Positions 1 through 64,000 of a stretch of DNA of 64,000 nt are shown piece after piece; position 1 is the first letter of the stretch; every line of letters begins with the position of its first letter. The notes under the pieces were generated by a model that saw only the letters and a program-made list of their open reading frames with translations, was not told the origin of the DNA and searched no databases. Source of the stretch: an uncultured Roseobacter sp. (GTDB lineage: Bacteria; Pseudomonadota; Alphaproteobacteria; Rhodobacterales; Rhodobacteraceae); contig NZ_CANMDB010000001.1 of the NCBI RefSeq assembly GCF_947496515.1, forward strand, positions 496,001-560,000, read 5' to 3'. Made by a program: the position numbers and the translations under genes.

Positions 1-2937
1 GGTGACGCTGTCATAGCCGTAGGTCTGGGCGGTGTTGGTGGACTCCCCCAAGACATAGGGATCGGCGCCTTCGGGATATTTGTCCCGAAGATCGCGCCCC
101 TCCATATGCCCGCCAAAGTGGAAGGGCATGAAGGCCACGCCTGCTTCGACCCGCTCGGTGATCATCGCTTTCACCTTGACCTTTCCGCCCTCGGGCCCTT
201 CGACCCAGACGTCATCACCGTCCCGCACGCCAAGGTTGTTGGCATCGCGCGTATTGACCTCGATGAACATGTCCTGCTGCAATTCAGCCAGCCAGGGGTT
301 GGAGCGTGTCTCATCCCCGCCGCCCTCGTATTCCACGAGCCGCCCGGAGGTCAGCACGATGGGATAGTCAGCCGAGAAGTCCTGCTGCTGGATCGACGCG
401 TACATCGTCGGCAAGCGCCAGAACTTCTTGTCTTCGTAGGTCGGGTAATCGGCCACCAGATCGCGGCGGTTGGTGTAAAGCGGCTCGCGGTGTACCGGTA
501 CAGGATCCGGGAACGTCCAGACCACGGCGCGGGCCTTGGCGTTGCCGAAGGGCGCACAACCGTGCTTGATCGCGACCCTTTGAATACCGCCCGAGAGATC
601 TGTCTTCCAGTTCACACCGCCAACGCGGTCCTGATAGTCGGACGGGTATGGACCCTGTTGCGAGTTCTCGCCAACCTCTGCCGTGGGCTGCTCCTCTTCC
701 AGATACCCGGCGACACGTTCAATCGACCGACGCTCCTCCGCCGTCAGATCCCCGTCCCAGCCAAGGTCCTGCAGCATCTGCATGGTGAACTCGGGGTAAC
801 CGTCCTGGATCTCCGCACCAGGGTTGGAGACACCCTCGGCCAGCAGGTTCTCTCCGTCCCGCTCCACACCAAAGCGCGCGCGGAAGGCAAGACCGCCCTC
901 GGCCACGGGCAGCGACATATCATAGAGGTTCGCGGTGCCGGGGTGTTTCATCTCCGGAGTGCCCCAGGCAGGCCATGGCATCCCATAGAAGTCCCCGTCC
1001 GCCGGCCCGCCATTGGCCCGCAGCGTGGTACGGTCAAAGGTATGCTGGTTGGCCATGTGCGTCTTCAAGCGCTCCGGGCTCTGCCCGGTGTAGCCGATGG
1101 TCCACATGCCCCTGTTGAATTCGCGGGTTATGTCCTCGATCACCGGCTCGTCGCCTTCAACCGCGATATTGCGGAAGAGCTTGTCATGAAAGCCCAGCTT
1201 TTTGGCGAACATGGACATGATCGTGTGATCGGGCAGCGATTCAAACAGCGGCTCCACCACCTGATCGCGCCATTGCAGCGACCGGTTCGAGGCCGTCACC
1301 GATCCGCGTGTTTCAAACTGGGTGCAGGCGGGCAGCAGATAGACACCATCCTCACGGTCCTGCATCACGGCGGAAACGGTTGGATAGGGATCAACCACCA
1401 CCATGGTGTCGAGCTTCTCCATCGCCGTCTTCATTTCCTTCTGACGGGTCTGCGAGTTTGGCGCGTGCCCCCAGAGGAACATGATCCGGGTATTGTCAGG
1501 CTGGTCGATGTTCTCCTTATCTTCCAGCACGCCGTCGATCCAGCGGCTGACGGGGATGCCCGTCTCGTTCATCATCAGACGGTCGCCGCCGTCCTTGCCA
1601 GCGCCTTCCATGACGGAGAAGCGGGTCTTGAGCCAGTCAAGATCCTCTTCCCAGACCCGCGCCCAATGCGCCCAGGAGCCTGGTTTGAGGCCGTAGTACC
1701 CGGGCAATGTGTTCGCCAGAACGCCGAGGTCCGTAGCACCCTGCACATTGTCGTGGCCGCGAAAGATGTTGGTGCCGCCACCTGCCGTGCCCATGTTGCC
1801 GAGCGCCAGCTGCAGCACGCAATACGCGCGCGTATTGTTATTGCCGTTGGTGTGCTGCGTGCCACCCATGCACCAGATGACGGTGCCCGGCCGGTTGTTC
1901 ACCAGTGTCCGCGCAACCCGTTTCAACTGGCTGCCGGGTGCGCCTGAGACCCGCTCGACCTCTTCGGGTGTCCATTTGGCCACCTCGGTCTTGATCTGAT
2001 CCATGCCCCAGACGCGGGTCCGGATAAATTCCTGGTCTTCCCAACCGTTCTCAAAGATGTGCCACAGGATCCCCCAAACCAGGGCAACGTCTGTGCCCGG
2101 ACGGAAACGGACATATTCGTCGGCATGGGCCGCCGTGCGGGTGAACCGCGGATCGCAGACGATCAGCGGGGCGTTATTCTGCTCCTTCGCCTTCAGCATA
2201 TGCAGCAGCGACACAGGGTGCGCCTCGGCGGGGTTGCCGCCGATCAGGAACATCGCCTTGGAATTGTGCATGTCGTTGTAGCTGTTGGTCATGGCGCCGT
2301 AGCCCCACGTGTTCGCAACGCCCGCAACGGTGGTCGAGTGGCAGATGCGCGCCTGGTGGTCGACGTTGTTGGTGCCCCAGTAAGCCGCGAATTTGCGGAA
2401 GAGATAGGCCTGCTCGTTATTCGATTTGGCCGAGCCCAGCAGATAGACGCTGTCCGGGCCACTTTCCTCCCGCACCTTCATCATCCGGTCGCCGATCTCG
2501 TCGATGGCCTGTTCCCAGGAGATGCGCTTCCACTCACCGCCCTCTTTCTTCATCGGGTACTTGAGGCGGCGCTCGCCGTGCGCGTGCTCCCGAACCGCGG
2601 CCCCTTTGGCGCAATGGGCGCCCAGGTTGAATGGGCTGTCCCAGCCGGGCTCCTGCCCCGTCCAAACGCCGTTGGACACCTCTGCCACCACGGTGCAGCC
2701 AACGGAGCAATGCGTGCAGACCGATTTGATCGTCTCAACCGTACCTGCCGCCGCCGCCGTCGCGGCAGAGGCCTGTGTGACCGCGCCGCCCGTGGCCGAA
2801 ATCGCCGCCAGTCCACCGATGGCAAGGCCGGAACCGCGCAGAAATGCCCGCCGGTCTACCGATGTGCTCGCCGCTTTATCCAGAACGGATGTCCGGCCCG
2901 CGCGTTGAGTGACCGAATTGGTCTTTTTTCTAAGCAT
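1..2937 (-). CDS. fdhA: Formate dehydrogenase alpha subunit, Mo/W-bis-MGD, Tat-exported (3' end beyond window)
   Basis: Catalytic subunit oxidising formate to CO2 at a molybdenum or tungsten bis-MGD centre. It starts at ATG 2937 behind a GGGAGG ribosome site and stays open for 979 codons to the window edge, so the C-terminus is missing. A Tat signal (Arg29-Arg30, then AFLRGS) is followed by the N-terminal [4Fe-4S] motif (Cys74, Cys77, Cys81, with a later Cys in the GAHCAKG motif). The active-site motif around residue 199 reads ARICHSTTVAG. The metal ligand is therefore Cys, coded by TGC, not selenocysteine, followed by His200. The Tat signal implies a periplasmic, quinone-linked enzyme. Beta and cytochrome subunits would lie to the left, outside the window. 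The nearby tungstate importer suggests that W may be used; this is inference. Confidence 0.95.
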   Translation of the reverse strand, partial: MLRKKTNSVTQRAGRTSVLDKAASTSVDRRAFLRGSGLAIGGLAAISATGGAVTQASAATAAAAGTVETIKSVCTHCSVGCTVVAEVSNGVWTGQEPGWDSPFNLGAHCAKGAAVREHAHGERRLKYPMKKEGGEWKRISWEQAIDEIGDRMMKVREESGPDSVYLLGSAKSNNEQAYLFRKFAAYWGTNNVDHQARICHSTTVAGVANTWGYGAMTNSYNDMHNSKAMFLIGGNPAEAHPVSLLHMLKAKEQNNAPLIVCDPRFTRTAAHADEYVRFRPGTDVALVWGILWHIFENGWEDQEFIRTRVWGMDQIKTEVAKWTPEEVERVSGAPGSQLKRVARTLVNNRPGTVIWCMGGTQHTNGNNNTRAYCVLQLALGNMGTAGGGTNIFRGHDNVQGATDLGVLANTLPGYYGLKPGSWAHWARVWEEDLDWLKTRFSVMEGAGKDGGDRLMMNETGIPVSRWIDGVLEDKENIDQPDNTRIMFLWGHAPNSQTRQKEMKTAMEKLDTMVVVDPYPTVSAVMQDREDGVYLLPACTQFETRGSVTASNRSLQWRDQVVEPLFESLPDHTIMSMFAKKLGFHDKLFRNIAVEGDEPVIEDITREFNRGMWTIGYTGQSPERLKTHMANQHTFDRTTLRANGGPADGDFYGMPWPAWGTPEMKHPGTANLYDMSLPVAEGGLAFRARFGVERDGENLLAEGVSNPGAEIQDGYPEFTMQMLQDLGWDGDLTAEERRSIERVAGYLEEEQPTAEVGENSQQGPYPSDYQDRVGGVNWKTDLSGGIQRVAIKHGCAPFGNAKARAVVWTFPDPVPVHREPLYTNRRDLVADYPTYEDKKFWRLPTMYASIQQQDFSADYPIVLTSGRLVEYEGGGDETRSNPWLAELQQDMFIEVNTRDANNLGVRDGDDVWVEGPEGGKVKVKAMITERVEAGVAFMPFHFGGHMEGRDLRDKYPEGADPYVLGESTNTAQTYGYDSVT

Positions 2938-3021
2938 TGTATCCTCCCTTGCTGCCCCTCATCAGGTGGCTGGGTCGTGAAATGTAAAAGTCAGGGCGCG
3001 GGTGTCCGCGCCCTTAATTTG

Positions 3022-3213
3022 TCAGAAGCGCGCGCTGTCGAAATAAGCGCGGGTATGAGCCGTGTCCTGCATGGTATCCGACGCCGGATTGACCTCTGCG
3101 GCCTCTGCCGGTGCGCCGCTTGCCAACGCCACGGCAGCAGCGGCGGGTGCTGCGGTGCCCGCCAGCTTCAAAAAGTCCCGGCGGCTTGCCTCATCCTGTG
3201 GTTTCTTGCTCAT
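3022..3213 (-). CDS. Small Tat-signal protein of the formate dehydrogenase region
   Basis: A 63-residue protein that is almost entirely a twin-arginine signal: SRRDFLKLAG followed by an Ala-rich hydrophobic stretch and an AEA cleavage-like site. A short polar tail of about 25 residues ends in YFDSARF. It has a good ribosome site (AAGGAGA) and lies 84 bases upstream of the formate dehydrogenase gene in the same operon. Small Tat-targeted proteins at this position are a recognised family next to formate dehydrogenase genes (established knowledge). Their role is not known. Suggestions such as an assembly partner or a small subunit of the exported complex are inference. Confidence 0.85.
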   Translation of the reverse strand: MSKKPQDEASRRDFLKLAGTAAPAAAAVALASGAPAEAAEVNPASDTMQDTAHTRAYFDSARF

Positions 3214-3265
3214 TCTCAGTCTCCTTTTATCTCTGATACGCGGCGTCCCGCGGTCATCATGTGAT

Positions 3266-3874
3266 CTACGATGTGGTCATTCGGAAGGCTTCCTTCTCGA
3301 CCTCCATAAAGGCCTTACCCACGGCACCGACACTGGCGTAGAAGATCGACGATTTCGCCGCCTCCAGATCGCTGTAGAAATGCGTGGCCCAGGGGGCGAT
3401 ATGGCTATTGTAGAAGTTTCGCTGGTGCGCCAGCGATGCCGCAGCGCCGAACCGGCCGACAATCATGCCCCCCATCATCTCCATCAGGGCCGCCATACTG
3501 TCTTCGGGCTCAAAACAGGTCTCGGAACGGGTCATCTGGTGCGCTGCCATGTCCCGGCGCAACTGCGCCAGCGGCTTCTCGTTGAGAAACCCGGTGAGGT
3601 AATAGCTGGCATAGGGCAAAAGCTCCCCCCGCCCCAGTCCGATGAAAAGCGCTGTGAACTCGCGCTCCACCGCAGCAGGCTTGGAGACCTTTGCCACCCG
3701 CGCAAGGCCACTGATCGCTTGACCAAGAGCGCTGTCATCACCTTGCAGATGCGCTGTCTGGTCGAGCAGCATTTGATCTGCGGGGCGCGCCAAGAGCAGT
3801 CCCAGATAGTTGTAGATATCTGCCCGGAGACGATCTTCTTCTGCGATCTCAATGGGTTGCGCGGCGACATTCAT
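3266..3874 (-). CDS. TorD/DmsD-family redox enzyme maturation chaperone
   Basis: A 202-aa all-helical protein of the TorD family, the cytoplasmic chaperones that hold a molybdoenzyme apoprotein and its Tat signal until cofactor is inserted. Visible signs are the N-terminal EDRLRADIYNYLG stretch, the central LPYASYYLTGFL segment and a C-terminal helical part with HFYSDLEAAK, all usual for the family, and a length in the usual range of about 200 residues. Its ATG overlaps the stop of the DUF3306 gene (ATGA), so the two are probably translationally coupled. The obvious client is the formate dehydrogenase alpha subunit two genes downstream. Confidence 0.9.
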   Translation of the reverse strand: MNVAAQPIEIAEEDRLRADIYNYLGLLLARPADQMLLDQTAHLQGDDSALGQAISGLARVAKVSKPAAVEREFTALFIGLGRGELLPYASYYLTGFLNEKPLAQLRRDMAAHQMTRSETCFEPEDSMAALMEMMGGMIVGRFGAAASLAHQRNFYNSHIAPWATHFYSDLEAAKSSIFYASVGAVGKAFMEVEKEAFRMTTS

Positions 3875-4497
3875 GCTTCATCTCCTTGAAAATGAAATTG
3901 CATTCGGCGCGGCATCGGGGGCGGTGCGGCCTCATCTGGTGCCGCCGCAACTGGGTCCTCAACCGGCTCAACAGCGACAGTTGCCTCGGGTGGGTCCTGG
4001 GTATCCGATGTCTCGGCCACGACAGGCGAAAGCTCCGTCGTTTCCATCTCTTCCTCCGCTACCTCATTCTCAGCGGCGCGTTCCGCCTCGCGCGCCTCCT
4101 CCGCCATTTTCTCCAGATGTGCCTTCATGCCCTTGCCGACCTGGTAAGCAGTCTGGATCGGTCCCCCTGCCAGCATCGCGGCGCGGTAGTCGTCGTCGTA
4201 TTCATTAAGACCGTCGACACAGGCCAGCACCGGATTGCTGCGCCAGAGCTGACGCAGCGCCCTGTTCTGCAGATGCCGCGGCACCGTCTCGGTCATGAAG
4301 GCCGCAAAATCATCGCCCGCTGCCATTTCTGCTGGGTCAGGCAGGCCCATCTCCGCCAGAACCTCCGCATCGTCCCGCTCGGCCAGTGTCGCACGCTCGG
4401 CTTCCGCCGCGGCTGTCCGCTCGGCCTGAGCGTCGGCGGCGGCTTCCGCGGCAACCGCCTCGCGGCGGCGTGTCCAGAAGGATCCAGCGGCGGTCAT
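3871..4497 (-). CDS. DUF3306 protein of the formate dehydrogenase region
   Basis: A 208-aa hydrophilic protein, very rich in Ala and Glu, with no signal peptide or membrane segment. The N-terminus FWTRRREAVAAEAAADAQ and the central ALRQLWRSNPVLACVDGLNEYDDDY stretch are typical of DUF3306 proteins next to formate dehydrogenase genes (recalled, not searched). The second half, from about residue 125, is low-complexity acidic sequence that may be a coiled coil or disordered. The gene overlaps its neighbours on both sides by 4 bases (DUF3305 upstream, TorD downstream). A role in maturation or delivery of the dehydrogenase is inferred from position only. Confidence 0.85.
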   Translation of the reverse strand: MTAAGSFWTRRREAVAAEAAADAQAERTAAAEAERATLAERDDAEVLAEMGLPDPAEMAAGDDFAAFMTETVPRHLQNRALRQLWRSNPVLACVDGLNEYDDDYRAAMLAGGPIQTAYQVGKGMKAHLEKMAEEAREAERAAENEVAEEEMETTELSPVVAETSDTQDPPEATVAVEPVEDPVAAAPDEAAPPPMPRRMQFHFQGDEA

Positions 4498-5072
4498 GTA
4501 TCGCCCCCCGGCAGCCGTGACATTGGTGCCCGGTAGACATCCGCCGTTTGCGAGATCCTCGCATCACCGATCCCGGCCTGCCACTTGTCCGTCCGCAGCT
4601 TGTCGCGGCGGCGTTTGACGAAGGACTCCTCCGCATGGTGTTGAGCGACAAACGCCTGAACCCAGCCAAGAACGGCAGGCGGCATGGCCACCCGTTCCAC
4701 CTGTTCTTCGCCACTGTCCGAGTAATCCTGCGCCTCGTAGGGTGAGGCCGTGACGGTCAGGATATCCGGTTTGCCGGACGCCCGGCCCGCAGTATCGGGC
4801 CGCAGGATCACGTAAACCGACGGGACCGCCGCTTGCAGTTCATGCGCGTAGGCCTCGGTATCAGAAACATAAAGCCAGACGTCACGCGTCGTCGCGTGGT
4901 ATTCTGCGGCCTTGCCCTCTTCACGCAACAGCTTCCAGTCGGCCTGCGCGGCCCCTGGCAGGACCGCGGAAGCCCGCCAGACCCACTTGACCCAGGCGGT
5001 GACGCCGGGTGCGCGGCGCATTACAACACCGAGCGCGATAGATTGCGCATCTGGATAAACGATTGCAGGCAT
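4494..5072 (-). CDS. DUF3305 protein of the formate dehydrogenase region
   Basis: A 192-aa soluble protein and first gene of the leftward formate dehydrogenase operon. It contains SIALGVVMRRAPGVTAWVKWVWRA near the N-terminus and a central DVWLYVSDTEAYAHEL region with YVILRP, features I associate with DUF3305. The C-terminal 50 residues are basic (FVKRRRDKLRTDKW). DUF3305 and DUF3306 genes are usually found as a pair beside formate dehydrogenase genes; no biochemical role is established that I know of. The stop overlaps the next start by 4 bases. The start at 5072 leaves a 311-base divergent promoter region to the ferredoxin-like gene. Confidence 0.85.
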   Translation of the reverse strand: MPAIVYPDAQSIALGVVMRRAPGVTAWVKWVWRASAVLPGAAQADWKLLREEGKAAEYHATTRDVWLYVSDTEAYAHELQAAVPSVYVILRPDTAGRASGKPDILTVTASPYEAQDYSDSGEEQVERVAMPPAVLGWVQAFVAQHHAEESFVKRRRDKLRTDKWQAGIGDARISQTADVYRAPMSRLPGGDT

Positions 5073-5383
5073 TACACCTCTGGAGAATTCGCACTGTGAC
5101 CGCGCATTGGCGGGTATGCAGCAGTATTCACCAAAATCATTTTCACCGCTCTACATCTTTAGTAGTAGATGCACCCGCAGCACCTGCTTTAACGACGCGA
5201 CACGGTTGAATTTTATCGATTTTCGGGGGACGTGGCCGCGACCTGGGGTCGCGCTGGCGTCTCATGCGCGTTGATATGACGGTTCGCGTGGCTTTTCCGG
5301 TTTACCATGGCGGGATTTCCTGCCTTTCTGTGTGCCGAATGTGAGCGGTATGCCAAAACGAGCATATCGCCGGGGGGAAACCA
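5073..5383. promoter_or_regulatory. Divergent control region between the two formate dehydrogenase operons
   Basis: This 311-base stretch without a gene separates the leftward DUF3305-DUF3306-torD-fdh operon from the rightward ferredoxin-mrp operon, so both promoters should lie here. It is more AT-rich than its surroundings between 5130 and 5220. It holds an FNR-like site at 5206-5219 and a short inverted repeat CATCT-N8-AGATG (5154-5171). A purine-rich GGGGGG ribosome site precedes the ATG at 5384. I could not assign -35/-10 boxes with confidence. Confidence 0.6.
5206..5219. promoter_or_regulatory. Candidate FNR/Crp-family box
   Basis: TTGAATTTTATCGA matches the FNR-type consensus TTGAT-N4-ATCAA at 8 of 10 defined positions. 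It lies 134 bases from the leftward start at 5072 and 165 bases from the rightward start at 5384. Oxygen-responsive control of an alphaproteobacterial formate dehydrogenase would make sense, but a single 8/10 match in a 311-base region is weak evidence. Confidence 0.35.
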
Positions 5384-7336
5384 ATGACGCCGAAACTGAT
5401 CCTGTGCGACTGTTTGAGCAGCCAGCCTGTGGACGGCGAGACGATCGCAGAGGCCGCAGGTGTGTCCTGCAGCCGGATCCTGACCCATGCCTGCGGTGCC
5501 GATGCCGCCCACGTCGCTGAGATGATGATCGAGGGGCCGGTGGTGATGGCCTGCCAGCAGGAGGCGCGGTTTTTCGAGGAACTGGCGGTTGATGCAGATG
5601 CGCCAGCTCCCAGGTTCGTCGATCTGCGCGACCGCGCGGGCTGGAGTGATGAAGGTGACGACAGCGCGCCCAAGATGGCAGCACTCGCCGCGGAAGCACT
5701 GATCACTTCTCCCCCGGAGCGCACGATTGATATCGTGTCCGAAGGCGTGTGTCTGATCATCGGGTCCGGCGAGGTGGCGCAAAAAGCGGCGCGCGACCTC
5801 AGCGGCGTGCTGGCGGTGACCCTGCTGTCGACGACGCTCCCCGAAAATGACCCGGGCCAGCCCTTTGATGTGGTGTCGGGGACGCTCGCCCGCGCGCAGG
5901 GAACACTGGGTCAGTTTGCGCTGCGCATCGACGGCTTTCGTCAACAGGTCGCAGGCGGGCGACAGGCAAGCTGGACGGAACCCCGCGACGGCGCCCAAAG
6001 CGCGTGTGATCTGATCCTCGATCTCAGCGGCGGTGCACCGTTGTTCCCCGCACATGAGAAACGCGACGGCTATCTGCGCGCAGACCCCGGCAGCCAACCT
6101 GCAGTGGCTGCCGCCGTGCTCGAGGCCTCACAGATGGTGGGCACGTTTGAAAAACCGCTCTATGTCCGGTTGGAAGAGACGCTCTGCGCCCATTCACGGG
6201 CCGAGCAAACGGGCTGCTCCAACTGTCTCGATGTGTGTCCGACGGGCGCGATTACATCAGCGGGCGACCACGTGTCGGTGGACCCGCTCATTTGCGCTGG
6301 CTGCGGTGCGTGTTCGGCGCTCTGCCCCTCCGGTGCAATCAGCTATGACGCGCCACCGGTGGCGTCGGTGTTTGCCCGTTTGCACACATTGGCCAGCACC
6401 TTCCGGGCGGCGGGCGGAGAAGCCCCGCGGCTGCTCGTCCACGATGACGTATTTGGTCGCGAGATGATCGCGCTGGCCGCGCGTCACGGACGCGGGCTGC
6501 CCGCCGACGTGGTGCCGTTGTCTCTGCCTGCGCTGGCGAGTTTCGGTCATGCGGAGATGCTGGCCGCACGCGCCAGCGGTTTTACGGAGGTGCAGGTGTT
6601 GCTAGCCCCCAAGAGCGACCGCGAGACGCTCGCCCGCGAAGCCGCACTGGCCTGCGCCATCGCCGGTGACGAGACGCTGCGGCTACTGGATGTGGCAAAT
6701 CCCGATGCGCTGAGCGACGCGCTTTATGCACAGACCTCCGCCGTGGCCACGACCGAGCCAATCCTGCCGCTGGGAAACCGCCGTCAGGTGACCCGTCTCG
6801 CGGCGAAGGCGCTCAGACCAGAGGCGGAGCAGATTGCCCTGCCCGATGCGGCACCCTACGGCGCCATCCTGGTGGACAAAGATGCCTGTACGCTGTGCCT
6901 GTCCTGCGTGTCTTTGTGCCCTGCGGGCGCGCTCGGCGACAATTCCGACAAACCGCAGCTGCGCTTTCAGGAGGATGCCTGTCTGCAATGCGGCATCTGC
7001 GCCACCATCTGCCCGGAGGACGCGATCACGCTCGCACCGCAACTGGACCTGACCGATGCCGCCTTTACGCAGCGGGTGGTGCATGAAGAAGAGCCCTTTG
7101 CCTGCGTCGATTGCGGCAAGCTCTTTGGGTCGAAATCGACGGTGGAGCGGATCATGGAAAAACTTGCCGGCAAACACGCGATGTTCGCCAGCGGCGAGGC
7201 CGCGCGAATGATCCAGATGTGCGACACTTGCCGCATCCAGGCACAGGCCCATTCGGAAAACTCGCCCTTTGCCGGTGCGCCGCGCCCCCGGGTGCGCACC
7301 TCGGATGACTATTTCACCAAACGCAAGGATCACTGA
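5384..7336 (+). CDS. Large multi-[4Fe-4S] ferredoxin-like protein of the formate dehydrogenase region
   Basis: A 650-aa cytoplasmic protein and first gene of the rightward operon. It begins with LILCDCLSSQ and a domain rich in Cys and acidic residues. From about residue 266 come a three-Cys motif ending CSNCLDVCP plus a complete C-x2-C-x2-C-x3-CP motif (CAGCGACSALCP). A second ferredoxin-like pair follows near residues 504-545 (CTLCLSCVSLCP and CLQCGICATICP). A CVDC ... CDTC pair near the C-terminus could hold another metal. The order suggests about four [4Fe-4S] clusters. Homologues sit beside formate dehydrogenase genes in Rhodobacteraceae (recalled). Electron delivery to or from formate oxidation, or a sulfur/Fe-S maturation role, are both possible; this is inference. 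Confidence 0.85.
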   Translation: MTPKLILCDCLSSQPVDGETIAEAAGVSCSRILTHACGADAAHVAEMMIEGPVVMACQQEARFFEELAVDADAPAPRFVDLRDRAGWSDEGDDSAPKMAALAAEALITSPPERTIDIVSEGVCLIIGSGEVAQKAARDLSGVLAVTLLSTTLPENDPGQPFDVVSGTLARAQGTLGQFALRIDGFRQQVAGGRQASWTEPRDGAQSACDLILDLSGGAPLFPAHEKRDGYLRADPGSQPAVAAAVLEASQMVGTFEKPLYVRLEETLCAHSRAEQTGCSNCLDVCPTGAITSAGDHVSVDPLICAGCGACSALCPSGAISYDAPPVASVFARLHTLASTFRAAGGEAPRLLVHDDVFGREMIALAARHGRGLPADVVPLSLPALASFGHAEMLAARASGFTEVQVLLAPKSDRETLAREAALACAIAGDETLRLLDVANPDALSDALYAQTSAVATTEPILPLGNRRQVTRLAAKALRPEAEQIALPDAAPYGAILVDKDACTLCLSCVSLCPAGALGDNSDKPQLRFQEDACLQCGICATICPEDAITLAPQLDLTDAAFTQRVVHEEEPFACVDCGKLFGSKSTVERIMEKLAGKHAMFASGEAARMIQMCDTCRIQAQAHSENSPFAGAPRPRVRTSDDYFTKRKDH

Positions 7337-7381
7337 GCGGTTCGGCCGCCCGACAGATCCCCAACCCAAAGGAGCCATCCC

Positions 7382-7588
7382 ATGAGCGATGATTTCAACA
7401 TGTCCATGCGCAAGTTTCTCAAGCAGGTCGGCGTGACCTCGCAGCAGGCCATTGAAGAGGCGATGCGCACCGCGGGCGACACCGCCGGTCAGACCTACGA
7501 GGCAAAGGTCGTGCTGAGCATAGACGGGCTGGATCTGGAGCATGTGGTGACAGGACACATCACCGGTCGCAGCGACGAGGCTGGCTGA
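7382..7588 (+). CDS. DUF6494 small protein
   Basis: A 68-aa protein (MSDDFNMSMRKFLKQVGVTS...) with an N-terminal amphipathic helix and a C-terminal part that looks like two beta strands (EAKVVLSIDGLDLEHVVTG). It has no Cys, signal or membrane segment. It matches my memory of DUF6494, found in front of mrp in formate dehydrogenase regions of alphaproteobacteria. It follows the ferredoxin gene by 45 bases with an AAAGGAG ribosome site. Its stop is directly followed by the start of mrp with no gap. Its function is unknown. Its position makes it a candidate partner of the Mrp carrier or the ferredoxin-like protein. Confidence 0.8.
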   Translation: MSDDFNMSMRKFLKQVGVTSQQAIEEAMRTAGDTAGQTYEAKVVLSIDGLDLEHVVTGHITGRSDEAG

Positions 7589-8656
7589 ATGCATCCGACA
7601 CGAGAAGACGTGCTGACTGTGCTCAAGACGGTCAGCGACCCGATTTCGGGCAGCGACATCATGGCCGCCGGGCTGATCAAGGCGCTGACCGTCGGGGATG
7701 AGGGCGCGGTGCGTTTCGTGCTGGAAGTACCGCCCTCCCAAGCCGATCTCTACACGCCGGTGCAGGCTGAGGCCGAAACCGCCGTCAAAGCGCTTGACGG
7801 GGTGGGAACCGTCTCTGTCGTAATGACAGCGCACAGCACGCCTGCCGCACCGCCCGACCTCAAGCCGCAGCGCGCGGCCCCCAAAGGTCCGCAAAAGGTC
7901 CCCGGCATCGACCGGATCCTTGCCGTCGCCTCGGGCAAGGGCGGCGTGGGCAAATCCACGGTTGCGGCCAATCTGGCCTGCGCGCTGGCCGCCGAAGGGC
8001 GCCGGGTCGGCCTGCTCGATGCGGATGTTTACGGGCCAAGCCAGCCGCGGATGCTGGGCGTCTCCGGGCGGCCCGCCTCCCCCGATGGCAAGATCATCCT
8101 GCCGATGCGCAATTATGGTGTGACCATGATGTCTATCGGTCTGATGACCAATGATGATCAGGCCGTCGTCTGGCGCGGTCCGATGTTGATGGGCGCGCTG
8201 CAACAGATGCTGACCCAGGTACAATGGGGCGCGCTCGACGTGCTGATCGTGGATCTGCCGCCCGGCACGGGCGACGTACAGATGACACTGGCGCAAAAGG
8301 CGCAGGTGGATGGCGCCATCGTCGTCTCTACCCCGCAGGACGTGGCCTTGTTGGACGCGCGCAAGGGCATCGACATGTTTAACCAGCTGGGCACGCCGAT
8401 CCTTGGGATGATCGAGAATATGTCCACCCACATCTGCTCCAACTGCGGTCACGAGGAACACGTCTTTGGCCATGGTGGCGTCGCGGCGGAGGCGGAAAAG
8501 CTGGGCGTGCCGCTGCTTGCGGAAATCCCGCTGCATCTGGATATCCGGCTCGCCGCAGACGGCGGCGCGCCCATCGTCGTCTCCAAGCCCGACAGCCCGC
8601 AGGCAGGCGCTTTTCGCGCGGTGGCCCGGGCGCTGCTGGCCGATGACAAGGCATGA
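7589..8656 (+). CDS. apbC: Mrp/ApbC/NBP35-family Fe-S cluster carrier ATPase
   Basis: A 355-aa P-loop ATPase that binds and passes on a [4Fe-4S] cluster. Residues 1-80 form a MIP18/DUF59-like domain. The deviant Walker A is GKGGVGKS at residues 116-123. LLDADVYGPSQPRMLG follows, and near residue 275 the cluster-binding CSNC motif, all hallmarks of the family. The length is normal. It abuts the DUF6494 gene and overlaps the next gene by 4 bases (ATGA). A housekeeping mrp is usually elsewhere in the genome. This copy, placed in a formate dehydrogenase cluster, may be dedicated to the iron-sulfur proteins encoded around it; this is inference. Confidence 0.95.
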   Translation: MHPTREDVLTVLKTVSDPISGSDIMAAGLIKALTVGDEGAVRFVLEVPPSQADLYTPVQAEAETAVKALDGVGTVSVVMTAHSTPAAPPDLKPQRAAPKGPQKVPGIDRILAVASGKGGVGKSTVAANLACALAAEGRRVGLLDADVYGPSQPRMLGVSGRPASPDGKIILPMRNYGVTMMSIGLMTNDDQAVVWRGPMLMGALQQMLTQVQWGALDVLIVDLPPGTGDVQMTLAQKAQVDGAIVVSTPQDVALLDARKGIDMFNQLGTPILGMIENMSTHICSNCGHEEHVFGHGGVAAEAEKLGVPLLAEIPLHLDIRLAADGGAPIVVSKPDSPQAGAFRAVARALLADDKA

Positions 8657-9357
8657 TGACACCGCTGTTTCCGCCGCTCTTTGACGGTCGGGCAACGGCG
8701 GGTGCCGATCCCTTTGCCGCGGCCTGCACCGAGGCCGCAGCGGGCTGTGATGCGGGGCTGGTGCTTTACGATATTGGCCCCGACACACTGCGCGCGGCCA
8801 TCGTCTTTGCGCCCGAGGTGCCGCTTCGGCAGGCGATGATCATGCAGCCCATTTGCGGGATCGGCTTTCAGAACGCGCTCGGTGCAGTGGCGCCTCCCGA
8901 GGTATCACTGCATCTGGAATGGCAGGGCGGGTTGCGCCTGAATGGCGCACGCTGCGGTGCGCTGCGCTCTGCCGCCGCCTCCCGCGATCCCGACGCCCTG
9001 CCCAGCTGGCTTGTCGTGGCTCTGGACCTGCATATGCGCTCCGACACGGAGGAGACCGGGCTGACACCGGATGAGACCACGCTGGCTGCGGAAGGATGCG
9101 GCGATCTTGACCCGGGCGATCTGCTCGGGGCCTGGCTGCGCCACACGCTGGTGTGGATCAACCGTTGGGAGGCGGAAGGCGTGCGCCCGGTCCATGACAC
9201 CTGGACGGGTCTCGCCCATGGGCTGGGTGATATGCTGTCGCTGTCGGCCTACAGCGGCACCTTCCGCGGCATTGACGAAGACTTCGGTTTGCTGTTGCAG
9301 CAAGACGGGGATGCGCAGATCATCCCGCTGACGGATATACTGGAGGAGACCTCGTGA
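8653..9357 (+). CDS. Biotin/lipoate protein ligase-like protein (DUF4444-type)
   Basis: A 234-aa protein that resembles a divergent biotin/lipoate A/B ligase fold: SLHLEWQGGLRLNGARCG corresponds to the core where true ligases have the substrate lysine, and PSWLVVALDLHM follows. The C-terminal part (VHDTWTGLAHGLG ... GTFRGIDEDFGLLLQ) is typical of the DUF4444-containing group found next to formate dehydrogenase in alphaproteobacteria (recalled). The expected catalytic Lys of the GRxGRxW/K region is not obvious, so it may not ligate biotin or lipoate. It overlaps mrp and the next gene by 4 bases each. The substrate is unknown. Confidence 0.8.
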   Translation: MMTPLFPPLFDGRATAGADPFAAACTEAAAGCDAGLVLYDIGPDTLRAAIVFAPEVPLRQAMIMQPICGIGFQNALGAVAPPEVSLHLEWQGGLRLNGARCGALRSAAASRDPDALPSWLVVALDLHMRSDTEETGLTPDETTLAAEGCGDLDPGDLLGAWLRHTLVWINRWEAEGVRPVHDTWTGLAHGLGDMLSLSAYSGTFRGIDEDFGLLLQQDGDAQIIPLTDILEETS

Positions 9358-9845
9358 AGCTCGCCCGCGCCATTCATTTCGACGACAGCGACACCCGCGT
9401 CTTTCACAGCCCGGCGCGCACCGGGGAATGGTGCATCTCGGGCGGGTTCGAGTTCTCCAACTGGACGGACGGCGATCTGACCGGGAAGGCCAAACAGGCC
9501 TTCACCAACGGCTGGCTGGGGGTTGAGACCTTTGGCCGCGCAAGCTGCGTCGCCGTGACCGCGATCGAGCCTGTCGAGCGTGATGCACTGGCAGAGGCGC
9601 TGGCGCAGCATTTCGTAGAGGTCTACGGCGCCCCGTCACTTGACGCGGCCACCAGCGTGGCCCGGGAAGAGATCGCGCAGATGATGGCGCTTTGCGAAGA
9701 TCAGGACACCAACACCCTGCTCACGGTGACACGAGAGCTGACGGAGGCCGGTGTCAAGGAAAGCTACCGAGTGATCGCGCCACAGGAGGCCGGGATCGAG
9801 CAATTCGCCATCCATGGATCACTGGACGACGAACCGGGGCACTGA
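9354..9845 (+). CDS. DUF6505 protein
   Basis: A 163-aa soluble protein starting with GTG at 9354 in a GTGA overlap with the upstream stop. The sequence starts KLARAIHFDDSDTRVFHSPA, then WCISGGFEFSNW and FTNGWLGVETFGRASCVAV. This matches my memory of DUF6505, a family of formate dehydrogenase regions. It has no signal peptide or membrane segment. It is the last gene of the five-gene operon 5384-9845. Its function is unknown. Tight co-translation with the ligase-like protein suggests they act together. Confidence 0.8.
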   Translation: MKLARAIHFDDSDTRVFHSPARTGEWCISGGFEFSNWTDGDLTGKAKQAFTNGWLGVETFGRASCVAVTAIEPVERDALAEALAQHFVEVYGAPSLDAATSVAREEIAQMMALCEDQDTNTLLTVTRELTEAGVKESYRVIAPQEAGIEQFAIHGSLDDEPGH

Positions 9846-9990
9846 GCTCTAGGGGGTGTCCCGCTGCATTTTACTTGATTGCTAGTTGTGTAGAGGCTTG
9901 TTTTGCGGACAAAGCGATCTTTGAGATTTCATGACAGCGGGTTTTTTCTAATTCAAACCGCCAATGTCGCTGACTTCACCATGCAGACCG

Positions 9991-10632
9991 TCAGTCTTGA
10001 GGAAGAATTGTCCCAGTTTCGTAAAACCGATCATCGAGCCAATCGTCGGGACCCAGTTTAAGCACTCGCTCGGTTGCTTCGCTGTCAAGTTCTGGCAGGG
10101 TACGGCGGTCAAAATCGTCGTCCCCCTTTGCATCCATCTTCATAGCATACCCGATCCCAGCCTTGATGTTGGCATCACCCCTAACGGTAACAGGGATATC
10201 ATAGCCAACAAAAAGCGGTGTGCTGAAATCACCCCCTACTACGAACGACGAATCCTCACGGCTGGCCAGTGCCCACTCACTAACAACGACATCTTGAGAA
10301 ACCAGAATAAGGCTTGCCCAGTCGTTAACCAGCGTCTTGCAAGTTAGTCTACCCAACACCAGGAGGGTTGCATTGCCATCTCCACCGTCGACCTCCTCGG
10401 TGGAGATACGTCCGCTCACCTCAAGATCACCAAAAATAGCGGTTGCTCGACTAGATGGGGTAAAGTCACCATCAACGCGAAGCGATCCACTATGCGTCAA
10501 GCAACTGCCCTCAAATCCGAGCGGAATTAGGTTGAACCGAGCAAGGCTCAGACCGACAGGATCGTCTAATTGATCAAAAGCGTCAGATATAATCTCGGTC
10601 CAGTCTTCGATCGAAGTCTCCTCCCATGACAT
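9991..10632 (-). CDS. Hypothetical protein with bactofilin-like beta repeats in a lower-GC stretch
   Basis: A 213-aa protein I do not recognise by name. After an acidic helical N-terminus (MSWEETSIEDWTEIISD) it consists of short beta-strand repeats of the pattern L-x-V-x-G-x-L (SLRVDGDF, AIFGDLEVSGRI, LLVLGRLTCKTL, FVVGGDFSTPLF, VTVRGDANIKAG). This is the rhythm of a right-handed beta-helix such as bactofilin or 'polymer-forming' proteins. No signal peptide is seen. A GTAGGAG site precedes the ATG. The gene and its flanks (9846-10737) are clearly lower in GC than both neighbours, which suggests recent transfer. Similar beta-helical orphans often accompany toxin/immunity loci, but no toxin is visible here. 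Confidence 0.7.
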   Translation of the reverse strand: MSWEETSIEDWTEIISDAFDQLDDPVGLSLARFNLIPLGFEGSCLTHSGSLRVDGDFTPSSRATAIFGDLEVSGRISTEEVDGGDGNATLLVLGRLTCKTLVNDWASLILVSQDVVVSEWALASREDSSFVVGGDFSTPLFVGYDIPVTVRGDANIKAGIGYAMKMDAKGDDDFDRRTLPELDSEATERVLKLGPDDWLDDRFYETGTILPQD

Positions 10633-10737
10633 GCGTGCATGCTCCTACATTTAGAATTCGAAACTGACATCAGATCACTATGATGAAAAGCATCCTTTGG
10701 GTATCGTCCAAGGAGATCCACCCGCCACCCGCATCCA

Positions 10738-11544
10738 TCACTCCACCTCCGCGTTGAAGGTAAACAGCGTCTCGCCGTCGATCATGTACCCGTCGATCAG
10801 CTCCTTCGCCCGGGGTCCGGTGAGCCAGTCTTCCAGTTGCGCGGAGAGGTCGGCTCGCACGTGGTCGTGGCGCTCTGGGTTCACGGGCAGGAAGGCGTAT
10901 TGGTTGAAGAGCGCGGGATCGCCCGCGTAGAGAAGCGTCAGACCCGCCTTGTTGCCGAAGTTGAGCCAGCTGGCCCGATCCGCGAGGATATAGGCGTCCA
11001 GACCGGCGGCAGTGTTAAGGCTCGCGCCCATGCCCGCGCCGACCTCTCTGTACCAGCTTCCGAACCCGGCTGCGTCAAAGTCAGCCTCCTGCCACAGGGC
11101 CAGTTCCCTCTTGTGGGTGCCGCTGTCATCGCCGCGGCTGACAAAGGCGGGCTCTTCTCTGGCGATCCGCCCCAGGGCATCACGGACCGACCCCGCAAGG
11201 GCCACGGAGGCAGGATCGCTCAGCGGGCCGATCAGCACGAAGTCGTTATACATGATCTCTCGTCTGTGGGTGCCGTAACCCGCCTCGACAAAGGCTTCCT
11301 CGGCCGCGCGGGAATGAACTAGGATCGCATCCACATCGCCGGCCTCGCCCAAACGCAGGGCCTGCCCGGTGCCGACAACCAGAAGCTGCACCTCCAGACC
11401 GATGTCCCGCTCGATGGCGGGCAGCAGCACGTCCGACAGACCCGAGTTGTCAAAGGATGTGGTCACCGCCATGCGCAGGGTTTCGGCCGCCGCGGCGGAG
11501 GCAAAGACCAGCGCGATGATCAGGGCAAGAAAACGGGGGATCAC
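10738..11544 (-). CDS. tupA: Tungstate ABC transporter substrate-binding protein TupA
   Basis: A 268-aa periplasmic binding protein with a cleavable signal peptide (FLALIIALVFASAAAAE, cut near residue 20). Motifs LRMAVTTSFDNSGLSDVLLP, VVGTGQALRLGEAGDVDA, ILVHSR and FVSRGDDSGTHKRE are those of TupA/WtpA-like tungstate binders rather than ModA. It is third in tupBCA, overlapping tupC by 4 bases. It supplies W (perhaps also Mo) to pterin enzymes. Its closeness to the formate dehydrogenase genes suggests a tungsten-using enzyme, which is inference. Confidence 0.92.
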   Translation of the reverse strand: MIPRFLALIIALVFASAAAAETLRMAVTTSFDNSGLSDVLLPAIERDIGLEVQLLVVGTGQALRLGEAGDVDAILVHSRAAEEAFVEAGYGTHRREIMYNDFVLIGPLSDPASVALAGSVRDALGRIAREEPAFVSRGDDSGTHKRELALWQEADFDAAGFGSWYREVGAGMGASLNTAAGLDAYILADRASWLNFGNKAGLTLLYAGDPALFNQYAFLPVNPERHDHVRADLSAQLEDWLTGPRAKELIDGYMIDGETLFTFNAEVE

Positions 11545-12251
11545 GGGATGATATCTCCTCTGAAGAAGGCGGCGAGTTCGGGGGTCTGAGGCGCATCGAA
11601 GGTCCGCTCCGCCAAGCCCTGCTCATGGATCTGCCCCCGCAGCATAAAGATCACCTCATTGCCCAGCCGCTTCGCCTGCCCAAGGTTGTGGGTCGTCATG
11701 ACGATCCGGGTTCCTTGTGCCAAAGCGGTATGCAACAGCGCCTCGATCTCTCCTGTGGAGGCACCGTCAAGATTGGCACATGGCTCATCTAGGAACAACA
11801 CATCCGGCGCCCGAATGAGCGCGCGAGCCAGTGCCAGTTTTTGCTTTTCGCCCCCCGACAGACGGGGCGCGGGCAGGCTCATCCGGTCGGCCAGACCGAT
11901 GCGCTCGGCCCAGATGGCGGTACGTTCGGTCACCTCGGACCGCAGCGTACCAGCAAGCTTAAGCGGATAGGCCAGATTGTCCGCGACAGACCGGCGCAGC
12001 ATGATCGGGGTCTGGAACACATAGGCCTGCCGGTGGCGCGCCTGCACGTCGGGCACCGACCAGACGACCGCCCCGGAGCTGAGCCGTTCGACCCCGTGCA
12101 TGACCCGCAACAGCGTCGTCTTGCCGCTGCCGTTCGGACCGAGGATCATCGTGAGGCCGGCGCCATCGAGACGCAGGTCCACCGGCCCGATCAGCCGCTT
12201 GCCGCGCCGCCGGACCGACACATCGCGTAATGTCAGAGGCAGGATGCTCAC
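11541..12251 (-). CDS. tupC: Tungstate ABC transporter ATPase TupC
   Basis: A 236-aa ABC ATPase with Walker A GPNGSGKTT, ABC signature LSGGEKQKLALARAL and Walker B DVLFLDEPCANLD, followed by the switch His in MTTHNLGQAKRLG. It lacks the C-terminal MOP/TOBE regulatory domain that the molybdate ATPase ModC at 31.6 kb carries. It overlaps the permease gene upstream and tupA downstream by 4 bases each, so the three subunits are co-translated. Confidence 0.92.
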   Translation of the reverse strand: MSILPLTLRDVSVRRRGKRLIGPVDLRLDGAGLTMILGPNGSGKTTLLRVMHGVERLSSGAVVWSVPDVQARHRQAYVFQTPIMLRRSVADNLAYPLKLAGTLRSEVTERTAIWAERIGLADRMSLPAPRLSGGEKQKLALARALIRAPDVLFLDEPCANLDGASTGEIEALLHTALAQGTRIVMTTHNLGQAKRLGNEVIFMLRGQIHEQGLAERTFDAPQTPELAAFFRGDIIP

Positions 12252-12952
12252 CAGCGGCCCTCGCTCTCTGTGCGTGACAACCAGTGAATGGCGATATTGA
12301 CGCCGATGGCCAAGGCAATCAGCACGAATCCCAAAGCCAGAGCGAGCGCAAAGTCACCCTTGCCGGTCTCCAGCGCGATGGCCGTGGTCAGCACGCGGGT
12401 GGCGTTATCGATGTTGCCGCCGACGATCATGATGGCTCCCACCTCACCGATGGCGCGGCCAAAGCCTGCGAGCGCTGCGGTCAGCAGCGTGCGCCGCCCG
12501 TCCCAGATCAGCGTCCGGACCCGCTGGCCGCCGCTGGTGTTCAGCGAGATCAGCAGATCGTGGTATTCCGCCCAAAGCTCGCGCATGGCCTGATGGGTGA
12601 TCGAGGCGATGAGCGGCGTGATAATGATCACCTGCGCGATGATCATCGCCGTGGGTGTAAAGAGCAGCCCCAGCACACCAAAGGGCCCAGAGCGCGACAG
12701 CAGGATGTAAACGATCAGCCCCACGACCACGGGCGGCAAACCCATCAACGCGTTGAGCAGGGAAATCGTCAGCCGCCGCAGACGGAACCGCCGGATGGCA
12801 AGGAACGTGCCCAGAGGCAGCGCGATCGCGGAGGCGATGACCAGCGCGGTCAGGCTCACCTGAAGGGAGCGCAGCGAGATTTCGATCAGTTGAGCGTCAA
12901 GGGTGACCACCAGCCAAAACGCCGCGTGCAGCCCGTCGTAGATGTCGTTCAT
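12248..12952 (-). CDS. tupB: Tungstate ABC transporter permease TupB
   Basis: A 234-aa inner membrane protein with about five membrane segments and the permease coupling motif around GFGRAIGEVGAIMIVGGNI. First gene of the leftward tup operon, with the promoter presumably in 12953-13190. The gene order permease-ATPase-binding protein and the similarity of TupA support tungstate. The permease alone could not be told from a molybdate one. No MocR/ModE-like site was recognised upstream. Confidence 0.9.
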   Translation of the reverse strand: MNDIYDGLHAAFWLVVTLDAQLIEISLRSLQVSLTALVIASAIALPLGTFLAIRRFRLRRLTISLLNALMGLPPVVVGLIVYILLSRSGPFGVLGLLFTPTAMIIAQVIIITPLIASITHQAMRELWAEYHDLLISLNTSGGQRVRTLIWDGRRTLLTAALAGFGRAIGEVGAIMIVGGNIDNATRVLTTAIALETGKGDFALALALGFVLIALAIGVNIAIHWLSRTESEGRW

Positions 12953-13190
12953 ATGTCAGGCCGGTCTCTTTGCCACGCGCGCTTATCTGTCCTGTTGTCC
13001 TAAGACAGACAGCGGGAGGGCGCAACGCGATGGGGGTGCTGCGATCTGCGTTTGGCTGGCCCGCCTGCTGAGTTAGCCACGGGGGGGGTCACCGCGCGCG
13101 GTCGACGGGTATCAAGACTGCCAAAGCCGCTAGATGCCACCGGGCCGCAACCCTGTCAGAGCCATGACGCTACATCTGCAGGTCGTGACC

Positions 13191-13475
13191 CTAGGGATCC
13201 TCTGACGGCTCGGACGGCGTGGATGGGCTGAGCAGATCATGGAGCTTTTGAGCGCCGCTCAGGATCACAAAGCACCCAATTGCCCAGATCACCAGATCAA
13301 AAGGCGCGGCCTGCGTCCCGCGCAGCCAGCGGCTGAGCAGATCGCCCTGCGGGCGCAGCGCCTCCTGTCCGAAGAGGCCCGCCCGATCCCAAAGCGATAA
13401 AAACCAGAAGTGCGAGAGGTAAAAGAGCACGAGCGCCAGAACCGTCACGACAACCAGCATCAAGATGCGGCGCAT
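13191..13475 (-). CDS. Small membrane protein of the Rieske operon
   Basis: A 94-aa protein with two predicted membrane segments (residues about 3-19 and 52-68), starting at ATG 13475. The stop TGA of the gene upstream overlaps this ATG by one base (TGATG), a junction used often in this genome. A longer open frame exists upstream but lies inside the preceding gene, so I reject it. Not recognised. Last gene of a four-gene leftward operon with a Rieske/ferric-reductase-like protein, so a subunit or assembly factor of a membrane redox complex is possible. Confidence 0.7.
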   Translation of the reverse strand: MRRILMLVVVTVLALVLFYLSHFWFLSLWDRAGLFGQEALRPQGDLLSRWLRGTQAAPFDLVIWAIGCFVILSGAQKLHDLLSPSTPSEPSEDP

Positions 13476-14239
13476 CAGTCCAGTACCCGCAGGGTGTTTG
13501 GATCCATCCTCAGGACCAGAAGATCTCCGCGCCGCTCTACCTCGCCTTCGAGCGAGACATATTGCGCCACATAGTCGTAGGCTGTCTCCGGCAGGTGATC
13601 GCCCTCCGGGCCTGTGATGAGCAGGAATTCCGACCCGTCCACAGGCTGGGTGGAGACGAAAACCGGTGGCACCCCGCCCAGCAGACACAGGTTGGCGCAG
13701 GCTTTATGCGCGAGGCCGCGCCCCGGCCGCATCGCGCCTGAAAGGCATTTGCCATCACATATCTCGCCCGCCAGTTGCCAGCGCCCCAGCGGCACGGTGC
13801 CCATGGGGGGGGCTACACCTTCCGCCGCGCTGATCCCGTCCGCGCCGCCGCGCAACTGCAGCATATCCAGATCACCGCGTTGCAACATCACCCCGGACAC
13901 CTGCGCCAACTGACCCTCCAGCGGAATGGCGCGGTTTTCCACATTTGTCTTGCCGCCACCGGCCAGCATCAGCGTGTGACCCTCGGGGATGCGCTCGTTG
14001 CCGATCGTCACCCGCAACAGAGGATAGGGCGTCAGCTCCACCACACCGGTGACAGTCTGACGGCCATAGTCAAAGCGAAACGCCCCCTGCCCCGGATCAT
14101 CCTGCGCAGTGCCGAGTGCCAGCCCGAACCCCGCTAGCCCGGAGATCAGCAGCACGCAGATGACCAGCAGGAACCCCCGCAGTGCGGGCGGGATCGGCAA
14201 GTAACCGACGAAGAAGCCGTGCTTGCGCGGATCGCTCAT
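13475..14239 (-). CDS. Membrane-anchored protein with C-x3-C / C-x3-C motif, unknown function
   Basis: A 254-aa protein with one N-terminal membrane anchor (residues about 21-43) and an otherwise periplasmic-type domain. The striking part is residues 160-192: Cys161-x3-Cys165 and Cys181-x3-Cys185 with His178 between, followed by GGVPPVF. This spacing suggests a metal site or a redox-active disulfide. I recall the motif (C..KC..G.M.PG.G..H..CA..C..GG.PP) from uncharacterised proteins but cannot name a family. It overlaps the Rieske protein gene by 4 bases and the next small gene by 1, so all are co-translated. Confidence 0.75.
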   Translation of the reverse strand: MSDPRKHGFFVGYLPIPPALRGFLLVICVLLISGLAGFGLALGTAQDDPGQGAFRFDYGRQTVTGVVELTPYPLLRVTIGNERIPEGHTLMLAGGGKTNVENRAIPLEGQLAQVSGVMLQRGDLDMLQLRGGADGISAAEGVAPPMGTVPLGRWQLAGEICDGKCLSGAMRPGRGLAHKACANLCLLGGVPPVFVSTQPVDGSEFLLITGPEGDHLPETAYDYVAQYVSLEGEVERRGDLLVLRMDPNTLRVLD

Positions 14240-15309
14240 GCCATCGCCTCCGTCTCAGGGGCAGTCCCGGGCAGCGGCACAGGCTCCACATAGGTGCCGG
14301 GCGCATTGGGCCGCGCGTGCACCAGAACGGAGGTGCCGTCGAGCCGCAAGTTATACGTGGGTACTTTTTCCGTGAAGGGTGCCGGAGACCGGCCATTGGT
14401 CACGTCATACTGGAATCCGTGCCAGGGACAGGTCACCAGACAGTCGATGATGCGTCCCTCGCCCAAGGGGCCGTTCTGATGCGCACAGGCGTTGGAGATC
14501 GCGCTGAGCGCGCCGTCATTGAGATATACCGCGACCCGCTCCCCACTGGCGAGCAGCTTGACCTTGGCAAAGCCGTCGCGCATCTCGGAGACATCGCAGA
14601 CATGCACCCAGCCGCCCTTGCCACCGCTGCGGGTCCGATCGATGCGGCGTTCCTTTAGCGCAGCCAGCAGATGCAGACCGCCGACGGTGCCAGCGCAGCC
14701 CGCAAAAATTGCCGTGAACACATGGTTTTGCTGATCGAGCAGGATGCCAAGTGAGACATGCGCTACCAGCGACAGATACGCTGGGTAGATCATGTAGTGC
14801 AGCGCCTTCCACAGGGGTGGACCCAGAAATTTCAACCAGAAATCGTGACTGGTGACAGCCAGCAGGATCAGCGTAAACAGCGCAAAGATCCCAAATGCCT
14901 CGAACGGGAACCCGGCAAGCTGGCCATAGCTAGTGTTGGCAAAAAGCACCGCCTCGAACTTGTTCCAGCGCGAGAAGGCGAAGTACCAATCCACCACGTA
15001 GCCCGCGTGGGTCAGCGCCACAAAGACGGTCATCACGCCAAAGTGTCGGCGGTTGTAAAGCAACGGAAGAAAGCGCGTGTCCAGCCGGGCGAGTGGCCCG
15101 ATGCACAGGATCACGGTGAGCATGACGAAGGCACATGCCCCAAAGGCGCGGGCGTTGTGGATCTGCTGATTTATAGGGCGCTCGTGGCTCAGCAGACCCG
15201 GGGCCGCATAGAGGAACACGTATAGAAACAGCCCCACCCCAGTCAGCATTACCGCATCGTAGAGATACTTGTTCGGGTTCCATTGGACGGGGACGTATTT
15301 GACGCTCAC
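14236..15309 (-). CDS. Ferric-reductase-like membrane domain fused to a Rieske [2Fe-2S] domain
   Basis: A 357-aa protein started at GTG 15309, which overlaps the upstream stop (GTGA). A longer open frame begins inside the neighbouring gene and is unlikely. Residues 1-225 hold about six membrane segments with conserved-looking His residues (ALTHAGYV, LHYMIYP, VAHVSLG) as in b-heme ferric-reductase-like domains. The C-terminal 120 residues form a Rieske domain: Cys275-x-His277 and Cys294-x2-His297. The layout suggests transmembrane electron transfer from a quinol or heme to a soluble acceptor. It lies in an operon with a C-x3-C protein and two small membrane proteins. Partner and substrate are unknown. 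Confidence 0.85.
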   Translation of the reverse strand: MSVKYVPVQWNPNKYLYDAVMLTGVGLFLYVFLYAAPGLLSHERPINQQIHNARAFGACAFVMLTVILCIGPLARLDTRFLPLLYNRRHFGVMTVFVALTHAGYVVDWYFAFSRWNKFEAVLFANTSYGQLAGFPFEAFGIFALFTLILLAVTSHDFWLKFLGPPLWKALHYMIYPAYLSLVAHVSLGILLDQQNHVFTAIFAGCAGTVGGLHLLAALKERRIDRTRSGGKGGWVHVCDVSEMRDGFAKVKLLASGERVAVYLNDGALSAISNACAHQNGPLGEGRIIDCLVTCPWHGFQYDVTNGRSPAPFTEKVPTYNLRLDGTSVLVHARPNAPGTYVEPVPLPGTAPETEAMA

Positions 15310-15683
15310 TCCACCGCCTCCGTCGGTATCGACAGCTGAACAGGCGCCACATCGGCAGGCCAGCTTTGTCGTTGCAGCAGGCCCGTGACGATCAATGCGC
15401 AGATACCGATGGGCAAGAGCCAACCCACGAGGTAGTGCGAGCGGCGAGGCGGATCATAGCGCCCATGCCAGTGCACGCGCCCTGTCTCGTAGAGATACCA
15501 GCGCCACAGCACCAACGGCCAGATCACCAGCACCGCCGGGATCAACAAGGGCCGGAACACGTAAGCACCCCGCGCATCCGCATCGATCCGGTCGATACCG
15601 ATGGTCAGGAAGGCCGCCGCTACCACCGCGCCGATACCACCCCAGACGCGCAGGCCCATCAGGATTGCTTCGGCCTGGCTCAT
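15306..15683 (-). CDS. Membrane protein, first gene of the Rieske operon
   Basis: A 125-aa protein with three predicted membrane segments (GGIGAVVAAAFLTIGI, LLIPAVLVIWPLVLW, YLVGWLLPIGICALIV). I chose ATG 15683 over the GTG at 15692 because GGAG sits at a good distance before the ATG. The middle part (WRWYLYETGRVHWHGRYDPPRRSHY) is rich in His, Tyr and Arg and may line a heme or quinone site. Not recognised. It overlaps the Rieske-protein gene by 4 bases and is probably a subunit of the same membrane complex. Confidence 0.75.
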   Translation of the reverse strand: MSQAEAILMGLRVWGGIGAVVAAAFLTIGIDRIDADARGAYVFRPLLIPAVLVIWPLVLWRWYLYETGRVHWHGRYDPPRRSHYLVGWLLPIGICALIVTGLLQRQSWPADVAPVQLSIPTEAVE

Positions 15684-15878
15684 GGAAGGCACTCCGGTGT
15701 CGGGCGCCGTGATGCCCGGTCATGCGTTGGTGCCCTCACGAAAGGCTGTCCCCGCTCTTGATTGCAGCGCATGGTTGGATGGGCCGCTATTATACCGCTT
15801 AAGGGTGTACGAATTTTCGCCGTTTCGCCAAACGATTCGAGCATTTTTTCTCCGCAATGATGCAGAAATGACATCACG

Positions 15879-17393
15879 CTACGCTTCGGGCGCGCGCCCG
15901 CGCCCCGGACCCCGCCTGAATGCGCCGACACCTGCGCGCACGATCGCCACGATCGTGACCACTGTCATGGCCCAGAAGAACCAGGTGATCGGGCCACGGA
16001 TCAGGATGGTGGGATCGCTGCCCGACATCAGCATGGCCTGACGAAAGTTATCCTCCAGCAGCGGTCCGAGGATGAACGCAATGAGGAAAGGTGCGGGTGG
16101 CACGCGGTAGCGCATCATGACAAAACCGACCCAGCCCATGGCGAACATCACGCCCACATCGAAGATATTATTGTTGACCGCAAAGACACCGTAGATGCAC
16201 AGCACCAGCACGGCGGGGATCAGGATCCGCCGCGGGAGATCGGCCACATATTTGAAGCCGCGAATGGCGACGGAGCCCACCATGAACAGAAACAGCGAGC
16301 TGACGATCAGCCCGATAAAGAGCCCGTATATGATGTCGACGTTCAAGATAAACATCATGGGTCCGGGCTGCAGCCCGTGGATCATGAAGGCGCCGATGAT
16401 GATCGCAGTGATCACATCCCCCGGCACGCCGAGCGCCAAAAGCGGGATCAGCGTGGCCCCCGCCACGCCATTGTTGCCCGCCTCGGACGCGGCGACCCCT
16501 TCGATCTCTCCCTTGCCGAAGTTCTCGCGGTTCTTGGAGGTGCGGCGCGCCTCGGAGTAGCTCAGAAAGGCCGAAGGAGCTGCCCCGATGCCGGGGATCG
16601 AGCCCAGAAAGACGCCGATGAAACTGCCCCGCACGATGGATTTGAAGCTGCGACGGTAGTCGGCAAAGCTCACCCAGTTCTTGCCGAGACTGCGGGTCTT
16701 GCCCACATGCGCGGTCGGGTGCCAGACCATGGCGAGGATCTCAGGGATGGCGAAAAGCCCGATCAGCACGGCGATGAAGTTGAGCCCGCCCATCATGTTG
16801 GGATCGCCGAAGGTGAACCGGTTGGTGCCGTAAACCAGATCCAGCCCGATGGTTGCCAAGAGCAGCCCCAACAGCGCCGAAAGCGCACCGCGCAGCAGGC
16901 TGTCGCCCGAGACACCGGCGATGATGGTCAGCGAGAACAGGATCAGGGTGAAAAACTCCGGGGGTCCGAAGCTGAGCGCGAAACTTGCCAGCCACCCGGC
17001 AAAGAGAATGAGCGCCAGATTGGAGATCACATCCGCCGTGCAGGAGGCCCAGAGCGCCATACCAAGGGCGCGGCCCGCCTCGCCGCGCTCCGCCAGCGGG
17101 TACCCGTCGAGAATGGTGGCCGAGGAAGCAGGCGTCCCGGGTGTCTTGATCAGGATCGCGGGGATCGAGCCTCCAAAAATCCCGCCTTTATAGACCCCCA
17201 GCAGCAATAGGATCCCCGTGATGGGTTGCATCGCAAAGGTGAAAGGTAGCGTCAGTGCCACGGCCATGGTGGCCGACATGCCCGGAATGGCCCCGCCGAT
17301 CACCCCGATCACCACGCCGATGAAGAGCGCCAGAAAAGCTTCGATATTACCCACGAGGCTGAGACCCGCGGCGAGACTGTCAAGAAAGCTCAT
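15879..17393 (-). CDS. tctA: Tripartite tricarboxylate transporter large permease TctA
   Basis: A 504-aa inner membrane protein with about 11-12 segments. It carries the TctA signature region GAIPGMSATMAVALTLPFT (residues about 33-52) and a second related motif GSIPGIGAAPSAFLSYSEARR near the middle. Typical length. It overlaps tctB by 4 bases. With TctB and the binding protein TctC it forms a secondary carboxylate importer. The substrate is not readable from sequence. The neighbouring dehydratase and fumarate reductase-like genes suggest a dicarboxylate or a related acid. Confidence 0.95.
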   Translation of the reverse strand: MSFLDSLAAGLSLVGNIEAFLALFIGVVIGVIGGAIPGMSATMAVALTLPFTFAMQPITGILLLLGVYKGGIFGGSIPAILIKTPGTPASSATILDGYPLAERGEAGRALGMALWASCTADVISNLALILFAGWLASFALSFGPPEFFTLILFSLTIIAGVSGDSLLRGALSALLGLLLATIGLDLVYGTNRFTFGDPNMMGGLNFIAVLIGLFAIPEILAMVWHPTAHVGKTRSLGKNWVSFADYRRSFKSIVRGSFIGVFLGSIPGIGAAPSAFLSYSEARRTSKNRENFGKGEIEGVAASEAGNNGVAGATLIPLLALGVPGDVITAIIIGAFMIHGLQPGPMMFILNVDIIYGLFIGLIVSSLFLFMVGSVAIRGFKYVADLPRRILIPAVLVLCIYGVFAVNNNIFDVGVMFAMGWVGFVMMRYRVPPAPFLIAFILGPLLEDNFRQAMLMSGSDPTILIRGPITWFFWAMTVVTIVAIVRAGVGAFRRGPGRGRAPEA

Positions 17394-17881
17394 GGCAGCC
17401 TGATGACCTCACCCTGCGGGATGGCGACACCGGCCACATGCGCAAAGAACCCATAGAGCACCAGCGGCACCAGCAACGCGCAGATGACCGCTGTCACAGG
17501 GTGCCGCGTCCGCACAAGAAAGGCCGTTGCAGCAAAGAGCAGCATGGTTGTCAGCACCATACCAAGCCGCGGCAGGGCATACATGGTCAGTAGCATGAAC
17601 ACGGCCATTCCCGCCAAGCGCCGCCATGCAGGGCCGTGGGCATGATCGTCCGTCTCTGGCGCGGGGTCCTGCGCTGCTTCCCGCAGGCCGGCGATCACGA
17701 GGCCCAGCCCGGTCAGCCCCGCAAAGCCCGCCAGCACGTAGGGCCAAAAGAGCGGCGACAGCACGATGTTGCCCACATTGCTGGGCGATGACACCCAGTT
17801 CGGGATCGCAATCGCGGCCAGAAACAGCGCCATCGCGATGGCACCGACACCGAGACGCAGTTGCACCTGTCGTTCCGTCAT
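17390..17881 (-). CDS. tctB: Tripartite tricarboxylate transporter small permease TctB
   Basis: A 163-aa protein with four predicted membrane segments, as usual for TctB. It lies between the binding protein gene (83-base gap) and tctA (4-base overlap). In the gap, CCGGC-AG-GCCGG (17921-17932) can form a hairpin just behind tctC. Such a structure often lowers permease expression relative to the abundant binding protein; that reading is inference. Confidence 0.9.
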   Translation of the reverse strand: MTERQVQLRLGVGAIAMALFLAAIAIPNWVSSPSNVGNIVLSPLFWPYVLAGFAGLTGLGLVIAGLREAAQDPAPETDDHAHGPAWRRLAGMAVFMLLTMYALPRLGMVLTTMLLFAATAFLVRTRHPVTAVICALLVPLVLYGFFAHVAGVAIPQGEVIRLP

Positions 17882-17964
17882 GGGCTGTTGCTCTCCCCCG
17901 GATCGCGATAAGCGCCCCGACCGGCAGGCCGGAGCGCGACATGGCTTAGATCAGACGCGCGGTC

Positions 17965-18939
17965 TTAGCCTTCGATCCGCATGCCCAGATCATCTACCAG
18001 CTTGCGAAAGGTCTCGTACTGGCCCTGAATGAAGTCATTGGCCTCTTCGGGGGACATCACCCGAATGATCGAGCCGCGCGATTCCATCTTTTCGACGAAC
18101 TCCGCATCGGCCGCCGCACTCTGCATCCAGTCGCCCCATTTGGCCGCCACCTCATCCGGCAGCCCCGCGGGACCCGCGATGCCGGTCCAGCCAACCATCT
18201 GCTGCAGATCGGGCTGGCCCAGATCGACGGAGGTCGGTGCGTCAAAGCCCTCGACCGGATCCGCCGTGGTGACCATGAGCGCACGCATCTGACCGTTGCT
18301 GACAAAGCCCGCGAGCGCGGAGCTGTTGGTGCAAAGGAAATCAGCCGTCCCGTTCAGCACCGCCGTGGCAGCAGCGCCACCACCCTGTTGCGGAATATGC
18401 GTCGCCGCGTTCGCGGCATCCTCCACGCCGAAGGCATTCAGCACCATCGCCGCCGCCAGATGCGGGCCCGATCCGACGCCGGAGGACGAAAAGCTGATGC
18501 CATCGCCCTTGGCCTGCTCGATCAAAGCCTCCATCGAGGTAATGTCGGAGCGGGCAGAGACCACACAGGCAAAGGGGTTGATCTCATAAACGGTGACAAA
18601 GCGGAAATCTTCCAGCGTGTAGGGCAGCGTGGCCTTCATCGCAGGATTGACGGAATGTGAGCCCACGCGCGCAAAGAGCATGGTATAGCCGTCTTCCTTG
18701 GCGTTCTGAACCGCGACGGATCCTGTCGCCCCCCCTGCCCCGGTGACATTGGCCATCACCAGTGGTTTGCCGACCGCTTTGCCCAGTGGTTCCGAAATTG
18801 TCCGCGCAGAGATATCGGTTGCACCGCCTGCGCCGTAAGGGATGACCATGTTGATGGGCCGCTCCGGGTATTCCGCCCAAGCAGCACCGGCCAGGCCAAG
18901 ACTGAGGGCGCAGACCGCACCCATGGTTTTCAACGTCAT
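17965..18939 (-). CDS. tctC: Tripartite tricarboxylate transporter substrate-binding protein TctC
   Basis: A 324-aa periplasmic binding protein of the TctC/Bug family. It starts at ATG 18939 behind GGGAGGAAA; the longer open frame upstream is not used. The signal peptide (ALSLGLAGAAWA, cut near residue 22) leads into EYPERPINMVIPYGAGGATDISAR, the standard start of mature Bug proteins. VTGAGGATGSVAV follows. First gene of tctCBA, divergent from a LysR gene, with a candidate LysR box 120 bases upstream. Confidence 0.93.
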   Translation of the reverse strand: MTLKTMGAVCALSLGLAGAAWAEYPERPINMVIPYGAGGATDISARTISEPLGKAVGKPLVMANVTGAGGATGSVAVQNAKEDGYTMLFARVGSHSVNPAMKATLPYTLEDFRFVTVYEINPFACVVSARSDITSMEALIEQAKGDGISFSSSGVGSGPHLAAAMVLNAFGVEDAANAATHIPQQGGGAAATAVLNGTADFLCTNSSALAGFVSNGQMRALMVTTADPVEGFDAPTSVDLGQPDLQQMVGWTGIAGPAGLPDEVAAKWGDWMQSAAADAEFVEKMESRGSIIRVMSPEEANDFIQGQYETFRKLVDDLGMRIEG

Positions 18940-19030
18940 CGTTTTCCTCCCGTTTGGTATGGGCACGCTAGGCCTCTCCGGGCCGTCGCGACAGCGCGCT
19001 TGCACAAGTCGTAACCTTAAGACATCCTTT

Positions 19031-19071
19031 ATAGAAGTAAGAATGAATTACACATTCAGTAAGCTCAGCTA
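19031..19071. promoter_or_regulatory. tctC/lysR divergent promoter with candidate LysR box
   Basis: In the 150-base gap between tctC and lysR, GTAAGCTCAGCT (19059-19070) is identical to a motif in front of the second operon at 26021-26032. It lies 20 bases before the lysR start. On the minus strand a -10-like TATAAA sits about 27 bases downstream of it, a spacing that fits activation of tctC by a LysR-type protein. Confidence 0.55.
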
Positions 19072-19089
19072 CGCAAAGGGTCACGCGGC

Positions 19090-19998
19090 ATGTCCATCCG
19101 AACGCTTCGGACGCTGATCGCCGTGCACGATCACAAGACCTTCAGCGCGGCCGCCGATGCGGTCTACGTTACCCACGCCGCCGTGAGCCAGCAAATGCGC
19201 GCGCTGGAGGAAAAGTGGCGCGTGCAGCTCTTTGATCGCAGCAAACGCACGCCTGAGCTGACGCCCCTTGGCCGCGCGCTGGTGGCCAAGGCGCGCGATG
19301 TGGTGCGCGCCTACGATCAGATGCTGCCCTCCGTGCTGGATGAAAGCGGGCTGAGCGGTGACGTGGCACTGGGGGCGCTGCCCACGACATTGACGACCAT
19401 GGTGCCCGCGGCCATGTCGATGCTGGTCGCGACCTACCCGCGCGTCCGCCTGCGCCTCTTTCCCGGGCTCAGCAATCAACTTGTGTCGCAACTGGAGCGG
19501 GGACACCTGGATGCAGCCATCATCTCGCGCCCGGATCTGTTGCCCGCCGGTTTGCAGTTTCTTGAGATCGCCGAAGAGCCGCTGCAACTGCTCGCCGCAC
19601 GGGAGGTGACGAGCGATGATCCGTTCGAGCTGCTGGCCAGCGCGCCTTTCATCCGGTTCAACCGCGATGCGGTGGTTGGCTACATGATCGAAAGCTGGCT
19701 GCAAAAGAAGGGCATCCGCGTCAACGAGGTGATGGAGCTGGATGGGCTGGAGGCCATCTCCAGCATGGTCTTTGCCAATCTGGGCGTCGCCATCGCACCG
19801 CGCCGCGCGGTGCAAAGCACTCATCCGCTGCCGCTCAAACGTCTGTCGCTGGGGCCGGATGCACCGGTGCGCCGGCTGGGTCTGGCCTTCCCCGAAGAAA
19901 CGGCCCGGCGTCCGGTTCTGGGCAAGCTGCACCAGCTCTGTCGTGACTGTGTTGAGATTGGTGCCTTTGGCCCGCGCGCCGCGGCCACCGCACCGTGA
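19090..19998 (+). CDS. LysR-family transcriptional regulator
   Basis: A 302-aa LTTR with an N-terminal winged helix (SIRTLRTLIAVHDHKTFSAAADAVYVTHAAVSQQ) and a C-terminal effector domain of periplasmic-binding-protein type. Divergent from tctCBA and followed, with a GTGA overlap, by a TauE exporter. Its likely targets are its own promoter and tctC. A shared 12-base motif suggests it also controls the dehydrogenase/dehydratase operon at 20.8-25.9 kb. The inducer would be the transported acid or a product of it. Confidence 0.92.
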   Translation: MSIRTLRTLIAVHDHKTFSAAADAVYVTHAAVSQQMRALEEKWRVQLFDRSKRTPELTPLGRALVAKARDVVRAYDQMLPSVLDESGLSGDVALGALPTTLTTMVPAAMSMLVATYPRVRLRLFPGLSNQLVSQLERGHLDAAIISRPDLLPAGLQFLEIAEEPLQLLAAREVTSDDPFELLASAPFIRFNRDAVVGYMIESWLQKKGIRVNEVMELDGLEAISSMVFANLGVAIAPRRAVQSTHPLPLKRLSLGPDAPVRRLGLAFPEETARRPVLGKLHQLCRDCVEIGAFGPRAAATAP

Positions 19999-20735
19999 GC
20001 GGTCACGATCTGACCTATCTGGTAATCGGCGCGCTCGCGGGCGGGTTCATCAACGGGTTGGCCGGTTTTGGCACCGCGCTTTTCGCACTGGGGTTTTTCC
20101 TGACGATCATGCCCGCGCTGGAGGCGGTCGCCATCACCGTCGTCATTTCGGTGGTCAGCGGGCTGCAGGGGCTGTGGATCGTACGCGGTTCAGTGGCGCG
20201 GCACCCGCGGCGGCTGGCGCGTTTTTTGCTGCCCGCGCTGGTCGGCGTGCCGTTGGGTGTCGCGTCTCTGCGCAGCCTCGATCCTGCGGTGCTGAAGCTG
20301 GTGATCGCCTTTTTCCTGCTGCTCTACGGCGGGTTTTTCTCGCTCCGCCGGACCCTGCCACGGATCGAGCGGCCGACACCTGTGATCGACTGCGGCGTCG
20401 GCTTCGCTGCGGGTTTGCTGGGCGGGGCCGCATCGCTGTCGGGCGCGCTGCCGACCATGTGGTGCTCGATGCGTGCCTGGCCAAAGTACGAGACCCGGGC
20501 GGTGCTGCAACCTTTCAACGTCATGGTGCTGGGGCTGACGGCGGTGGTTCTGGCCTGGAACGGCGCTTATCACGCGCAAACCATGGTGCATATCGCCGTG
20601 GCCTTGCCCACCGCGCTGATCGCCGCGCAAGTCGGAATTGCCGTCTTCAAATATCTCTCAGACGATGCCTTCCGACGGCTGTTGATTGCGGTGTGTTTTC
20701 TGTCAGGCTGTGTGCTGTTGATCCGCGAGCTGTAG
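19995..20735 (+). CDS. TauE/SafE-family membrane transporter
   Basis: A 246-aa membrane protein with about eight segments in two related halves (GALAGGFINGLAGFGTALF; GVGFAAGLLGGAASLSG), the pattern of the TauE/SafE family. It starts with GTG 19995 overlapping the lysR stop. Family members export sulfite, sulfoacetate or other small anions. Its coupling to the LysR gene of a carboxylate system suggests it exports an acid or an inhibitory by-product; this is inference. Confidence 0.88.
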   Translation: MSGHDLTYLVIGALAGGFINGLAGFGTALFALGFFLTIMPALEAVAITVVISVVSGLQGLWIVRGSVARHPRRLARFLLPALVGVPLGVASLRSLDPAVLKLVIAFFLLLYGGFFSLRRTLPRIERPTPVIDCGVGFAAGLLGGAASLSGALPTMWCSMRAWPKYETRAVLQPFNVMVLGLTAVVLAWNGAYHAQTMVHIAVALPTALIAAQVGIAVFKYLSDDAFRRLLIAVCFLSGCVLLIREL

Positions 20736-20752
20736 GTAGCAGCGTGACGGGC

Positions 20753-20772
20753 AATGGCTTTGCAAAGCCATT
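20753..20772. repeat. 20-base perfect palindrome (dispersed type, copy 1)
   Basis: AATGGCTTTGCAAAGCCATT lies in the 50-base gap between the convergent tauE-like and dehydratase beta genes. Two close relatives occur at 30023-30042 and 32759-32778. No T-run follows, so it is not a classic intrinsic terminator, although it can form a 9-10 bp hairpin on both strands and may stop or stabilise both transcripts. Confidence 0.65.
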
Positions 20773-20785
20773 CCACCGCGCCGCG

Positions 20786-21454
20786 TCAGCCGATCACCTC
20801 GTCGGAGCGGTCGTCGGTCTCGCCGTAGCGCTTCATCACTGCGGGCCGCGTCCCCTCATAGACCCGGTCTAGGTTTTCCGCGATCTTGGCATTCTCCCGC
20901 TCGAAAAGGCACTCCCCCTGCAGGTTGGAGGCCACGATGAAGGGGCCCATGCGCCGCGCCCGGATCACCCACATGGCCTGCGCGATCCCCAATTCCTCGT
21001 GCCAGTGCACCGCCTCGACATTCTCCACCCCACGCCCCAGAAGCGCGCCCGTCCCGTACCCTACCGTTGACAGAAATACCGCACCGTTGGGCACGAAATA
21101 GGATTTGTAATCCTTGGACGACATGCCCCCCTTGCCGATGATCAGTTTTGCACCGGTCTTTTCCATCCACTCGGACAACCATTTGGTAAAGCGAAAGCTC
21201 GATGTGGCCGTCACAGCCCCCAGATCGAAGGATCCATCCTCGCGTATGACCGCTGCAGGCGAGCAATGAAAATTCGCGGCACTCTCGGACGGCAACTCCA
21301 TGGGAATATTCGCCTTTTCCTCCAACGCCCGCATATAGACGCCTTCGCGCGCGGTGTAGATCAGCCCGTCCAGATAGACGATGTCGCCGAGGCGTAGATC
21401 GGCGATGGCCTCTGCTGTGGGGGTAGTCGACAGTGTGACTTCGCGCAGGCTCAT
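20786..21454 (-). CDS. ttdB: Class I fumarase / L-tartrate dehydratase, beta subunit
   Basis: A 222-aa subunit of a two-part Fe-S hydro-lyase. I start it at ATG 21454, which overlaps the alpha stop by 4 bases; a longer frame upstream lies inside the alpha gene. Motifs LRLGDIVYLDGLIYTAREG, FHCSPAAVIREDGSF and IIGKGGMSS are those of the beta domain of class I fumarases and tartrate dehydratases. With the alpha subunit it would add or remove water on a C4-C5 dicarboxylate such as fumarate, tartrate or mesaconate. Sequence alone does not settle the substrate. Confidence 0.88.
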   Translation of the reverse strand: MSLREVTLSTTPTAEAIADLRLGDIVYLDGLIYTAREGVYMRALEEKANIPMELPSESAANFHCSPAAVIREDGSFDLGAVTATSSFRFTKWLSEWMEKTGAKLIIGKGGMSSKDYKSYFVPNGAVFLSTVGYGTGALLGRGVENVEAVHWHEELGIAQAMWVIRARRMGPFIVASNLQGECLFERENAKIAENLDRVYEGTRPAVMKRYGETDDRSDEVIG

Positions 21455-22407
21455 TCCGCCGCCTCCCGCTGTGGTTTCCAGTCCACCGTCTCGCGCCGCT
21501 GGTAGGGGGTGAACCAGTCGGGGTCCGTGCGGTGCTCCACCCGGCCGTCCGGGAAGAGCCGTGCCACCGCCCGGCGTGAGGAGAGGCAAAAGGCGTGGAC
21601 CGACATCTGCATGCCACCGGTATGGCAATACCCAACTTCAATATTGCAGTCTATCACCATGTTTTTGCCGACAAACCCCATCGCTCCCATACCGATGGAA
21701 TTGCCAAGCTCCTTGAACTCATCCTCCAGCGCGGCGATCTTCGGGTCCGGGTTCCGACTACCCACCGTGCGCAGGACCGAGGCGCGCTTGCCCAGCACCA
21801 TACAGGTGTCTTTGGACCCGCCCAGTCCGATCCCGATGATCGCAGGCTGACAGGCAAGCCCGCGTTTACCAAAGGCCACCAGACTGTCGAGGTAGAACCG
21901 CTTGATCCCTGCGATCCCGTCCGAGGGAAAGAGCATCCGGTAGTCGGTGCCAAAGAGCCCGCCCTTGTGCACGGTAATCAGGTCGATCCAATCGCCCTCG
22001 GGCTCAAACCCGTACTCGATTTCGGGCGCGCCGATCCCGACGTTATTGTTGTGATCCGTGCGCCAGAGCGGATGCACCCGGTTGGGGCGCAGCGGCACGC
22101 CGGTGGTGGCATTGGCCGTGGCCCGGCGCAGCGCCGCCTCAAGTGCGATGAACCCGCCTTCGATGCGCGCCTCATTGCCCAGCTTGACGAACCAGCGCGG
22201 CACGCCCGTGTCCCCGCACATGGCGCGGCGATCCTCCTTGGCGGCCTCGTAATTGTCGAGCATCGCCTGAAGGACGAAAGAAGACAGATCACCGTCCTCG
22301 GTCTTGGCCGCAGCCTTCAACCCATCCAGATAATCCTGCGGGATCTCGATAGCCGCCTTGTCCATGAGGGTCTCGGCGGTGGATTGGATGAGGGAAAGCG
22401 GGATCAC
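21451..22407 (-). CDS. ttdA: Class I fumarase / L-tartrate dehydratase, alpha subunit
   Basis: A 318-aa catalytic subunit that would hold a [4Fe-4S] cluster. Candidate ligands are the Cys in AMCGDTGVPRWFVK, one in GLACQPAIIGIGLGGSKD and one in EVGYCHTGG. It starts with GTG 22407 in a GTGA overlap with the small gene upstream; an alternative is the in-frame ATG at residue 15. Its place behind a fumarate reductase-like complex suggests consecutive steps: dehydrogenation of a succinate-like acid, then hydration of the double bond. The tct importer with a shared promoter motif fits this. Confidence 0.88.
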   Translation of the reverse strand: MIPLSLIQSTAETLMDKAAIEIPQDYLDGLKAAAKTEDGDLSSFVLQAMLDNYEAAKEDRRAMCGDTGVPRWFVKLGNEARIEGGFIALEAALRRATANATTGVPLRPNRVHPLWRTDHNNNVGIGAPEIEYGFEPEGDWIDLITVHKGGLFGTDYRMLFPSDGIAGIKRFYLDSLVAFGKRGLACQPAIIGIGLGGSKDTCMVLGKRASVLRTVGSRNPDPKIAALEDEFKELGNSIGMGAMGFVGKNMVIDCNIEVGYCHTGGMQMSVHAFCLSSRRAVARLFPDGRVEHRTDPDWFTPYQRRETVDWKPQREAAE

Positions 22408-22778
22408 AATGCAATTCCTAACTCTCTTCTGATCGCTGAAAGCATAATTTCATTTATTTCAGGCTGTTTGTGGCCTTCATCTACTCTTTTTGCGATGGCT
22501 TTTGCGATGGCTTCACGCGTGGCCTGACTGGAGACTATTTCACACCTCATTCGCCAGTACGCAAATGTGGTTAGTGTTTCCTCGGTTCCGCTTGCCACAT
22601 GATCTCCCATTGACTTCAGCAACCCAATGAATGCTTCTCTTTTTTCTCCGTATAGGCGATCCGCTTGTCGCTCCTTGCTGTTCAGCCAATTCTTCACAAG
22701 CAGTGTAATTAACGAAACTAGACCCAAAATTGGCAGGGCCTGTACAAGGCCGGAGAGAACGTCCACCTCGCTACTCAT
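22404..22778 (-). CDS. Small low-GC membrane-anchored protein inserted in the dehydrogenase/dehydratase operon
   Basis: A 124-aa protein with one N-terminal membrane segment (ALPILGLVSLITLLV) followed by a charged helical domain (KNWLNSKERQADRLYGEKREAF). Not recognised. Its base composition is plainly more AT-rich than both neighbours, a sign of separate origin. Even so it fits the operon exactly: its ATG overlaps the flavoprotein stop (ATGA) and its TGA overlaps the alpha-subunit GTG start (GTGA). Such domains resemble small membrane proteins of mobile or defence-related loci, but I cannot assign a function. Confidence 0.7.
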   Translation of the reverse strand: MSSEVDVLSGLVQALPILGLVSLITLLVKNWLNSKERQADRLYGEKREAFIGLLKSMGDHVASGTEETLTTFAYWRMRCEIVSSQATREAIAKAIAKRVDEGHKQPEINEIMLSAIRRELGIAL

Positions 22779-24526
22779 TGCGCTGCTACTAGCGTTTCGG
22801 GTTCGCCCTCGGGCAGGATAGTCTTTCCCGGGTGAACGATTGAAAAATCAACATCTTGGCGGGTGACGCTAACCTTATCTCCGTCCTGTCGGGCGACGGT
22901 GAAGTAGGAAGCCTCCATCGTACCGGCCTCCGGGAAGTCTTCGCGGAAGTGCGCTCCGCGGGAATTCTCCCTTGCGCGCCCGGCCTGCGCGATGACTTTC
23001 GAGACATCACAAAGGCTCGCCAGGTTCAGCCAGTCGTGCCACGTCAGGTTGAACGCCAGATTGTCTGCTGCCACGCCGACCTCCATCATCTCGGTCCGGA
23101 TCTCAGCGATGCGGGTCAGCCCGCGCTCCATACCTTCCGCCGTGCGCATGACGCCCACGTCCTCCCACATCGCCTCCTGCAAACGGTTACGCAGGGGCTG
23201 AACGAGCCCCGGCGGGCGGGTCAGCGGATGGAGCGCGCGGGCGAGTTCGTCTGCCAGCGCGTCTTCATCCGGATCGCGCACCCCCCCCATGTTACGCAAA
23301 TCGCGGGCCATGGTATCCCCTGCAATACCGCCGTAAACCGTTGAATTCGCGACACCATTGCCACCCAACCGGTTGGAGCCATGCGCGCCGCCTGCGTCTT
23401 CTCCGGCAACATAGAGCCCTTCCAGTGCAGTGCGGGTCTCCACATCCACCACCACCCCGCCCATAAAGTAGTGCGCGGTCGGCACCACCTCGACCAGCCC
23501 ACCAGCGAGATCGAACCCGCTGTCCTCGCAGCGTTTCACCATGCCTTTGAATTTCGCGCGCACATTGTCGGGCCCCAGATGCGCCATGGAGATGAACATG
23601 CCGACCTGCGCCGGATCGTTGCTCTTGCGCATCTCGGCGTAGATGCCGCGGCTGACCACATCGCGGGTCGCGCGCTCGCCCTTGGCGTCGTAGTCGAACA
23701 TGAAGCGTTGGCCCGCGCCGTTCAGCAACTGCCCGCCCGCGCCGCGCAGCCCCTCCTCCAGCACTGTGCCCGTCATGCGGCTGTGCGCGCCCGCGAGCAG
23801 GCCGGTGGGGTGGAACTGGACCATCTCCATATCGCGCAAGGGCAGACCCGCCCGCAGCGCCATGGCCAGACCGTCCATGCTCTTGTCGCCAGAGGGTGTG
23901 TGGTATTTGTACATGGTCGGCCCACCACCCGTGGCCATCAGCACCGTCTTGGCCCGCACGAACCGAAACCGCCCCGTACGCATGTCGATCATCAGCACAC
24001 CTGCGAGCGCGCTGCCGTCCTTGGTGGGAATCAGGCCAATGGCCCGGTGTTCCTGCAGCTTTTCGACGGGGCGGCTCAGCACCTGCTCCATCAGCCGGTT
24101 GATAATTTCAATGCCCGTCAGATCGCCCTTGTGCACCGTACGATCGGCGGTCTGCCCGGCAAAGGCTTTCTGGTGGAGTGTGCCGTCGGGGTTTCGGTCA
24201 AAGAAACAGCCGATCTCGTTCTCAAGCTCGCGGATGCGCACGACCGCCTGCTCGCACAGCCGCCAGGCCATGTCCTGATCGGGCAGCCACTTGCCGCCCT
24301 CGATGGTATCCATGAAGTGCCGCTCGACCGTGTCACCGCCGCCGAGCGCAACATTGTACCCCCCCTGCACCATCCGCGTGCAGCCGCATTTGCCGATCAG
24401 CCCTTTGACCGCGATTGTAATCCTGGTGCCTTCGGGCGCGGATTGCTGCGCATGAAGCGCCGCAAACAGCCCAGCCCCCCCGGTGCCGAGGATCAGGATG
24501 TCCGTGTCGTGGCGGTCAATATCCAT
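22775..24526 (-). CDS. Fumarate reductase/succinate dehydrogenase-like flavoprotein with altered FAD site
   Basis: A 583-aa FAD enzyme. I start it at ATG 24526, overlapping the preceding stop by one base. N-terminal GTGGAGLFAALHA binds FAD. The substrate-site motifs of the SdhA/FrdA family are present: QFHPTG, EEGLRGAGGQLL, TRDVVSRG with the catalytic Arg, HYFMGG, and NRLGGNG. In classic SdhA a His (E. coli His45) binds FAD covalently; the aligned residue here is Cys49 in KCGCTRMVQGG, so FAD is probably not histidyl-linked. It acts with the Fe-S and two membrane subunits encoded upstream. Likely a quinone-linked oxidoreductase for succinate or a substituted succinate. Distinct from a housekeeping sdh, which is not in this window. 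Confidence 0.9.
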   Translation of the reverse strand: MDIDRHDTDILILGTGGAGLFAALHAQQSAPEGTRITIAVKGLIGKCGCTRMVQGGYNVALGGGDTVERHFMDTIEGGKWLPDQDMAWRLCEQAVVRIRELENEIGCFFDRNPDGTLHQKAFAGQTADRTVHKGDLTGIEIINRLMEQVLSRPVEKLQEHRAIGLIPTKDGSALAGVLMIDMRTGRFRFVRAKTVLMATGGGPTMYKYHTPSGDKSMDGLAMALRAGLPLRDMEMVQFHPTGLLAGAHSRMTGTVLEEGLRGAGGQLLNGAGQRFMFDYDAKGERATRDVVSRGIYAEMRKSNDPAQVGMFISMAHLGPDNVRAKFKGMVKRCEDSGFDLAGGLVEVVPTAHYFMGGVVVDVETRTALEGLYVAGEDAGGAHGSNRLGGNGVANSTVYGGIAGDTMARDLRNMGGVRDPDEDALADELARALHPLTRPPGLVQPLRNRLQEAMWEDVGVMRTAEGMERGLTRIAEIRTEMMEVGVAADNLAFNLTWHDWLNLASLCDVSKVIAQAGRARENSRGAHFREDFPEAGTMEASYFTVARQDGDKVSVTRQDVDFSIVHPGKTILPEGEPETLVAAQ

Positions 24527-24882
24527 CAGATCACCTGCAGAAAGAACGTGCCGGAGAGAAAGAGAGCAGCCCCCACCGCGCCCGCCGCGAGGGTTTTTTG
24601 CGGCGCCGACCACGGCAGCCATTCCAGTGCCATCAGCCGAAGGCCGCCAAAGGCATGGACCGCAAGAAGAAACACCAGCCCGAATTCGGCAAACTTCACA
24701 AGCGGTTGCTCGGCAAAGAGCAGGAATTCATCGAGTTGGTCCGGCGCGGTCAGCGCGTAGGAGAGCACCCAGAAGTGCAGCGGCAAAAAGAGCGCGAGCG
24801 CCAGACCGGAGACCCGGTGCAGCACAAAGGCGAGCCACAGGGGATGCGCCCGCCCCGGTCTCACGCGCCGCTCCCCGGCCAT
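24526..24882 (-). CDS. Succinate dehydrogenase/fumarate reductase-like membrane anchor subunit (SdhD/C-like, b)
   Basis: A 118-aa protein with three membrane segments. HRVSGLALALFLPLHFWVL near residue 22 matches the HRxSG start of cytochrome b558-type anchor subunits, and His in LLAVHAFGGLRLMALEW is a plausible heme ligand. It overlaps the other anchor gene by 22 bases and the flavoprotein gene by one. It should bind heme b and quinone together with the 114-aa subunit. Confidence 0.85.
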   Translation of the reverse strand: MAGERRVRPGRAHPLWLAFVLHRVSGLALALFLPLHFWVLSYALTAPDQLDEFLLFAEQPLVKFAEFGLVFLLAVHAFGGLRLMALEWLPWSAPQKTLAAGAVGAALFLSGTFFLQVI

Positions 24883-25205
24883 GTGACGGCGATCAGTGCC
24901 TGGCCTCCGAGCGCCAGTAGAGCCAGCGCAATCGCGCCCGTCACCAGCCTGAGTGCAAGACCCTTCAGCCCCGCCAGCTCGTGCAGGATCACGCGCAACC
25001 CGATGGCTGCGTGCACGCTGATCGCGATCACGAAACTGCCGTAGAACAGAAACCAGAAGACGGACCCCTGCGTGCGGCCGAGTATCTCTGCCGCGGTCAG
25101 GCCGCCCTGCACCGCATAGATCATCACTGCGATATGCCCCAGCGTCAGCGGCGCCATGACCAGGGCCGTGATCCGCTGCAGCATATAGAGACGCAGATCC
25201 AGCAT
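24861..25205 (-). CDS. Succinate dehydrogenase/fumarate reductase-like membrane anchor subunit (a)
   Basis: A 114-aa protein with three membrane segments; LYMLQRITALVMAPLTLGHIAVMIYAV and SVHAAIGLRVILHE supply His residues suited to heme b. It starts one base into the stop of the Fe-S subunit gene (TGATG) and overlaps the next gene by 22 bases. Together with the 118-aa protein it should anchor the complex in the inner membrane and pass electrons to quinone. Confidence 0.83.
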   Translation of the reverse strand: MLDLRLYMLQRITALVMAPLTLGHIAVMIYAVQGGLTAAEILGRTQGSVFWFLFYGSFVIAISVHAAIGLRVILHELAGLKGLALRLVTGAIALALLALGGQALIAVTWPGSGA

Positions 25206-25936
25206 CAGCTCCCCCCCCGGCGCCAGAACCGCTTTGCCGTTTCGCGCTTCAGCCCGGCGATGGCCGACATGGGGTCAAGGTCGTTGGGGCAGAAGGCGGT
25301 GCAACTGCCCATGGAGTGGCAGTTGTGGCACCCACCGTGTCCTGATACCGCATCAAAGATCGCCGCGCGACCGTCGTGTTTTGCGTCGTTGAGCAGCGTC
25401 CAGGCTCGTTGCAGCGCCGCGGGGCCGAGGTAATCCGAATTGCCTGTCACCGTGTCGCAGCCCGCATAGCAGATCGCGCAGTTGATGCACTCGATCCCGG
25501 CGCTTGCGGTGACGCGAGCAGGTTGGGCGGGATCAACTGGCGGGATCGGCTCGTGCCGCGTGGCACTGGGCCGGTGCGCGCCGCCCGCCGCGACCCATTT
25601 GTCAAAGAACGGATCCATATCCGTGGCAAGATCCTTGATGACCGGCAGGTTGCGCAGGGGGCCGATCTGCACCTTGCGCCCCTGGAGCACCTTGCGCACA
25701 TGGGTCCGGCAGGTCCACCGGGGCCGCCCGTTCACCATCATCGCACAGGATCCGCACATGCCCACGCGGCAGGCAAACCGATAGGTCAGTGTCGGATCTG
25801 CGTATTGCTGGATCCAGGATACCACATCAAGGATCGTCTGGCTTTCCATCGTAGGAACGACAAAGCTCTGATACGCGCCACCCGATGCCGTACCGCGCCA
25901 GACAGAGACGTCCAGATCATCGAGAGGCTCGGGCAC
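25205..25936 (-). CDS. Succinate dehydrogenase/fumarate reductase-like iron-sulfur subunit
   Basis: A 243-aa electron-transfer subunit and first gene of the leftward operon. The [2Fe-2S] ligands are Cys56, Cys61, Cys64 and Cys76 (FACRVGMCGSC...WTC). The second half has CINCAICYAGC and CHSMGSCTAFCP for the [4Fe-4S] and [3Fe-4S] or second [4Fe-4S] clusters. It passes electrons from the flavoprotein to the membrane subunits. The promoter region upstream (25937-26054) carries the candidate LysR box shared with tctC. Confidence 0.92.
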   Translation of the reverse strand: MPEPLDDLDVSVWRGTASGGAYQSFVVPTMESQTILDVVSWIQQYADPTLTYRFACRVGMCGSCAMMVNGRPRWTCRTHVRKVLQGRKVQIGPLRNLPVIKDLATDMDPFFDKWVAAGGAHRPSATRHEPIPPVDPAQPARVTASAGIECINCAICYAGCDTVTGNSDYLGPAALQRAWTLLNDAKHDGRAAIFDAVSGHGGCHNCHSMGSCTAFCPNDLDPMSAIAGLKRETAKRFWRRGGS

Positions 25937-26020
25937 GGTGCTTCCTGTGGCGGGTGGCGGCTGCGTCGTGATATAACTGCTAGAGAAGCTAACGAGAAGG
26001 AATATGTCCTTATGTTTTCT

Positions 26021-26034
26021 GTAAGCTCAGCTTA
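26021..26034. promoter_or_regulatory. Candidate LysR box before the dehydrogenase operon and nitroreductase gene
   Basis: TAAGCTCAGCTTA (26022-26034) is a perfect inverted repeat around a single central C and fits the LysR T-N11-A rule. The 12 bases GTAAGCTCAGCT from 26021 are identical to 19059-19070 in front of tctC/lysR. Flanking TTC before and CAAA further on are also shared. The site is 85 bases from the Fe-S subunit start and 21 from the nitroreductase start, so it could act on both. Confidence 0.6.
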
Positions 26035-26054
26035 TCAAAAGGCGCGCGGACCCA

Positions 26055-26843
26055 ATGGCCCGGCCTGACCTGCAAACCCTGCTAGAGGAACGGTTCGGCG
26101 AGGGACTTGAGGTACCCGCTGCTCTGGCGCAGAACGACGCGCTACAGCGTATTGCGGGCCGCGCCTCCTGTCGGCAGTTCACGGATGCCGCGATCGACCC
26201 GCAGTTGCTGGAGGCGCTTTGCGCGGTGGCACTGGCGGCCCCCTCCAAGAGCGATCTGCAGCAACGGGATTTCCTGATCGTGACCGACCCGGGCGTGATG
26301 GCCGAGCTTAAGGCGCTGCTGCACGCACAGTCGTGGATCGCTGATGCCCCTGCGATGATCGTGGTGCTCGCCAACAACCGCCGCCAGCGTCAGATCCAAT
26401 CCTGGCACGATCAGCCTTTCCCGAACGATCATCTGGATGCGTTCTTCAATGCCAGTGTCGACGCGGGCATCGCGTTGGCCTTTTTCATCGCGGCGGCGGA
26501 GGCCGCGGGGCTCGGGTGCTGCCCCATCAGCACCATTCGCAACCATCTCGAACCGGTCACGGACCTGCTTGACCTGCCGGATCACGTCTTTCCTGTCGCA
26601 GGGCTCGGCGTTGGCTGGCCCGCTGAGACCGGCGACATCAGCCCGCGGCTCTCCGGCGCGGCGACCATCCACCGCGACCGCTTTGTCGATATCACGCGCG
26701 ATCAGGTCGAGGCCTACGACGACCGCCGCCGCGCCGGACAGCCCGGACCGGGGTGGTCCGAGGCCAAGGCCCGGATGTACGCCGAGCCGCAGCGCATGGA
26801 TTTCGGAAAGATCATGCGCAAAATCGGCTTTCATCTGGAATAG
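26055..26843 (+). CDS. Nitroreductase-family FMN oxidoreductase
   Basis: A 262-aa flavoprotein of the nitroreductase superfamily. GRASCRQFTDAAIDPQLLEALCAVALAAPSKSDLQ is the FMN-binding start, and AAEAAGLGCCPIS with DLPDHVFPVAGLGVGWP the second signature. It has the length and the NfsA-type C-terminal extension (GWSEAKARMYAEPQR). Substrates could be quinones or nitro or other conjugated compounds; the sequence does not say. It is divergent from the dehydrogenase operon and shares the candidate LysR box region. Confidence 0.9.
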   Translation: MARPDLQTLLEERFGEGLEVPAALAQNDALQRIAGRASCRQFTDAAIDPQLLEALCAVALAAPSKSDLQQRDFLIVTDPGVMAELKALLHAQSWIADAPAMIVVLANNRRQRQIQSWHDQPFPNDHLDAFFNASVDAGIALAFFIAAAEAAGLGCCPISTIRNHLEPVTDLLDLPDHVFPVAGLGVGWPAETGDISPRLSGAATIHRDRFVDITRDQVEAYDDRRRAGQPGPGWSEAKARMYAEPQRMDFGKIMRKIGFHLE

Positions 26844-26867
26844 AGCAGAGATCGTCATTGCACTGCG

Positions 26868-26895
26868 CCATATTTCCGATATTCATGAAATATGG
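26868..26895. promoter_or_regulatory. Candidate ArsR operator overlapping the arsRC start codon
   Basis: CCATATTTC-N10-GAAATATGG is a perfect 9-base inverted repeat, AT-rich like known ArsR operators. The ATG at 26892 lies inside the right arm. A -35-like TTGCAC (26858-26863) and -10-like TATTCA (26880-26885) would place transcription start near 26892. Bound ArsR would therefore block the promoter, and the mRNA may be nearly leaderless. Confidence 0.65.
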
Positions 26896-27734
26896 AAGAA
26901 ATGATTCTCGACCGGCTTTCTCTGCTCAGCCACCCTCACCGGCTGGCGGTTTTTCGATTGCTGATGCGCCGCTACCCTGACGCGGTGCCGGCGGGCGAGA
27001 TCGCCGTGATCCTCGATCTCAAGTCGTCCACCGCCTCCGTCTACCTCTCGGCGCTTTGCGACGCGGCACTGATCACCCGGCACCGGCAGGGCACTTCACT
27101 GCGGTACCGGGCGCAACCGGCGGCGGCGGGCACGCTGATCGAGTTTCTCTTCACCGATTGTTGCCGGGGTCGTCCTGATCTCTGCCCCGGCGTCATTCCA
27201 ATGACAGGAGACGACTGCATGCCGCGCCCGCCCCGGAACGTTCTCTTCATCTGCACAGGCAATTCAGCCCGCTCGATTTTTGCGGAAAGCATCCTTCGGG
27301 ATCTGGATCCGGGCCGATTCAAGGTGTTTTCCGCCGGAACTCATCCCGCATCGACGCTGAATCCGCTGGCCCTGGAGATGCTGGAGGCCAAGGGCCATGA
27401 CACGTCCTCGTTACGCGCCAAGCATATCGCGGAATACCAGGGATCTGACGCGCCCTGCATGGATTTCGTCTTTACCGTCTGTGACCGCGCCGCCAACGAA
27501 GACTGCCCCGCCTGGGACGGTCAGCCCATCAGCGGCCACTGGGGCGTGCCCGACCCGGCCAAGGCAACTGGCACTTTGGCCGAGAGGCGGCTCGCATTTC
27601 AGCAAGCCTACGGCGCGCTGCGCAACCGGATCGAGGCTTTCGCCGCGCTGCCCATCGACACCCACGACCGTATCGCGCTGCAATCCGCCGTGGACGGGAT
27701 CGGCGCCTCAGACCTTGAAGGAACCTCTGCATGA
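26892..27734 (+). CDS. ArsR repressor fused to LMW-type arsenate reductase ArsC
   Basis: A 280-aa fusion. Residues 1-88 form an ArsR winged helix ([36 protein letters not shown]). Cys90, Cys91 and Cys98 come directly after, much like the three-Cys As(III) site known from the Acidithiobacillus-type ArsR. From residue 111 an arsenate reductase of low-molecular-weight phosphatase type follows: P-loop Cys121-TGNSA-Arg127 and a later Cys in [11 protein letters not shown]. One protein thus senses arsenite and reduces arsenate. No ribosome site precedes ATG 26892; ATG 26901 is an alternative. It overlaps the GAPDH gene by 4 bases. Confidence 0.92.
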
Positions 27735-28729
27735 CCACCTACGCGCTCAACGGCCTCGGCCGCATCGGCAAGCTGGCCCTACGGCCTCTTCTGGAGCGGG
27801 GGACGCAGATCGCCTGGCTCAACGATGCGGTGGGTGATCCCGCCATGCACGCCCATCTGCTGGAGTTCGACACCGTGCACGGTCGGTGGCCTGCGAGCTT
27901 CAGCGCGGATCACAGCAGTGTGCGCATCGATGACATACGCTTGCCAGTGCACGCAGAGCGGGACCCCGCCAAGCTGCCGCTGGAAGGGGTCGATGTGGTG
28001 ATCGACTGTACCGGCGTTTTCAAGACCGAGGCCGCACTGGCACCCTACTTTGCCGCTGGCGTGAAAAAGGTTGTCGTCTCCGCGCCCGTAAAGGACGGCC
28101 CTACCGCAAATGTGGTCTACGGCGTCAACAATGACGCGTATGTTCCGACCGAACACCGGATCGTGACAGCGGCGAGCTGCACGACCAATTGCATCGCGCC
28201 TGTCGTCAAGGTCGTGCACGAAAACCTCGGGATTAAACACGGCTCGATCACCACGATCCATGATGTGACGAACACGCAGACCATCGTCGACCGACCCGCC
28301 AAGGACCTGCGCCGCGCGCGTTCGGCACTGAATTCGCTGATCCCCACGACGACCGGTAGCGCAACGGCGATCACGCTGATCTATCCGGAGCTCAAGGGGA
28401 GGCTCAACGGCCACGCGGTGCGGGTGCCGCTGCTCAATGCGTCACTGACCGACTGTGTGTTCGAGCTGGCGCGTGAGACGACCGCAGAGGAGGTGAATGC
28501 GCTCTTCAAGGCGGCTGCCGAAGGTCCGCTCAATGGCATTCTGGGCTACGAGACCCGGCCTCTGGTCAGCACGGATTACACCAATGACCCGCGCTCGGGC
28601 ATCGTTGATGGGCCGTCCACGATGGTCGTGAACGGCACGCAGCTAAAGGTCTATGTCTGGTATGATAACGAGTGGGGCTATGCGAACCGGTTGGTCGATG
28701 TCGCGCTGATGGTCGGCGAGAGCCTGTGA
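27731..28729 (+). CDS. gapdh (ars): ArsJ-associated glyceraldehyde-3-phosphate dehydrogenase
   Basis: A 332-aa GAPDH with the NAD site [16 protein letters not shown] (instead of the usual GFGRIGR) and the catalytic Cys in [10 protein letters not shown]. In ars operons with arsJ, this enzyme forms 1-arseno-3-phosphoglycerate from arsenate and glyceraldehyde-3-phosphate, which ArsJ exports (established for the GAPDH-ArsJ pair). It overlaps both neighbours by 4 bases, so it belongs to the arsenic operon and is not the glycolytic copy. Confidence 0.93.
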
Positions 28730-29988
28730 GCGCGCCCAACCCAACCGCAGCCTATGTGGCGGTGACGGCGGCCTATTGGGCCTTCATGCTGACCGATGGT
28801 GCGCTGCGGATGCTGGTCCTGCTGCATTTCCACACGCTGGGCTTCAGCCCGGTACAGCTCGCCTATCTCTTCGTCCTCTACGAGATCGCCGGGATCATCA
28901 CCAACCTCAGCGCGGGCTGGATCGCGGCACGCTTTGGGCTGACATCGACGCTCTATGCCGGTCTTGCGCTGCAAGTAGGGGCCCTTCTGGCGCTGGCGCA
29001 GCTTGACCCTGCATGGACCATGACCGCGTCTGTTGTCTTCGTCATGTCAGTGCAGGGCGTCTCGGGCGTGGCCAAGGACCTGTCAAAGATGAGTGCGAAA
29101 TCCGCGGTGAAGGTGCTGGCCCCCGTGGAACAGGGCGGGCTTTTTCGGTGGGTGGCGGTGCTGACCGGATCCAAGAACGCGGTGAAAGGGCTTGGGTTCC
29201 TGTTGGGCGCGGTGCTGCTGGGTCTCGTAGGGCTGAAGGGGGCCGTACTGGGGATGGCGGCGGTGCTCGCTCTCATCTTCACGGCAGTCGTGCTTAAGAT
29301 GCCGAGCGGGCTGCCCTCGGGGCGCAAGGGTGCGAAGTTCCGCGAGGTCTTCTCCAAGAACCCTGACGTCAACTGGCTGAGCTTTGCGCGGGTGTTTCTT
29401 TTTGCAGCACGCGACGTGTGGTTCGTGGTGGGCATCCCGATCTATTTCTACGCCGTACTTTCCGACGGCACGGTAGAGGGCAACCGCGCCGCTTTCTTGA
29501 CCATCGGTAGTTTTATGGCGGTCTGGATCATCCTCTACGGTGCCGTGCAGGCGAGCGCCCCGCGGTTGCTGCGCGCACGTAAGCGGGACCCGTCGCTGAT
29601 CGTCGGGGACGCGCGTCACTGGGGCGCAGTGCTGATCATCGTGCCAGCGGTGCTGGCCGGGCTGGTATGGGCGACGCCAGAGCCCGAGCCATGGTTGACG
29701 GCGATACTTGTCGGCGGGCTGTTGCTCTTTGGCGCGCTCTTTGCGGTGAACTCGGCGCTGCACTCCTACCTCATTCTGTCCTTCACCGATCCTGAACGGG
29801 TCACGATGGATGTAGGGTTTTACTATATGGCCAACGCGACAGGGCGCCTGATGGGGACCGTGCTTTCGGGGGCCAGCTATCAGATTGGTGGTCTGCCCTT
29901 GTGTCTGGCCGTGGCCGCAGCCCTTCTGGCGCTCAACACATTCGGTGCAATGCAGCTACGGACGGGCAAGACGACAGCAACAGTCTGA
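28726..29988 (+). CDS. arsJ: ArsJ, organoarsenical (1-arseno-3-phosphoglycerate) efflux MFS permease
   Basis: A 420-aa MFS protein with 11-12 membrane segments. It starts with GTG 28726 overlapping the GAPDH stop; the longer frame upstream runs inside GAPDH. The sequence [33 protein letters not shown] and [19 protein letters not shown] are typical of ArsJ. It exports the unstable arsenate ester, giving arsenate resistance independent of ArsB. No arsB or acr3 gene is visible here. Confidence 0.93.
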
Positions 29989-30022
29989 CCGCTGGCAGGA
30001 GAGCGTACCGGGTGCCGCCGCG

Positions 30023-30042
30023 AAGGGCCTTGCAAGGCCCTT
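30023..30042. repeat. 20-base perfect palindrome (dispersed type, copy 2)
   Basis: AAGGGCCTTGCAAGGCCCTT lies between arsJ and modA on the same strand, in a 100-base gap. It differs from copy 3 (32759-32778) only in the two central bases. The bases after it (GCCCGCGCC) also resemble those after copy 3. It can form a strong hairpin but lacks a T-run. Confidence 0.7.
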
Positions 30043-30088
30043 GCCCGCGCCTCTTGCAACCATCGCCGCGCTGACCGAATGTGACGCC

Positions 30089-30898
30089 ATGAGCCGCCTC
30101 CGCCCCTCCGCCAGATCCGTTCCGCGTCGCACCACCGCGCTGGCATTGGTGGCAACGCTGTGCCTGGCGTTTGTCACCACCACAGCCTCGCGCGCCGAGA
30201 CACTGACCGTCTTTGCCGCCGCCAGTCTCAAGAACGCGCTGGACGAGATTGCAGCGGGGTTCACGGACCAGACAGGCACCACCGTCACGCTTTCCTATGC
30301 AGGCAGCTCAGTGCTGGCCCGTCAGGTTGCACAAGGCGCACCGGCGGATGTGATCATCACCGCCAGCGCCGACTGGATGGACTGGCTGGCTGAGCAAGGC
30401 GCCATCGACCCGACCAGTCGCGGGGATCTCACCAGCAACCGCATGGCGCTGATTGCCCATGGCGCGGGACAGCCGCCTGCCGATTTTGACGCAGCCAGTC
30501 TCCGCGCGCGACTGGCACATGACCGCATTGCCATGGCACTGGTCGAGGCGGTGCCTGCGGGCATTTACGGCAAGGCCGCGCTCGCGCATCTGGGCCTTTG
30601 GGACGCGCTTGCGCCGCAGGTGGTGCAAACCGACAACGTCCGCGCGAGCCTCGCCCTGGTCGCCGCAGGCGAGGCGCCCTTTGGCATCGTCTATGCCTCG
30701 GACGCGCAGGCGGAACCGCGGGTCAGCCTGCTGGGGCTCTTTCCCGAAGACAGCCATCCGCCCATCCGTTACCCCGCCGCTCTGACCAAGCGCAGCCGCT
30801 CTGACATGGCAATGGCCTTCCTGATGGAGCTGCGGAGCACGACGGCCCAACGGGTGCTGAGGGAAAACGGCTTCATACGGCCAGAGACGCGACCGTGA
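30089..30898 (+). CDS. modA: Molybdate ABC transporter substrate-binding protein ModA
   Basis: A 269-aa periplasmic protein. Start at ATG 30089; the open frame further upstream covers the palindrome and end of arsJ. The signal peptide (ALALVATLCLAFVTTTASRA) ends near residue 35 and is followed by TLTVFAAASLKNALDEIAAGF, VTLSYAGSSVLARQ and NVRASLALVAAGEAPFGIVYASDA, the ModA oxyanion-binding motifs. First gene of modABC. Molybdenum would serve pterin enzymes, including the formate dehydrogenase at the left edge. Confidence 0.95.
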   Translation: MSRLRPSARSVPRRTTALALVATLCLAFVTTTASRAETLTVFAAASLKNALDEIAAGFTDQTGTTVTLSYAGSSVLARQVAQGAPADVIITASADWMDWLAEQGAIDPTSRGDLTSNRMALIAHGAGQPPADFDAASLRARLAHDRIAMALVEAVPAGIYGKAALAHLGLWDALAPQVVQTDNVRASLALVAAGEAPFGIVYASDAQAEPRVSLLGLFPEDSHPPIRYPAALTKRSRSDMAMAFLMELRSTTAQRVLRENGFIRPETRP

Positions 30899-31590
30899 CA
30901 GACTGGCTCGGCCCGGAGGAGTGGCGCGCCGTGGCGCTATCGCTCAAGGTGGCTTTCTGGGCCACGGTTCTGTCGCTACCGCTGGCACTGTGGGTCGCGC
31001 ATGTGCTGGCCCGGCGTGACTTTCCGGGCAAACAGGTCCTCAACGGGCTCGTGCACCTTCCGCTGATCCTGCCACCCGTGGTCACCGGCTACCTGCTTTT
31101 GCGTGCCTTCGGCACACAAGGACCGGTGGGCGCGCTGCTCGACCGCGTCGGCATGCCAGTGGCTTTCCACTGGACCGGCGCGGCACTCGCTGCTGCCGTC
31201 ATGGCCTTCCCGCTGATGGTCCGCGCCATTCGGCTGTCCATCGAGGCGGTGGATCCGCGGCTGGAGGCTGCTGCCGCGACATTGGGGGCCTCGCGGGCTT
31301 GGATCTTTGTCACCATCACACTGCCGATGGCCCTGCCGGGCATCATCGCAGGAGCTATCCTTGCCTTCGCCAAGGCCATGGGTGAGTTCGGCGCGACCAT
31401 CACCTTTGTCTCCAATATCCCCGGCCAGACCCAGACGGTGCCATCAGCCATCTATGCCTTTCTGCAGGTCCCAGGTGGCGAGGCCTCGGCCTGGCGGTTG
31501 GTGATCGTATCGATCTGCGTCGCCATGGGCGCGCTCATCCTGTCGGAGTGGCTGGCCAGGCGTGCCGCCCACAGGCTGCGCGGCGCATGA
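30895..31590 (+). CDS. modB: Molybdate ABC transporter permease ModB
   Basis: A 231-aa permease with five membrane segments and the coupling motif in AFAKAMGEFGATITFVSNIPGQTQT. It starts with GTG 30895 overlapping the modA stop (GTGA). It ends overlapping modC by 4 bases. The NIPGQTQT stretch after the coupling loop is typical of ModB. Confidence 0.95.
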   Translation: MTDWLGPEEWRAVALSLKVAFWATVLSLPLALWVAHVLARRDFPGKQVLNGLVHLPLILPPVVTGYLLLRAFGTQGPVGALLDRVGMPVAFHWTGAALAAAVMAFPLMVRAIRLSIEAVDPRLEAAAATLGASRAWIFVTITLPMALPGIIAGAILAFAKAMGEFGATITFVSNIPGQTQTVPSAIYAFLQVPGGEASAWRLVIVSICVAMGALILSEWLARRAAHRLRGA

Positions 31591-32705
31591 GCGTAACCGT
31601 TCGCCTCCAGCACCAATTGCCAGGCTTCGCACTCGACGTGGAGTTCGAGGCGCCCGCCGGTGTCACCGTGCTCTTTGGCCGTTCTGGTGCGGGTAAAACC
31701 ACCATCGTCAACGCCGTAGCGGGGCTCATCCGACCCCATGCAGGGCGGATCGTCTGTGATGGTACCGTGCTGTTTGACAGCGGGGCTGGTGTCTGCGTCC
31801 CCTCAGCCCGGCGGCGTGTGGGCTATGTCTTTCAGGATGCGCGGCTCTTTCCACATATGACAGTGCGGCAGAACCTGCTCTACGGCCGCTGGTTCGCCCC
31901 GCGTGGCAGCGACGCGGCACCGCTGGACCGGATCGTGGAAATGCTCGGGATCGGGCATTTGCTGACACGCCGACCCGCGGGGCTGTCGGGGGGCGAAACG
32001 CAGCGCGTGGCCATCGGGCGCGCGTTGCTATCTGATCCGCAGATCATCCTTGCCGATGAGCCTCTCGCTGCCCTTGATGATGCGCGAAAGGCTGAAATCC
32101 TGCCTTACTTTGAGCGGCTACGCGACGAGGTGGCGGTGCCAATCCTCTACGTCAGCCACGCAGCGGCAGAGGTCGCACGACTGGCCACGACCGTGATCAC
32201 GCTGGAGGCGGGTCGCGTCATCCGCCAAGGTGCCGCAGCAGAAGTGCTGGGCGATCCGGGCGCAACACCGTTGGGGGTGCGGGCCGCGGGTGCAATGATC
32301 GAAGCGGTGGTAGGCGCGCATCACGCAGATGGGCTCAGTTCACTGCGCGCCGAAGGCGCGGTCCTGCTGCTGCCCAGAGTGCCCCAGCCTGAAGGCAGCC
32401 CCTTGCGGGTCTGGATCGCGGCCCAGGACGTGATGCTTGCCACGCAAGAGCCGCAGGGGATCTCTGCGCTGAACGTGCTGCCGGTGACAGTGCAGGCGCT
32501 GCGACAGGGAGACGGACCCGGTGTCATGGTGCAGCTCGGCTTTGGCAAGGCCCGGCTGCTGGCGCGGATCACGCGGCGGTCGGCGATGGCAATGCAGCTG
32601 ATCCCCGGCGCACAGATCTTCGCCGTTCTCAAAGCCGTATCTGTCGCCCCCGATGCCATCGGAGACGGGCACACTCCGACAGCAGGCACATCACGGGCGC
32701 CATAA
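31587..32705 (+). CDS. modC: Molybdate ABC transporter ATPase ModC
   Basis: A 372-aa ABC ATPase beginning at ATG 31587. Walker A GRSGAGKTT, signature LSGGETQRVAIGRAL, Walker B IILADEPLAALDD. The C-terminal 80 residues (SALNVLPVTVQALRQGDGPGVMVQLGFGKARLLARIT) form the MOP/TOBE domain that binds molybdate and can inhibit import, as in ModC. No modE regulator is next to it. Confidence 0.95.
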   Translation: MSVTVRLQHQLPGFALDVEFEAPAGVTVLFGRSGAGKTTIVNAVAGLIRPHAGRIVCDGTVLFDSGAGVCVPSARRRVGYVFQDARLFPHMTVRQNLLYGRWFAPRGSDAAPLDRIVEMLGIGHLLTRRPAGLSGGETQRVAIGRALLSDPQIILADEPLAALDDARKAEILPYFERLRDEVAVPILYVSHAAAEVARLATTVITLEAGRVIRQGAAAEVLGDPGATPLGVRAAGAMIEAVVGAHHADGLSSLRAEGAVLLLPRVPQPEGSPLRVWIAAQDVMLATQEPQGISALNVLPVTVQALRQGDGPGVMVQLGFGKARLLARITRRSAMAMQLIPGAQIFAVLKAVSVAPDAIGDGHTPTAGTSRAP

Positions 32706-32758
32706 ACCCTCGCAAACAGCGACCACGGTTCCGCGCTCGCCCGTCGGGTCCCGCAACG

Positions 32759-32778
32759 AAGGGCCTTCGAAGGCCCTT
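32759..32778. repeat. 20-base perfect palindrome (dispersed type, copy 3)
   Basis: AAGGGCCTTCGAAGGCCCTT lies in the 118-base gap between the convergent modC and lyxose isomerase genes. It is nearly identical to copy 2, which flanks the other end of modABC. As a strong hairpin it may end both transcripts, though no T-run follows. Confidence 0.7.
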
Positions 32779-32823
32779 GCCAGCGCCCACGGCGAGCGTT
32801 GCGCTCAGCACAATGCGCATTTT

Positions 32824-33489
32824 CTAGTAGTCGGACACCAGCAAATGCGTCGGTGCGGCATCCTCTTCGACATCGGAAAACCGGCCGATTGGCATCTCGA
32901 ACACATTGTCCGTGTGATCATCGTTGACCGTCGAAACCTCGCCCACAAGGCAATCGCCCTTCTCCGCCCAGAAGGCATGCCAGATCCCCGGCATGAGGGT
33001 CACGCTTTCGCCCGGCGCGAGCCGGAGCCGGGCCCCTGCCTCGAACCTGCGCAGGATACCGTCGCAAGGCACTTCCACCGCTGCCGTACGGTCGATGCCA
33101 CCCTCGGCATCCGGCGCAAACAGCTCGATGATCAGATCGCCCCCGCCCCGGTTGATGATGTCCTCTGCCTTGATCACATGGCGGTGCATGGGCGACAGCT
33201 GATCTTGCCGTGTGATCATGATCTTCTCCGCGTAGAGCATGCCACGCCCCTGATCGAGATCCTCCGCCCGCCCGTTGCGTGTGGTGAAGAGAAAGAGCCC
33301 CAGTTCGTCAAAGCGGCCCTGCCCGTAGTCGGTAATGTCCCAACCAAGGCCGCGGTCACGCAGGGGCCTTGCCACATCGCTGCGCATCTCGTCGGCGGAC
33401 CAATAGGCGAAGGGCGGCAGGATCTGCCCGAAACTGCGGATGAAGGCATCGCCTTCGGCCAGAATCTCGTTGATACGCGAGCGTTTCAT
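32824..33489 (-). CDS. D-lyxose/D-mannose ketol-isomerase family protein
   Basis: A 221-aa cupin-fold isomerase. MHRHVIKAEDIINRGGGDL carries the metal-binding His-x-His and Glu, and LMPGIWHAFWAEKGDCLVGEVSTVND the second part, as in D-lyxose isomerases, which interconvert D-lyxose/D-xylulose and D-mannose/D-fructose. A very good ribosome site (GGGAGGGA) precedes the ATG. Last gene of the leftward sugar operon with ribokinase and a FucU-like mutarotase, which suggests pentose or related sugar use. Confidence 0.88.
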   Translation of the reverse strand: MKRSRINEILAEGDAFIRSFGQILPPFAYWSADEMRSDVARPLRDRGLGWDITDYGQGRFDELGLFLFTTRNGRAEDLDQGRGMLYAEKIMITRQDQLSPMHRHVIKAEDIINRGGGDLIIELFAPDAEGGIDRTAAVEVPCDGILRRFEAGARLRLAPGESVTLMPGIWHAFWAEKGDCLVGEVSTVNDDHTDNVFEMPIGRFSDVEEDAAPTHLLVSDY

Positions 33490-33499
33490 GATCCCTCCC

Positions 33500-34414
33500 T
33501 CACGTCTGCGCGGCCAGCAACGCGTCGACCTCGGCGCGTGTAGGCATGGAAGGTGCCGTCCCCGCCCGCGTCACCGACACCCCCGCGGTTGCGCAGCCGA
33601 TCTGAACCGCGCGCAGCGCATCGCAGCCTTCGGCCAGTGCTGCGGCAAAGCCACCGTTGAAGGCATCACCGGCGCCCGTCGTTTCAACCACCTCGCCCGC
33701 GGTCATGGCCGGCACCAGCCCATGCCCGTACAGGTAGACACCACGGGCGCCCATGGTGATGATCGGGGTTTTCACGCCCAGGGCACCGAGCGCCTCCGCC
33801 GCCCGCGCGGCATCCGCCTCGCTTTCCACCTTGACACCGGTCAGCGCTTCGCACTCGGTCTCGTTGGGTGTGACGTAATCGCACAAGGCCAACATCCCCT
33901 CTGGCAGCTCGGCAGCGGGGGCCGGGTTCAGGATCGTGGTTACCCCCGCCTCCCGCGCGACCTTCAGCCCGCATAACGCGGCGGGCATGGGCTGTTCCAA
34001 CTGTGTCACAAAGACGTCGCCACTGCCGATCAGATCGGCCCGCGCCTCGATGTCCGCAGGCTCGATCAACGCGGCAGCACCCGGGGCAATGATGATCGCG
34101 TTGTCGCCAGTCGCTTCCTCAACAAAGATGTAGGCCGCACCCGTATAACTGTCGGCCACCTCATCCACATGCGGGGTGACCCCCGCCTCGGCCCAGGTCT
34201 CCAATGCGAGCTTGCCGAAATCATCCTGCCCCAGCTTGGAGATCATATGGGTCTCGGCCCCGACGCGTGCGCAGGCCACAGCCTGATTGGAGCCCTTGCC
34301 CCCGGGTCCGAGCGCAAAGCTGTTGCCCAGAATGGTTTCGCCCATCCGCGGCATCCGGTCAGCGCGATAAGAGGTATCGGCGACAAAGACGCCCAGGATC
34401 ACGACCTTGCCCAT
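33500..34414 (-). CDS. rbsK: Ribokinase (PfkB family)
   Basis: A 304-aa sugar kinase with the PfkB entry motif NSFALGPGGKGSNQAVACARVGAET and the catalytic motif ETTGAGDAFNGGFAAALAEG near residue 240, whose Asp is the base. It phosphorylates ribose or a similar pentose at O5. It lies 3 bases after the FucU-like gene and 10 bases before the lyxose isomerase gene. No ribose-specific rbsABC set is present, so the sugar may differ. Confidence 0.92.
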   Translation of the reverse strand: MGKVVILGVFVADTSYRADRMPRMGETILGNSFALGPGGKGSNQAVACARVGAETHMISKLGQDDFGKLALETWAEAGVTPHVDEVADSYTGAAYIFVEEATGDNAIIIAPGAAALIEPADIEARADLIGSGDVFVTQLEQPMPAALCGLKVAREAGVTTILNPAPAAELPEGMLALCDYVTPNETECEALTGVKVESEADAARAAEALGALGVKTPIITMGARGVYLYGHGLVPAMTAGEVVETTGAGDAFNGGFAAALAEGCDALRAVQIGCATAGVSVTRAGTAPSMPTRAEVDALLAAQT

Positions 34415-34417
34415 AAC

Positions 34418-34864
34418 TCAGCCCTCCTCGGGCGGGATCACACCCTTGCGCAACGCAAAACAACCGTAAAAGCGCCGCTCGCCGGTCTGAATCACCGCGT
34501 AGGCCTGTTTGGCGCGCTCATAAAAGGCATAGCGCTCAATCCCCAGCAGCAGCGGGCCGTCCACAGCCGTGATCTCCGCCTGCGCTTCTTCCATGACGGG
34601 CAGCAGCGTGTCGGGCTCGCCTACCACTTCCATACGGCCAGCTGCGTCATCGACAAAGGTATCAATAGGATAGACCGACAGCACTGCACGGAGGACGTCC
34701 GCCGCAGGACGGTCGATCCGGAGAACGCGGCCCAGCGTAGTCTGTCGCGCAATGCTATCGGCCGGAAAATTCGTGTCGGAGATGATCAGATCGTCCCCAT
34801 GTCCCATGGCACGCAGCGCGTACAGCACATCGGCATTCAGGATCGGGTCCAGTCCCTTAAGCAT
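34418..34864 (-). CDS. RbsD/FucU-family sugar mutarotase
   Basis: A 148-aa protein of the RbsD/FucU family. MLKGLDPILNADVLYALRAMGHGDDLIISDTNFPA contains the catalytic His-x-Asp region, closer to FucU (L-fucose mutarotase) than to RbsD in my reading. It converts alpha and beta anomers of the imported sugar, feeding the isomerase and kinase encoded next to it. Usual length; 18 bases downstream of the SGNH hydrolase gene. Confidence 0.9.
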   Translation of the reverse strand: MLKGLDPILNADVLYALRAMGHGDDLIISDTNFPADSIARQTTLGRVLRIDRPAADVLRAVLSVYPIDTFVDDAAGRMEVVGEPDTLLPVMEEAQAEITAVDGPLLLGIERYAFYERAKQAYAVIQTGERRFYGCFALRKGVIPPEEG

Positions 34865-34882
34865 TGTCGTCTCCCCTGCTTG

Positions 34883-35533
34883 TCAGCTCTTCATCACGGT
34901 TTGCACCACCCCGGCCATCTCGGCACCGACGGCTGCGTGGCCCTTGGCGTCCAGATGGATGCCGTCGCGCGGATCAACCTCGGCCACCTGCCCCATATCG
35001 GCGAAATGGACCTGTTGCCGCGCGGCGACCTGCGCCAGCAGGTCCGCCAGCGCGCGCGACTTCTGCGCCGCCCCGGCAAAGACATCCTCGAACACACCCG
35101 TTTCTTCCAATGGCACCGGGGCCGCCAACAGCACCTGCGGTGCCCGCCCCTCGGGCCCGCAATCACTGCTCAGAACCAACCGCACCAGTCGCTGCAGTCC
35201 CAGCGAGATGTCGTGGGCCGATTGCCCGAACCGGGCCTTGAGGTCATTCGTCCCCAGCATCACGATCACCAGATCCAGAGGGCGGTGGCTTTCCAGCAGG
35301 CCAGGCAGCGCAGCCTGCCCGTTTTTGTGCGGCCCCTCGATGGGGTCGTCAAAAACACTCGTGCGTCCGGGCTGGCCTTCGGCGATCACCTCCCAGCGGT
35401 GCCCGAGCGCGTCGGCCATGACCGAGGGCCAGCGTGCGTCCGGGGCCAGCCGTCGCCGGTCGGTCGCATAGCGCAGCGCCCGCGTCCCGTGGGTGTTGCT
35501 GTCGCCGAAACACATCACGCTGCGCACACTCAC
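34883..35533 (-). CDS. SGNH/GDSL hydrolase
   Basis: A 216-aa serine esterase-like protein with the GDSL block CFGDSNTHG (Ser nucleophile at about residue 12), block III MLGTNDLKARFG and the Asp-x2-His catalytic pair in DGIHLDAKGHAA. No signal peptide, so it should act in the cytoplasm. Related proteins are arylesterases or carbohydrate deacetylases. In this operon it may remove an acyl group from an imported sugar. It overlaps the ABC ATPase gene by 4 bases. Confidence 0.88.
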   Translation of the reverse strand: MSVRSVMCFGDSNTHGTRALRYATDRRRLAPDARWPSVMADALGHRWEVIAEGQPGRTSVFDDPIEGPHKNGQAALPGLLESHRPLDLVIVMLGTNDLKARFGQSAHDISLGLQRLVRLVLSSDCGPEGRAPQVLLAAPVPLEETGVFEDVFAGAAQKSRALADLLAQVAARQQVHFADMGQVAEVDPRDGIHLDAKGHAAVGAEMAGVVQTVMKS

Positions 35534-36585
35534 CTGCGCGCCTCCAGACGCTGGCCACTCTCGGCGTCAAAGCAATGCAGGTGCGCAGGATCGGGCGTCA
35601 AATGGATGACCTGACCCGGCTCAAAAGCGTGCCGCTCGCGGAACACCGCCGTGACGTCCTGCCCCTCGAAGCGCAGAAATACCATCGTCTCGGACCCTGT
35701 GGGTTCGACCACTTTCACCTCCATCGGCAGGCCCTGCCCACCCGAAGCGAGATGCAGGTGCTCCGGCCGCACACCCACGTGCACCGCACCGGATCCCGCC
35801 ACATCAGCATCGACCTTGTGACCGGCCAGATCCACGCGGCCCTCCACCAACTCCCCTGCAATCAGGTTCATCGATGGTGCCCCGATGAAGGTCGCTACAA
35901 AGGCATTGGCCGGGTTGTCGTAGAGCTCCAGCGGCGTGCCGATCTGCTCGATCCTGCCCGCCTGCATCACAACGATGCGGTCCGCCAGCGTCATTGCCTC
36001 GATCTGGTCGTGGGTCACGAAAACGGTCGTGGTCTTCAGCCGCTGGTGCAGTTCCTTGATCTCGGTCCGCATCTGGATGCGCAGCTTGGCATCAAGATTG
36101 CTGAGCGGCTCGTCAAACAAAAACACCTGAGGGTCCCGCACGATGGCCCGGCCCATGGCGACACGCTGGCGCTGACCGCCCGACAGATGCCGCGGTTTGC
36201 GGTCCAGATACTCCGTCAGGCTCAGGATCTCGGCAGCGGCCTGCACACGCCGGGTAATCTCGACCTTGTCCGTGCCCGCGACCTTCAGCGCAAAGCCCAT
36301 GTTTTCCGCCACGGATTTATGCGGATAAAGCGCGTAGGTCTGGAACACCATGGCGATATCGCGCTGCGCGGGCGGCAGATTGTTGACCACACGCTCACCA
36401 ATCGCGATGGTGCCGTCGTTGATCGGCTCAAGCCCCGCGATCATCCGCAACAGCGTGGACTTGCCGCAGCCGGAAGGCCCCACCAGCGCTACGAATTCAC
36501 CATCTGCGATTTCGACAGTGACCCCGTGAATGACCTGCACCGCGCCGTAGGATTTTACGATGTCCCGAATTGCGACGCCTGACAT
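35530..36585 (-). CDS. Sugar ABC transporter ATPase (UgpC/MalK type)
   Basis: A 351-aa ABC ATPase with Walker A GPSGCGKST, signature LSGGQRQRVAMGRAI, Walker B VFLFDEPLSNLDAKLR and the H-loop VTHDQIEAM. The C-terminal 110 residues form the TOBE domain of MalK-like subunits. I start it at ATG 36585 rather than the longer frame. First gene of the leftward sugar operon, divergent from a solute-binding protein gene. Permeases that it should drive are not in the neighbourhood. Confidence 0.92.
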   Translation of the reverse strand: MSGVAIRDIVKSYGAVQVIHGVTVEIADGEFVALVGPSGCGKSTLLRMIAGLEPINDGTIAIGERVVNNLPPAQRDIAMVFQTYALYPHKSVAENMGFALKVAGTDKVEITRRVQAAAEILSLTEYLDRKPRHLSGGQRQRVAMGRAIVRDPQVFLFDEPLSNLDAKLRIQMRTEIKELHQRLKTTTVFVTHDQIEAMTLADRIVVMQAGRIEQIGTPLELYDNPANAFVATFIGAPSMNLIAGELVEGRVDLAGHKVDADVAGSGAVHVGVRPEHLHLASGGQGLPMEVKVVEPTGSETMVFLRFEGQDVTAVFRERHAFEPGQVIHLTPDPAHLHCFDAESGQRLEARR

Positions 36586-36660
36586 GCGCTGTCTTCTCCC
36601 CTGCCCCCGCGCGATGCTAGGGGAAGCCATTTGGCTTGTCCACGCCCGGCACGGCTTTTG

Positions 36661-36688
36661 TTGACTTGGCGTCAATCACGCTCATAGT
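36661..36688 (+). promoter_or_regulatory. Candidate promoter and inverted repeat before the solute-binding protein gene
   Basis: TTGACT (36661-36666), 16 bases, CATAGT (36683-36688) look like -35 and -10 boxes for rightward transcription. The -35 lies in an inverted repeat TTGAC-N5-GTCAA (36661-36675), so a repressor bound there would block it. It sits in the 218-base divergent region between the ATPase and binding protein genes. Confidence 0.4.
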
Positions 36689-36803
36689 GAGCCTCAGCGG
36701 GGGGATCATAGGGCGCTGCCAAAATCAAAAAGCGGTGTAAAATCATGCGTCTCCTACCCCCGCCCCCGCGCGTAAGGCGCCAGCAATTCATGGGAGGATG
36801 GAT

Positions 36804-38462
36804 ATGAAAACCGAGCTATACAACTACATCAGGGCGGCGCAGAAGATGAACCGCCGCCAGCTTCTCAAAGGATCTGCGGCGCTTGGTGCTGCGGCGATGG
36901 TACCGCACGGAGCCCTCCGGGCCGAGGCCCACAGCAATCTGCGGGCCGAGATCCTCAAGATCCCCGGTGTGGGCATGGGCTCCCCCACGGACCGCGACTA
37001 CCAGCAGGTGGGCGAGATGTGTCTGGGCAAGACCAAGGAGAATGTGGCCGAGGGTGAATTCGAAGGGGTGGAGCTGACCTTTCTGGGGCTGAACAACCAG
37101 AACCAGCACAACTTCATCTTTCGCGGCTTCCTGCGCGCCTGGGAGGATTACACCGGCGCGCGGATCAACTGGATCGATCTGGCACAAGCCGATTACAACG
37201 CGAGGCTGCAGCAGAGCATCGCCACCGGCACGGTCGATTTCGACGTGATCGAGATGGGCGCACCGTTCGAAGGCGACGTGCTGGGCCGCGGCATGGCCTC
37301 GGAGATGCCCGACTGGGTCGCAGAGCAGATCGAGATGGACGACTACGTGGATTACCTCAAGGCGCCCGTGGGCACCTGGGATGGCAAGACCTACCGCGTC
37401 TCCATCGACGGCGACACCCATACGTTTGCGTATCGTACGGACTACTATGACAACGAGGAGTTCGCGCAGGCCTGGGCCGAGGCTGGCAACGACACGCCCT
37501 GGGCACCGCCCACCACATGGGAAGAGGTCAACGCGCAGTCCAAGTTCCTGGTGGGCAAGACCGATCCGCTGACCGGCCTCGACGCGCATGGCTATCTCGA
37601 CCCGCTCAAGGGCTGGGGCGGCTTTGGGTTCTATTTCCTGGAAAACCGCGCAGCCCCCTATGCAAAGCACCCGGACGATCCCGCCTGGCTCTTCGATCCC
37701 GAGACGATGAAACCGCGGGTCAACAATCCGGCTTTCGTTCAGGCCATTCAGGACGTGATGGATCTGATAGCAGCGGATGCCTACCCCGCTGACCAGATCA
37801 ATGCAGACCCCGGCACCACCGCCTTCCAGCAGTTCCTCGCTGGTACCGGGGGCATGCTCAGCTGGTGGGGCGATGTGGGTGCCTCCGCGCGCACATCCGA
37901 TACCTCGGTGATCGGTGATGTGGCGGCGTTCGACATCAACCCCGGTTCCGCGCGCGTGTGGAACTCACAAACCGAAGCCTGGGAGGACACCCCCAACGTC
38001 GCCCCCAATAATGCCTACATCGGCTGGGGAATTTACGTCATGGCCACCGTGGACAGTGACGAGCGAAAGAAAAAGGCAGCGTGGTCCATCGCAGCACATC
38101 TTGGGGGCAAGGACATCTCTCTCTGGGCCTCGGCCTACCCGACCGGGTTCCAGCCGTATCGCAATTCGCACTTCAACTACGACGAATGGGAAGAGGCAGG
38201 CTATGACAGGGCGTTCGTGGAGGACTTCCTGTCCTCCAATGCGGACAGCTACAACCATCCCAATGCCGCCGTAGAACCGCGTATCCCCGGCATCTTCCAG
38301 TACTACTCTGTCGCCGAGGACGAATTGGCCAAGGGCTACGCGGGTCAGTATGGCTCCGCACAGGAGACGGCGGATGCAATTGCCGCGGCCTGGGAGCGGA
38401 TTACCGATCAGATCGGTCGCGAGAGCCAGATCGCGCTTTATAAGGCATCTCTGGGACTGTAG
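36804..38462 (+). CDS. Extracellular solute-binding protein with Tat signal (family 1 type)
   Basis: A 552-aa binding protein. ATG 36804 is chosen because GGGAGG ends 6 bases before it, whereas the in-frame ATG at 36798 touches that site. The N-terminus carries a Tat-type signal (MNRRQLLKGSAALGAAAM) and cleavage near GALRAEA. The mature part has EFEGVELTFLGLNNQNQHNF and many Trp and Tyr residues, as in sugar-binding proteins of the larger size class. An intrinsic terminator follows directly. Binding protein and ATPase are divergent, but no permease genes are seen. Confidence 0.9.
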   Translation: MKTELYNYIRAAQKMNRRQLLKGSAALGAAAMVPHGALRAEAHSNLRAEILKIPGVGMGSPTDRDYQQVGEMCLGKTKENVAEGEFEGVELTFLGLNNQNQHNFIFRGFLRAWEDYTGARINWIDLAQADYNARLQQSIATGTVDFDVIEMGAPFEGDVLGRGMASEMPDWVAEQIEMDDYVDYLKAPVGTWDGKTYRVSIDGDTHTFAYRTDYYDNEEFAQAWAEAGNDTPWAPPTTWEEVNAQSKFLVGKTDPLTGLDAHGYLDPLKGWGGFGFYFLENRAAPYAKHPDDPAWLFDPETMKPRVNNPAFVQAIQDVMDLIAADAYPADQINADPGTTAFQQFLAGTGGMLSWWGDVGASARTSDTSVIGDVAAFDINPGSARVWNSQTEAWEDTPNVAPNNAYIGWGIYVMATVDSDERKKKAAWSIAAHLGGKDISLWASAYPTGFQPYRNSHFNYDEWEEAGYDRAFVEDFLSSNADSYNHPNAAVEPRIPGIFQYYSVAEDELAKGYAGQYGSAQETADAIAAAWERITDQIGRESQIALYKASLGL

Positions 38463-38485
38463 ACCTGCAAGGCCAAGACTAAGAG

Positions 38486-38511
38486 GGCGCGGCGCCAAAC
38501 CGCGCCTTTTT
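38486..38511 (+). terminator. Intrinsic terminator after the solute-binding protein gene
   Basis: GGCGCGG (38486-38492), a 7-base loop, CCGCGCC (38500-38506) and a run of five T. It lies 24 bases after the stop at 38462. A clear rho-independent terminator, separating the transport gene from the fused valine-catabolism gene. Confidence 0.85.
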
Positions 38512-38596
38512 CTTCGGCGGTCAGCCACTGAACCCGGCTACCCTTGAAACACCCGCAGCGCCACGCGATACATCGCTGAGCAGCATGGGGGGCGAT

Positions 38597-40519
38597 ATGG
38601 CAGACATCGAGATCAGAACCAAGGGCAGTGCCGGTCGGATCACCCTGAACCGTCCCGACGCGCTGAATGCGCTGACCCGCGAGATGTGCGGAGAGATCAA
38701 GTCCGCGCTGGACGCATGGCAGACAGATCCGGCCGTCGCCCATGTGCTCATCGACGCTGCGGGCGAACGGGCCTTTTGCGCGGGCGGTGACATCGCAGAG
38801 ATGTACCGGACCGGCACCGCGGACGATTACACCTACGGGCGTCAGTTCTGGGCGGAGGAATACCGGCTCAACGCGCAGATCTTCAACTATCCCAAACCGA
38901 TTATCTCTTTTCTTCAGGGGTTCACCATGGGCGGTGGGGTCGGTGTCGGTTGCCACGGCACGCACCGCATCGTTGGGGCCTCCAGCCGGATCGCCATGCC
39001 GGAGTGCGGCATCGGGCTGGTGCCGGATGTGGGCGGCTCGCTGATGCTGGCGCTGGCACCGGGACGGCTGGGTGAGTACCTCGCCCTGACATCGGCGCGG
39101 ATGGACGCAGCCGATGCGATCTACGCGGGGTTTGCAGATCTGAACATCGACGAGGCGCTCTGGCCCGATCTGATTGCACGGCTTGAGAGCGGTGCCGCGC
39201 CGGACATCCTGACAGAAGCCGCCACACCACCCGGACCAAGCGCGTTGCAAGCGCAGCAGGCACAGATCGACCGTCACTTCGGGGGTGAGCGCCTGAGCGA
39301 CATCCGCACCAGCCTGTCTCATGAACCAGATGCGTTTACGCGTGATGCGGAGAAAAGGATGGCCCGGAACAGTCCGCTTTCCATGGCCTGTGCGATCGAC
39401 ATCATCCACCGGCTGCGCGGCCCGTCGATCAGCATGGCCAAGGCGTTGGATCTTGAATACCGTTTCACCTTTCGCGCCATGGAGCACGGCGATTTCCTCG
39501 AAGGGATCCGGGCTGCAATCATCGACAAGGACCGCACGCCGCACTGGCAGTTCGCTAAGGGCGACGTCCCCGCGGTGACGGTCAGCAAGATGCTGATGCC
39601 ATTGGGGAAAGACGCGCTCGAACTGGAGGAGGCAGTGATGTCAAAAGGAAAGATTGGCTTTATCGGTCTTGGAAACATGGGCGCCCCCATGGCGCAAAAC
39701 CTTGCGCGAGCGGGCTATGACGTGATCGGCTTCGACACTGTCGTGGAGACGGTACCGGACCTGACCATAGCGGCCTCCGCTGCGGCAGCCGTTGCGGGGG
39801 CGGATGTGGTGATCACGATGTTGCCGAATGGTGCCATCCTGCGGCAAGTGGTGGACGACACGCTGCAACACGTCAAGCCAGGCGCGCTGCTGCTCGATTG
39901 CTCGACCGTGGATGTGGAGAGTGCCCGCGCAGTGGCGGCGCAAGCCGAGGCGGCGGGGATGCTCTACGTTGATGCGCCGGTCTCGGGGGGGATCGGCGGT
40001 GCTGCGGCGGGCACGTTGACATTTATGGCGGGCGGCAGCGCAAAGGCCTTCGCCGCCGCGGAACCGCTGTTCGAGATCATGGGCCAGAAGGCCGTTCACT
40101 GCGGCGAGGCGGGTGCTGGCCAGGCAGCCAAGATCTGCAACAACATGATCCTTGGCGCGACCATGATTGCCACCTGCGAAGCCTTCGCTCTGGCTGACAA
40201 ACTGGGGCTTGACCGGCAAAAGATGTTCGATGTGGTGAGCACGTCTTCGGGCTATTCCTGGTCCATGAATGCTTACTGCCCTGCCCCCGGTGTCGGCCCC
40301 CAAAGCCCGGCGGACAACGGCTATGTCCCCGGGTTCGCCGCAGAGCTGATGTTAAAGGATCTGGGCTTGTCACAACAGGCCGCCGAAGCGGTGAACGCCG
40401 ATACGCCCATGGGCGCACAGGCACTGGCGCTCTACCGGACTTTCGTCGAGGAAGAGGACGGCGCAGGACAGGATTTTTCCGCCATGCTGCCCCGATTTGC
40501 CGCACGCGAACGATCCTGA
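38597..40519 (+). CDS. Fused 3-hydroxyisobutyryl-CoA hydrolase / 3-hydroxyisobutyrate dehydrogenase
   Basis: A 640-aa open frame with two complete enzymes of valine breakdown. Residues 1-347 form an enoyl-CoA hydratase-like hydrolase: TLNRPDALNALTREM, AFCAGGDIAEMY, FTMGGGVGVGCHG and PECGIGLVPDVGG. Residues 348-640 form MmsB. The first gives free 3-hydroxyisobutyrate, the second oxidises it to methylmalonate semialdehyde. There is no linker to speak of: the first part ends PLGKDALELEEAV and Met348 begins MSKGKIGFIGLGNMG. A ribosome site (GGAGGAGG) and an out-of-frame TGA overlapping the ATG remain at the joint, so this may be a recent fusion of two genes or a lost stop. Confidence 0.88.
   Translation: MADIEIRTKGSAGRITLNRPDALNALTREMCGEIKSALDAWQTDPAVAHVLIDAAGERAFCAGGDIAEMYRTGTADDYTYGRQFWAEEYRLNAQIFNYPKPIISFLQGFTMGGGVGVGCHGTHRIVGASSRIAMPECGIGLVPDVGGSLMLALAPGRLGEYLALTSARMDAADAIYAGFADLNIDEALWPDLIARLESGAAPDILTEAATPPGPSALQAQQAQIDRHFGGERLSDIRTSLSHEPDAFTRDAEKRMARNSPLSMACAIDIIHRLRGPSISMAKALDLEYRFTFRAMEHGDFLEGIRAAIIDKDRTPHWQFAKGDVPAVTVSKMLMPLGKDALELEEAVMSKGKIGFIGLGNMGAPMAQNLARAGYDVIGFDTVVETVPDLTIAASAAAAVAGADVVITMLPNGAILRQVVDDTLQHVKPGALLLDCSTVDVESARAVAAQAEAAGMLYVDAPVSGGIGGAAAGTLTFMAGGSAKAFAAAEPLFEIMGQKAVHCGEAGAGQAAKICNNMILGATMIATCEAFALADKLGLDRQKMFDVVSTSSGYSWSMNAYCPAPGVGPQSPADNGYVPGFAAELMLKDLGLSQQAAEAVNADTPMGAQALALYRTFVEEEDGAGQDFSAMLPRFAARERS
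39638..40519 (+). CDS. mmsB: 3-hydroxyisobutyrate dehydrogenase part, possible internal start
   Basis: Residues 348-640 of the fusion, 293 aa, the normal length of a free-standing 3-hydroxyisobutyrate dehydrogenase. GFIGLGNMGAPMAQNL is the NAD site, VDAPVSGGIGGAAAGTLTFMAGG the substrate motif and GAGQAAKICNNMILG contains the catalytic Lys. GGAGGAGG at 39625-39632 lies 5 bases before ATG 39638, so ribosomes could also start here and make the dehydrogenase alone. Whether both forms exist cannot be read from sequence. Confidence 0.7.
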   Translation: MSKGKIGFIGLGNMGAPMAQNLARAGYDVIGFDTVVETVPDLTIAASAAAAVAGADVVITMLPNGAILRQVVDDTLQHVKPGALLLDCSTVDVESARAVAAQAEAAGMLYVDAPVSGGIGGAAAGTLTFMAGGSAKAFAAAEPLFEIMGQKAVHCGEAGAGQAAKICNNMILGATMIATCEAFALADKLGLDRQKMFDVVSTSSGYSWSMNAYCPAPGVGPQSPADNGYVPGFAAELMLKDLGLSQQAAEAVNADTPMGAQALALYRTFVEEEDGAGQDFSAMLPRFAARERS

Positions 40520-40611
40520 CGCCCGACAGAGGCACCCGTCACCACAACGCCAGAACCGCCGAAGTCCGGGGCGACGGAGATCCTTGAAATAGCCTTGCGC
40601 TACTATGGATC

Positions 40612-40630
40612 TGACATGCGCCGCATGTCA
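40612..40630. promoter_or_regulatory. 19-base inverted repeat before the GAF-EAL gene
   Basis: TGACATGCG-C-CGCATGTCA is a perfect 9-base inverted repeat about a single central C. It lies 94 bases after the fusion gene and 175 bases before my chosen start of the GAF-EAL gene. No T-run follows. A dimeric regulator site is the simplest reading. It argues for a start of the GAF-EAL protein downstream of it. Confidence 0.5.
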
Positions 40631-40804
40631 TCTAATCTGTCGCGTCAGATCCCCGTGCCTTGGGACGAAAGCGCCAGATCGGCCAAACCACCGGCAAAGC
40701 CGGACCAAAAAGGTACAAATCTTCTGCAAGCAGCTGAGCATCGAAAGGATTTATCAGCAGGTGGCACAGTAACGTCCAAAACTGACACAATGAAAGCGTC
40801 AGTG

Positions 40805-42049
40805 ATGACACAAGACGACACTGCAAATCCAATGGCCTTGGTGGCCCGCGTCAACCCGACGGACGGCGAGGACACGATCCAGACGGCATTGGATTTCGTT
40901 CGGACACATCTGAACATGGAAGTGGCCTATCTGTCGGAGTTCGTGGGCGAGGATCTCGTCTTTCGGGCGGTCAGCGCTCCGGGTTTTGAGGATCAGTGCT
41001 TTGTCGGCGGTGGCATGCCGCTGGATCACGTCTACTGCCGACATATCCTCGCTGGCAGATTGCCGGAGTTGATCCCCGATACAGCCGCTGAACCGCTGTG
41101 TGCGGACATTCCATTGACCACGGCGATCCCGATCAAATCCCATGTCAGCGTTCCGATCCGGCGCCGTGACGGGACACCCTACGGCATGTTCTGCTGTCTC
41201 AGCCGCACTGCACAGCCGGACCTGAACCCGCGCGACCTCAGCGTCATGCGCGCCTTTGCCGATCTTTCCGCCGAACAGGTAAACGACAAGATCGCATCAC
41301 GGGTCGCTCGGCAAAGCGCTCGCGCCGGGATCGAGATGCTTCTCAATGAGCAGGCTTTTGACATTGTCTATCAGCCTATCGTCGACATCACCGGCAACCG
41401 CCCAAAGGGGTTCGAAGCGCTGTGCCGGTTCCGGCCAGAACCCTACCGGCCGCCAAACCTGTGGTTTGAGGATGCGCTCGGTGTCGGCCTGCAGGCCGAG
41501 CTCGAGGTCGCAGTGATTGCCAAAGCACTCAAATCACTCGACCAGCTGCCCGATGACGTCTATTTGTCGGTGAATGCGTCCCCTTCGACGGTTGGAACCG
41601 GACTTCTTACCGACCTGTTCGCCCAGCACCCGCAGGAACGCATTGTGCTGGAAGTCACCGAACACTCGATGGTGGAGGACTACGATGATCTGGTGTCCCA
41701 TCTCGACATCCTGCGGTTTCGCGGGGTCCGGCTGGCCATCGACGACGCAGGTGCGGGGTATTCCGGCCTGCAGCATATCGTCAAGCTGAAACCCGATCTG
41801 ATCAAACTTGATATCTCGCTGACATCCGACATCGACAAGGATGTGGTGCGCCGCTCGCTGGGTGCCGCACTTGTCCGCTTTGCTGTCGAGATCGGCGCTG
41901 ATATTGTGGCCGAAGGGATCGAGACAGACGCGGAACTGGCCGCCCTCACCTCTCTCGGCGTGCCGCTGGCGCAGGGGTACTATCTGGGGCGGCCCGGTGA
42001 TTTGGACAGCGCGCTCGCCTGGTTCGAGGACGGACAAAAAACCGCCTGA
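40805..42049 (+). CDS. GAF-EAL cyclic di-GMP phosphodiesterase
   Basis: A 414-aa protein when started at ATG 40805; the frame is open back to 40595 and ATG 40790 is another option. Residues about 15-165 form a GAF sensor domain. The rest is an EAL domain that hydrolyses c-di-GMP. It has FEALCRF (EAL), SVNASP, LEVTEHS, the paired Asp in AIDDAGAGYSG, the Lys in LIKLD, and AEGIET, so it appears active. The loop 6 region reads DDAGAGYSG instead of the usual DDFGTGYSS. No membrane segment, so the signal should be cytoplasmic. It stands alone, convergent with uvrA. Confidence 0.9.
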   Translation: MTQDDTANPMALVARVNPTDGEDTIQTALDFVRTHLNMEVAYLSEFVGEDLVFRAVSAPGFEDQCFVGGGMPLDHVYCRHILAGRLPELIPDTAAEPLCADIPLTTAIPIKSHVSVPIRRRDGTPYGMFCCLSRTAQPDLNPRDLSVMRAFADLSAEQVNDKIASRVARQSARAGIEMLLNEQAFDIVYQPIVDITGNRPKGFEALCRFRPEPYRPPNLWFEDALGVGLQAELEVAVIAKALKSLDQLPDDVYLSVNASPSTVGTGLLTDLFAQHPQERIVLEVTEHSMVEDYDDLVSHLDILRFRGVRLAIDDAGAGYSGLQHIVKLKPDLIKLDISLTSDIDKDVVRRSLGAALVRFAVEIGADIVAEGIETDAELAALTSLGVPLAQGYYLGRPGDLDSALAWFEDGQKTA

Positions 42050-42103
42050 GGCGCGCCGACTGATCGTTGATACGTCTCAGCCTGCACTCCGGCGCGGTGG
42101 CCT

Positions 42104-44980
<2,877 letters not shown>

Positions 44981-45044
44981 CAGGCACCCCCATGCATCGC
45001 GCTAGACATAGGCGGAATGACCCGCGCTGCCAATGGAAAATGGC

Positions 45045-45059
45045 GAACGAAGGCGGAAC
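45045..45059 (-). promoter_or_regulatory. LexA (SOS) box of uvrA
   Basis: GAACGAAGGCGGAAC (GTTC-N7-GTTC on the minus strand) is an exact match to the alphaproteobacterial LexA direct repeat. It lies 65 bases before the uvrA start, in the 80-base gap to the MFS gene. Its position before a canonical SOS gene makes chance unlikely. Confidence 0.88.
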
Positions 45060-45060
45060 A

Positions 45061-46215
45061 TCACCGTTGCTGACGCTTTCTGGCAAGAGCAATGTGCACA
45101 AGCGCGCCACAGACGAAGGCCGCGCCTCCCAGAAGGGGCAGCGCGACGTATCCGAGCGCGCCGGACGCCACTGCCATGACGGGGGTGCCGAGTGTATTCC
45201 CGATGTTGCCGGTCTGGGCCATGGCGCCATTGGCCTGGGCCTGAGTCTGGGCTTGCGTATTGAGCTGCGGGACAGCGGCAAAGCTCGCTCCCTGAATAAG
45301 TCCCATGGATCCGGCCAATGTCAGGCAGGCAGCGACGCCACCGGGATCCAGTGTCAGCCACAGCATGCTCGCGGCACTGGCAGCAAAACCCAGCAGAATC
45401 ACGCTGACCGCCGTCACATGGCGCAGCAGCGCCACCCCCAGCGTCATGGACACGGCGATGGAGGTGAGCGGCATCGCTCCCATCACAAAGGCCCGTTGCG
45501 CGGCATCGATATAGGGCGGCAGCACGGTCAGAATGGAGACGAAGCAGAAGGTATAGAAAAGCCATCCGGCCGCAGGCGCGGCCATCGCCGGAGACCGATA
45601 GATGGTCACGTGATCGCGCAGCAATTGAGCCAGTGAAAAAGCAGGGGTCGGTGCAGCGGGCGTGCGCTTCAGCCACCAGTCCAGTATCAGGGCAAAGACC
45701 GCAAGGTAGAGCCCGTGCGCCATCAGCAGCGCCGGAATGCCCGCATGGGCCACCAGCGGCAAACCCGCCCAGGCGAGCACCGCAAAGGCCACGCCAAAGA
45801 AAGTGCCCCACAGTGTCAGCGCCAATCCGCGATCCTGCGGTGCACAAATCTGCGCAATCAGCGTCGGTGCCGCAACAACGATCCCAAGATGGGACAACCC
45901 TTCGAGCGCGCGGCTGACCAAGAGCCATGGCAGCGGCGGTACAAGTGCCTGAAAAAGCGAGATGACCGCCCCCGCCCACAGCGCCCAGAGCAGCGCGCGA
46001 CGGTAGCGGATTCGAGCCACCAGCACACCGGCCGCCACCCCCGCGAAGATGCCCAGCAATCCCACGACCGACACCACCCAACCCAGCGAGGCCCCCGCCT
46101 GTGGATAAAGGCCGGGCAGCTGATCGAAAATCGCGCTGAACTTGCCGTATTGCGCCGCCGCCCCCAGACCCGCTCCCCAGAGCGCGAGGACCAGACCCCA
46201 GGATGTCTTTTGCAT
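45061..46215 (-). CDS. MFS transporter
   Basis: A 384-aa permease with 12 predicted membrane segments. The loop 2-3 region reads VARIRYRRALLWALWAG, a weak version of the MFS motif. The N-terminus (MQKTSWGLVLALWGAGLGAAAQYGKFSAIFDQLPGLYPQAG) fits CynX/NimT-like or YbfB-like permeases. The substrate is unknown. It stands alone upstream of uvrA on the same strand. Related genes are often in metabolite or drug efflux groups. Confidence 0.85.
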   Translation of the reverse strand: MQKTSWGLVLALWGAGLGAAAQYGKFSAIFDQLPGLYPQAGASLGWVVSVVGLLGIFAGVAAGVLVARIRYRRALLWALWAGAVISLFQALVPPLPWLLVSRALEGLSHLGIVVAAPTLIAQICAPQDRGLALTLWGTFFGVAFAVLAWAGLPLVAHAGIPALLMAHGLYLAVFALILDWWLKRTPAAPTPAFSLAQLLRDHVTIYRSPAMAAPAAGWLFYTFCFVSILTVLPPYIDAAQRAFVMGAMPLTSIAVSMTLGVALLRHVTAVSVILLGFAASAASMLWLTLDPGGVAACLTLAGSMGLIQGASFAAVPQLNTQAQTQAQANGAMAQTGNIGNTLGTPVMAVASGALGYVALPLLGGAAFVCGALVHIALARKRQQR

Positions 46216-46293
46216 GGATCGCCTCCTCCGGCTCTATCGCAGAGGCTGCGGGCGGCGGCAATGGTCTGCGAATGCCGGATTACCGCGGGCGCC

Positions 46294-46920
46294 TCATGGC
46301 TGCTCGGGGCCTGGCGCCCACGGGATCCCCGCATTCCGGGCCAGACGATGGGTGATGGTGCGCATCACAGACATGCCGAAGCTTGGATCCTCGAACTGCA
46401 GCCGCATGAAACCTTTGGCGTCCAACTCGTAGATGCGGGCATCCCGTGTACAGCGTGCGCTGGCCGTGCGCACAGCAGCATCGGTGAAAAACGCGATCTC
46501 GCCAAAGATATCACCCGCCTGCAGGTCGATGTCGAACTCCTCGATCCGCACACTGCCTTCGGCCAGAAAGTACAGCTGGCAAACCGAATCGCCCTTGGCG
46601 AACACCAGCGTGCCGGCAGCAACCCGCCGCGCGGTTCCATAGGTCCGGATCACCGAAAAATCAGACGCCTCCATGTCCGCCCGACCCACCTTTCTGCGCA
46701 GGGCGATCAGTTGCCAGAGCCGCAGCATGTTGATCGGCAACAGCAAAAGCTCCATCGCCAACAGCGGCCAGAGTTGCAGAAACAGCGCGTAAAGCACAAA
46801 GGCGACCGATGAAGCAATTGCGAGAACCCGCAGCGCCAGCATGGTGTTCACCGCATAACTGGCCACCGTCAGCGCCGAGGCGATCCAGCCCACCAATTCA
46901 ATCCAGTCCACCCCATTCAT
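46294..46920 (-). CDS. Membrane protein with cyclic nucleotide-binding domain (Popeye-like layout)
   Basis: A 208-aa protein. Residues 1-75 contain three membrane segments. Residues about 95-205 form a CRP-like cyclic nucleotide-binding domain (GTLVFAKGDSVCQLYFLAEGSVRIEEF; DLQAGDIFGEIAFFTDAAVRTASARC). FGEIAFF followed by R-T-A keeps the Gly, Glu and Arg of the phosphate-binding cassette, so cAMP or cGMP binding is plausible. No DNA-binding helix and no channel pore are present. This layout recalls Popeye-domain proteins. A membrane-bound nucleotide sensor with unknown output. Confidence 0.85.
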   Translation of the reverse strand: MNGVDWIELVGWIASALTVASYAVNTMLALRVLAIASSVAFVLYALFLQLWPLLAMELLLLPINMLRLWQLIALRRKVGRADMEASDFSVIRTYGTARRVAAGTLVFAKGDSVCQLYFLAEGSVRIEEFDIDLQAGDIFGEIAFFTDAAVRTASARCTRDARIYELDAKGFMRLQFEDPSFGMSVMRTITHRLARNAGIPWAPGPEQP

Positions 46921-47039
46921 GCAATGTGCTCCCCGTCCCGTGCCAGCGCGCCTGTCGCATCAGCAGTCACCGCCCACTTGGGCCCGCCAACCGGTCAGCT
47001 TGCAATGGAAAAATGACACCCCGCCAAGCGCGCTCCGCA

Positions 47040-47948
47040 TCAACGGACGTGCCCGCCTGCCCCGCCGAGTTCGGCGAACCCCTGCGCCAGCACCTCGCGG
47101 ACCCGGGCGATCCGCGGCACGTAGCGGAGCGCTTGCGGCACAACGAGCCAGACCGGCAAAGAGGGCAGCTGGATGAAATCCGCGATGCGCACGACCCGCG
47201 GATCCGCGTCGCCAATAACGCGCTGAAACCCCCCGACCCCACCGCCCGCGCAGACCAGTGCCCAGTTCACCAACTGGTCCTCACACCGCAGCCCGAAGGC
47301 CTCCGGTGTCGGGCGGAGGCCGTTTTCGGCCATCAGGTCGATCATGGCATCGGACTGATCATAGCCCACGAAATCCATCGCCATCAGCGCCTCTCGCGTC
47401 TGAGGCCGGCCGCGATCCGCGAGGTAGCTGTGCGCCGCGTAAAGACCCAGCGGCAGCTCCGCGATCTTCTGAGCCGTGAGGTCACCACGTTCTGGCCGGA
47501 ACATGCGCAGGGCGATGTCTGCCTCGCGGTGCATCAGGTTTTCCGGCACGTCGGAGGCGATTACATCGATCTGGATCCCCGGCTCCTGTCTTCGAAGCGT
47601 TGCAAGGATCGGTGGCAGATGCCAATAGGAGACAACGCGCGCTGCGGTCAGGCGGACCCGCCCTTCGAGCCGGGTGCTGGTACCGGCGGCGGTCAGGGCG
47701 ATCTGCGCTGCAGCCTCGGCCATCTCCAGCGCATGGGTGTGGAGCCGTTCACCGAAAGGGGTCAACCGCTGGCCCTGCGGCGTGCGCTTCAAGAGCGGCT
47801 GGTCGAACGAGCTCTCAAGCGCCCGGATGTGGCGGCCCAACGTCGGCTGACTGATGCCGCAGCGACGCGCGGCGGCGGACAAGGATCCCGCCTTGGCGAC
47901 GGCGAGAAAGCTCTGAAGCAGAGCCCAGTCGAGTTGGCGGATACCCAT
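47040..47948 (-). CDS. LysR-family transcriptional regulator
   Basis: A 302-aa LTTR with the helix-turn-helix in LLQSFLAVAKAGSLSAAARRCGISQPTLGRHIRALE and a normal effector domain. Divergent from an NAD-dependent epimerase-like gene, its probable target. Its start codon overlaps an inverted repeat (47947-47960) that could be its own operator. Confidence 0.92.
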   Translation of the reverse strand: MGIRQLDWALLQSFLAVAKAGSLSAAARRCGISQPTLGRHIRALESSFDQPLLKRTPQGQRLTPFGERLHTHALEMAEAAAQIALTAAGTSTRLEGRVRLTAARVVSYWHLPPILATLRRQEPGIQIDVIASDVPENLMHREADIALRMFRPERGDLTAQKIAELPLGLYAAHSYLADRGRPQTREALMAMDFVGYDQSDAMIDLMAENGLRPTPEAFGLRCEDQLVNWALVCAGGGVGGFQRVIGDADPRVVRIADFIQLPSLPVWLVVPQALRYVPRIARVREVLAQGFAELGGAGGHVR

Positions 47949-47960
47949 TCATAAATGAAT
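47947..47960. promoter_or_regulatory. Candidate LysR operator, overlapping the regulator's start codon
   Basis: ATTCAT-AA-ATGAAT is a perfect 6-base inverted repeat with a 2-base spacer. It includes the first bases of the lysR start codon at 47948. It lies 76 bases before the epimerase start, suited to autorepression and control of the divergent gene. Confidence 0.45.
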
Positions 47961-48035
47961 ACACATCCTGCGATATCTCGCAATCCCCATGCGCAAACAT
48001 CTGTGAGACACAGGCCGTACAGAAAAGGAGATCCC

Positions 48036-48899
48036 ATGTCCCGAACAGTTCTCATCCTCGGCGCCTCCGGTCACGCGGGCCAGGCCTTTGGCCGTGCATT
48101 TGCCGCAGATGGCTGGCAGATCCGCCGCTATCAGCGCGGCACGGATCCGGCTGCTGTTGCGCGTGGCGCGGATCTGATCATCAACGCCATGAACCCGCCC
48201 AGCTACCATGACTGGCCACGACAGATCCCCAAGATCACAGCGCTCGCCATGGCGGCGGCGCGAGCCAGCGGCGCGCGGGTGCTGATCCCCGGCAATGTCT
48301 ACGTCTACGGCACGCAGCCTGGCCCGTGGTCGGCTGCGACACCGCATCGCCCCTGCACCCGCAAGGGTGCCATCCGTGCGCGGATGGAGGCCAACTGGCG
48401 CGCCTCGGGACTGCCTGTCACCATCCTGCGCGGGGGGGATTTCATCGACGGTCAGCGACCGGGACAGACCATGGGGTTGGTCGTGCTGAAGCATCTGGCC
48501 AAGGATCGCATCACCGCACTCGGGTCTCCGACGGTGAAGCGGGCCTATGCTTATCTGCCGGATTTTGCCAGCGCCGCCGTTCAGCTGACGCGGGCGGAGG
48601 ATCTACCGGTGTTTGCCGAAATTCCCTTTGCCGGTCACACCTTCAGCATCAATGACCTGGCAGCGGAGATCACGCGGCACCGCGGGCGGCCTGCTCGGGT
48701 CACCCGGTTTCCGTGGTGGACCTTGCGCCTGAGCGCGCCTGTGTGGGAGTTGGCGCGAGAGATGGTAGAGATGCGGTACCTCTTTGATCATCCGCACCAG
48801 TTGGACGGCGCTGATTTCAAGGCGCGTGTTCCGGGGTTTGAGCCCACACCCTTTAGCGACATGGTCCGCCAGATGATTGCGGTCCATGAATGCTCTTGA
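48036..48899 (+). CDS. NAD-dependent epimerase/dehydratase-like protein
   Basis: A 287-aa short-chain dehydrogenase-type protein started at ATG 48036 behind AAAAGGAG. TVLILGASGHAGQAFGRAF is the NAD(P)-binding Gly motif, and NVYVYG corresponds to the region with the catalytic Tyr (Y-x3-K appears incomplete). GGDFIDGQRPGQTMGL lies in the substrate region. The substrate is unknown. It is divergent from the LysR gene, which probably regulates it. It could be atypical, such as an NmrA-like sensor. Confidence 0.82.
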   Translation: MSRTVLILGASGHAGQAFGRAFAADGWQIRRYQRGTDPAAVARGADLIINAMNPPSYHDWPRQIPKITALAMAAARASGARVLIPGNVYVYGTQPGPWSAATPHRPCTRKGAIRARMEANWRASGLPVTILRGGDFIDGQRPGQTMGLVVLKHLAKDRITALGSPTVKRAYAYLPDFASAAVQLTRAEDLPVFAEIPFAGHTFSINDLAAEITRHRGRPARVTRFPWWTLRLSAPVWELAREMVEMRYLFDHPHQLDGADFKARVPGFEPTPFSDMVRQMIAVHECS

Positions 48900-48926
48900 G
48901 GTCGGGCGGCCCTGGTGGGTGGCCCA

Positions 48927-50324
48927 CTACATGTGGATGACGCGGCCGTAAGCATCCAGCACGCTTTCGTGCATCATCTCGCTGAGCGTCGGGTGCGGGA
49001 AGACGGTGTTCATCAGGTCTTCCTCGGTCGTTTCCAGCTGACGACCGACAACATAGCCCTGAATAAGCTCCGTGACCTCGGCGCCGATCATATGCGCGCC
49101 CAGAAGCTCGCCGGTCTTGGCGTCAAAGACGGTCTTGATCATGCCTTCCTGTTCGCCCAGAGCGATGGCCTTGCCGTTCCCGATGAAGGGGAAGCGCCCG
49201 ACCTTGATCTCGTAGCCCAGCTCCTTGGCCTTGGCCTCGGAATAGCCGACGGAGGCGACCTGCGGATGACAATAGGTGCAGCCTGCGATGCTCTCGGGTT
49301 TGACGGGGTGGACGTCGTTGTGACCCGCGATCAGCTCAGCCACCATAACGCCCTCGTGCGAGGCCTTGTGCGCGAGCCAGGGGGCCCCGGCGATATCCCC
49401 GATGGCATAGAGCCCCTCGACGCCGGTGCGGCAGAACTCATCCGTCACCACATGGGTGCGGTCGATCTTGACGCCCAGCTTTTCCAGCCCCAACCCTTCG
49501 GTATTGCCGACGATGCCGACGGCGGAAATCACGGTGTCAAATTCGTGTTTCTCCGTCTTGCCGCCGGCCTCGATGTGGGCGGTAACCTTGCCCTTGCCGC
49601 GGTCAAGCTGCTTGACCATGGCTTTTTGCATGATCTTCATGCCCTGCTTCTCAAAACTCTTTTTCGCAAAGCCAGAGATCTCCGCGTCCTCGACGGGAAG
49701 CACCCGGTCCATGACCTCCACGACAGTCGTGTCAGCGCCAAGTGTGTTGTAAAAGCTCGCGAACTCGATGCCGATGGCGCCTGAGCCGATCACCAGCAGC
49801 TTTTTCGGCATGTGCTTGGGCTGTAGCGCGTGCTTGTAGGTCCAGACCAGATGGCCATCCGCCTCCAGCCCCGGCAGTTCGCGCGCGCGTGCGCCAGTGG
49901 CGAGGACGACGTTCTTGGCGGTCAGCTCTTCGCTGCCTTTCTCCGTCTTGACCGTCACCTTGCCCTTGGCTGGGATCGTCGCCTCGCCCATGACCACGGT
50001 GACCTTGTTCTTCTTCATCAGATGGCCGATGCCGCCCGACAACTGCCCCGCCACCTGACGGGAGCGTTTGACCACCGCACCCAGATCGTAGCCCACATTG
50101 TCGGCCTTCAGACCAAATTCCTTGGCGCGGTGCATCAGATGGAAGACTTCAGAAGAGCGCAGCATCGCCTTGGTCGGGATGCAGCCCCAGTTCAGGCATA
50201 TACCGCCCAGATGCTCGCGTTCGATGATGGCGACGGACATGCCCAGTTGTGCGGCTCGGATCGCCGACACATAGCCGCCGGGGCCTGCGCCGATCACGAT
50301 CAGATCATAGGATTTCGCTGCCAT
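48927..50324 (-). CDS. lpdA: Dihydrolipoyl dehydrogenase
   Basis: A 465-aa E3 subunit started at ATG 50324; the frame extends upstream without support. FAD site VIGAGPGGYVSAIRAAQLG, redox disulfide GGICLNWGCIPTKAML, NAD site VIGSGAIGIEFASFYNTLGA and the C-terminal catalytic HPTLSEMMHE motif are complete. It reoxidises lipoamide in 2-oxoacid dehydrogenases. No E1 or E2 genes are next to it; its neighbours are DUF924 upstream and the convergent epimerase gene. Confidence 0.96.
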   Translation of the reverse strand: MAAKSYDLIVIGAGPGGYVSAIRAAQLGMSVAIIEREHLGGICLNWGCIPTKAMLRSSEVFHLMHRAKEFGLKADNVGYDLGAVVKRSRQVAGQLSGGIGHLMKKNKVTVVMGEATIPAKGKVTVKTEKGSEELTAKNVVLATGARARELPGLEADGHLVWTYKHALQPKHMPKKLLVIGSGAIGIEFASFYNTLGADTTVVEVMDRVLPVEDAEISGFAKKSFEKQGMKIMQKAMVKQLDRGKGKVTAHIEAGGKTEKHEFDTVISAVGIVGNTEGLGLEKLGVKIDRTHVVTDEFCRTGVEGLYAIGDIAGAPWLAHKASHEGVMVAELIAGHNDVHPVKPESIAGCTYCHPQVASVGYSEAKAKELGYEIKVGRFPFIGNGKAIALGEQEGMIKTVFDAKTGELLGAHMIGAEVTELIQGYVVGRQLETTEEDLMNTVFPHPTLSEMMHESVLDAYGRVIHM

Positions 50325-50518
50325 GGGATGTCCTCGCTCGCTCGCCAAAAAAGATCGAGCGTCGACCTTAACCCCGATCCTCATGTCTCGCGTTTTTAGC
50401 CTAAAAGATCAGACACAACTACGAAACGAGAGCGCCAAGGGGATACCTTCGCCCGATAGTTCACCGTTAAACTATATGATCAGCCCCGGCAACATGCGGC
50501 ACGCGATCGCGGGAACGA

Positions 50519-51106
50519 TCAGGCAGCCTCGGTCGCGCGAGGAAGCGTGCGAAGCAATTCAGCGTAGCCGCCGCGCTCAATGAAATCCACCTCGGCAGCG
50601 GTGCTGGCCCGCGTCAGAGCATCGTTGCGGAACGGGAAGCGCCCGAACTCGCGGATCACGGCGCGATGTGCCTGTGCATGCAGTAGGGTATCGCCACCCT
50701 GATCCGGCATCCGCTCGCATACGAGACGAACGCAGCGATCCTGATCGCAGAGGTTCTCTGAGTGCATCAGCGGCAGATAGAAAAACTGTCGCGCCGGTGA
50801 GTCGATCTTGAGATCCCAACCGCGGTCAATGGCGGACTTCGCGGCAGCCAGCGCGAACCGGTCTGTCGAAAAGGCCTCGGCGGTGTCGCGGAACATGTTG
50901 CGCGGAAACTGGTCCATCAGGATGATGTAGGCTAGGACCCCCGACGGGTAGGTCAGCCAGAGCGAAAACCGCCCCTCCGTGGCGCTGTACCATGTAGCGC
51001 TGAAGCGCGCGCGAATCGTGCTGTCCAGGGCGGCGGACTGTTTGTACCAATCACCGGGCGATACCTCGTCGAGCCAAAAGCTCAGAACGTCCTCGGGACC
51101 TGCCAT
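50519..51106 (-). CDS. DUF924 family protein
   Basis: A 195-aa soluble all-helical protein. It starts AGPEDVLSFWLDEVSPGDWYKQ and contains FPRNMFRDTAEAFSTDRFALAAA, FFYLPLMHSENLCDQDRC and FGRFPFRNDALTR, the signature stretches of DUF924, a TPR-like fold of unknown function. Normal length. It is a single gene between MFS and lpd genes with about 195 bases before lpd that hold no further gene. Confidence 0.92.
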   Translation of the reverse strand: MAGPEDVLSFWLDEVSPGDWYKQSAALDSTIRARFSATWYSATEGRFSLWLTYPSGVLAYIILMDQFPRNMFRDTAEAFSTDRFALAAAKSAIDRGWDLKIDSPARQFFYLPLMHSENLCDQDRCVRLVCERMPDQGGDTLLHAQAHRAVIREFGRFPFRNDALTRASTAAEVDFIERGGYAELLRTLPRATEAA

Positions 51107-51198
51107 TTTACCAATCTCCTCATAACGCGTCCCCCTGTGTATAAGTAAGGGCTTTTGACGGTTGTTTCATAGTCACTTTTTGCATCAGGCCGACATAT

Positions 51199-52458
51199 TC
51201 AACCTGCGTTTGTTTCCGATTCAGCGTTCAGATCCGTTTCAATGGCGTACTCTTGGGCATATTCCAGCGCCACGGACGTATAGTTGGGGGCAACAGCCAC
51301 ATAGGCACCGGTTTCCTCGACAGAGCGTCCGACAGTGGCGCGATAGGCGGCATAAAAGACCAGAGCCGCGAAAAGAATGCCCGTGAAGAGGTAGAAACCC
51401 GGGGGACCCACCCAGTCCATCATGTAACCGGTGATGATCGGGCCGCTGATCGCACCCAACCCGTTGATAAAGATCAGCCCGCCCGAGGCCGCGGCCATAT
51501 CCTCGTGTTCCAGAAAGTCATTGGTGTGGGCGATGAGCAGCGAATAAAGCGGATTTGACATGCCCCCGACGACGAAGGCCGAGACCAGCAGCAACCGGTA
51601 GTCCGCCCCCAGCAGCATCCCAGTGATGGAGCCCAGAACACCGATGGCCGCGACCACCAGGATTAGAAACCGCCGGTCGGCCCGGTCGGAGATCCAGCCA
51701 ATGGGGTATTGCAACAACACAGAACCCAGAAAAAACATCGCCACGAAAGTGGAGATTTGCCCGACGCTCAGCCCTGCCTTGGACCCGTAGACCGACGCCA
51801 TGCCGAACTGCGCCGAGAACACCCCGCCCAGCAGAAACATGCCCACGCAGCCCAGCGGCGAGAAGCCGACGAGCGTGCGCAGGCTCATGGGTTTGGTGGT
51901 CTCAAAGGCGGGTGTCGGGCTGATCGACAGCAGAATGGGTGTAATGGCCAGAGAGACGAGGATCGACGGGATCACGAAGAGCACGTAGCCCGAGGGGTCC
52001 GCGGTCAGCATCAGTGCCTGGCTGACCACGATGCCCGCGGTTTGCACGATCATGTAGAGTGACAGCGCCTGCCCGCGGTTTTCATTGGTGGCGGCGTTGT
52101 TCAGCCAGCTTTCCGCAGTCACATAAACCGCCGAGAAACAAAATCCGATCAGCACGCGGCCAAGGGTCCAAAGCCAGACTTCCGTGACCGTGGGATAGAG
52201 GATCATTACCGCCGAGATCATGGATGCAAGTGCTGCAAAGACCCGCACGTGACCCACGCGTCTGATGAGCCCCGGTGCCATGCGCGAGCCGCCCAGAAAG
52301 CCCAGGAAATACGCCGACATCACGATGGACATCTCCAGCGTCGAGAAGCCCTCGATCTCGCCCCGGATGCCCAGCAACGTGCCCTGCATGCCGTTGCCGA
52401 CCATCAAAAGACACATTCCAAACAACAGCGCCCAAGCGCTCGTGAGAACCTGCAGCAA
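51199..52458 (-). CDS. MFS transporter (YcaD/UMF-like)
   Basis: A 419-aa permease with 12 membrane segments and a C-terminal cytoplasmic tail of about 40 residues (EYAQEYAIETDLNAESETNAG). The sequence GNGMQGTLLGIRGEIEGFSTLEMSIVMSAYFLGFLGGS resembles the YcaD group of MFS proteins. Motif-like YPIGWISDRADRR lies between segments 8 and 9. The substrate is unknown. Same strand as queA, 113 bases upstream of its end. Confidence 0.88.
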   Translation of the reverse strand: MLQVLTSAWALLFGMCLLMVGNGMQGTLLGIRGEIEGFSTLEMSIVMSAYFLGFLGGSRMAPGLIRRVGHVRVFAALASMISAVMILYPTVTEVWLWTLGRVLIGFCFSAVYVTAESWLNNAATNENRGQALSLYMIVQTAGIVVSQALMLTADPSGYVLFVIPSILVSLAITPILLSISPTPAFETTKPMSLRTLVGFSPLGCVGMFLLGGVFSAQFGMASVYGSKAGLSVGQISTFVAMFFLGSVLLQYPIGWISDRADRRFLILVVAAIGVLGSITGMLLGADYRLLLVSAFVVGGMSNPLYSLLIAHTNDFLEHEDMAAASGGLIFINGLGAISGPIITGYMMDWVGPPGFYLFTGILFAALVFYAAYRATVGRSVEETGAYVAVAPNYTSVALEYAQEYAIETDLNAESETNAG

Positions 52459-52571
52459 TGTACGCTCCCATCAGTTGGTTTGAACGGCTCCGTATATGGC
52501 CGCTTTGACGTATCCGGGCGCCCCTTTACAGCACGTCTGCGACGCCTTCTGTCGCTTTGCGGCAGCGCGTG

Positions 52572-53621
52572 TTATTTTGGCAGCAGCAGCGACGCATCAC
52601 CGTAGGAAAAAAATCGGTATTTTGTCTTAATTGCATGCGCATAAATCGCGCGGACCCTCTCCTGCCCCATGAGCGCGGAGACCAGCATCATCAGCGTTGA
52701 CTTGGGCAGGTGAAAGTTTGTCATCAGCCCGTCCGTGACGCGAAAGGTGAAGCCGGGGTAGATGAAGATATCCGTGTCTCCTTCCCACGCGGCGATCTGC
52801 CCGCCCTGTGCTGCCGTCTCGATCAGTCGCAGCGCCGTGGTGCCTACCGGAATGATACGCCCACCAGCGGATTTCGTGGCGGCGATCTCGGCTGCGGCCT
52901 CCGCGCTGACACGGCCCCATTCGGCATGCATCTTGTGGGTTGTCACATCATCAACCTTCACCGGCAGAAAGGTGCCGGCACCCACGTGCAGTGTCACATG
53001 GCTGAAATCAACGCCGTGATCGGCGATCTGCCGCAAGAGCGCTTCGTCGAAATGCAGGGACGCGGTGGGCGCGGCAACGGCGCCCTTATAGCGGGCGAAG
53101 ACGGTCTGATAGTCGTGCTGGTCCTGCACGTCAGCGGGCCGTTTTGCGGCAATATAGGGTGGCAGCGGCATGGCACCGGCGGCCTCAAGAGCTGCATCGA
53201 AATCATCCCCAGTCAGGTTGAAGCGAAGATGCCCCTGCCCTGCCTCGACATGGTCCAGCGTGGCGCTGAGACCTGCGCCAAAGATGACGTCTTCACCCGG
53301 CTTGAGTTTCTTGAGCGGTTTGATGAGCGCGCTCCATGTGCCGTCGGCGCGCGGCTCCAGCAGGGTCACTTCGATCTTTGCGGTGGTATCACCCTGCGCG
53401 GAGCGGCGGTGGCGCTGCGCGGTCAGCCGGGCGGGGATAACCCGCGTATCGTTCAGCACCAGTCGGTCCCCCGGGCGCAGAAAGCGCGTGATATCCGCCA
53501 CGACCGCATCGGTGAGGCTGTCTTCACTTGCCACCAGCAAGCGCGCTGCGGTCCGCGGGCTCGCAGGCCGCGTGGCAATCAGATCCTCGGGCAGGTCGAA
53601 ATCAAAATCGCTGAGCTTCAT
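52572..53621 (-). CDS. queA: S-adenosylmethionine:tRNA ribosyltransferase-isomerase
   Basis: A 349-aa enzyme of queuosine synthesis, started at ATG 53621 ([16 protein letters not shown]). It moves the ribosyl part of SAM onto preQ1 at the wobble base. Family motifs [26 protein letters not shown] and [17 protein letters not shown] are present, with normal length. It follows the AsmA-like gene by 70 bases on the same strand. tgt, its usual partner, is not in the window. Confidence 0.96.
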
Positions 53622-53691
53622 GGTAGCGCTCTTAGAGCATTCCCCCACCGAGGTGAAACCCCCCTTGGCAGCCGCCGCAGACCGGACGCGC

Positions 53692-56600
53692 TTACCGGTC
53701 CGAGCCGCGCAGAGGCTCGCGTCTCTCAGGTTGTGGTTCCGGTGCGGCGGGCGTCTCACCATCGACCCGCGGCACGGCGGGCTTGGGTGCCCGAAACAGA
53801 TCGCGCATCCCCCCCGGCGCCAGCGCTGTCAGAGGATTGACCGACACGCGCGGCTGCCGCACCGTGCCACCGATGCTGTAGTTGAATGCAAAGAGCCCTT
53901 CGCCCGGGCGGGTAAAAATGCTGCCGATCCCGTTGAGCAGATAGACCGGTGTGATCACCCCCTGCATCTGCAGCGCACCGCTGTCCGTGGCGTAGACACC
54001 ATCCATCGACAGCCCCAGTGACGGGCCCTCGGCGCTGCCCTGGCGCAGGGTGATCTGGCGCGGTGACAGGCGGAAATCGGCATTCACATCCGTAAAGAAC
54101 AGGCTGTCCCCCCCTTCTGCATTGAACAGGCCAACGATGCTGACCGCATTCAGCAGGGCCGCCATGGCGGGAGCATCGACAACGCTGGTGTCCCGCAATC
54201 GCAACCGGCCGTCGAACGCCCCGCCCGTCCCCACCGGCTGCAACAGCAACTCAAAGCTGCCACCGCGCACCTGCTTGACCACATTCGCTGAGGCCAGCAC
54301 GGCCCCCGCATCGCGGGCCTGCAACCGGATGGCGCTGCGTCCGCCCTGCGGGATCATCTGTCCGCTCACCGGCGCGCCCGCGTTGATCCGACCCTGAAAG
54401 CGCCCGTCGAGCCCCGCACCGGATGTGAAATCACCGCGCAGATCGGTGATCGCGATGGCGTCGGTCACCTGCAGCCGGTCCAGTGCGACCGACAGCGGTG
54501 CCCGCGCCCCGCCGCCGCTGTCGGGGATGTCGAGACGGCGCAGATCGAGCGTCCCCCCGCGCAGCACCAGCCCCAGCGGCGCCCCCGGCCCCCGACCGAC
54601 GAGATCGACCCGCGCATCGAGCCAGGGTGCAATCCGCACCCGGTCGAGCCGGATGCGCTCCAGCTGGCCTGCCTCGGTCAGGGTCAGGTTGCCGTCGGCC
54701 TGCAGGCCCGGAGCGTCAAGCGACAGCAGGTGGATCTGCGGCACCTCGCTCAGCGTCGCATCAAGCGCAAAGCGGCCCAGCGTGCCCGGGGACTTCGCCC
54801 AACCGATGGGCGGGATCCGCAGGCGCAGCCCCGCCAGATCGGACCGCAGGGCAAGCTCGGGCGGCGCGCCCTTGCCGATGGTGATGTCGATCTCGGCGGC
54901 ACCGTCGCCCTCGAGATACCCCGCTGGCAAGGCAACCCCGAAAGTGTCGAGCGTCTGCGTTGACAGCGCCAGTTGACCACGGACGCGGCTGGGCGCGCCT
55001 GGCTGACCCAGCCGTTGCGACCAGGTGACGTCAAAGGGCACACCGTCCAGCGTGCCGCGGCCTGCAATCTCCACACCGTCATCAGAGGCGGTCAGCGCCA
55101 GCCGCTCCGACACAAGGGGCCGGTCGGGGATCAGCTTGGCGGTCTCGACCTGTGCGATCTCCCCTGTGACGTCAAAGGTGATCTGCTCTACCGGCACCCC
55201 CTTGACCAGCGGCAGCGACAGCGTTCCCTCCAGCGCGGCCTGCCCCTCGGCAAGGCTCACCGGCAGATCCGCTTTGGTCATGATGTTCAGCGGTGGCTGG
55301 TTCAGCAGCGAAAGTGCCCCTGTCACGGATGACGTGGTGCGCAGGCGCAGAACACCGGGCGTTTCCTCCTTTGCCGCGATATCGGGCACGATGAAGGATG
55401 AGCCCGCGATCTGAACCGGCCCGCCCTCCGGCGCCTCTACGGTGCCGCCATCCACCACCAGCACAAAGCGGTCCCGCAACAGCGAGGCATGACCGCGCCC
55501 GGCGGTGATGCGGGGCATCTGCCGCAAAAAGCGTACATCAGCCTCGCGGAAGTCGAAGCCCAGATAGGTCTCCGGCGGCTGTCCCGGGGACCAGCGCAGC
55601 GCCGCGTTCACATCCTCGATCACACCACCGCGCAGGTTTTCGCCCAGCCAGGCGCGGGTTTTTGACACAACCGTTTCGGGCCAGAGCGCCAGCACACGCG
55701 CTGCGGTGGTCCGCGCCATGCCAGCATCGACCGCGATGTCCCAGCCATCCGGCCCAGCACGCAAGGTTCCCTCGGCCGTCAGCTGATCGGCATCGCCCAT
55801 CACCTGCAGCCGCCCAAGCTCAAACGAGAAAGGTTGCGGCGTCAGGCGAAAGTCGAGCTCCGCCTGCGCCAGCTCCACCGGTACATCGTAAAGCTCGGCC
55901 GGGTTGATCACCAGATCACTGAGCCGCAATTGACCGACCAGATCAGACACCCCGCCCTGATCATCATCGGCAAGGGTCGCGGTACCCTTCAGCCGCCCGC
56001 TGACCCATTTGCTGACCACTGACAGCGTATCGAACCGCAAAAAGCGGGCGGCCGGATCATAGCTGAAGGAACTCTCCGCCTGCTCGATGGGAATGGCGCG
56101 CGCCTGCGGGGTCGGCTGGATTACACCGGCGCCGATCTGGAAACTGGCATCGAAGGGTTCGAACTGACCTTCGGCATTCATCGCCCCGCGCAAGGAGCCC
56201 GAGATCGGTGCCCGCAACGCACCCAGCCAGGAAAAGGCCGGCCCCTGCACCGCGATATCGCCCGCCTCGACACCTGAGATACTGGCGCCGAACTCCGAGG
56301 CCTGTGCACCGATGCGACCCGCATACCCGGCGGTGATCAGCGCAGCCTCCGCCCTGCCGCCCAGCACCGTCAGATCGGCCCGGATCTGGACATCCTCCCC
56401 GCCACGGGCCAGCGACAGATGCCCGCCGTCGATGGTCCAGCTGCGACCGGCGCGCTGATCCTCGTAGCGCACCGTGAGCCCCCGCAAATCTGCGCGCACC
56501 AGCCGGGTCAGACCGGGTCGCAACAACACCGCGTTCAGATCCGCCACCAGCTGCGCAAGGTTCGGAGCGGCGCGCGAGGCCGCGGCAAGCCCGGTACCGC

Positions 56601-57030
56601 CCGACAGCTCCAACGCGCCCGTGGGCAAGCGGCGCAGGGTCAGAAAGACACCGTTGAGGTCCAGCGACTGCAGCTCCAGCTGACCGCGCAGCAGACCGCG
56701 CATGGACAGGCTGGCGCGCACCTCGTTGAAATGCACGATCTCGGCGCCCTCGGGGGTGCTGACCCTCAGATCCTGCACGCGCCCGCGCGGCCGCCAGCCT
56801 TCGTCGAGCACCAGGACAACCTCGCCGAAGGAAACCTGAGCGTCGGGGATGGCTTCGGCCAGCCGCGCGTCGATCCGGTCGCGCGCCCATTCTGGCAGCG
56901 GGATGTCACGCTCCATCACCCACCACAGGCCACCACCCGCACCCATCGCCAGCAGCACCAGCACGACAAGCGCCAGAACCCGCTTGCGAGGTCGGCGTCG
57001 GCGCGGAACTGGGTCAGATGTCTGGGTCAA
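53692..57030 (-). CDS. Very large AsmA-like / DUF3971 (YhdP-type) inner membrane protein
   Basis: A 1112-aa protein with a basic cytoplasmic N-terminus ([10 protein letters not shown]), one membrane anchor ([21 protein letters not shown]) and a very long periplasmic part of repeated beta strands. The C-terminal 150 residues ([33 protein letters not shown]) are the AsmA-like end domain. Proteins of this kind bridge the periplasm and help move phospholipids to the outer membrane (known for YhdP/TamB/YdbH). It starts at TTG 57030 in front of the anchor; I see no better start. The C-tail is rich in Pro and charged residues. Confidence 0.88.
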
Positions 57031-57165
57031 GGCGTCTCGGGGTTTTCGTGAAGGTGAAGGATTGTCGCCCGGGGGTGCTGCATCCGGCGCGGGCGGCTCT
57101 TTCCTTTGCGCAGCCTGGGCCTAATATGCCATGTCAACAGGAACCTTCAAACCCAAGAGAGTGTG

Positions 57166-57627
57166 ATGCCAGAGATTTCAGAGCCCGCCCCCGATTTTAC
57201 GTTGCCCAGCACCGATGGTGGCGACGTCACGCTGTCGGACCTCAAAGGACAGCCCGTGGTGCTCTTCTTCTATCCGCGCGATGACACGCCCGGCTGCACC
57301 AAGGAGAGCGTCGGCTTTTCCGAGAGCAAAGAAGCGTTCGGGGCGGCGGGGGCCGCTGTCTTCGGCATCTCGAAGGACAGCATGGCCAGCCACGAGAAAT
57401 TCGTGGCCAAGCGGGATCTGACCGTGCCACTGCTGTCCGACGAGCACGGCAGCGTCTGCGAAGATTACGGCGTCTGGAAAGAAAAGAAGATGTACGGCAA
57501 GACCTTCATGGGCATCGAGCGTACCACCGTTCTGATCGCGGCGGACGGCACGATCGCCAAAATCTGGCCGAAGGTGAAGGTGCCGGGCCATGTGGAAGAG
57601 GTCCTGGAAGCGGTCCGCGCCCTGTGA
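57166..57627 (+). CDS. bcp: Thioredoxin-dependent peroxiredoxin, Bcp/PrxQ type
   Basis: A 153-aa peroxidase started at ATG 57166. The active site FFYPRDDTPGCTKESVGFSE has the peroxidatic Cys, but the usual resolving Cys five residues later is Val. Another Cys appears in HGSVCEDYGVW. It may therefore be a one-Cys type or use that Cys. Length and the FMGIERTTVLIAADG end match the family. It reduces hydrogen peroxide and lipid peroxides. The next gene starts within its stop (TGATG). Confidence 0.94.
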   Translation: MPEISEPAPDFTLPSTDGGDVTLSDLKGQPVVLFFYPRDDTPGCTKESVGFSESKEAFGAAGAAVFGISKDSMASHEKFVAKRDLTVPLLSDEHGSVCEDYGVWKEKKMYGKTFMGIERTTVLIAADGTIAKIWPKVKVPGHVEEVLEAVRAL

Positions 57628-58433
57628 TGCCGCTGGCCGCCATGGCCGAGGCAGTGCTGCGCACGGGCGACGGGCGGGAGAAGACTGCCTTGTCGCGTCG
57701 CTTTGCGGCGGAATGGCAGACGGCGCGGGACGAAGGGGCGCGCCCTGAAATCGGGCGCGCAGATCCGCCTTTACATCCGTCACGCCCTGCAGCCCCCGAA
57801 CTTCTGAGCCCGCGGGATGTCCCACGTCGTCGCCCCGGCACGCCGGAAGGGCGCATCGCGCTGCTGCATGCTGTTGCGCATATCGAGCTGAACGCGGTCG
57901 ATCTGCACTGGGATGTGATTGCGCGCTTTGCCCATGTGCCGATGCCCATCGGTTTCTACGATGACTGGGTGAAGGCAGCAGATGAGGAATCCAAGCACTT
58001 CAACCTGATGTGCGACTGCCTGGAAGAGCTGGACAGTCACTATGGCGCCCTACCCGCCCACGCCGGCATGTGGCGCGCTGCCGAAGACACGGCGGAGGAT
58101 TTCATGGGCCGTCTGGCGGTGGTACCTATGGTGCTGGAAGCGCGCGGGCTCGACGTGACGCCGGGGATGATCGAGGTCTTTCGCAAGGCTGATGCGACCA
58201 GCGCCGTGGCCGCGCTGGAGACCATCTACGCCGAAGAGGTGGCGCATGTCGCCTATGGCTCCAAGTGGTTTCATTTTCTCTGCGGCAGGCACGATGAAGA
58301 CCCCAAAGAACGCTTTCACGCGCTCGTGCGGCAGTATTTCCACGGGCCGCTGAAGCCGCCCTTTAACGAGGAAAAACGTGCCGAGGCGGGTATCCCGCCG
58401 GACTTCTACTGGCCGCTGACAGAGCCGGTTTGA
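57627..58433 (+). CDS. DUF455 ferritin-like protein
   Basis: A 268-aa protein with ferritin-like four-helix metal ligands: AHIELNAVDLHWD, ADEESKHFNLMCDCLEE, and IYAEEVAHVAYGSKWF supply the Glu and E-x2-H residues for a di-iron site. Family function is not settled; a role in RNA modification or in oxidative stress has been suggested. I start at ATG 57627, which overlaps the bcp stop by one base. The link to bcp fits oxidative stress or iron handling (inference). Confidence 0.9.
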   Translation: MPLAAMAEAVLRTGDGREKTALSRRFAAEWQTARDEGARPEIGRADPPLHPSRPAAPELLSPRDVPRRRPGTPEGRIALLHAVAHIELNAVDLHWDVIARFAHVPMPIGFYDDWVKAADEESKHFNLMCDCLEELDSHYGALPAHAGMWRAAEDTAEDFMGRLAVVPMVLEARGLDVTPGMIEVFRKADATSAVAALETIYAEEVAHVAYGSKWFHFLCGRHDEDPKERFHALVRQYFHGPLKPPFNEEKRAEAGIPPDFYWPLTEPV

Positions 58434-58632
58434 CCGTTTAAACCCGCGCAAAACGCCAAAAACCGCTGACAACAAGCGATTTTTTGCCGATTTGCAACAA
58501 TTCAACGTGAAGTTGCGGAACCGGATCGAAAGGCGCTTGCTCAGGCAGAGTGCGCTCTTTAAGCACTTGGCGCATCGGACTAATTCCTTCGCAGATTGGA
58601 ACGCCGAGGGGAAACGGGCAGAGGACGATTTT

Positions 58633-59955
58633 GTGAGGACAGGCTTGGCGATCAAGGTGCACGGACTGTTGGAGCGGTCTTTTCCGGAACGCCGCGTCTT
58701 TCTGAAATCCGATACCGACACCCGTTTTATCCGTCTGCGTCCGGGCACGCAGATCGCCATCTTCACCGGCGGCGCGCTGGTGCTTGGTTGGTCAATCCTG
58801 GCGACCGCGGTTCTGCTGATGGACAGCATCGGCGCGGGTAATTTCCGCGATCAGGCGAAACGCAATCAGGCAACCTACGAGGCACGGCTCGACGCTCTGG
58901 CAGATGAGCGGGACCGCCGGGCCGCCGAGGCACAAGCGGCGCAGACCCGGTTCAACGCGGCCCTGGATCAGATTTCGCAAATGCAGTCCGAGCTGCTGGG
59001 CTCGGAGACACGACGTGCCGAACTGGAAACAGGGTTGGAGGTCGTGCAGACCACATTGCGACGGGCGATGGCTGAACGGGAGGCCGCCCGCGTGGCATTG
59101 GCCGATCTGCAGCGCAGTGAGACGCGGGATACTCAGCAGGTCACAGCAGACAGTGGCGTGCCGGTGGATGTGCTTGCCGACGCACTGGAAAACACCGCGG
59201 CCGAGCGTGACCGAATTGTCGCAGATGCACAGGATGCGCTGCGGCGGGTCGATGATCTGACCCTTGAAATTGCGCTGATGGAAGAGAACAACGACCAGAT
59301 CTTTCGCCAGTTGGAAGAGGCGCTAACCGTCTCCGTCGAGCCGCTGGACAAGATGTTCCGAGCCGCGGGCATGCCGCCCAAGCAGATGCTGGATCAGGTC
59401 CGCCGCGGCTATTCCGGTCAGGGCGGGCCGTTGACGCCGCTCTCCTTTTCGAGCCGGGGGGAGGAACTGTCGCCCGATTTTCTGCGCGCCAACCGCATCC
59501 TCGAACAGCTCGACACGCTGAACCTCTACCGGATCGCCGCCGAAAAGGCGCCCTTCGCCATGCCGGTCGCGGGCAACTTCCGCTTCACATCTGAATATGG
59601 GTTTCGCCGCGATCCCAAGACGGGCGGGCGCCGCATGCACCGCGGCGTTGACTTTGCCGCCCCCGCCGGAACCGATCTCTTTGCCACTGCAGATGGTGTC
59701 GTAACCTATGCGGGCTGGCAGTCGGGCTACGGGCGGTTGATCAAGATCGAGCATGCCTTCGGTGTCGAGACACGCTTCGCCCATTTGTCTAAAATTCGCG
59801 TTAAAGTGGGGCAAAGGGTCTCGCGCGGAGAACATATCGGTGATATGGGTGCAAGCGGACGGGTGACCGGCGTGCACCTTCACTATGAGGTGCGTGTCGG
59901 TGGGAAAGCTGTAAACCCAATGATCTATATCAAGGCTGGACAAGATGTTTTCTAA
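58633..59955 (+). CDS. M23-family murein endopeptidase with coiled coil
   Basis: A 440-aa protein when started at GTG 58633, which has GAGGAC at a good distance; the open frame reaches back to 58492 with a TTG only. A short cytoplasmic part is followed by one membrane segment (IAIFTGGALVLGWSILATAVLLM), a coiled coil of about 160 residues and a C-terminal LytM/M23 domain. HRGVDFA (His-x3-Asp) and HLHYEV (His-x-His) supply the zinc ligands, so it looks active. It cleaves peptidoglycan cross-links. It overlaps the bactofilin gene by 11 bases, a common pair in cell shape control. Confidence 0.92.
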   Translation: MRTGLAIKVHGLLERSFPERRVFLKSDTDTRFIRLRPGTQIAIFTGGALVLGWSILATAVLLMDSIGAGNFRDQAKRNQATYEARLDALADERDRRAAEAQAAQTRFNAALDQISQMQSELLGSETRRAELETGLEVVQTTLRRAMAEREAARVALADLQRSETRDTQQVTADSGVPVDVLADALENTAAERDRIVADAQDALRRVDDLTLEIALMEENNDQIFRQLEEALTVSVEPLDKMFRAAGMPPKQMLDQVRRGYSGQGGPLTPLSFSSRGEELSPDFLRANRILEQLDTLNLYRIAAEKAPFAMPVAGNFRFTSEYGFRRDPKTGGRRMHRGVDFAAPAGTDLFATADGVVTYAGWQSGYGRLIKIEHAFGVETRFAHLSKIRVKVGQRVSRGEHIGDMGASGRVTGVHLHYEVRVGGKAVNPMIYIKAGQDVF

Positions 59956-60445
59956 AAGCAAAATCAACGACCCAGGTCAGAAACAAGCCGAGACAGACAG
60001 CGCGACGCCCCCGGCGTCCACCTCCGCCCCGGCGTCTCCGAAACCGGCTGAGTACAAACCGGCCCCACCGAAGGCGAAACCGCCGGCGTCCGTGCTGTCG
60101 GCTGATCTGCATGTCACCGGCAACATGAAGACCACCGGCGACATACAGGTAGAGGGCACCGTCGAGGGTGATATCCGTGCGCATCTGCTGACCATCGGCG
60201 AGACCGCGACCATCAAGGGTGAAGTGATTGCCGATGATGTGGTGGTCAATGGCCGGATCGTGGGCCGTGTCCGCGGGCTGAAGGTACGCCTGACATCGAC
60301 CGCGCGGGTCGAGGGCGACATCATCCACAAAACGATCGCCATCGAGAGCGGTGCCCATTTCGAAGGGTCGGTGCAACGTCAGGATGACCCGCTGAACCCA
60401 AGTTCGAAATCCGCGCCAGCGGGCAAGGCGAACCCTGCCGCCTGA
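59945..60445 (+). CDS. Bactofilin (polymer-forming cytoskeletal protein)
   Basis: A 166-aa protein. Residues 1-50 are Pro/Ala-rich and disordered; residues about 52-140 form the beta-helix repeats of bactofilins (VLSADLHVTGNMKTTGDIQVEGTVEGDI; VVVNGRIVGRVRGLKV). It self-assembles on the membrane and recruits wall enzymes. The start overlaps the M23 peptidase gene by 11 bases, so enzyme and scaffold are co-translated. A terminator follows at 60478-60501. Confidence 0.94.
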   Translation: MFSKSKINDPGQKQAETDSATPPASTSAPASPKPAEYKPAPPKAKPPASVLSADLHVTGNMKTTGDIQVEGTVEGDIRAHLLTIGETATIKGEVIADDVVVNGRIVGRVRGLKVRLTSTARVEGDIIHKTIAIESGAHFEGSVQRQDDPLNPSSKSAPAGKANPAA

Positions 60446-60477
60446 CCGACTATGGCAGACCGAGGAACCGCAGCAGG

Positions 60478-60501
60478 GGCGTCGCACGCGCGGCGCCTTT
60501 T
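60478..60501 (+). terminator. Intrinsic terminator after the bactofilin gene
   Basis: GGCGTCGC (60478-60485), a 4-base loop, GCGGCGCC (60490-60497) with one G-U pair, then four T. It lies 33 bases past the bactofilin stop, on the same strand. Confidence 0.65.
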
Positions 60502-60548
60502 CTGCGTTCGGGTGGTGGGTGGTCTGGCAGAGGCACCGAGGGGACTGA

Positions 60549-61085
60549 ATGGCGTATGATCCGCTCAGCCGGTCCACGCGCACGGCCCGGACGCTGCTGA
60601 TCTCGGTCAGTGTGTTCGGCTATCTCGTCGCGGATTTTGATCTGGCGCTGCGTGAGGTACCCGGCCCCGGCATCAATCTGGACACATCACAGATCGACTT
60701 GCGGGTCTTTTGCGCGGCCCTCATCGGCTACTATCTGATCAGCTTTTACCTCTATGTCCGGGATGACCAGATGAACCCGGAACCTTCTCCGCGTCAGCTG
60801 CGCGCGATGGAGGCCAACCGCTTCGCGCTGGACTACCTCAAGGACCTCAGCGAGGGGACTGAATTCAAGCGCACGATCTTTGGTGGGAAGATGTCGGAGC
60901 AAACCCCGATGACCAAGGAAGAAATCCGCGATGAATATGAATTGGAGATCGCGCGCTTTTATCAATCGATCCGGGATGACAAGATCACCGTGGGCCGGGG
61001 CCGAATGTTCTTTGATCGCAGGTTGCCGATGCTGGGTGCGCTTTACGTCCTGTGGCGACTGGCGCAGACGGGCGGCTGGTTCTGA
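60549..61085 (+). CDS. Hypothetical membrane protein
   Basis: A 178-aa protein with two membrane segments (TLLISVSVFGYLVADFDLAL; VFCAALIGYYLISFYLYV) and a C-terminal cytoplasmic domain rich in charged residues, ending WRLAQTGGWF. Many basic and acidic clusters (EFKRTIFGGKMSEQ, EIRDEYELEIARFYQ). No family recognised. It stands alone after the terminator of the M23/bactofilin operon and may be a separate gene. Confidence 0.75.
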   Translation: MAYDPLSRSTRTARTLLISVSVFGYLVADFDLALREVPGPGINLDTSQIDLRVFCAALIGYYLISFYLYVRDDQMNPEPSPRQLRAMEANRFALDYLKDLSEGTEFKRTIFGGKMSEQTPMTKEEIRDEYELEIARFYQSIRDDKITVGRGRMFFDRRLPMLGALYVLWRLAQTGGWF

Positions 61086-61690
61086 TCGCCCTGCCCGGCC
61101 TTGAATGTCGACCGCCACGCGCCGCCCTACCGTGGTCCAGATAAAAATGCCATCCATCTCTCGTAGGTAGTTGCGCTTTGGCGGGTTTTACCGCAGTGGT
61201 TCCGATCGTGCCCGCGCGGGATGCTGTCGGGTCGCCGGGTCTCTCTACAAGACCCCGCCACGCTAAGGGTAGCCCTGAACTGCACCGCAGGCAGCAGCAG
61301 CGGACAGATCGGGTTAGGAGGTCAGTGTGCTGCCCCAACAGGCGCCTGCTCCCAACAGCTACGCAGGTGCAGAAGCGGGATGGTCCTACCAGACTGCGGC
61401 GACGGGATCTGGTAAAGATGCGACCATGTCCTGATGCTGAGCGCGCCCGAGTTCGGGTCTCACGCAAGACCGTTGAAGGTATCGCTGAGGTCGCCGTCAC
61501 GAACAGCGCTGGAGAACAGCCGACGGGTCTGATCACAGTGCCGTTGCGCACTCCTATGTTGTCGTGCCTCGCGTCTGCATCGCAGCAGTGGCCGACCGTA
61601 ACCGTCCACTAACCACGATGTCTCTCAGGCAGCGCACCACGTGGTCCGATGTGCTATTGCCCTTGCTCCGAACCTGGAGGCAACCGTCAG
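61086..61690. other. 600-base stretch without a convincing gene
   Basis: No open frame here has the codon pattern of the neighbours; frames in both directions show many Cys, Arg and Ser residues typical of non-coding GC-rich sequence. A short frame at 61327-61434 has a perfect AGGAGG site. A 6-bp stem with 7-base loop (61237-61255) resembles a tRNA anticodon arm but nothing else of a tRNA is there. Possibly a decayed gene or an RNA gene I do not recognise. Confidence 0.5.
61327..61434 (+). CDS. Possible 35-aa small ORF with strong ribosome site
   Basis: AGGAGG (61316-61321) lies 5 bases before GTG 61327, which opens a 35-codon frame (VLPQQAPAPNSYAGAEAG..., ending in ATMS). The peptide is polar and Ala/Gly-rich, with no signal or membrane segment. 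It may be the start of a larger gene now broken by frameshifts, or chance. I know no homologue. Confidence 0.2.
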   Translation: MLPQQAPAPNSYAGAEAGWSYQTAATGSGKDATMS

Positions 61691-61987
61691 ATGAAAAGAC
61701 CCGTGCTGATCACTATTCTTATGGCTCTCGGCCTATCTGCACAGATGGCCGCAGCGCAGGAACCTCAGGCACCACCGCTGTTTCCCGGGTCGAGCAGTAG
61801 CGCGTCGTCGGCGCGGGTTGATGACGTCTTTGTCGTGCCTGAAGGCGCCGCCACGGCCCCTGCGCGCCCGACCGCCCCGTTTCTGGAAGACTTCATCGGG
61901 GCGGCGATAGATGAAGCCGCGCGGGAACGCGGCCGCATCTTTGTGCAAGAAAGGTACAAGAACGCGCCTGTGACGTCCTCTGATTGA
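61691..61987 (+). CDS. Small secreted hypothetical protein
   Basis: A 98-aa protein with a clear signal peptide (MKRPVLITILMALGLSAQMAAAQ, cut near residue 23). The mature 75 residues are low in Cys and rich in Ala, Pro and Ser, with a short C-terminal helix (EDFIGAAIDEAARERGRIFVQER). I start it at ATG 61691; GGAGG lies 10 bases before. The longer frame from 61649 would bury the signal. Function unknown. Convergent with the cyclophilin pair, 10 bases from its end. Confidence 0.7.
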   Translation: MKRPVLITILMALGLSAQMAAAQEPQAPPLFPGSSSSASSARVDDVFVVPEGAATAPARPTAPFLEDFIGAAIDEAARERGRIFVQERYKNAPVTSSD

Positions 61988-61997
61988 GGACAGAGGC

Positions 61998-62546
61998 TTA
62001 CTCGGTCACCGTTACGGTTTGCATCACATCAGGTGCGCCGACGACAGCACCGTTGGGGCCCTCGCCCCGCTTGATGGCGTCCAACACATCAAGCCCGTCG
62101 GTGACACGCCCTACGACGGTGTACTGACCGTTCAGAAAGTAGCCTTCGTCAAACATGATGAAGAACTGGCTGTTGGCGGAATCAGGGCTTTGCGCCCGCG
62201 CCATGCCCACCACGCCGCGATCAAAGGGCACGTCGGAAAACTCCGCCGCCAGATCAGGCTGATCGGAGCCGCCGGTGCCCGCACGGCGCATGTCGCCGCC
62301 AACGCGCCCGTGCTCCACATCGCCGGTCTGGGCCATGAAGCCGTCGATCACGCGGTGAAACACCACCCCATCATAGGCACCGGCCTCGGCCAGCGCGGTG
62401 ATCCGCTCGACATGGCCCGGGGCCACGTCTTCGAGCAGATCGATGGTGATGGTGCCGCTGGCTTCGCCCGCGACCTCGACCTGCAGACCAGTGGCGAGCG
62501 CGGGGGCCGCCAGCATCAGCGCGGCGATGGTGGCTGTCTTACGCAT
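61998..62546 (-). CDS. ppiA: Periplasmic peptidylprolyl isomerase, cyclophilin type
   Basis: A 182-aa cyclophilin with a signal peptide (TATIAALMLAAPALATG). GVVFHRVIDGFMAQTGDVEHG has the catalytic Arg. GTGGSDQPDLAAEFSDVPF, SANSQFFIMFDE and NGQYTVVGRV are family motifs. It helps fold exported proteins. It overlaps the cytoplasmic paralogue upstream by 8 bases; the two share most motifs, so they arose by duplication. Confidence 0.94.
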   Translation of the reverse strand: MRKTATIAALMLAAPALATGLQVEVAGEASGTITIDLLEDVAPGHVERITALAEAGAYDGVVFHRVIDGFMAQTGDVEHGRVGGDMRRAGTGGSDQPDLAAEFSDVPFDRGVVGMARAQSPDSANSQFFIMFDEGYFLNGQYTVVGRVTDGLDVLDAIKRGEGPNGAVVGAPDVMQTVTVTE

Positions 62547-63045
62547 CCGCTGCGACCTTGACGGAGATCATCCGGTCCGGCTCGGCTGGTGGCTCGCCGC
62601 GGGTGATCGCATCCACATGTTCCATCCCAGACGTCACCTGACCGTAGACGGTGTACTGCCCGTTCAGGAAATCATTGTCCTTGAAGTTGATGAAGAACTG
62701 GCTGTTGGCCGAGTTCGGGTTTTGCGAGCGCGCAGCGCCCAGGCTGCCGCGGGCGTGCGGGATCTTGGAGAATTCCGCTGGCAGATCCGGCAGGTCGGAA
62801 CCACCGGTGCCCGCGCGGCCGATATTGAAATCATCTTCCATGTCGCCGTGTTCCACATCGCCGGTCTGGGCCATGAACCCTTCGATCACCCGGTGGAAGG
62901 CGACGTTATCGTAGGCGCCCGCGCGCGCCAGCTCCTTCATCCGCTCCACGTGCTTGGGGGCTACATCGGGCAGCAGCTCGATGGTGACGGTGCCGTCCTT
63001 CAGTTCCATCAGAATGGTGTTTTCGGGGTCTTTGATCTCGGCCAT
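62539..63045 (-). CDS. ppiB: Cytoplasmic peptidylprolyl isomerase, cyclophilin type
   Basis: A 168-aa cyclophilin without a signal peptide. NVAFHRVIEGFMAQTGDVEHG, GTGGSDLPDLPAEFSKIPH and NSQFFINFKDN carry the conserved catalytic and peptide-binding residues. First gene of the two-gene leftward cyclophilin operon, divergent from pgk. It should act on cytoplasmic proteins, its partner on periplasmic ones. Confidence 0.95.
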   Translation of the reverse strand: MAEIKDPENTILMELKDGTVTIELLPDVAPKHVERMKELARAGAYDNVAFHRVIEGFMAQTGDVEHGDMEDDFNIGRAGTGGSDLPDLPAEFSKIPHARGSLGAARSQNPNSANSQFFINFKDNDFLNGQYTVYGQVTSGMEHVDAITRGEPPAEPDRMISVKVAADA

Positions 63046-63173
63046 TGCCGCACTCCTTGTCTCTTTGATTGGGCAGATACCTAGGCGGTCGCAACCCGAA
63101 TGCCAAGCAGGTCATTGACCTTGTCCCCCCACCTGCGCGACACAATGGCGCGAACAGGCGAGAGGAGCGGGAC

Positions 63174-64000
63174 ATGGGCTGGAAAACGCTGGACGATATG
63201 GATCTGGACGGCAAAAGGGTGCTGGTGCGGGTGGACATCAATGTGCCTGTGGAGGACGGGCGTGTCACCGACACCACCCGGATCGACCGTATTGTGCCAA
63301 CCGTGCAGGACATTCTGGCCAAGGGCGGCAAGCCCATCCTGCTGGCGCATTTCGGACGGCCAAAAGGCAAGGTTGTGCCGGAAATGTCGCTGCGCGTGAC
63401 CTTGCCCGCTCTTGAGGCCGCATTGGGCCGGGAGGTGCATTTCATGGAGCGCCCGGCACCGGAGGCCCTCGGGTCCTTGCCCGAGGGCGCGGTGGTGTTG
63501 GTGGAAAACACGCGCTTTGCTGCAGGAGAAGAGGCCAACGATCCCGGCATGGCGCAGTTCCTGGCCACACTGGGCGATGTGTTCTGCAACGACGCCTTCT
63601 CGGCCGCGCACCGGGCGCACGCCTCGACCACCGGGGTCGCCCATCTGCTGCCGTCCTGCGCGGGGCGGCTCATGCAGGCCGAACTGGGTGCGCTGGAGGC
63701 TGCGCTCTCCACCCCGAAAAAACCGGTCGGCGCCGTGGTCGGCGGTGCCAAGGTCTCCACCAAGATCGCCCTGCTGGAAAATCTGGTGGGCAAACTGGAT
63801 CTGCTGGTGATCGGCGGCGGCATGGCGAACACCTTTCTGGCAGCACAGGGCGCCGAACTGGGCACATCGCTGCGCGAGCCGGACTACCTGGACACGGCAC
63901 GGGCCATCCTCACGGCGGCGGGGCGTGCGGGCTGCCGGGTTCTGTTGCCTGTGGATGGTCTGGCGGCACGGGAATTTGCGGCAGGAGTAGAGTACGAGAC
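63174..64000 (+). CDS. pgk: Phosphoglycerate kinase (5' part; cut by window end)
   Basis: Open from ATG 63174, behind AGAGGAGCGGGAC, to the window end: 275 of about 395 residues. Family motifs: [64 protein letters not shown] and [17 protein letters not shown]. It makes ATP from 1,3-bisphosphoglycerate in glycolysis, or runs in reverse in gluconeogenesis. The nucleotide-binding C-terminal domain is partly missing. Confidence 0.97.

What the first reader, a model, noticed from the sequence alone, without database searches (positions are those of the whole stretch)
19031..26034. Possible unrecognised dicarboxylate pathway: Tct importer, LysR, SDH-like complex and class I hydratase linked by a shared promoter motif
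GTAAGCTCAGCT occurs identically at 19059-19070 (between tctC and lysR) and at 26021-26032 (before the SDH-like operon). The second copy extends to a perfect palindrome TAAGCTCAGCTTA that fits the LysR T-N11-A rule. The motif ties together an importer, an atypical SDH/FRD-like complex and a two-part class I hydro-lyase. A succinate-like acid could be imported, dehydrogenated and hydrated. Class I fumarases are known to accept mesaconate and tartrate dehydratases are close relatives, so substrates such as methylsuccinate/mesaconate or tartrate are candidates. The reading as one pathway is inference.
Basis: partly seen in the sequence, partly recalled or inferred. Interest (0 to 1): 0.8.

Follow-up and report, generated by a model that had tools for sequence, protein, structure and literature searches.

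The report
Sulfonate-processing twin of succinate pathway
A gene cluster in marine Roseobacter-group bacteria, currently annotated as succinate dehydrogenase plus fumarase, most likely breaks down a sulfur-containing look-alike of succinate (3-sulfopropanoate), which would supply genes for a sulfonate breakdown route that had none.

Summary
The repeat is real: GTAAGCTCAGCT occurs exactly twice in the 4.93 Mb genome, at the stated sites. The literal 12-mer is partly coincidence. The conserved element is a LysR-type box, GTAAG-N5-CTTAC, found (8 of 10 positions or better) upstream of sdhB in 50 of 67 loci outside the genus group (reversed-pattern control 13) and of lysR in 48 of 57 (control 4). 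Importer, LysR and SDH/hydratase operon are very probably one unit.

The dicarboxylate reading is probably wrong. Neighbours in relatives handle sulfite (TauE, YeiH, SorA/SoxC). One relative has ComDE beside the hydratase; five have SSADH-like and alcohol dehydrogenase genes directly before sdhB. Outside the own family, carriers are enriched for Xsc or SuyB (18/25 vs 25/179). Both enzymes carry family-invariant active-site changes.

Best reading: 3-sulfopropanoate → 3-sulfoacrylate → 3-sulfolactate → sulfopyruvate → sulfoacetaldehyde → acetyl phosphate + sulfite. A 2024 paper cites a thesis naming sulfoacrylate and sulfolactate as intermediates in Roseovarius nubinhibens; the passages I read name no genes. 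The substrate is inferred, not shown.

The parts
15879..17393 (-). TctA, large permease of the tripartite importer
   Evidence: PF01970, 486 bits
17390..17881 (-). TctB, small permease
   Evidence: PF07331, 57 bits
17965..18939 (-). TctC, periplasmic binding protein (ATG at 18939; the ORF list starts at a GTG at 19005)
   Evidence: PF03401, 113.5 bits (searched as 17965-18945); best PDB sequence matches 2dvz (BugE, name from PMC5812351) and 2f5x (BugD)
19017..19031 (.). Weak LysR-type box TTAAGACATCCTTTA (7/10)
19037..19051 (.). Better LysR-type box GTAAGAATGAATTAC (9/10) in the tctC-lysR gap
19059..19073 (.).
19090..19998 (+). LysR-type regulator, presumed regulator of both operons
   Evidence: PF00126 + PF03466; binding inferred from conserved boxes
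19995..20735 (+). TauE/SafE family exporter, presumed sulfite (or sulfonate) export
   Evidence: PF01925, 102 bits, cut-off 32.6
20786..21454 (-). Class I hydratase, C-terminal (beta) subunit, presumed 3-sulfoacrylate hydratase
   Evidence: PF05683; start from the ATGA overlap with the alpha subunit (sequence)
21451..22407 (-). Class I hydratase, N-terminal (alpha) subunit with C-G-D-T-G in place of C-Q-D-T-G
   Evidence: PF05681, 223 bits; substitution
22404..22778 (-). 124-aa ORF of unknown function between the two enzymes, variable among relatives, not part of the core
   Evidence: no Pfam or NCBIfam hit; of the loci laid out only L018 (43%) and the own genome match it; L039-L041 and L108 have other small ORFs there
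22775..24526 (-). SdhA-like flavoprotein, presumed 3-sulfopropanoate dehydrogenase (start taken at MDIDRH)
   Evidence: PF00890 + PF02910; below the curated cut-off of each of the 25 NCBIfam models listed, of 31 matched
24526..24882 (-). SdhC-like cytochrome b556 subunit (called sdhD in my scripts)
   Evidence: TIGR02970, 54.4 vs cut-off 52.3
24861..25205 (-). SdhD-like membrane anchor (called sdhC in my scripts)
   Evidence: PF01127; TIGR02968, 31.2 vs cut-off 41.8, below it
25205..25936 (-). SdhB-like iron-sulfur subunit
   Evidence: TIGR00384, 171 vs cut-off 88
26021..26035 (.).
26055..26843 (+). Divergent nitroreductase-family gene, role unknown; a relative lies divergent within 400 nt of sdhB in 33 of 80 loci
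   Evidence: PF00881; count

Best explanation
The region is an organosulfonate catabolic unit. TctCBA brings in a C3 sulfonate that mimics succinate, most likely 3-sulfopropanoate. The SdhABCD-like complex, by analogy tied to the quinone pool, dehydrogenates it to 3-sulfoacrylate. The two-subunit class I hydratase adds water to give 3-sulfolactate. Elsewhere in this genome an FMN 2-hydroxyacid dehydrogenase gene beside ComDE, and Xsc, could turn sulfolactate into sulfopyruvate, sulfoacetaldehyde and finally acetyl phosphate plus sulfite; TauE would export the sulfite. LysR would sense the substrate or an intermediate and act at GTAAG-N5-CTTAC boxes in both promoters. Shown here: the genes, the conserved boxes, the co-localisation with sulfite and sulfonate genes, the co-occurrence with desulfonation enzymes, and the active-site substitutions. 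Inferred: every substrate, reaction and binding event.
For: Regulatory link. Gene unit; tctA then sdhB on one strand in L061 and L117.
Sulfite-handling neighbours in the 80 nearest loci (of 555 or more relatives): TauE 57, SorA-like 16, YeiH 3, any of these 61; 43 of the 57 TauE and all 16 SorA-like genes lie within 3 kb of the core, against 6 TauE genes in the whole own genome. Unrelated sulfite families recur in distant lineages: Pseudomonas MPC6, Methylobacterium nodulans, Pseudorhizobium NT-26, Paracoccus versutus.
C3-sulfonate neighbours: ComDE over curated cut-offs plus an LldD-like gene next to fumB in L196; genes I take for sulfolactate dehydrogenases, HpsN and SuyAB within about 21 kb of fumB in P. 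versutus (names partly recalled); SSADH-like plus alcohol DH directly before sdhB in 5 loci.
Co-occurrence: Xsc in 24/24 own-family carriers vs 17/30 non-carriers; outside the family, Xsc or SuyB in 18/25 class-level carriers vs 25/179, Fisher p = 4e-9.
Own genome has Xsc and ComE above cut-off, with LldD-like and HpsN-like genes beside ComE.
Active sites: the FrdA Thr244 position is Glu in 114/114, plus a six-residue insertion. The hydratase CQDTG Gln (9/9 outgroup) is Gly or Ala in 122/122.
Literature: 3-SP degradation 'has not previously been reported', with a cited thesis on R. nubinhibens naming sulfoacrylate and sulfolactate (PMC11489063, passages). TTT importers for sulfolactate are known (SlcHFG; PMC5812351, passages).
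Against: No activity has been measured. TauE is a broad family: 14 of 14 control genomes have it, and it sits at 5 other places in this genome. In the class/phylum set only 9/30 loci show a sulfite gene by BLAST with my limited query set. All 16 SorA-like genes in the 80 loci are of one type, so they may reflect few events. Seven of 25 class-level carriers have neither Xsc nor SuyB, and ComE passes its cut-off in only 4 of these 25. In the own family SuyB is no commoner in carriers (1/24) than in non-carriers (5/30), and it is absent from the own genome. In the genus, Xsc and ComE also occur in the three genomes that lack the cluster. An MmsA-type gene sits nearby in four Pseudomonas/Cupriavidus/class-level loci, plus a partial match in a fifth, which a sulfolactate product does not explain. 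Itaconate-type genes sit nearby in G361 and G439, and a CaiB-type transferase in 8/80 loci, 7 of them between fumA and fumB. An invariant Glu beside an anionic substrate is unexpected.
Confidence: 0.5

Rival explanations
1. Same family and same substrate class, but the hydratase adds water at the carbon that bears the sulfonate. 3-Sulfoacrylate would give unstable 3-hydroxy-3-sulfopropanoate, which falls apart to malonate semialdehyde and sulfite; MmsA then makes acetyl-CoA. This would be direct desulfonation by a class I Fe-S hydratase.
For: An MmsA-type gene is near the cluster in L164, L165, L174 and L205, with a partial match in L166; L164 MmsA is 695 bits against a cut-off of 448.5. Sulfite exporters and sulfite dehydrogenases are in L164 and L166. 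Seven of 25 class-level carriers lack both Xsc and SuyB. Chemical analogy (recalled, not tested): 3-chloroacrylate dehalogenases hydrate their substrate to malonate semialdehyde.
Against: ComDE adjoins the cluster in L196 and presumed sulfolactate genes lie near it in Paracoccus, and class-level carriers are enriched for Xsc/SuyB. The thesis cited in PMC11489063 names sulfolactate. No MmsA hit in the 80 genome-collection loci (tblastn).
Confidence: 0.17
2. The substrate is sulfosuccinate: dehydrogenated to sulfofumarate, then hydrated to unstable 2-hydroxy-2-sulfosuccinate, which releases sulfite and leaves oxaloacetate.
For: Uses the same two enzyme chemistries and explains the sulfite exporters and the lack of a dedicated next enzyme in many loci. 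The catalytic His and Arg positions of dicarboxylate dehydrogenases are kept in 114/114.
Against: Does not explain the ADH plus SSADH-like pair before sdhB, ComDE beside fumB or MmsA. Searches for 'sulfosuccinate', 'sulphosuccinate' and 'sulfofumarate' listed no gene-level paper, so no independent support.
Confidence: 0.08
3. C5-dicarboxylate pathway: methylsuccinate to mesaconate to citramalate.
For: L193 and L194 (two genomes of one family) carry genes similar to citramalyl-CoA lyase and CaiB-type CoA transferase (L193 tested; L194 by eye), with what reads by eye as PrpD and a hydratase. A CaiB-type gene lies between fumA and fumB in 7 of 80 loci. Class I fumarases act on mesaconate (PMC12290011, passages).
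Against: Neighbours in 61 of 80 loci include sulfite-family genes; no citramalyl-CoA lyase is among the window-cluster genes tested; the described methylsuccinate route uses CoA esters and an acyl-CoA dehydrogenase (PMC12290011, passages). It does not explain TauE, YeiH, SorA, ComDE, Xsc or SuyB.
Confidence: 0.09
4. Tartrate or another hydroxy-dicarboxylate, or an ordinary second succinate dehydrogenase/fumarase.
For: Databases name the alpha subunit L(+)-tartrate dehydratase or fumarate hydratase (named rows among the 120 listed).
Against: Below cut-off for L(+)-tartrate dehydratase alpha (147 vs 365) and fumarate hydratase (198 vs 276). The family is separated by a wide gap on plasmids: 65% or more against 33% or less in the 60 of 85 rows listed. 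Invariant active-site substitutions. A tartrate route has no need of an SDH.
Confidence: 0.08

Closest known systems
Succinate dehydrogenase / fumarate reductase (complex II)
   Same: Four-subunit layout (flavoprotein, Fe-S protein, two small membrane subunits); catalytic His/Arg positions of FrdA kept in 114/114.
   Different: Flavoprotein scores below the cut-off of each of the 25 SDH, FRD, aspartate oxidase and flavocytochrome models listed; the FrdA Thr244 position is Glu and a six-residue insertion with an invariant Arg/Lys precedes it.
Class I fumarase / L(+)-tartrate dehydratase (two-subunit)
   Same: Alpha and beta subunits; the Cys and His of the C-x-D-T-G and C-H-T motifs largely conserved; nearest solved structure 7xky.
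   Different: C-[GA]-D-T-G in 122/122 instead of CQDTG (9/9 outgroup), plus other invariant differences around the site.
3-Sulfolactate catabolism of Roseovarius nubinhibens (SlcHFG importer, sulfoacetaldehyde acetyltransferase and cysteate sulfolyase branches)
   Same: TTT importer for a C3 sulfonate (PMC5812351, passages and a cited title); Xsc and ComE in the window genome.
   Different: The known route starts at sulfolactate; here two extra enzymes would make sulfolactate from 3-sulfopropanoate.
Homotaurine to 3-sulfopropanoate in Cupriavidus necator H16; DHPS to 3-sulfopropionate in Enterococcus gilvus
   Same: They make the proposed substrate with enzymes related to 4-aminobutyrate or succinate-semialdehyde enzymes (PMC11489063, passages).
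   Different: They stop at 3-sulfopropanoate; this cluster would go on from it.
3-Sulfopropionate as electron acceptor of Bilophila wadsworthia
   Same: Bacterial use of the same compound (PMC11489063, passages).
   Different: Anaerobic, makes H2S; the passages I read give no enzymes for it.
Itaconate / methylsuccinate cluster of pseudomonads
   Same: Handles succinate-like acids; similar genes lie near the cluster in two genomes.
   Different: Uses CoA esters and an acyl-CoA dehydrogenase (PMC12290011, passages).

Membership tests
Succinate dehydrogenase / fumarate reductase | Flavoprotein above curated family score | tested here: not met
   TIGR01812 408.7 vs cut-off 567.3; TIGR01816 335 vs 727.35; TfrA 452 vs 718
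Succinate dehydrogenase / fumarate reductase | Catalytic His/Arg (FrdA H232, R287, H355, R390) | tested here: met
   Each in 114/114 orthologues; FrdA numbering and roles recalled
Succinate dehydrogenase / fumarate reductase | Thr at the FrdA Thr244 position | tested here: not met
   Glu in 114/114 orthologues; Thr in the three PDB chains whose alignments were printed, two of them FrdA
Succinate dehydrogenase / fumarate reductase | Oxidises succinate | not testable with these tools
   Needs an enzyme assay
Class I fumarase / tartrate dehydratase superfamily | Fumerase and Fumerase_C domains, subfamily score | tested here: met
   PF05681, PF05683; alpha TIGR00722 210 vs cut-off 100.65; beta TIGR00723 104.6 vs 145.15, below its cut-off
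Fumarate hydratase (equivalog) | Curated equivalog score and CQDTG motif | tested here: not met
   PRK06246 198 vs 276; Gln replaced in 122/122
L(+)-tartrate dehydratase (equivalog) | Curated equivalog score for alpha and beta | tested here: not met
   alpha 147 vs 365; beta 121 vs 264
Tripartite tricarboxylate transporter | TctA, TctB, TctC together | tested here: met
   PF01970, PF07331, PF03401
LysR-type regulation | LysR protein, divergent gene, T-N11-A boxes conserved | tested here: met
   boxes in 50/67 and 48/57 non-genus upstream regions; binding not tested
TauE/SafE exporter | Domain score | tested here: met
   PF01925 102 vs cut-off 32.6; substrate not testable here
Organosulfonate catabolic pathway | A desulfonating enzyme in the same genome | tested here: met
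   Xsc over cut-off in the own genome; not in the cluster itself
Organosulfonate catabolic pathway | Growth on a sulfonate with sulfite or sulfate release | not testable with these tools
   Needs culture work
Itaconate/methylsuccinate pathway | CoA transferase, hydratase and citramalyl-CoA lyase with the cluster | tested here: not met
   None among the window-cluster genes tested; similar genes seen near in L193 and L194

The most novel reading that the evidence does not exclude
Bacteria run a sulfonate mirror of the succinate to malate stretch of the TCA cycle, with their own dedicated complex II and class I hydratase. In the lineages that carry MmsA nearby, this hydratase desulfonates directly by adding water at the sulfonated carbon, which would be a new way to break a C-S bond. 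Electrons from the sulfonate would enter the quinone pool directly.
Probability: 0.2. Interest if true: 0.88.

Novelty: new variant of a known kind. Interest (0 to 1): 0.72.

Why it matters
A 2024 paper states that bacterial degradation of 3-sulfopropionate had not been reported before, apart from a thesis on Roseovarius nubinhibens, and itself shows its use as an electron acceptor by Bilophila (PMC11489063, passages). In the listings of my ten paper searches and the passages I read I saw no paper that names genes for its breakdown. If right, many proteins now called fumarate hydratase or tartrate dehydratase belong to sulfonate turnover: 3626 database proteins match at E <= 1e-60, and every named row among the 120 listed bears one of those names. 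It would also show that complex II and class I fumarase can be re-tooled for sulfonates, and it makes the missing step directly testable.

Tried and rejected
Literal 12-mer as operator: rejected, because the spacer is not conserved in the genus group. Genome-wide regulon from the box: not informative; 427 matches at up to 2 mismatches against 1262 for the reversed pattern. The one perfect genomic copy (C6:129793) lies beside genes that read by eye as an RND efflux system and a TetR regulator, so I did not assign it. SuyAB as the next step in the window genome: rejected, no SuyB. The TPP enzyme found near the cluster in 22/80, 2/11 and 11/30 loci is not Xsc by the one member scored (170 vs 676 bits, L049); role unknown. 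Rfam, AlphaFold and fold searches were not used, since substrate rather than fold is the open question.

Limits of the counts: the 80 loci are the best 80 of at least 555 confirmed relatives, so they lean to the own family. 'Genus group' in the box statistics means the window and eight loci (L039-L043, L048, L053, L078); L083 and L096 also bear the title Roseobacter but were counted outside. Upstream regions scored: 76 for sdhB and 65 for lysR of 81 loci; the rest lacked a hit or enough sequence. The 114 SdhA-like and 122 FumA-like sequences hold 113 and 121 distinct ones. Of 37 own-family genomes outside the genus without the cluster, 27 went into. Ten were left out: G026, G037, G039, G040, G046, G051 (completeness 74-91%) and G055-G058 (80-handle limit). 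All 50 carriers known by then were used. For the 190-genome class background I assumed that both calls drew the same genomes, that all had been searched for the hydratase, and that eight are carriers; five of the eight show in the listings (G059, G165, G167, G236, G243), and G111, G118 and G138 are assumed. A few more or fewer would not change the result. The background includes small genomes, which lowers its rate. Loci and genomes are related by descent, so counts are not independent events.

Full report
THE OBSERVATION. The 12-mer GTAAGCTCAGCT is at 19059-19070 and 26021-26032, and nowhere else exactly in the 4.93 Mb genome. The second copy extends to the 13-bp palindrome TAAGCTCAGCTTA. Simple arithmetic expects about 0.6 exact copies per genome, so the count is unremarkable; the closeness and intergenic position are not.

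WHAT THE ELEMENT IS. In nine loci that I grouped as the genus (window plus eight) the sdhB promoter reads GTAAG-N5-CTTAC (six exact, three with one change) followed by a near-identical stretch CATAAGNACATATTCCTTCTCGTT; the five spacer bases vary freely. I scored this 10-base consensus in upstream regions of the other loci. For sdhB, 50 of 67 have a site with at least 8 of 10 positions, against 13 of 67 for the reversed pattern. For lysR it is 48 of 57 against 4 of 57. Including the genus group, the counts are 59 of 76 and 56 of 65, with 4.5 and 3.5 expected from Markov shuffles. The sdhB sites sit at a median of 85 nt before the (extrapolated) start codon. So the link between the two promoters is real, but the identity of the 12 letters is partly coincidence.

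THE GENES. The minus-strand operon is sdhB, two small membrane subunits, sdhA, a 124-aa ORF, and the two subunits of a class I hydratase. On the other side lie tctCBA (-), lysR (+) and a TauE/SafE gene (+). The SdhA-like protein falls below the curated cut-off of each of the 25 models listed (31 matched), and the hydratase below the fumarase and tartrate dehydratase equivalog cut-offs. The own genome has one other SdhA-type match, at 35% identity. The hydratase alpha subunit forms a tight family: on plasmids 12 of 85 records match at 65-90%, and the other 48 rows listed are at 33% or less. It is in 16 of 19 genomes of the genus and in 3 of 40 other genomes of the family sampled, 24 of 385 class genomes and 10 of 398 phylum genomes; own genome and overlaps are included in the last two.

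NEIGHBOURHOOD. Eighty loci with names were fetched, the best 80 of at least 555 relatives; by their titles they are alphaproteobacterial, mostly Rhodobacteraceae. By tblastn in these 80: fumB 79, sdhA 78, lysR 66, TauE 57, tctA 35, nitroreductase 35, TPP enzyme 22, SorA-like 16, CaiB 8, YeiH 3; at least one of TauE, YeiH or SorA/SoxC in 61. With stricter identity, LysR is in 65, TctA in 31 and TctC in 31; 43 of the 57 TauE and all 16 SorA-like genes lie within 3 kb of the core. The own genome has six TauE genes in all, and the family is present in all 14 control genomes. The SorA-like protein tested hits sulfite dehydrogenase models at E = 8e-46, below their equivalog cut-offs. Distant plasmid loci repeat the theme with unrelated parts. 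Pseudomonas MPC6 has TctCBA, TauE, the core, an MmsA, NIPSNAP, YeiH and a sulfite oxidase. Methylobacterium nodulans has SoxC, YeiH, a molybdopterin oxidoreductase with cytochrome c, and TauE. NT-26 has YeiH, NIPSNAP, LysR, TauE, a TRAP importer and SSADH. Paracoccus versutus has YeiH, NIPSNAP, TauE, LysR, then an L-sulfolactate dehydrogenase-like gene (204 bits, cut-off 500), a hydroxyacid dehydrogenase, a different TTT importer (TctA 32% to the window's), a histidinol-dehydrogenase-type gene and two UxaA-family genes. I take the hydroxyacid dehydrogenase, the histidinol-dehydrogenase-type gene and the UxaA pair for SlcC, HpsN and SuyAB from recalled gene order; NCBIfam names none of them so. 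In one class-level genome (L196) the order is HpsN-like, ComD, ComE, an FMN 2-hydroxyacid dehydrogenase, then the hydratase and SDH genes convergent with them. ComD and ComE pass their curated cut-offs (156.9 vs 147.95 and 232.9 vs 221.5). In five loci (L091, L097, L109, L111, L113) an SSADH-like gene (L091: 628 bits, cut-off 646) and an alcohol dehydrogenase gene sit directly before sdhB on the same strand. Against this, only 9 of 30 class/phylum loci (some from the own family) show a sulfite gene with my query set, 3 of 11 plasmid loci show none, and L193 and L194 carry itaconate-type genes.

CO-OCCURRENCE. Xsc passes its cut-off in 24 of 24 own-family carriers and 17 of 30 own-family non-carriers (Fisher p = 0.0002; without the genus 8 of 8 vs 14 of 27, p = 0.015). 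ComE passes in 21 of 24 own-family carriers and 8 of 30 non-carriers; without the genus 6 of 8 vs 5 of 27 (p = 0.006). SuyB (81% identity or more here) is in 1 of 24 own-family carriers and 5 of 30 non-carriers. Outside the family, Xsc or SuyB (at least 63% identity) is in 18 of 25 class-level carriers against 25 of 179 non-carriers (p = 4e-9); seven of the 25 have neither, and ComE passes in 4 of the 25. The window genome has Xsc (C5), and ComE next to an LldD-like gene, an alcohol dehydrogenase, an SDR and an HpsN-like gene (C2; alcohol dehydrogenase and SDR by eye), but no SuyB. In the genus the three genomes without the cluster also have Xsc and ComE, so within the genus these give no contrast.

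ACTIVE SITES. Of the FrdA residues known for catalysis (numbering and roles recalled), His232, Arg287, His355 and Arg390 are kept in 114 of 114 sequences. The Thr244 position is Glu in 114 of 114, and a six-residue insertion with an Arg (105) or Lys (9) lies just before it. In the hydratase the CQDTG motif is C-[GA]-D-T-G in 122 of 122 (107 Gly, 15 Ala) while nine class I fumarases used as outgroup have Gln. In Leishmania fumarase this Gln touches the substrate (recalled, not checked). Both changes fit a substrate with one end unlike a carboxylate. The Glu is not an obvious partner for an anion and I cannot explain it without a structure.

MECHANISM. The family logic is succinate to fumarate to malate. 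Replacing one carboxylate by a sulfonate gives 3-sulfopropanoate to 3-sulfoacrylate to 3-sulfolactate; the ADH plus SSADH-like pair would add 3-hydroxypropanesulfonate or 3-sulfopropanal upstream, and the LldD-like enzyme, ComDE and Xsc the steps downstream. A 2024 paper states that degradation of 3-HPS and 3-SP had not been reported, except that a thesis on homotaurine use by R. nubinhibens gives 3-SP, sulfoacrylate and sulfolactate as intermediates; it shows 3-SP as an electron acceptor for Bilophila (PMC11489063, passages read). My search for 'sulfoacrylate' listed two papers, one of them this one and the other on trehalose carriers. The thesis was not seen. The 2009 homotaurine paper is not held.

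ALTERNATIVES. MmsA near the cluster in Pseudomonas, Cupriavidus and a class-level genome (L164, L165, L205, L174, partial in L166) suggests malonate semialdehyde as product there, i.e. hydration at the sulfonated carbon with loss of sulfite. Sulfosuccinate would also yield sulfite but leaves the ADH/SSADH, ComDE and MmsA neighbours unexplained. Methylsuccinate/mesaconate is possible for the two itaconate-linked genomes.

VERDICT. The chemistry is more likely a sulfonate version of it. That this is an organosulfonate pathway I hold at about 0.75; that the entry substrate is 3-sulfopropanoate and the product sulfolactate, at 0.5.

Noticed in passing
26892-29988: Next to the divergent nitroreductase lies a likely arsenic operon: an ArsR-type HTH fused to a low-molecular-weight phosphatase/arsenate reductase domain (HTH_20 + LMWPc), then a GAPDH and an ArsJ-like MFS transporter (the last two read by eye).
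   Followed up: partly
29885-32705: Three ORFs that read by eye as a molybdate ABC importer (ModA, ModB, ModC) follow the arsenic genes; relevance to molybdenum sulfite dehydrogenases in relatives untested.
   Followed up: no
22404-22778: A 124-aa ORF without family hit sits between sdhA and fumA; other relatives have different small ORFs at the same junction (e.g. an isochorismatase-family gene in L047, L082, L104), so it looks like an insertion hot spot.
   Followed up: partly
13475-15692: Three genes beyond tctA (unknown; ferric-reductase-like membrane domain fused to a Rieske domain; unknown) have relatives in 8 of 80 loci with the cluster.
   Followed up: partly
L049:1496-3097, L195:6087-7658: An uncharacterised single-chain TPP enzyme is near the cluster in 22/80, 2/11 and 11/30 loci, in some directly after a SorA-like gene (e.g. 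L195); not Xsc by score (L049).
   Followed up: partly
L063:10759-12102 and six other loci: A CaiB-type CoA-transferase gene is inserted between the two hydratase subunits in seven loci, five of them titled Marivita.
   Followed up: partly
L164-L172, L204, L205: The cluster sits on plasmids of Alpha-, Beta- and Gammaproteobacteria (12 records at 65-90% identity); 4 of the 11 fetched are typed conjugative, which suggests horizontal spread.
   Followed up: partly
L172:21745-22917: A 3-sulfinopropanoyl-CoA desulfinase (635 vs cut-off 600) lies about 9 kb from the hydratase in Sulfitobacter THAF37, another C3 organosulfur enzyme.
   Followed up: partly
L048:11679-12442: ORFs that read by eye as an IS5-like transposase split the fumB-tauE gap in Roseobacter cerasinus.
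   Followed up: no
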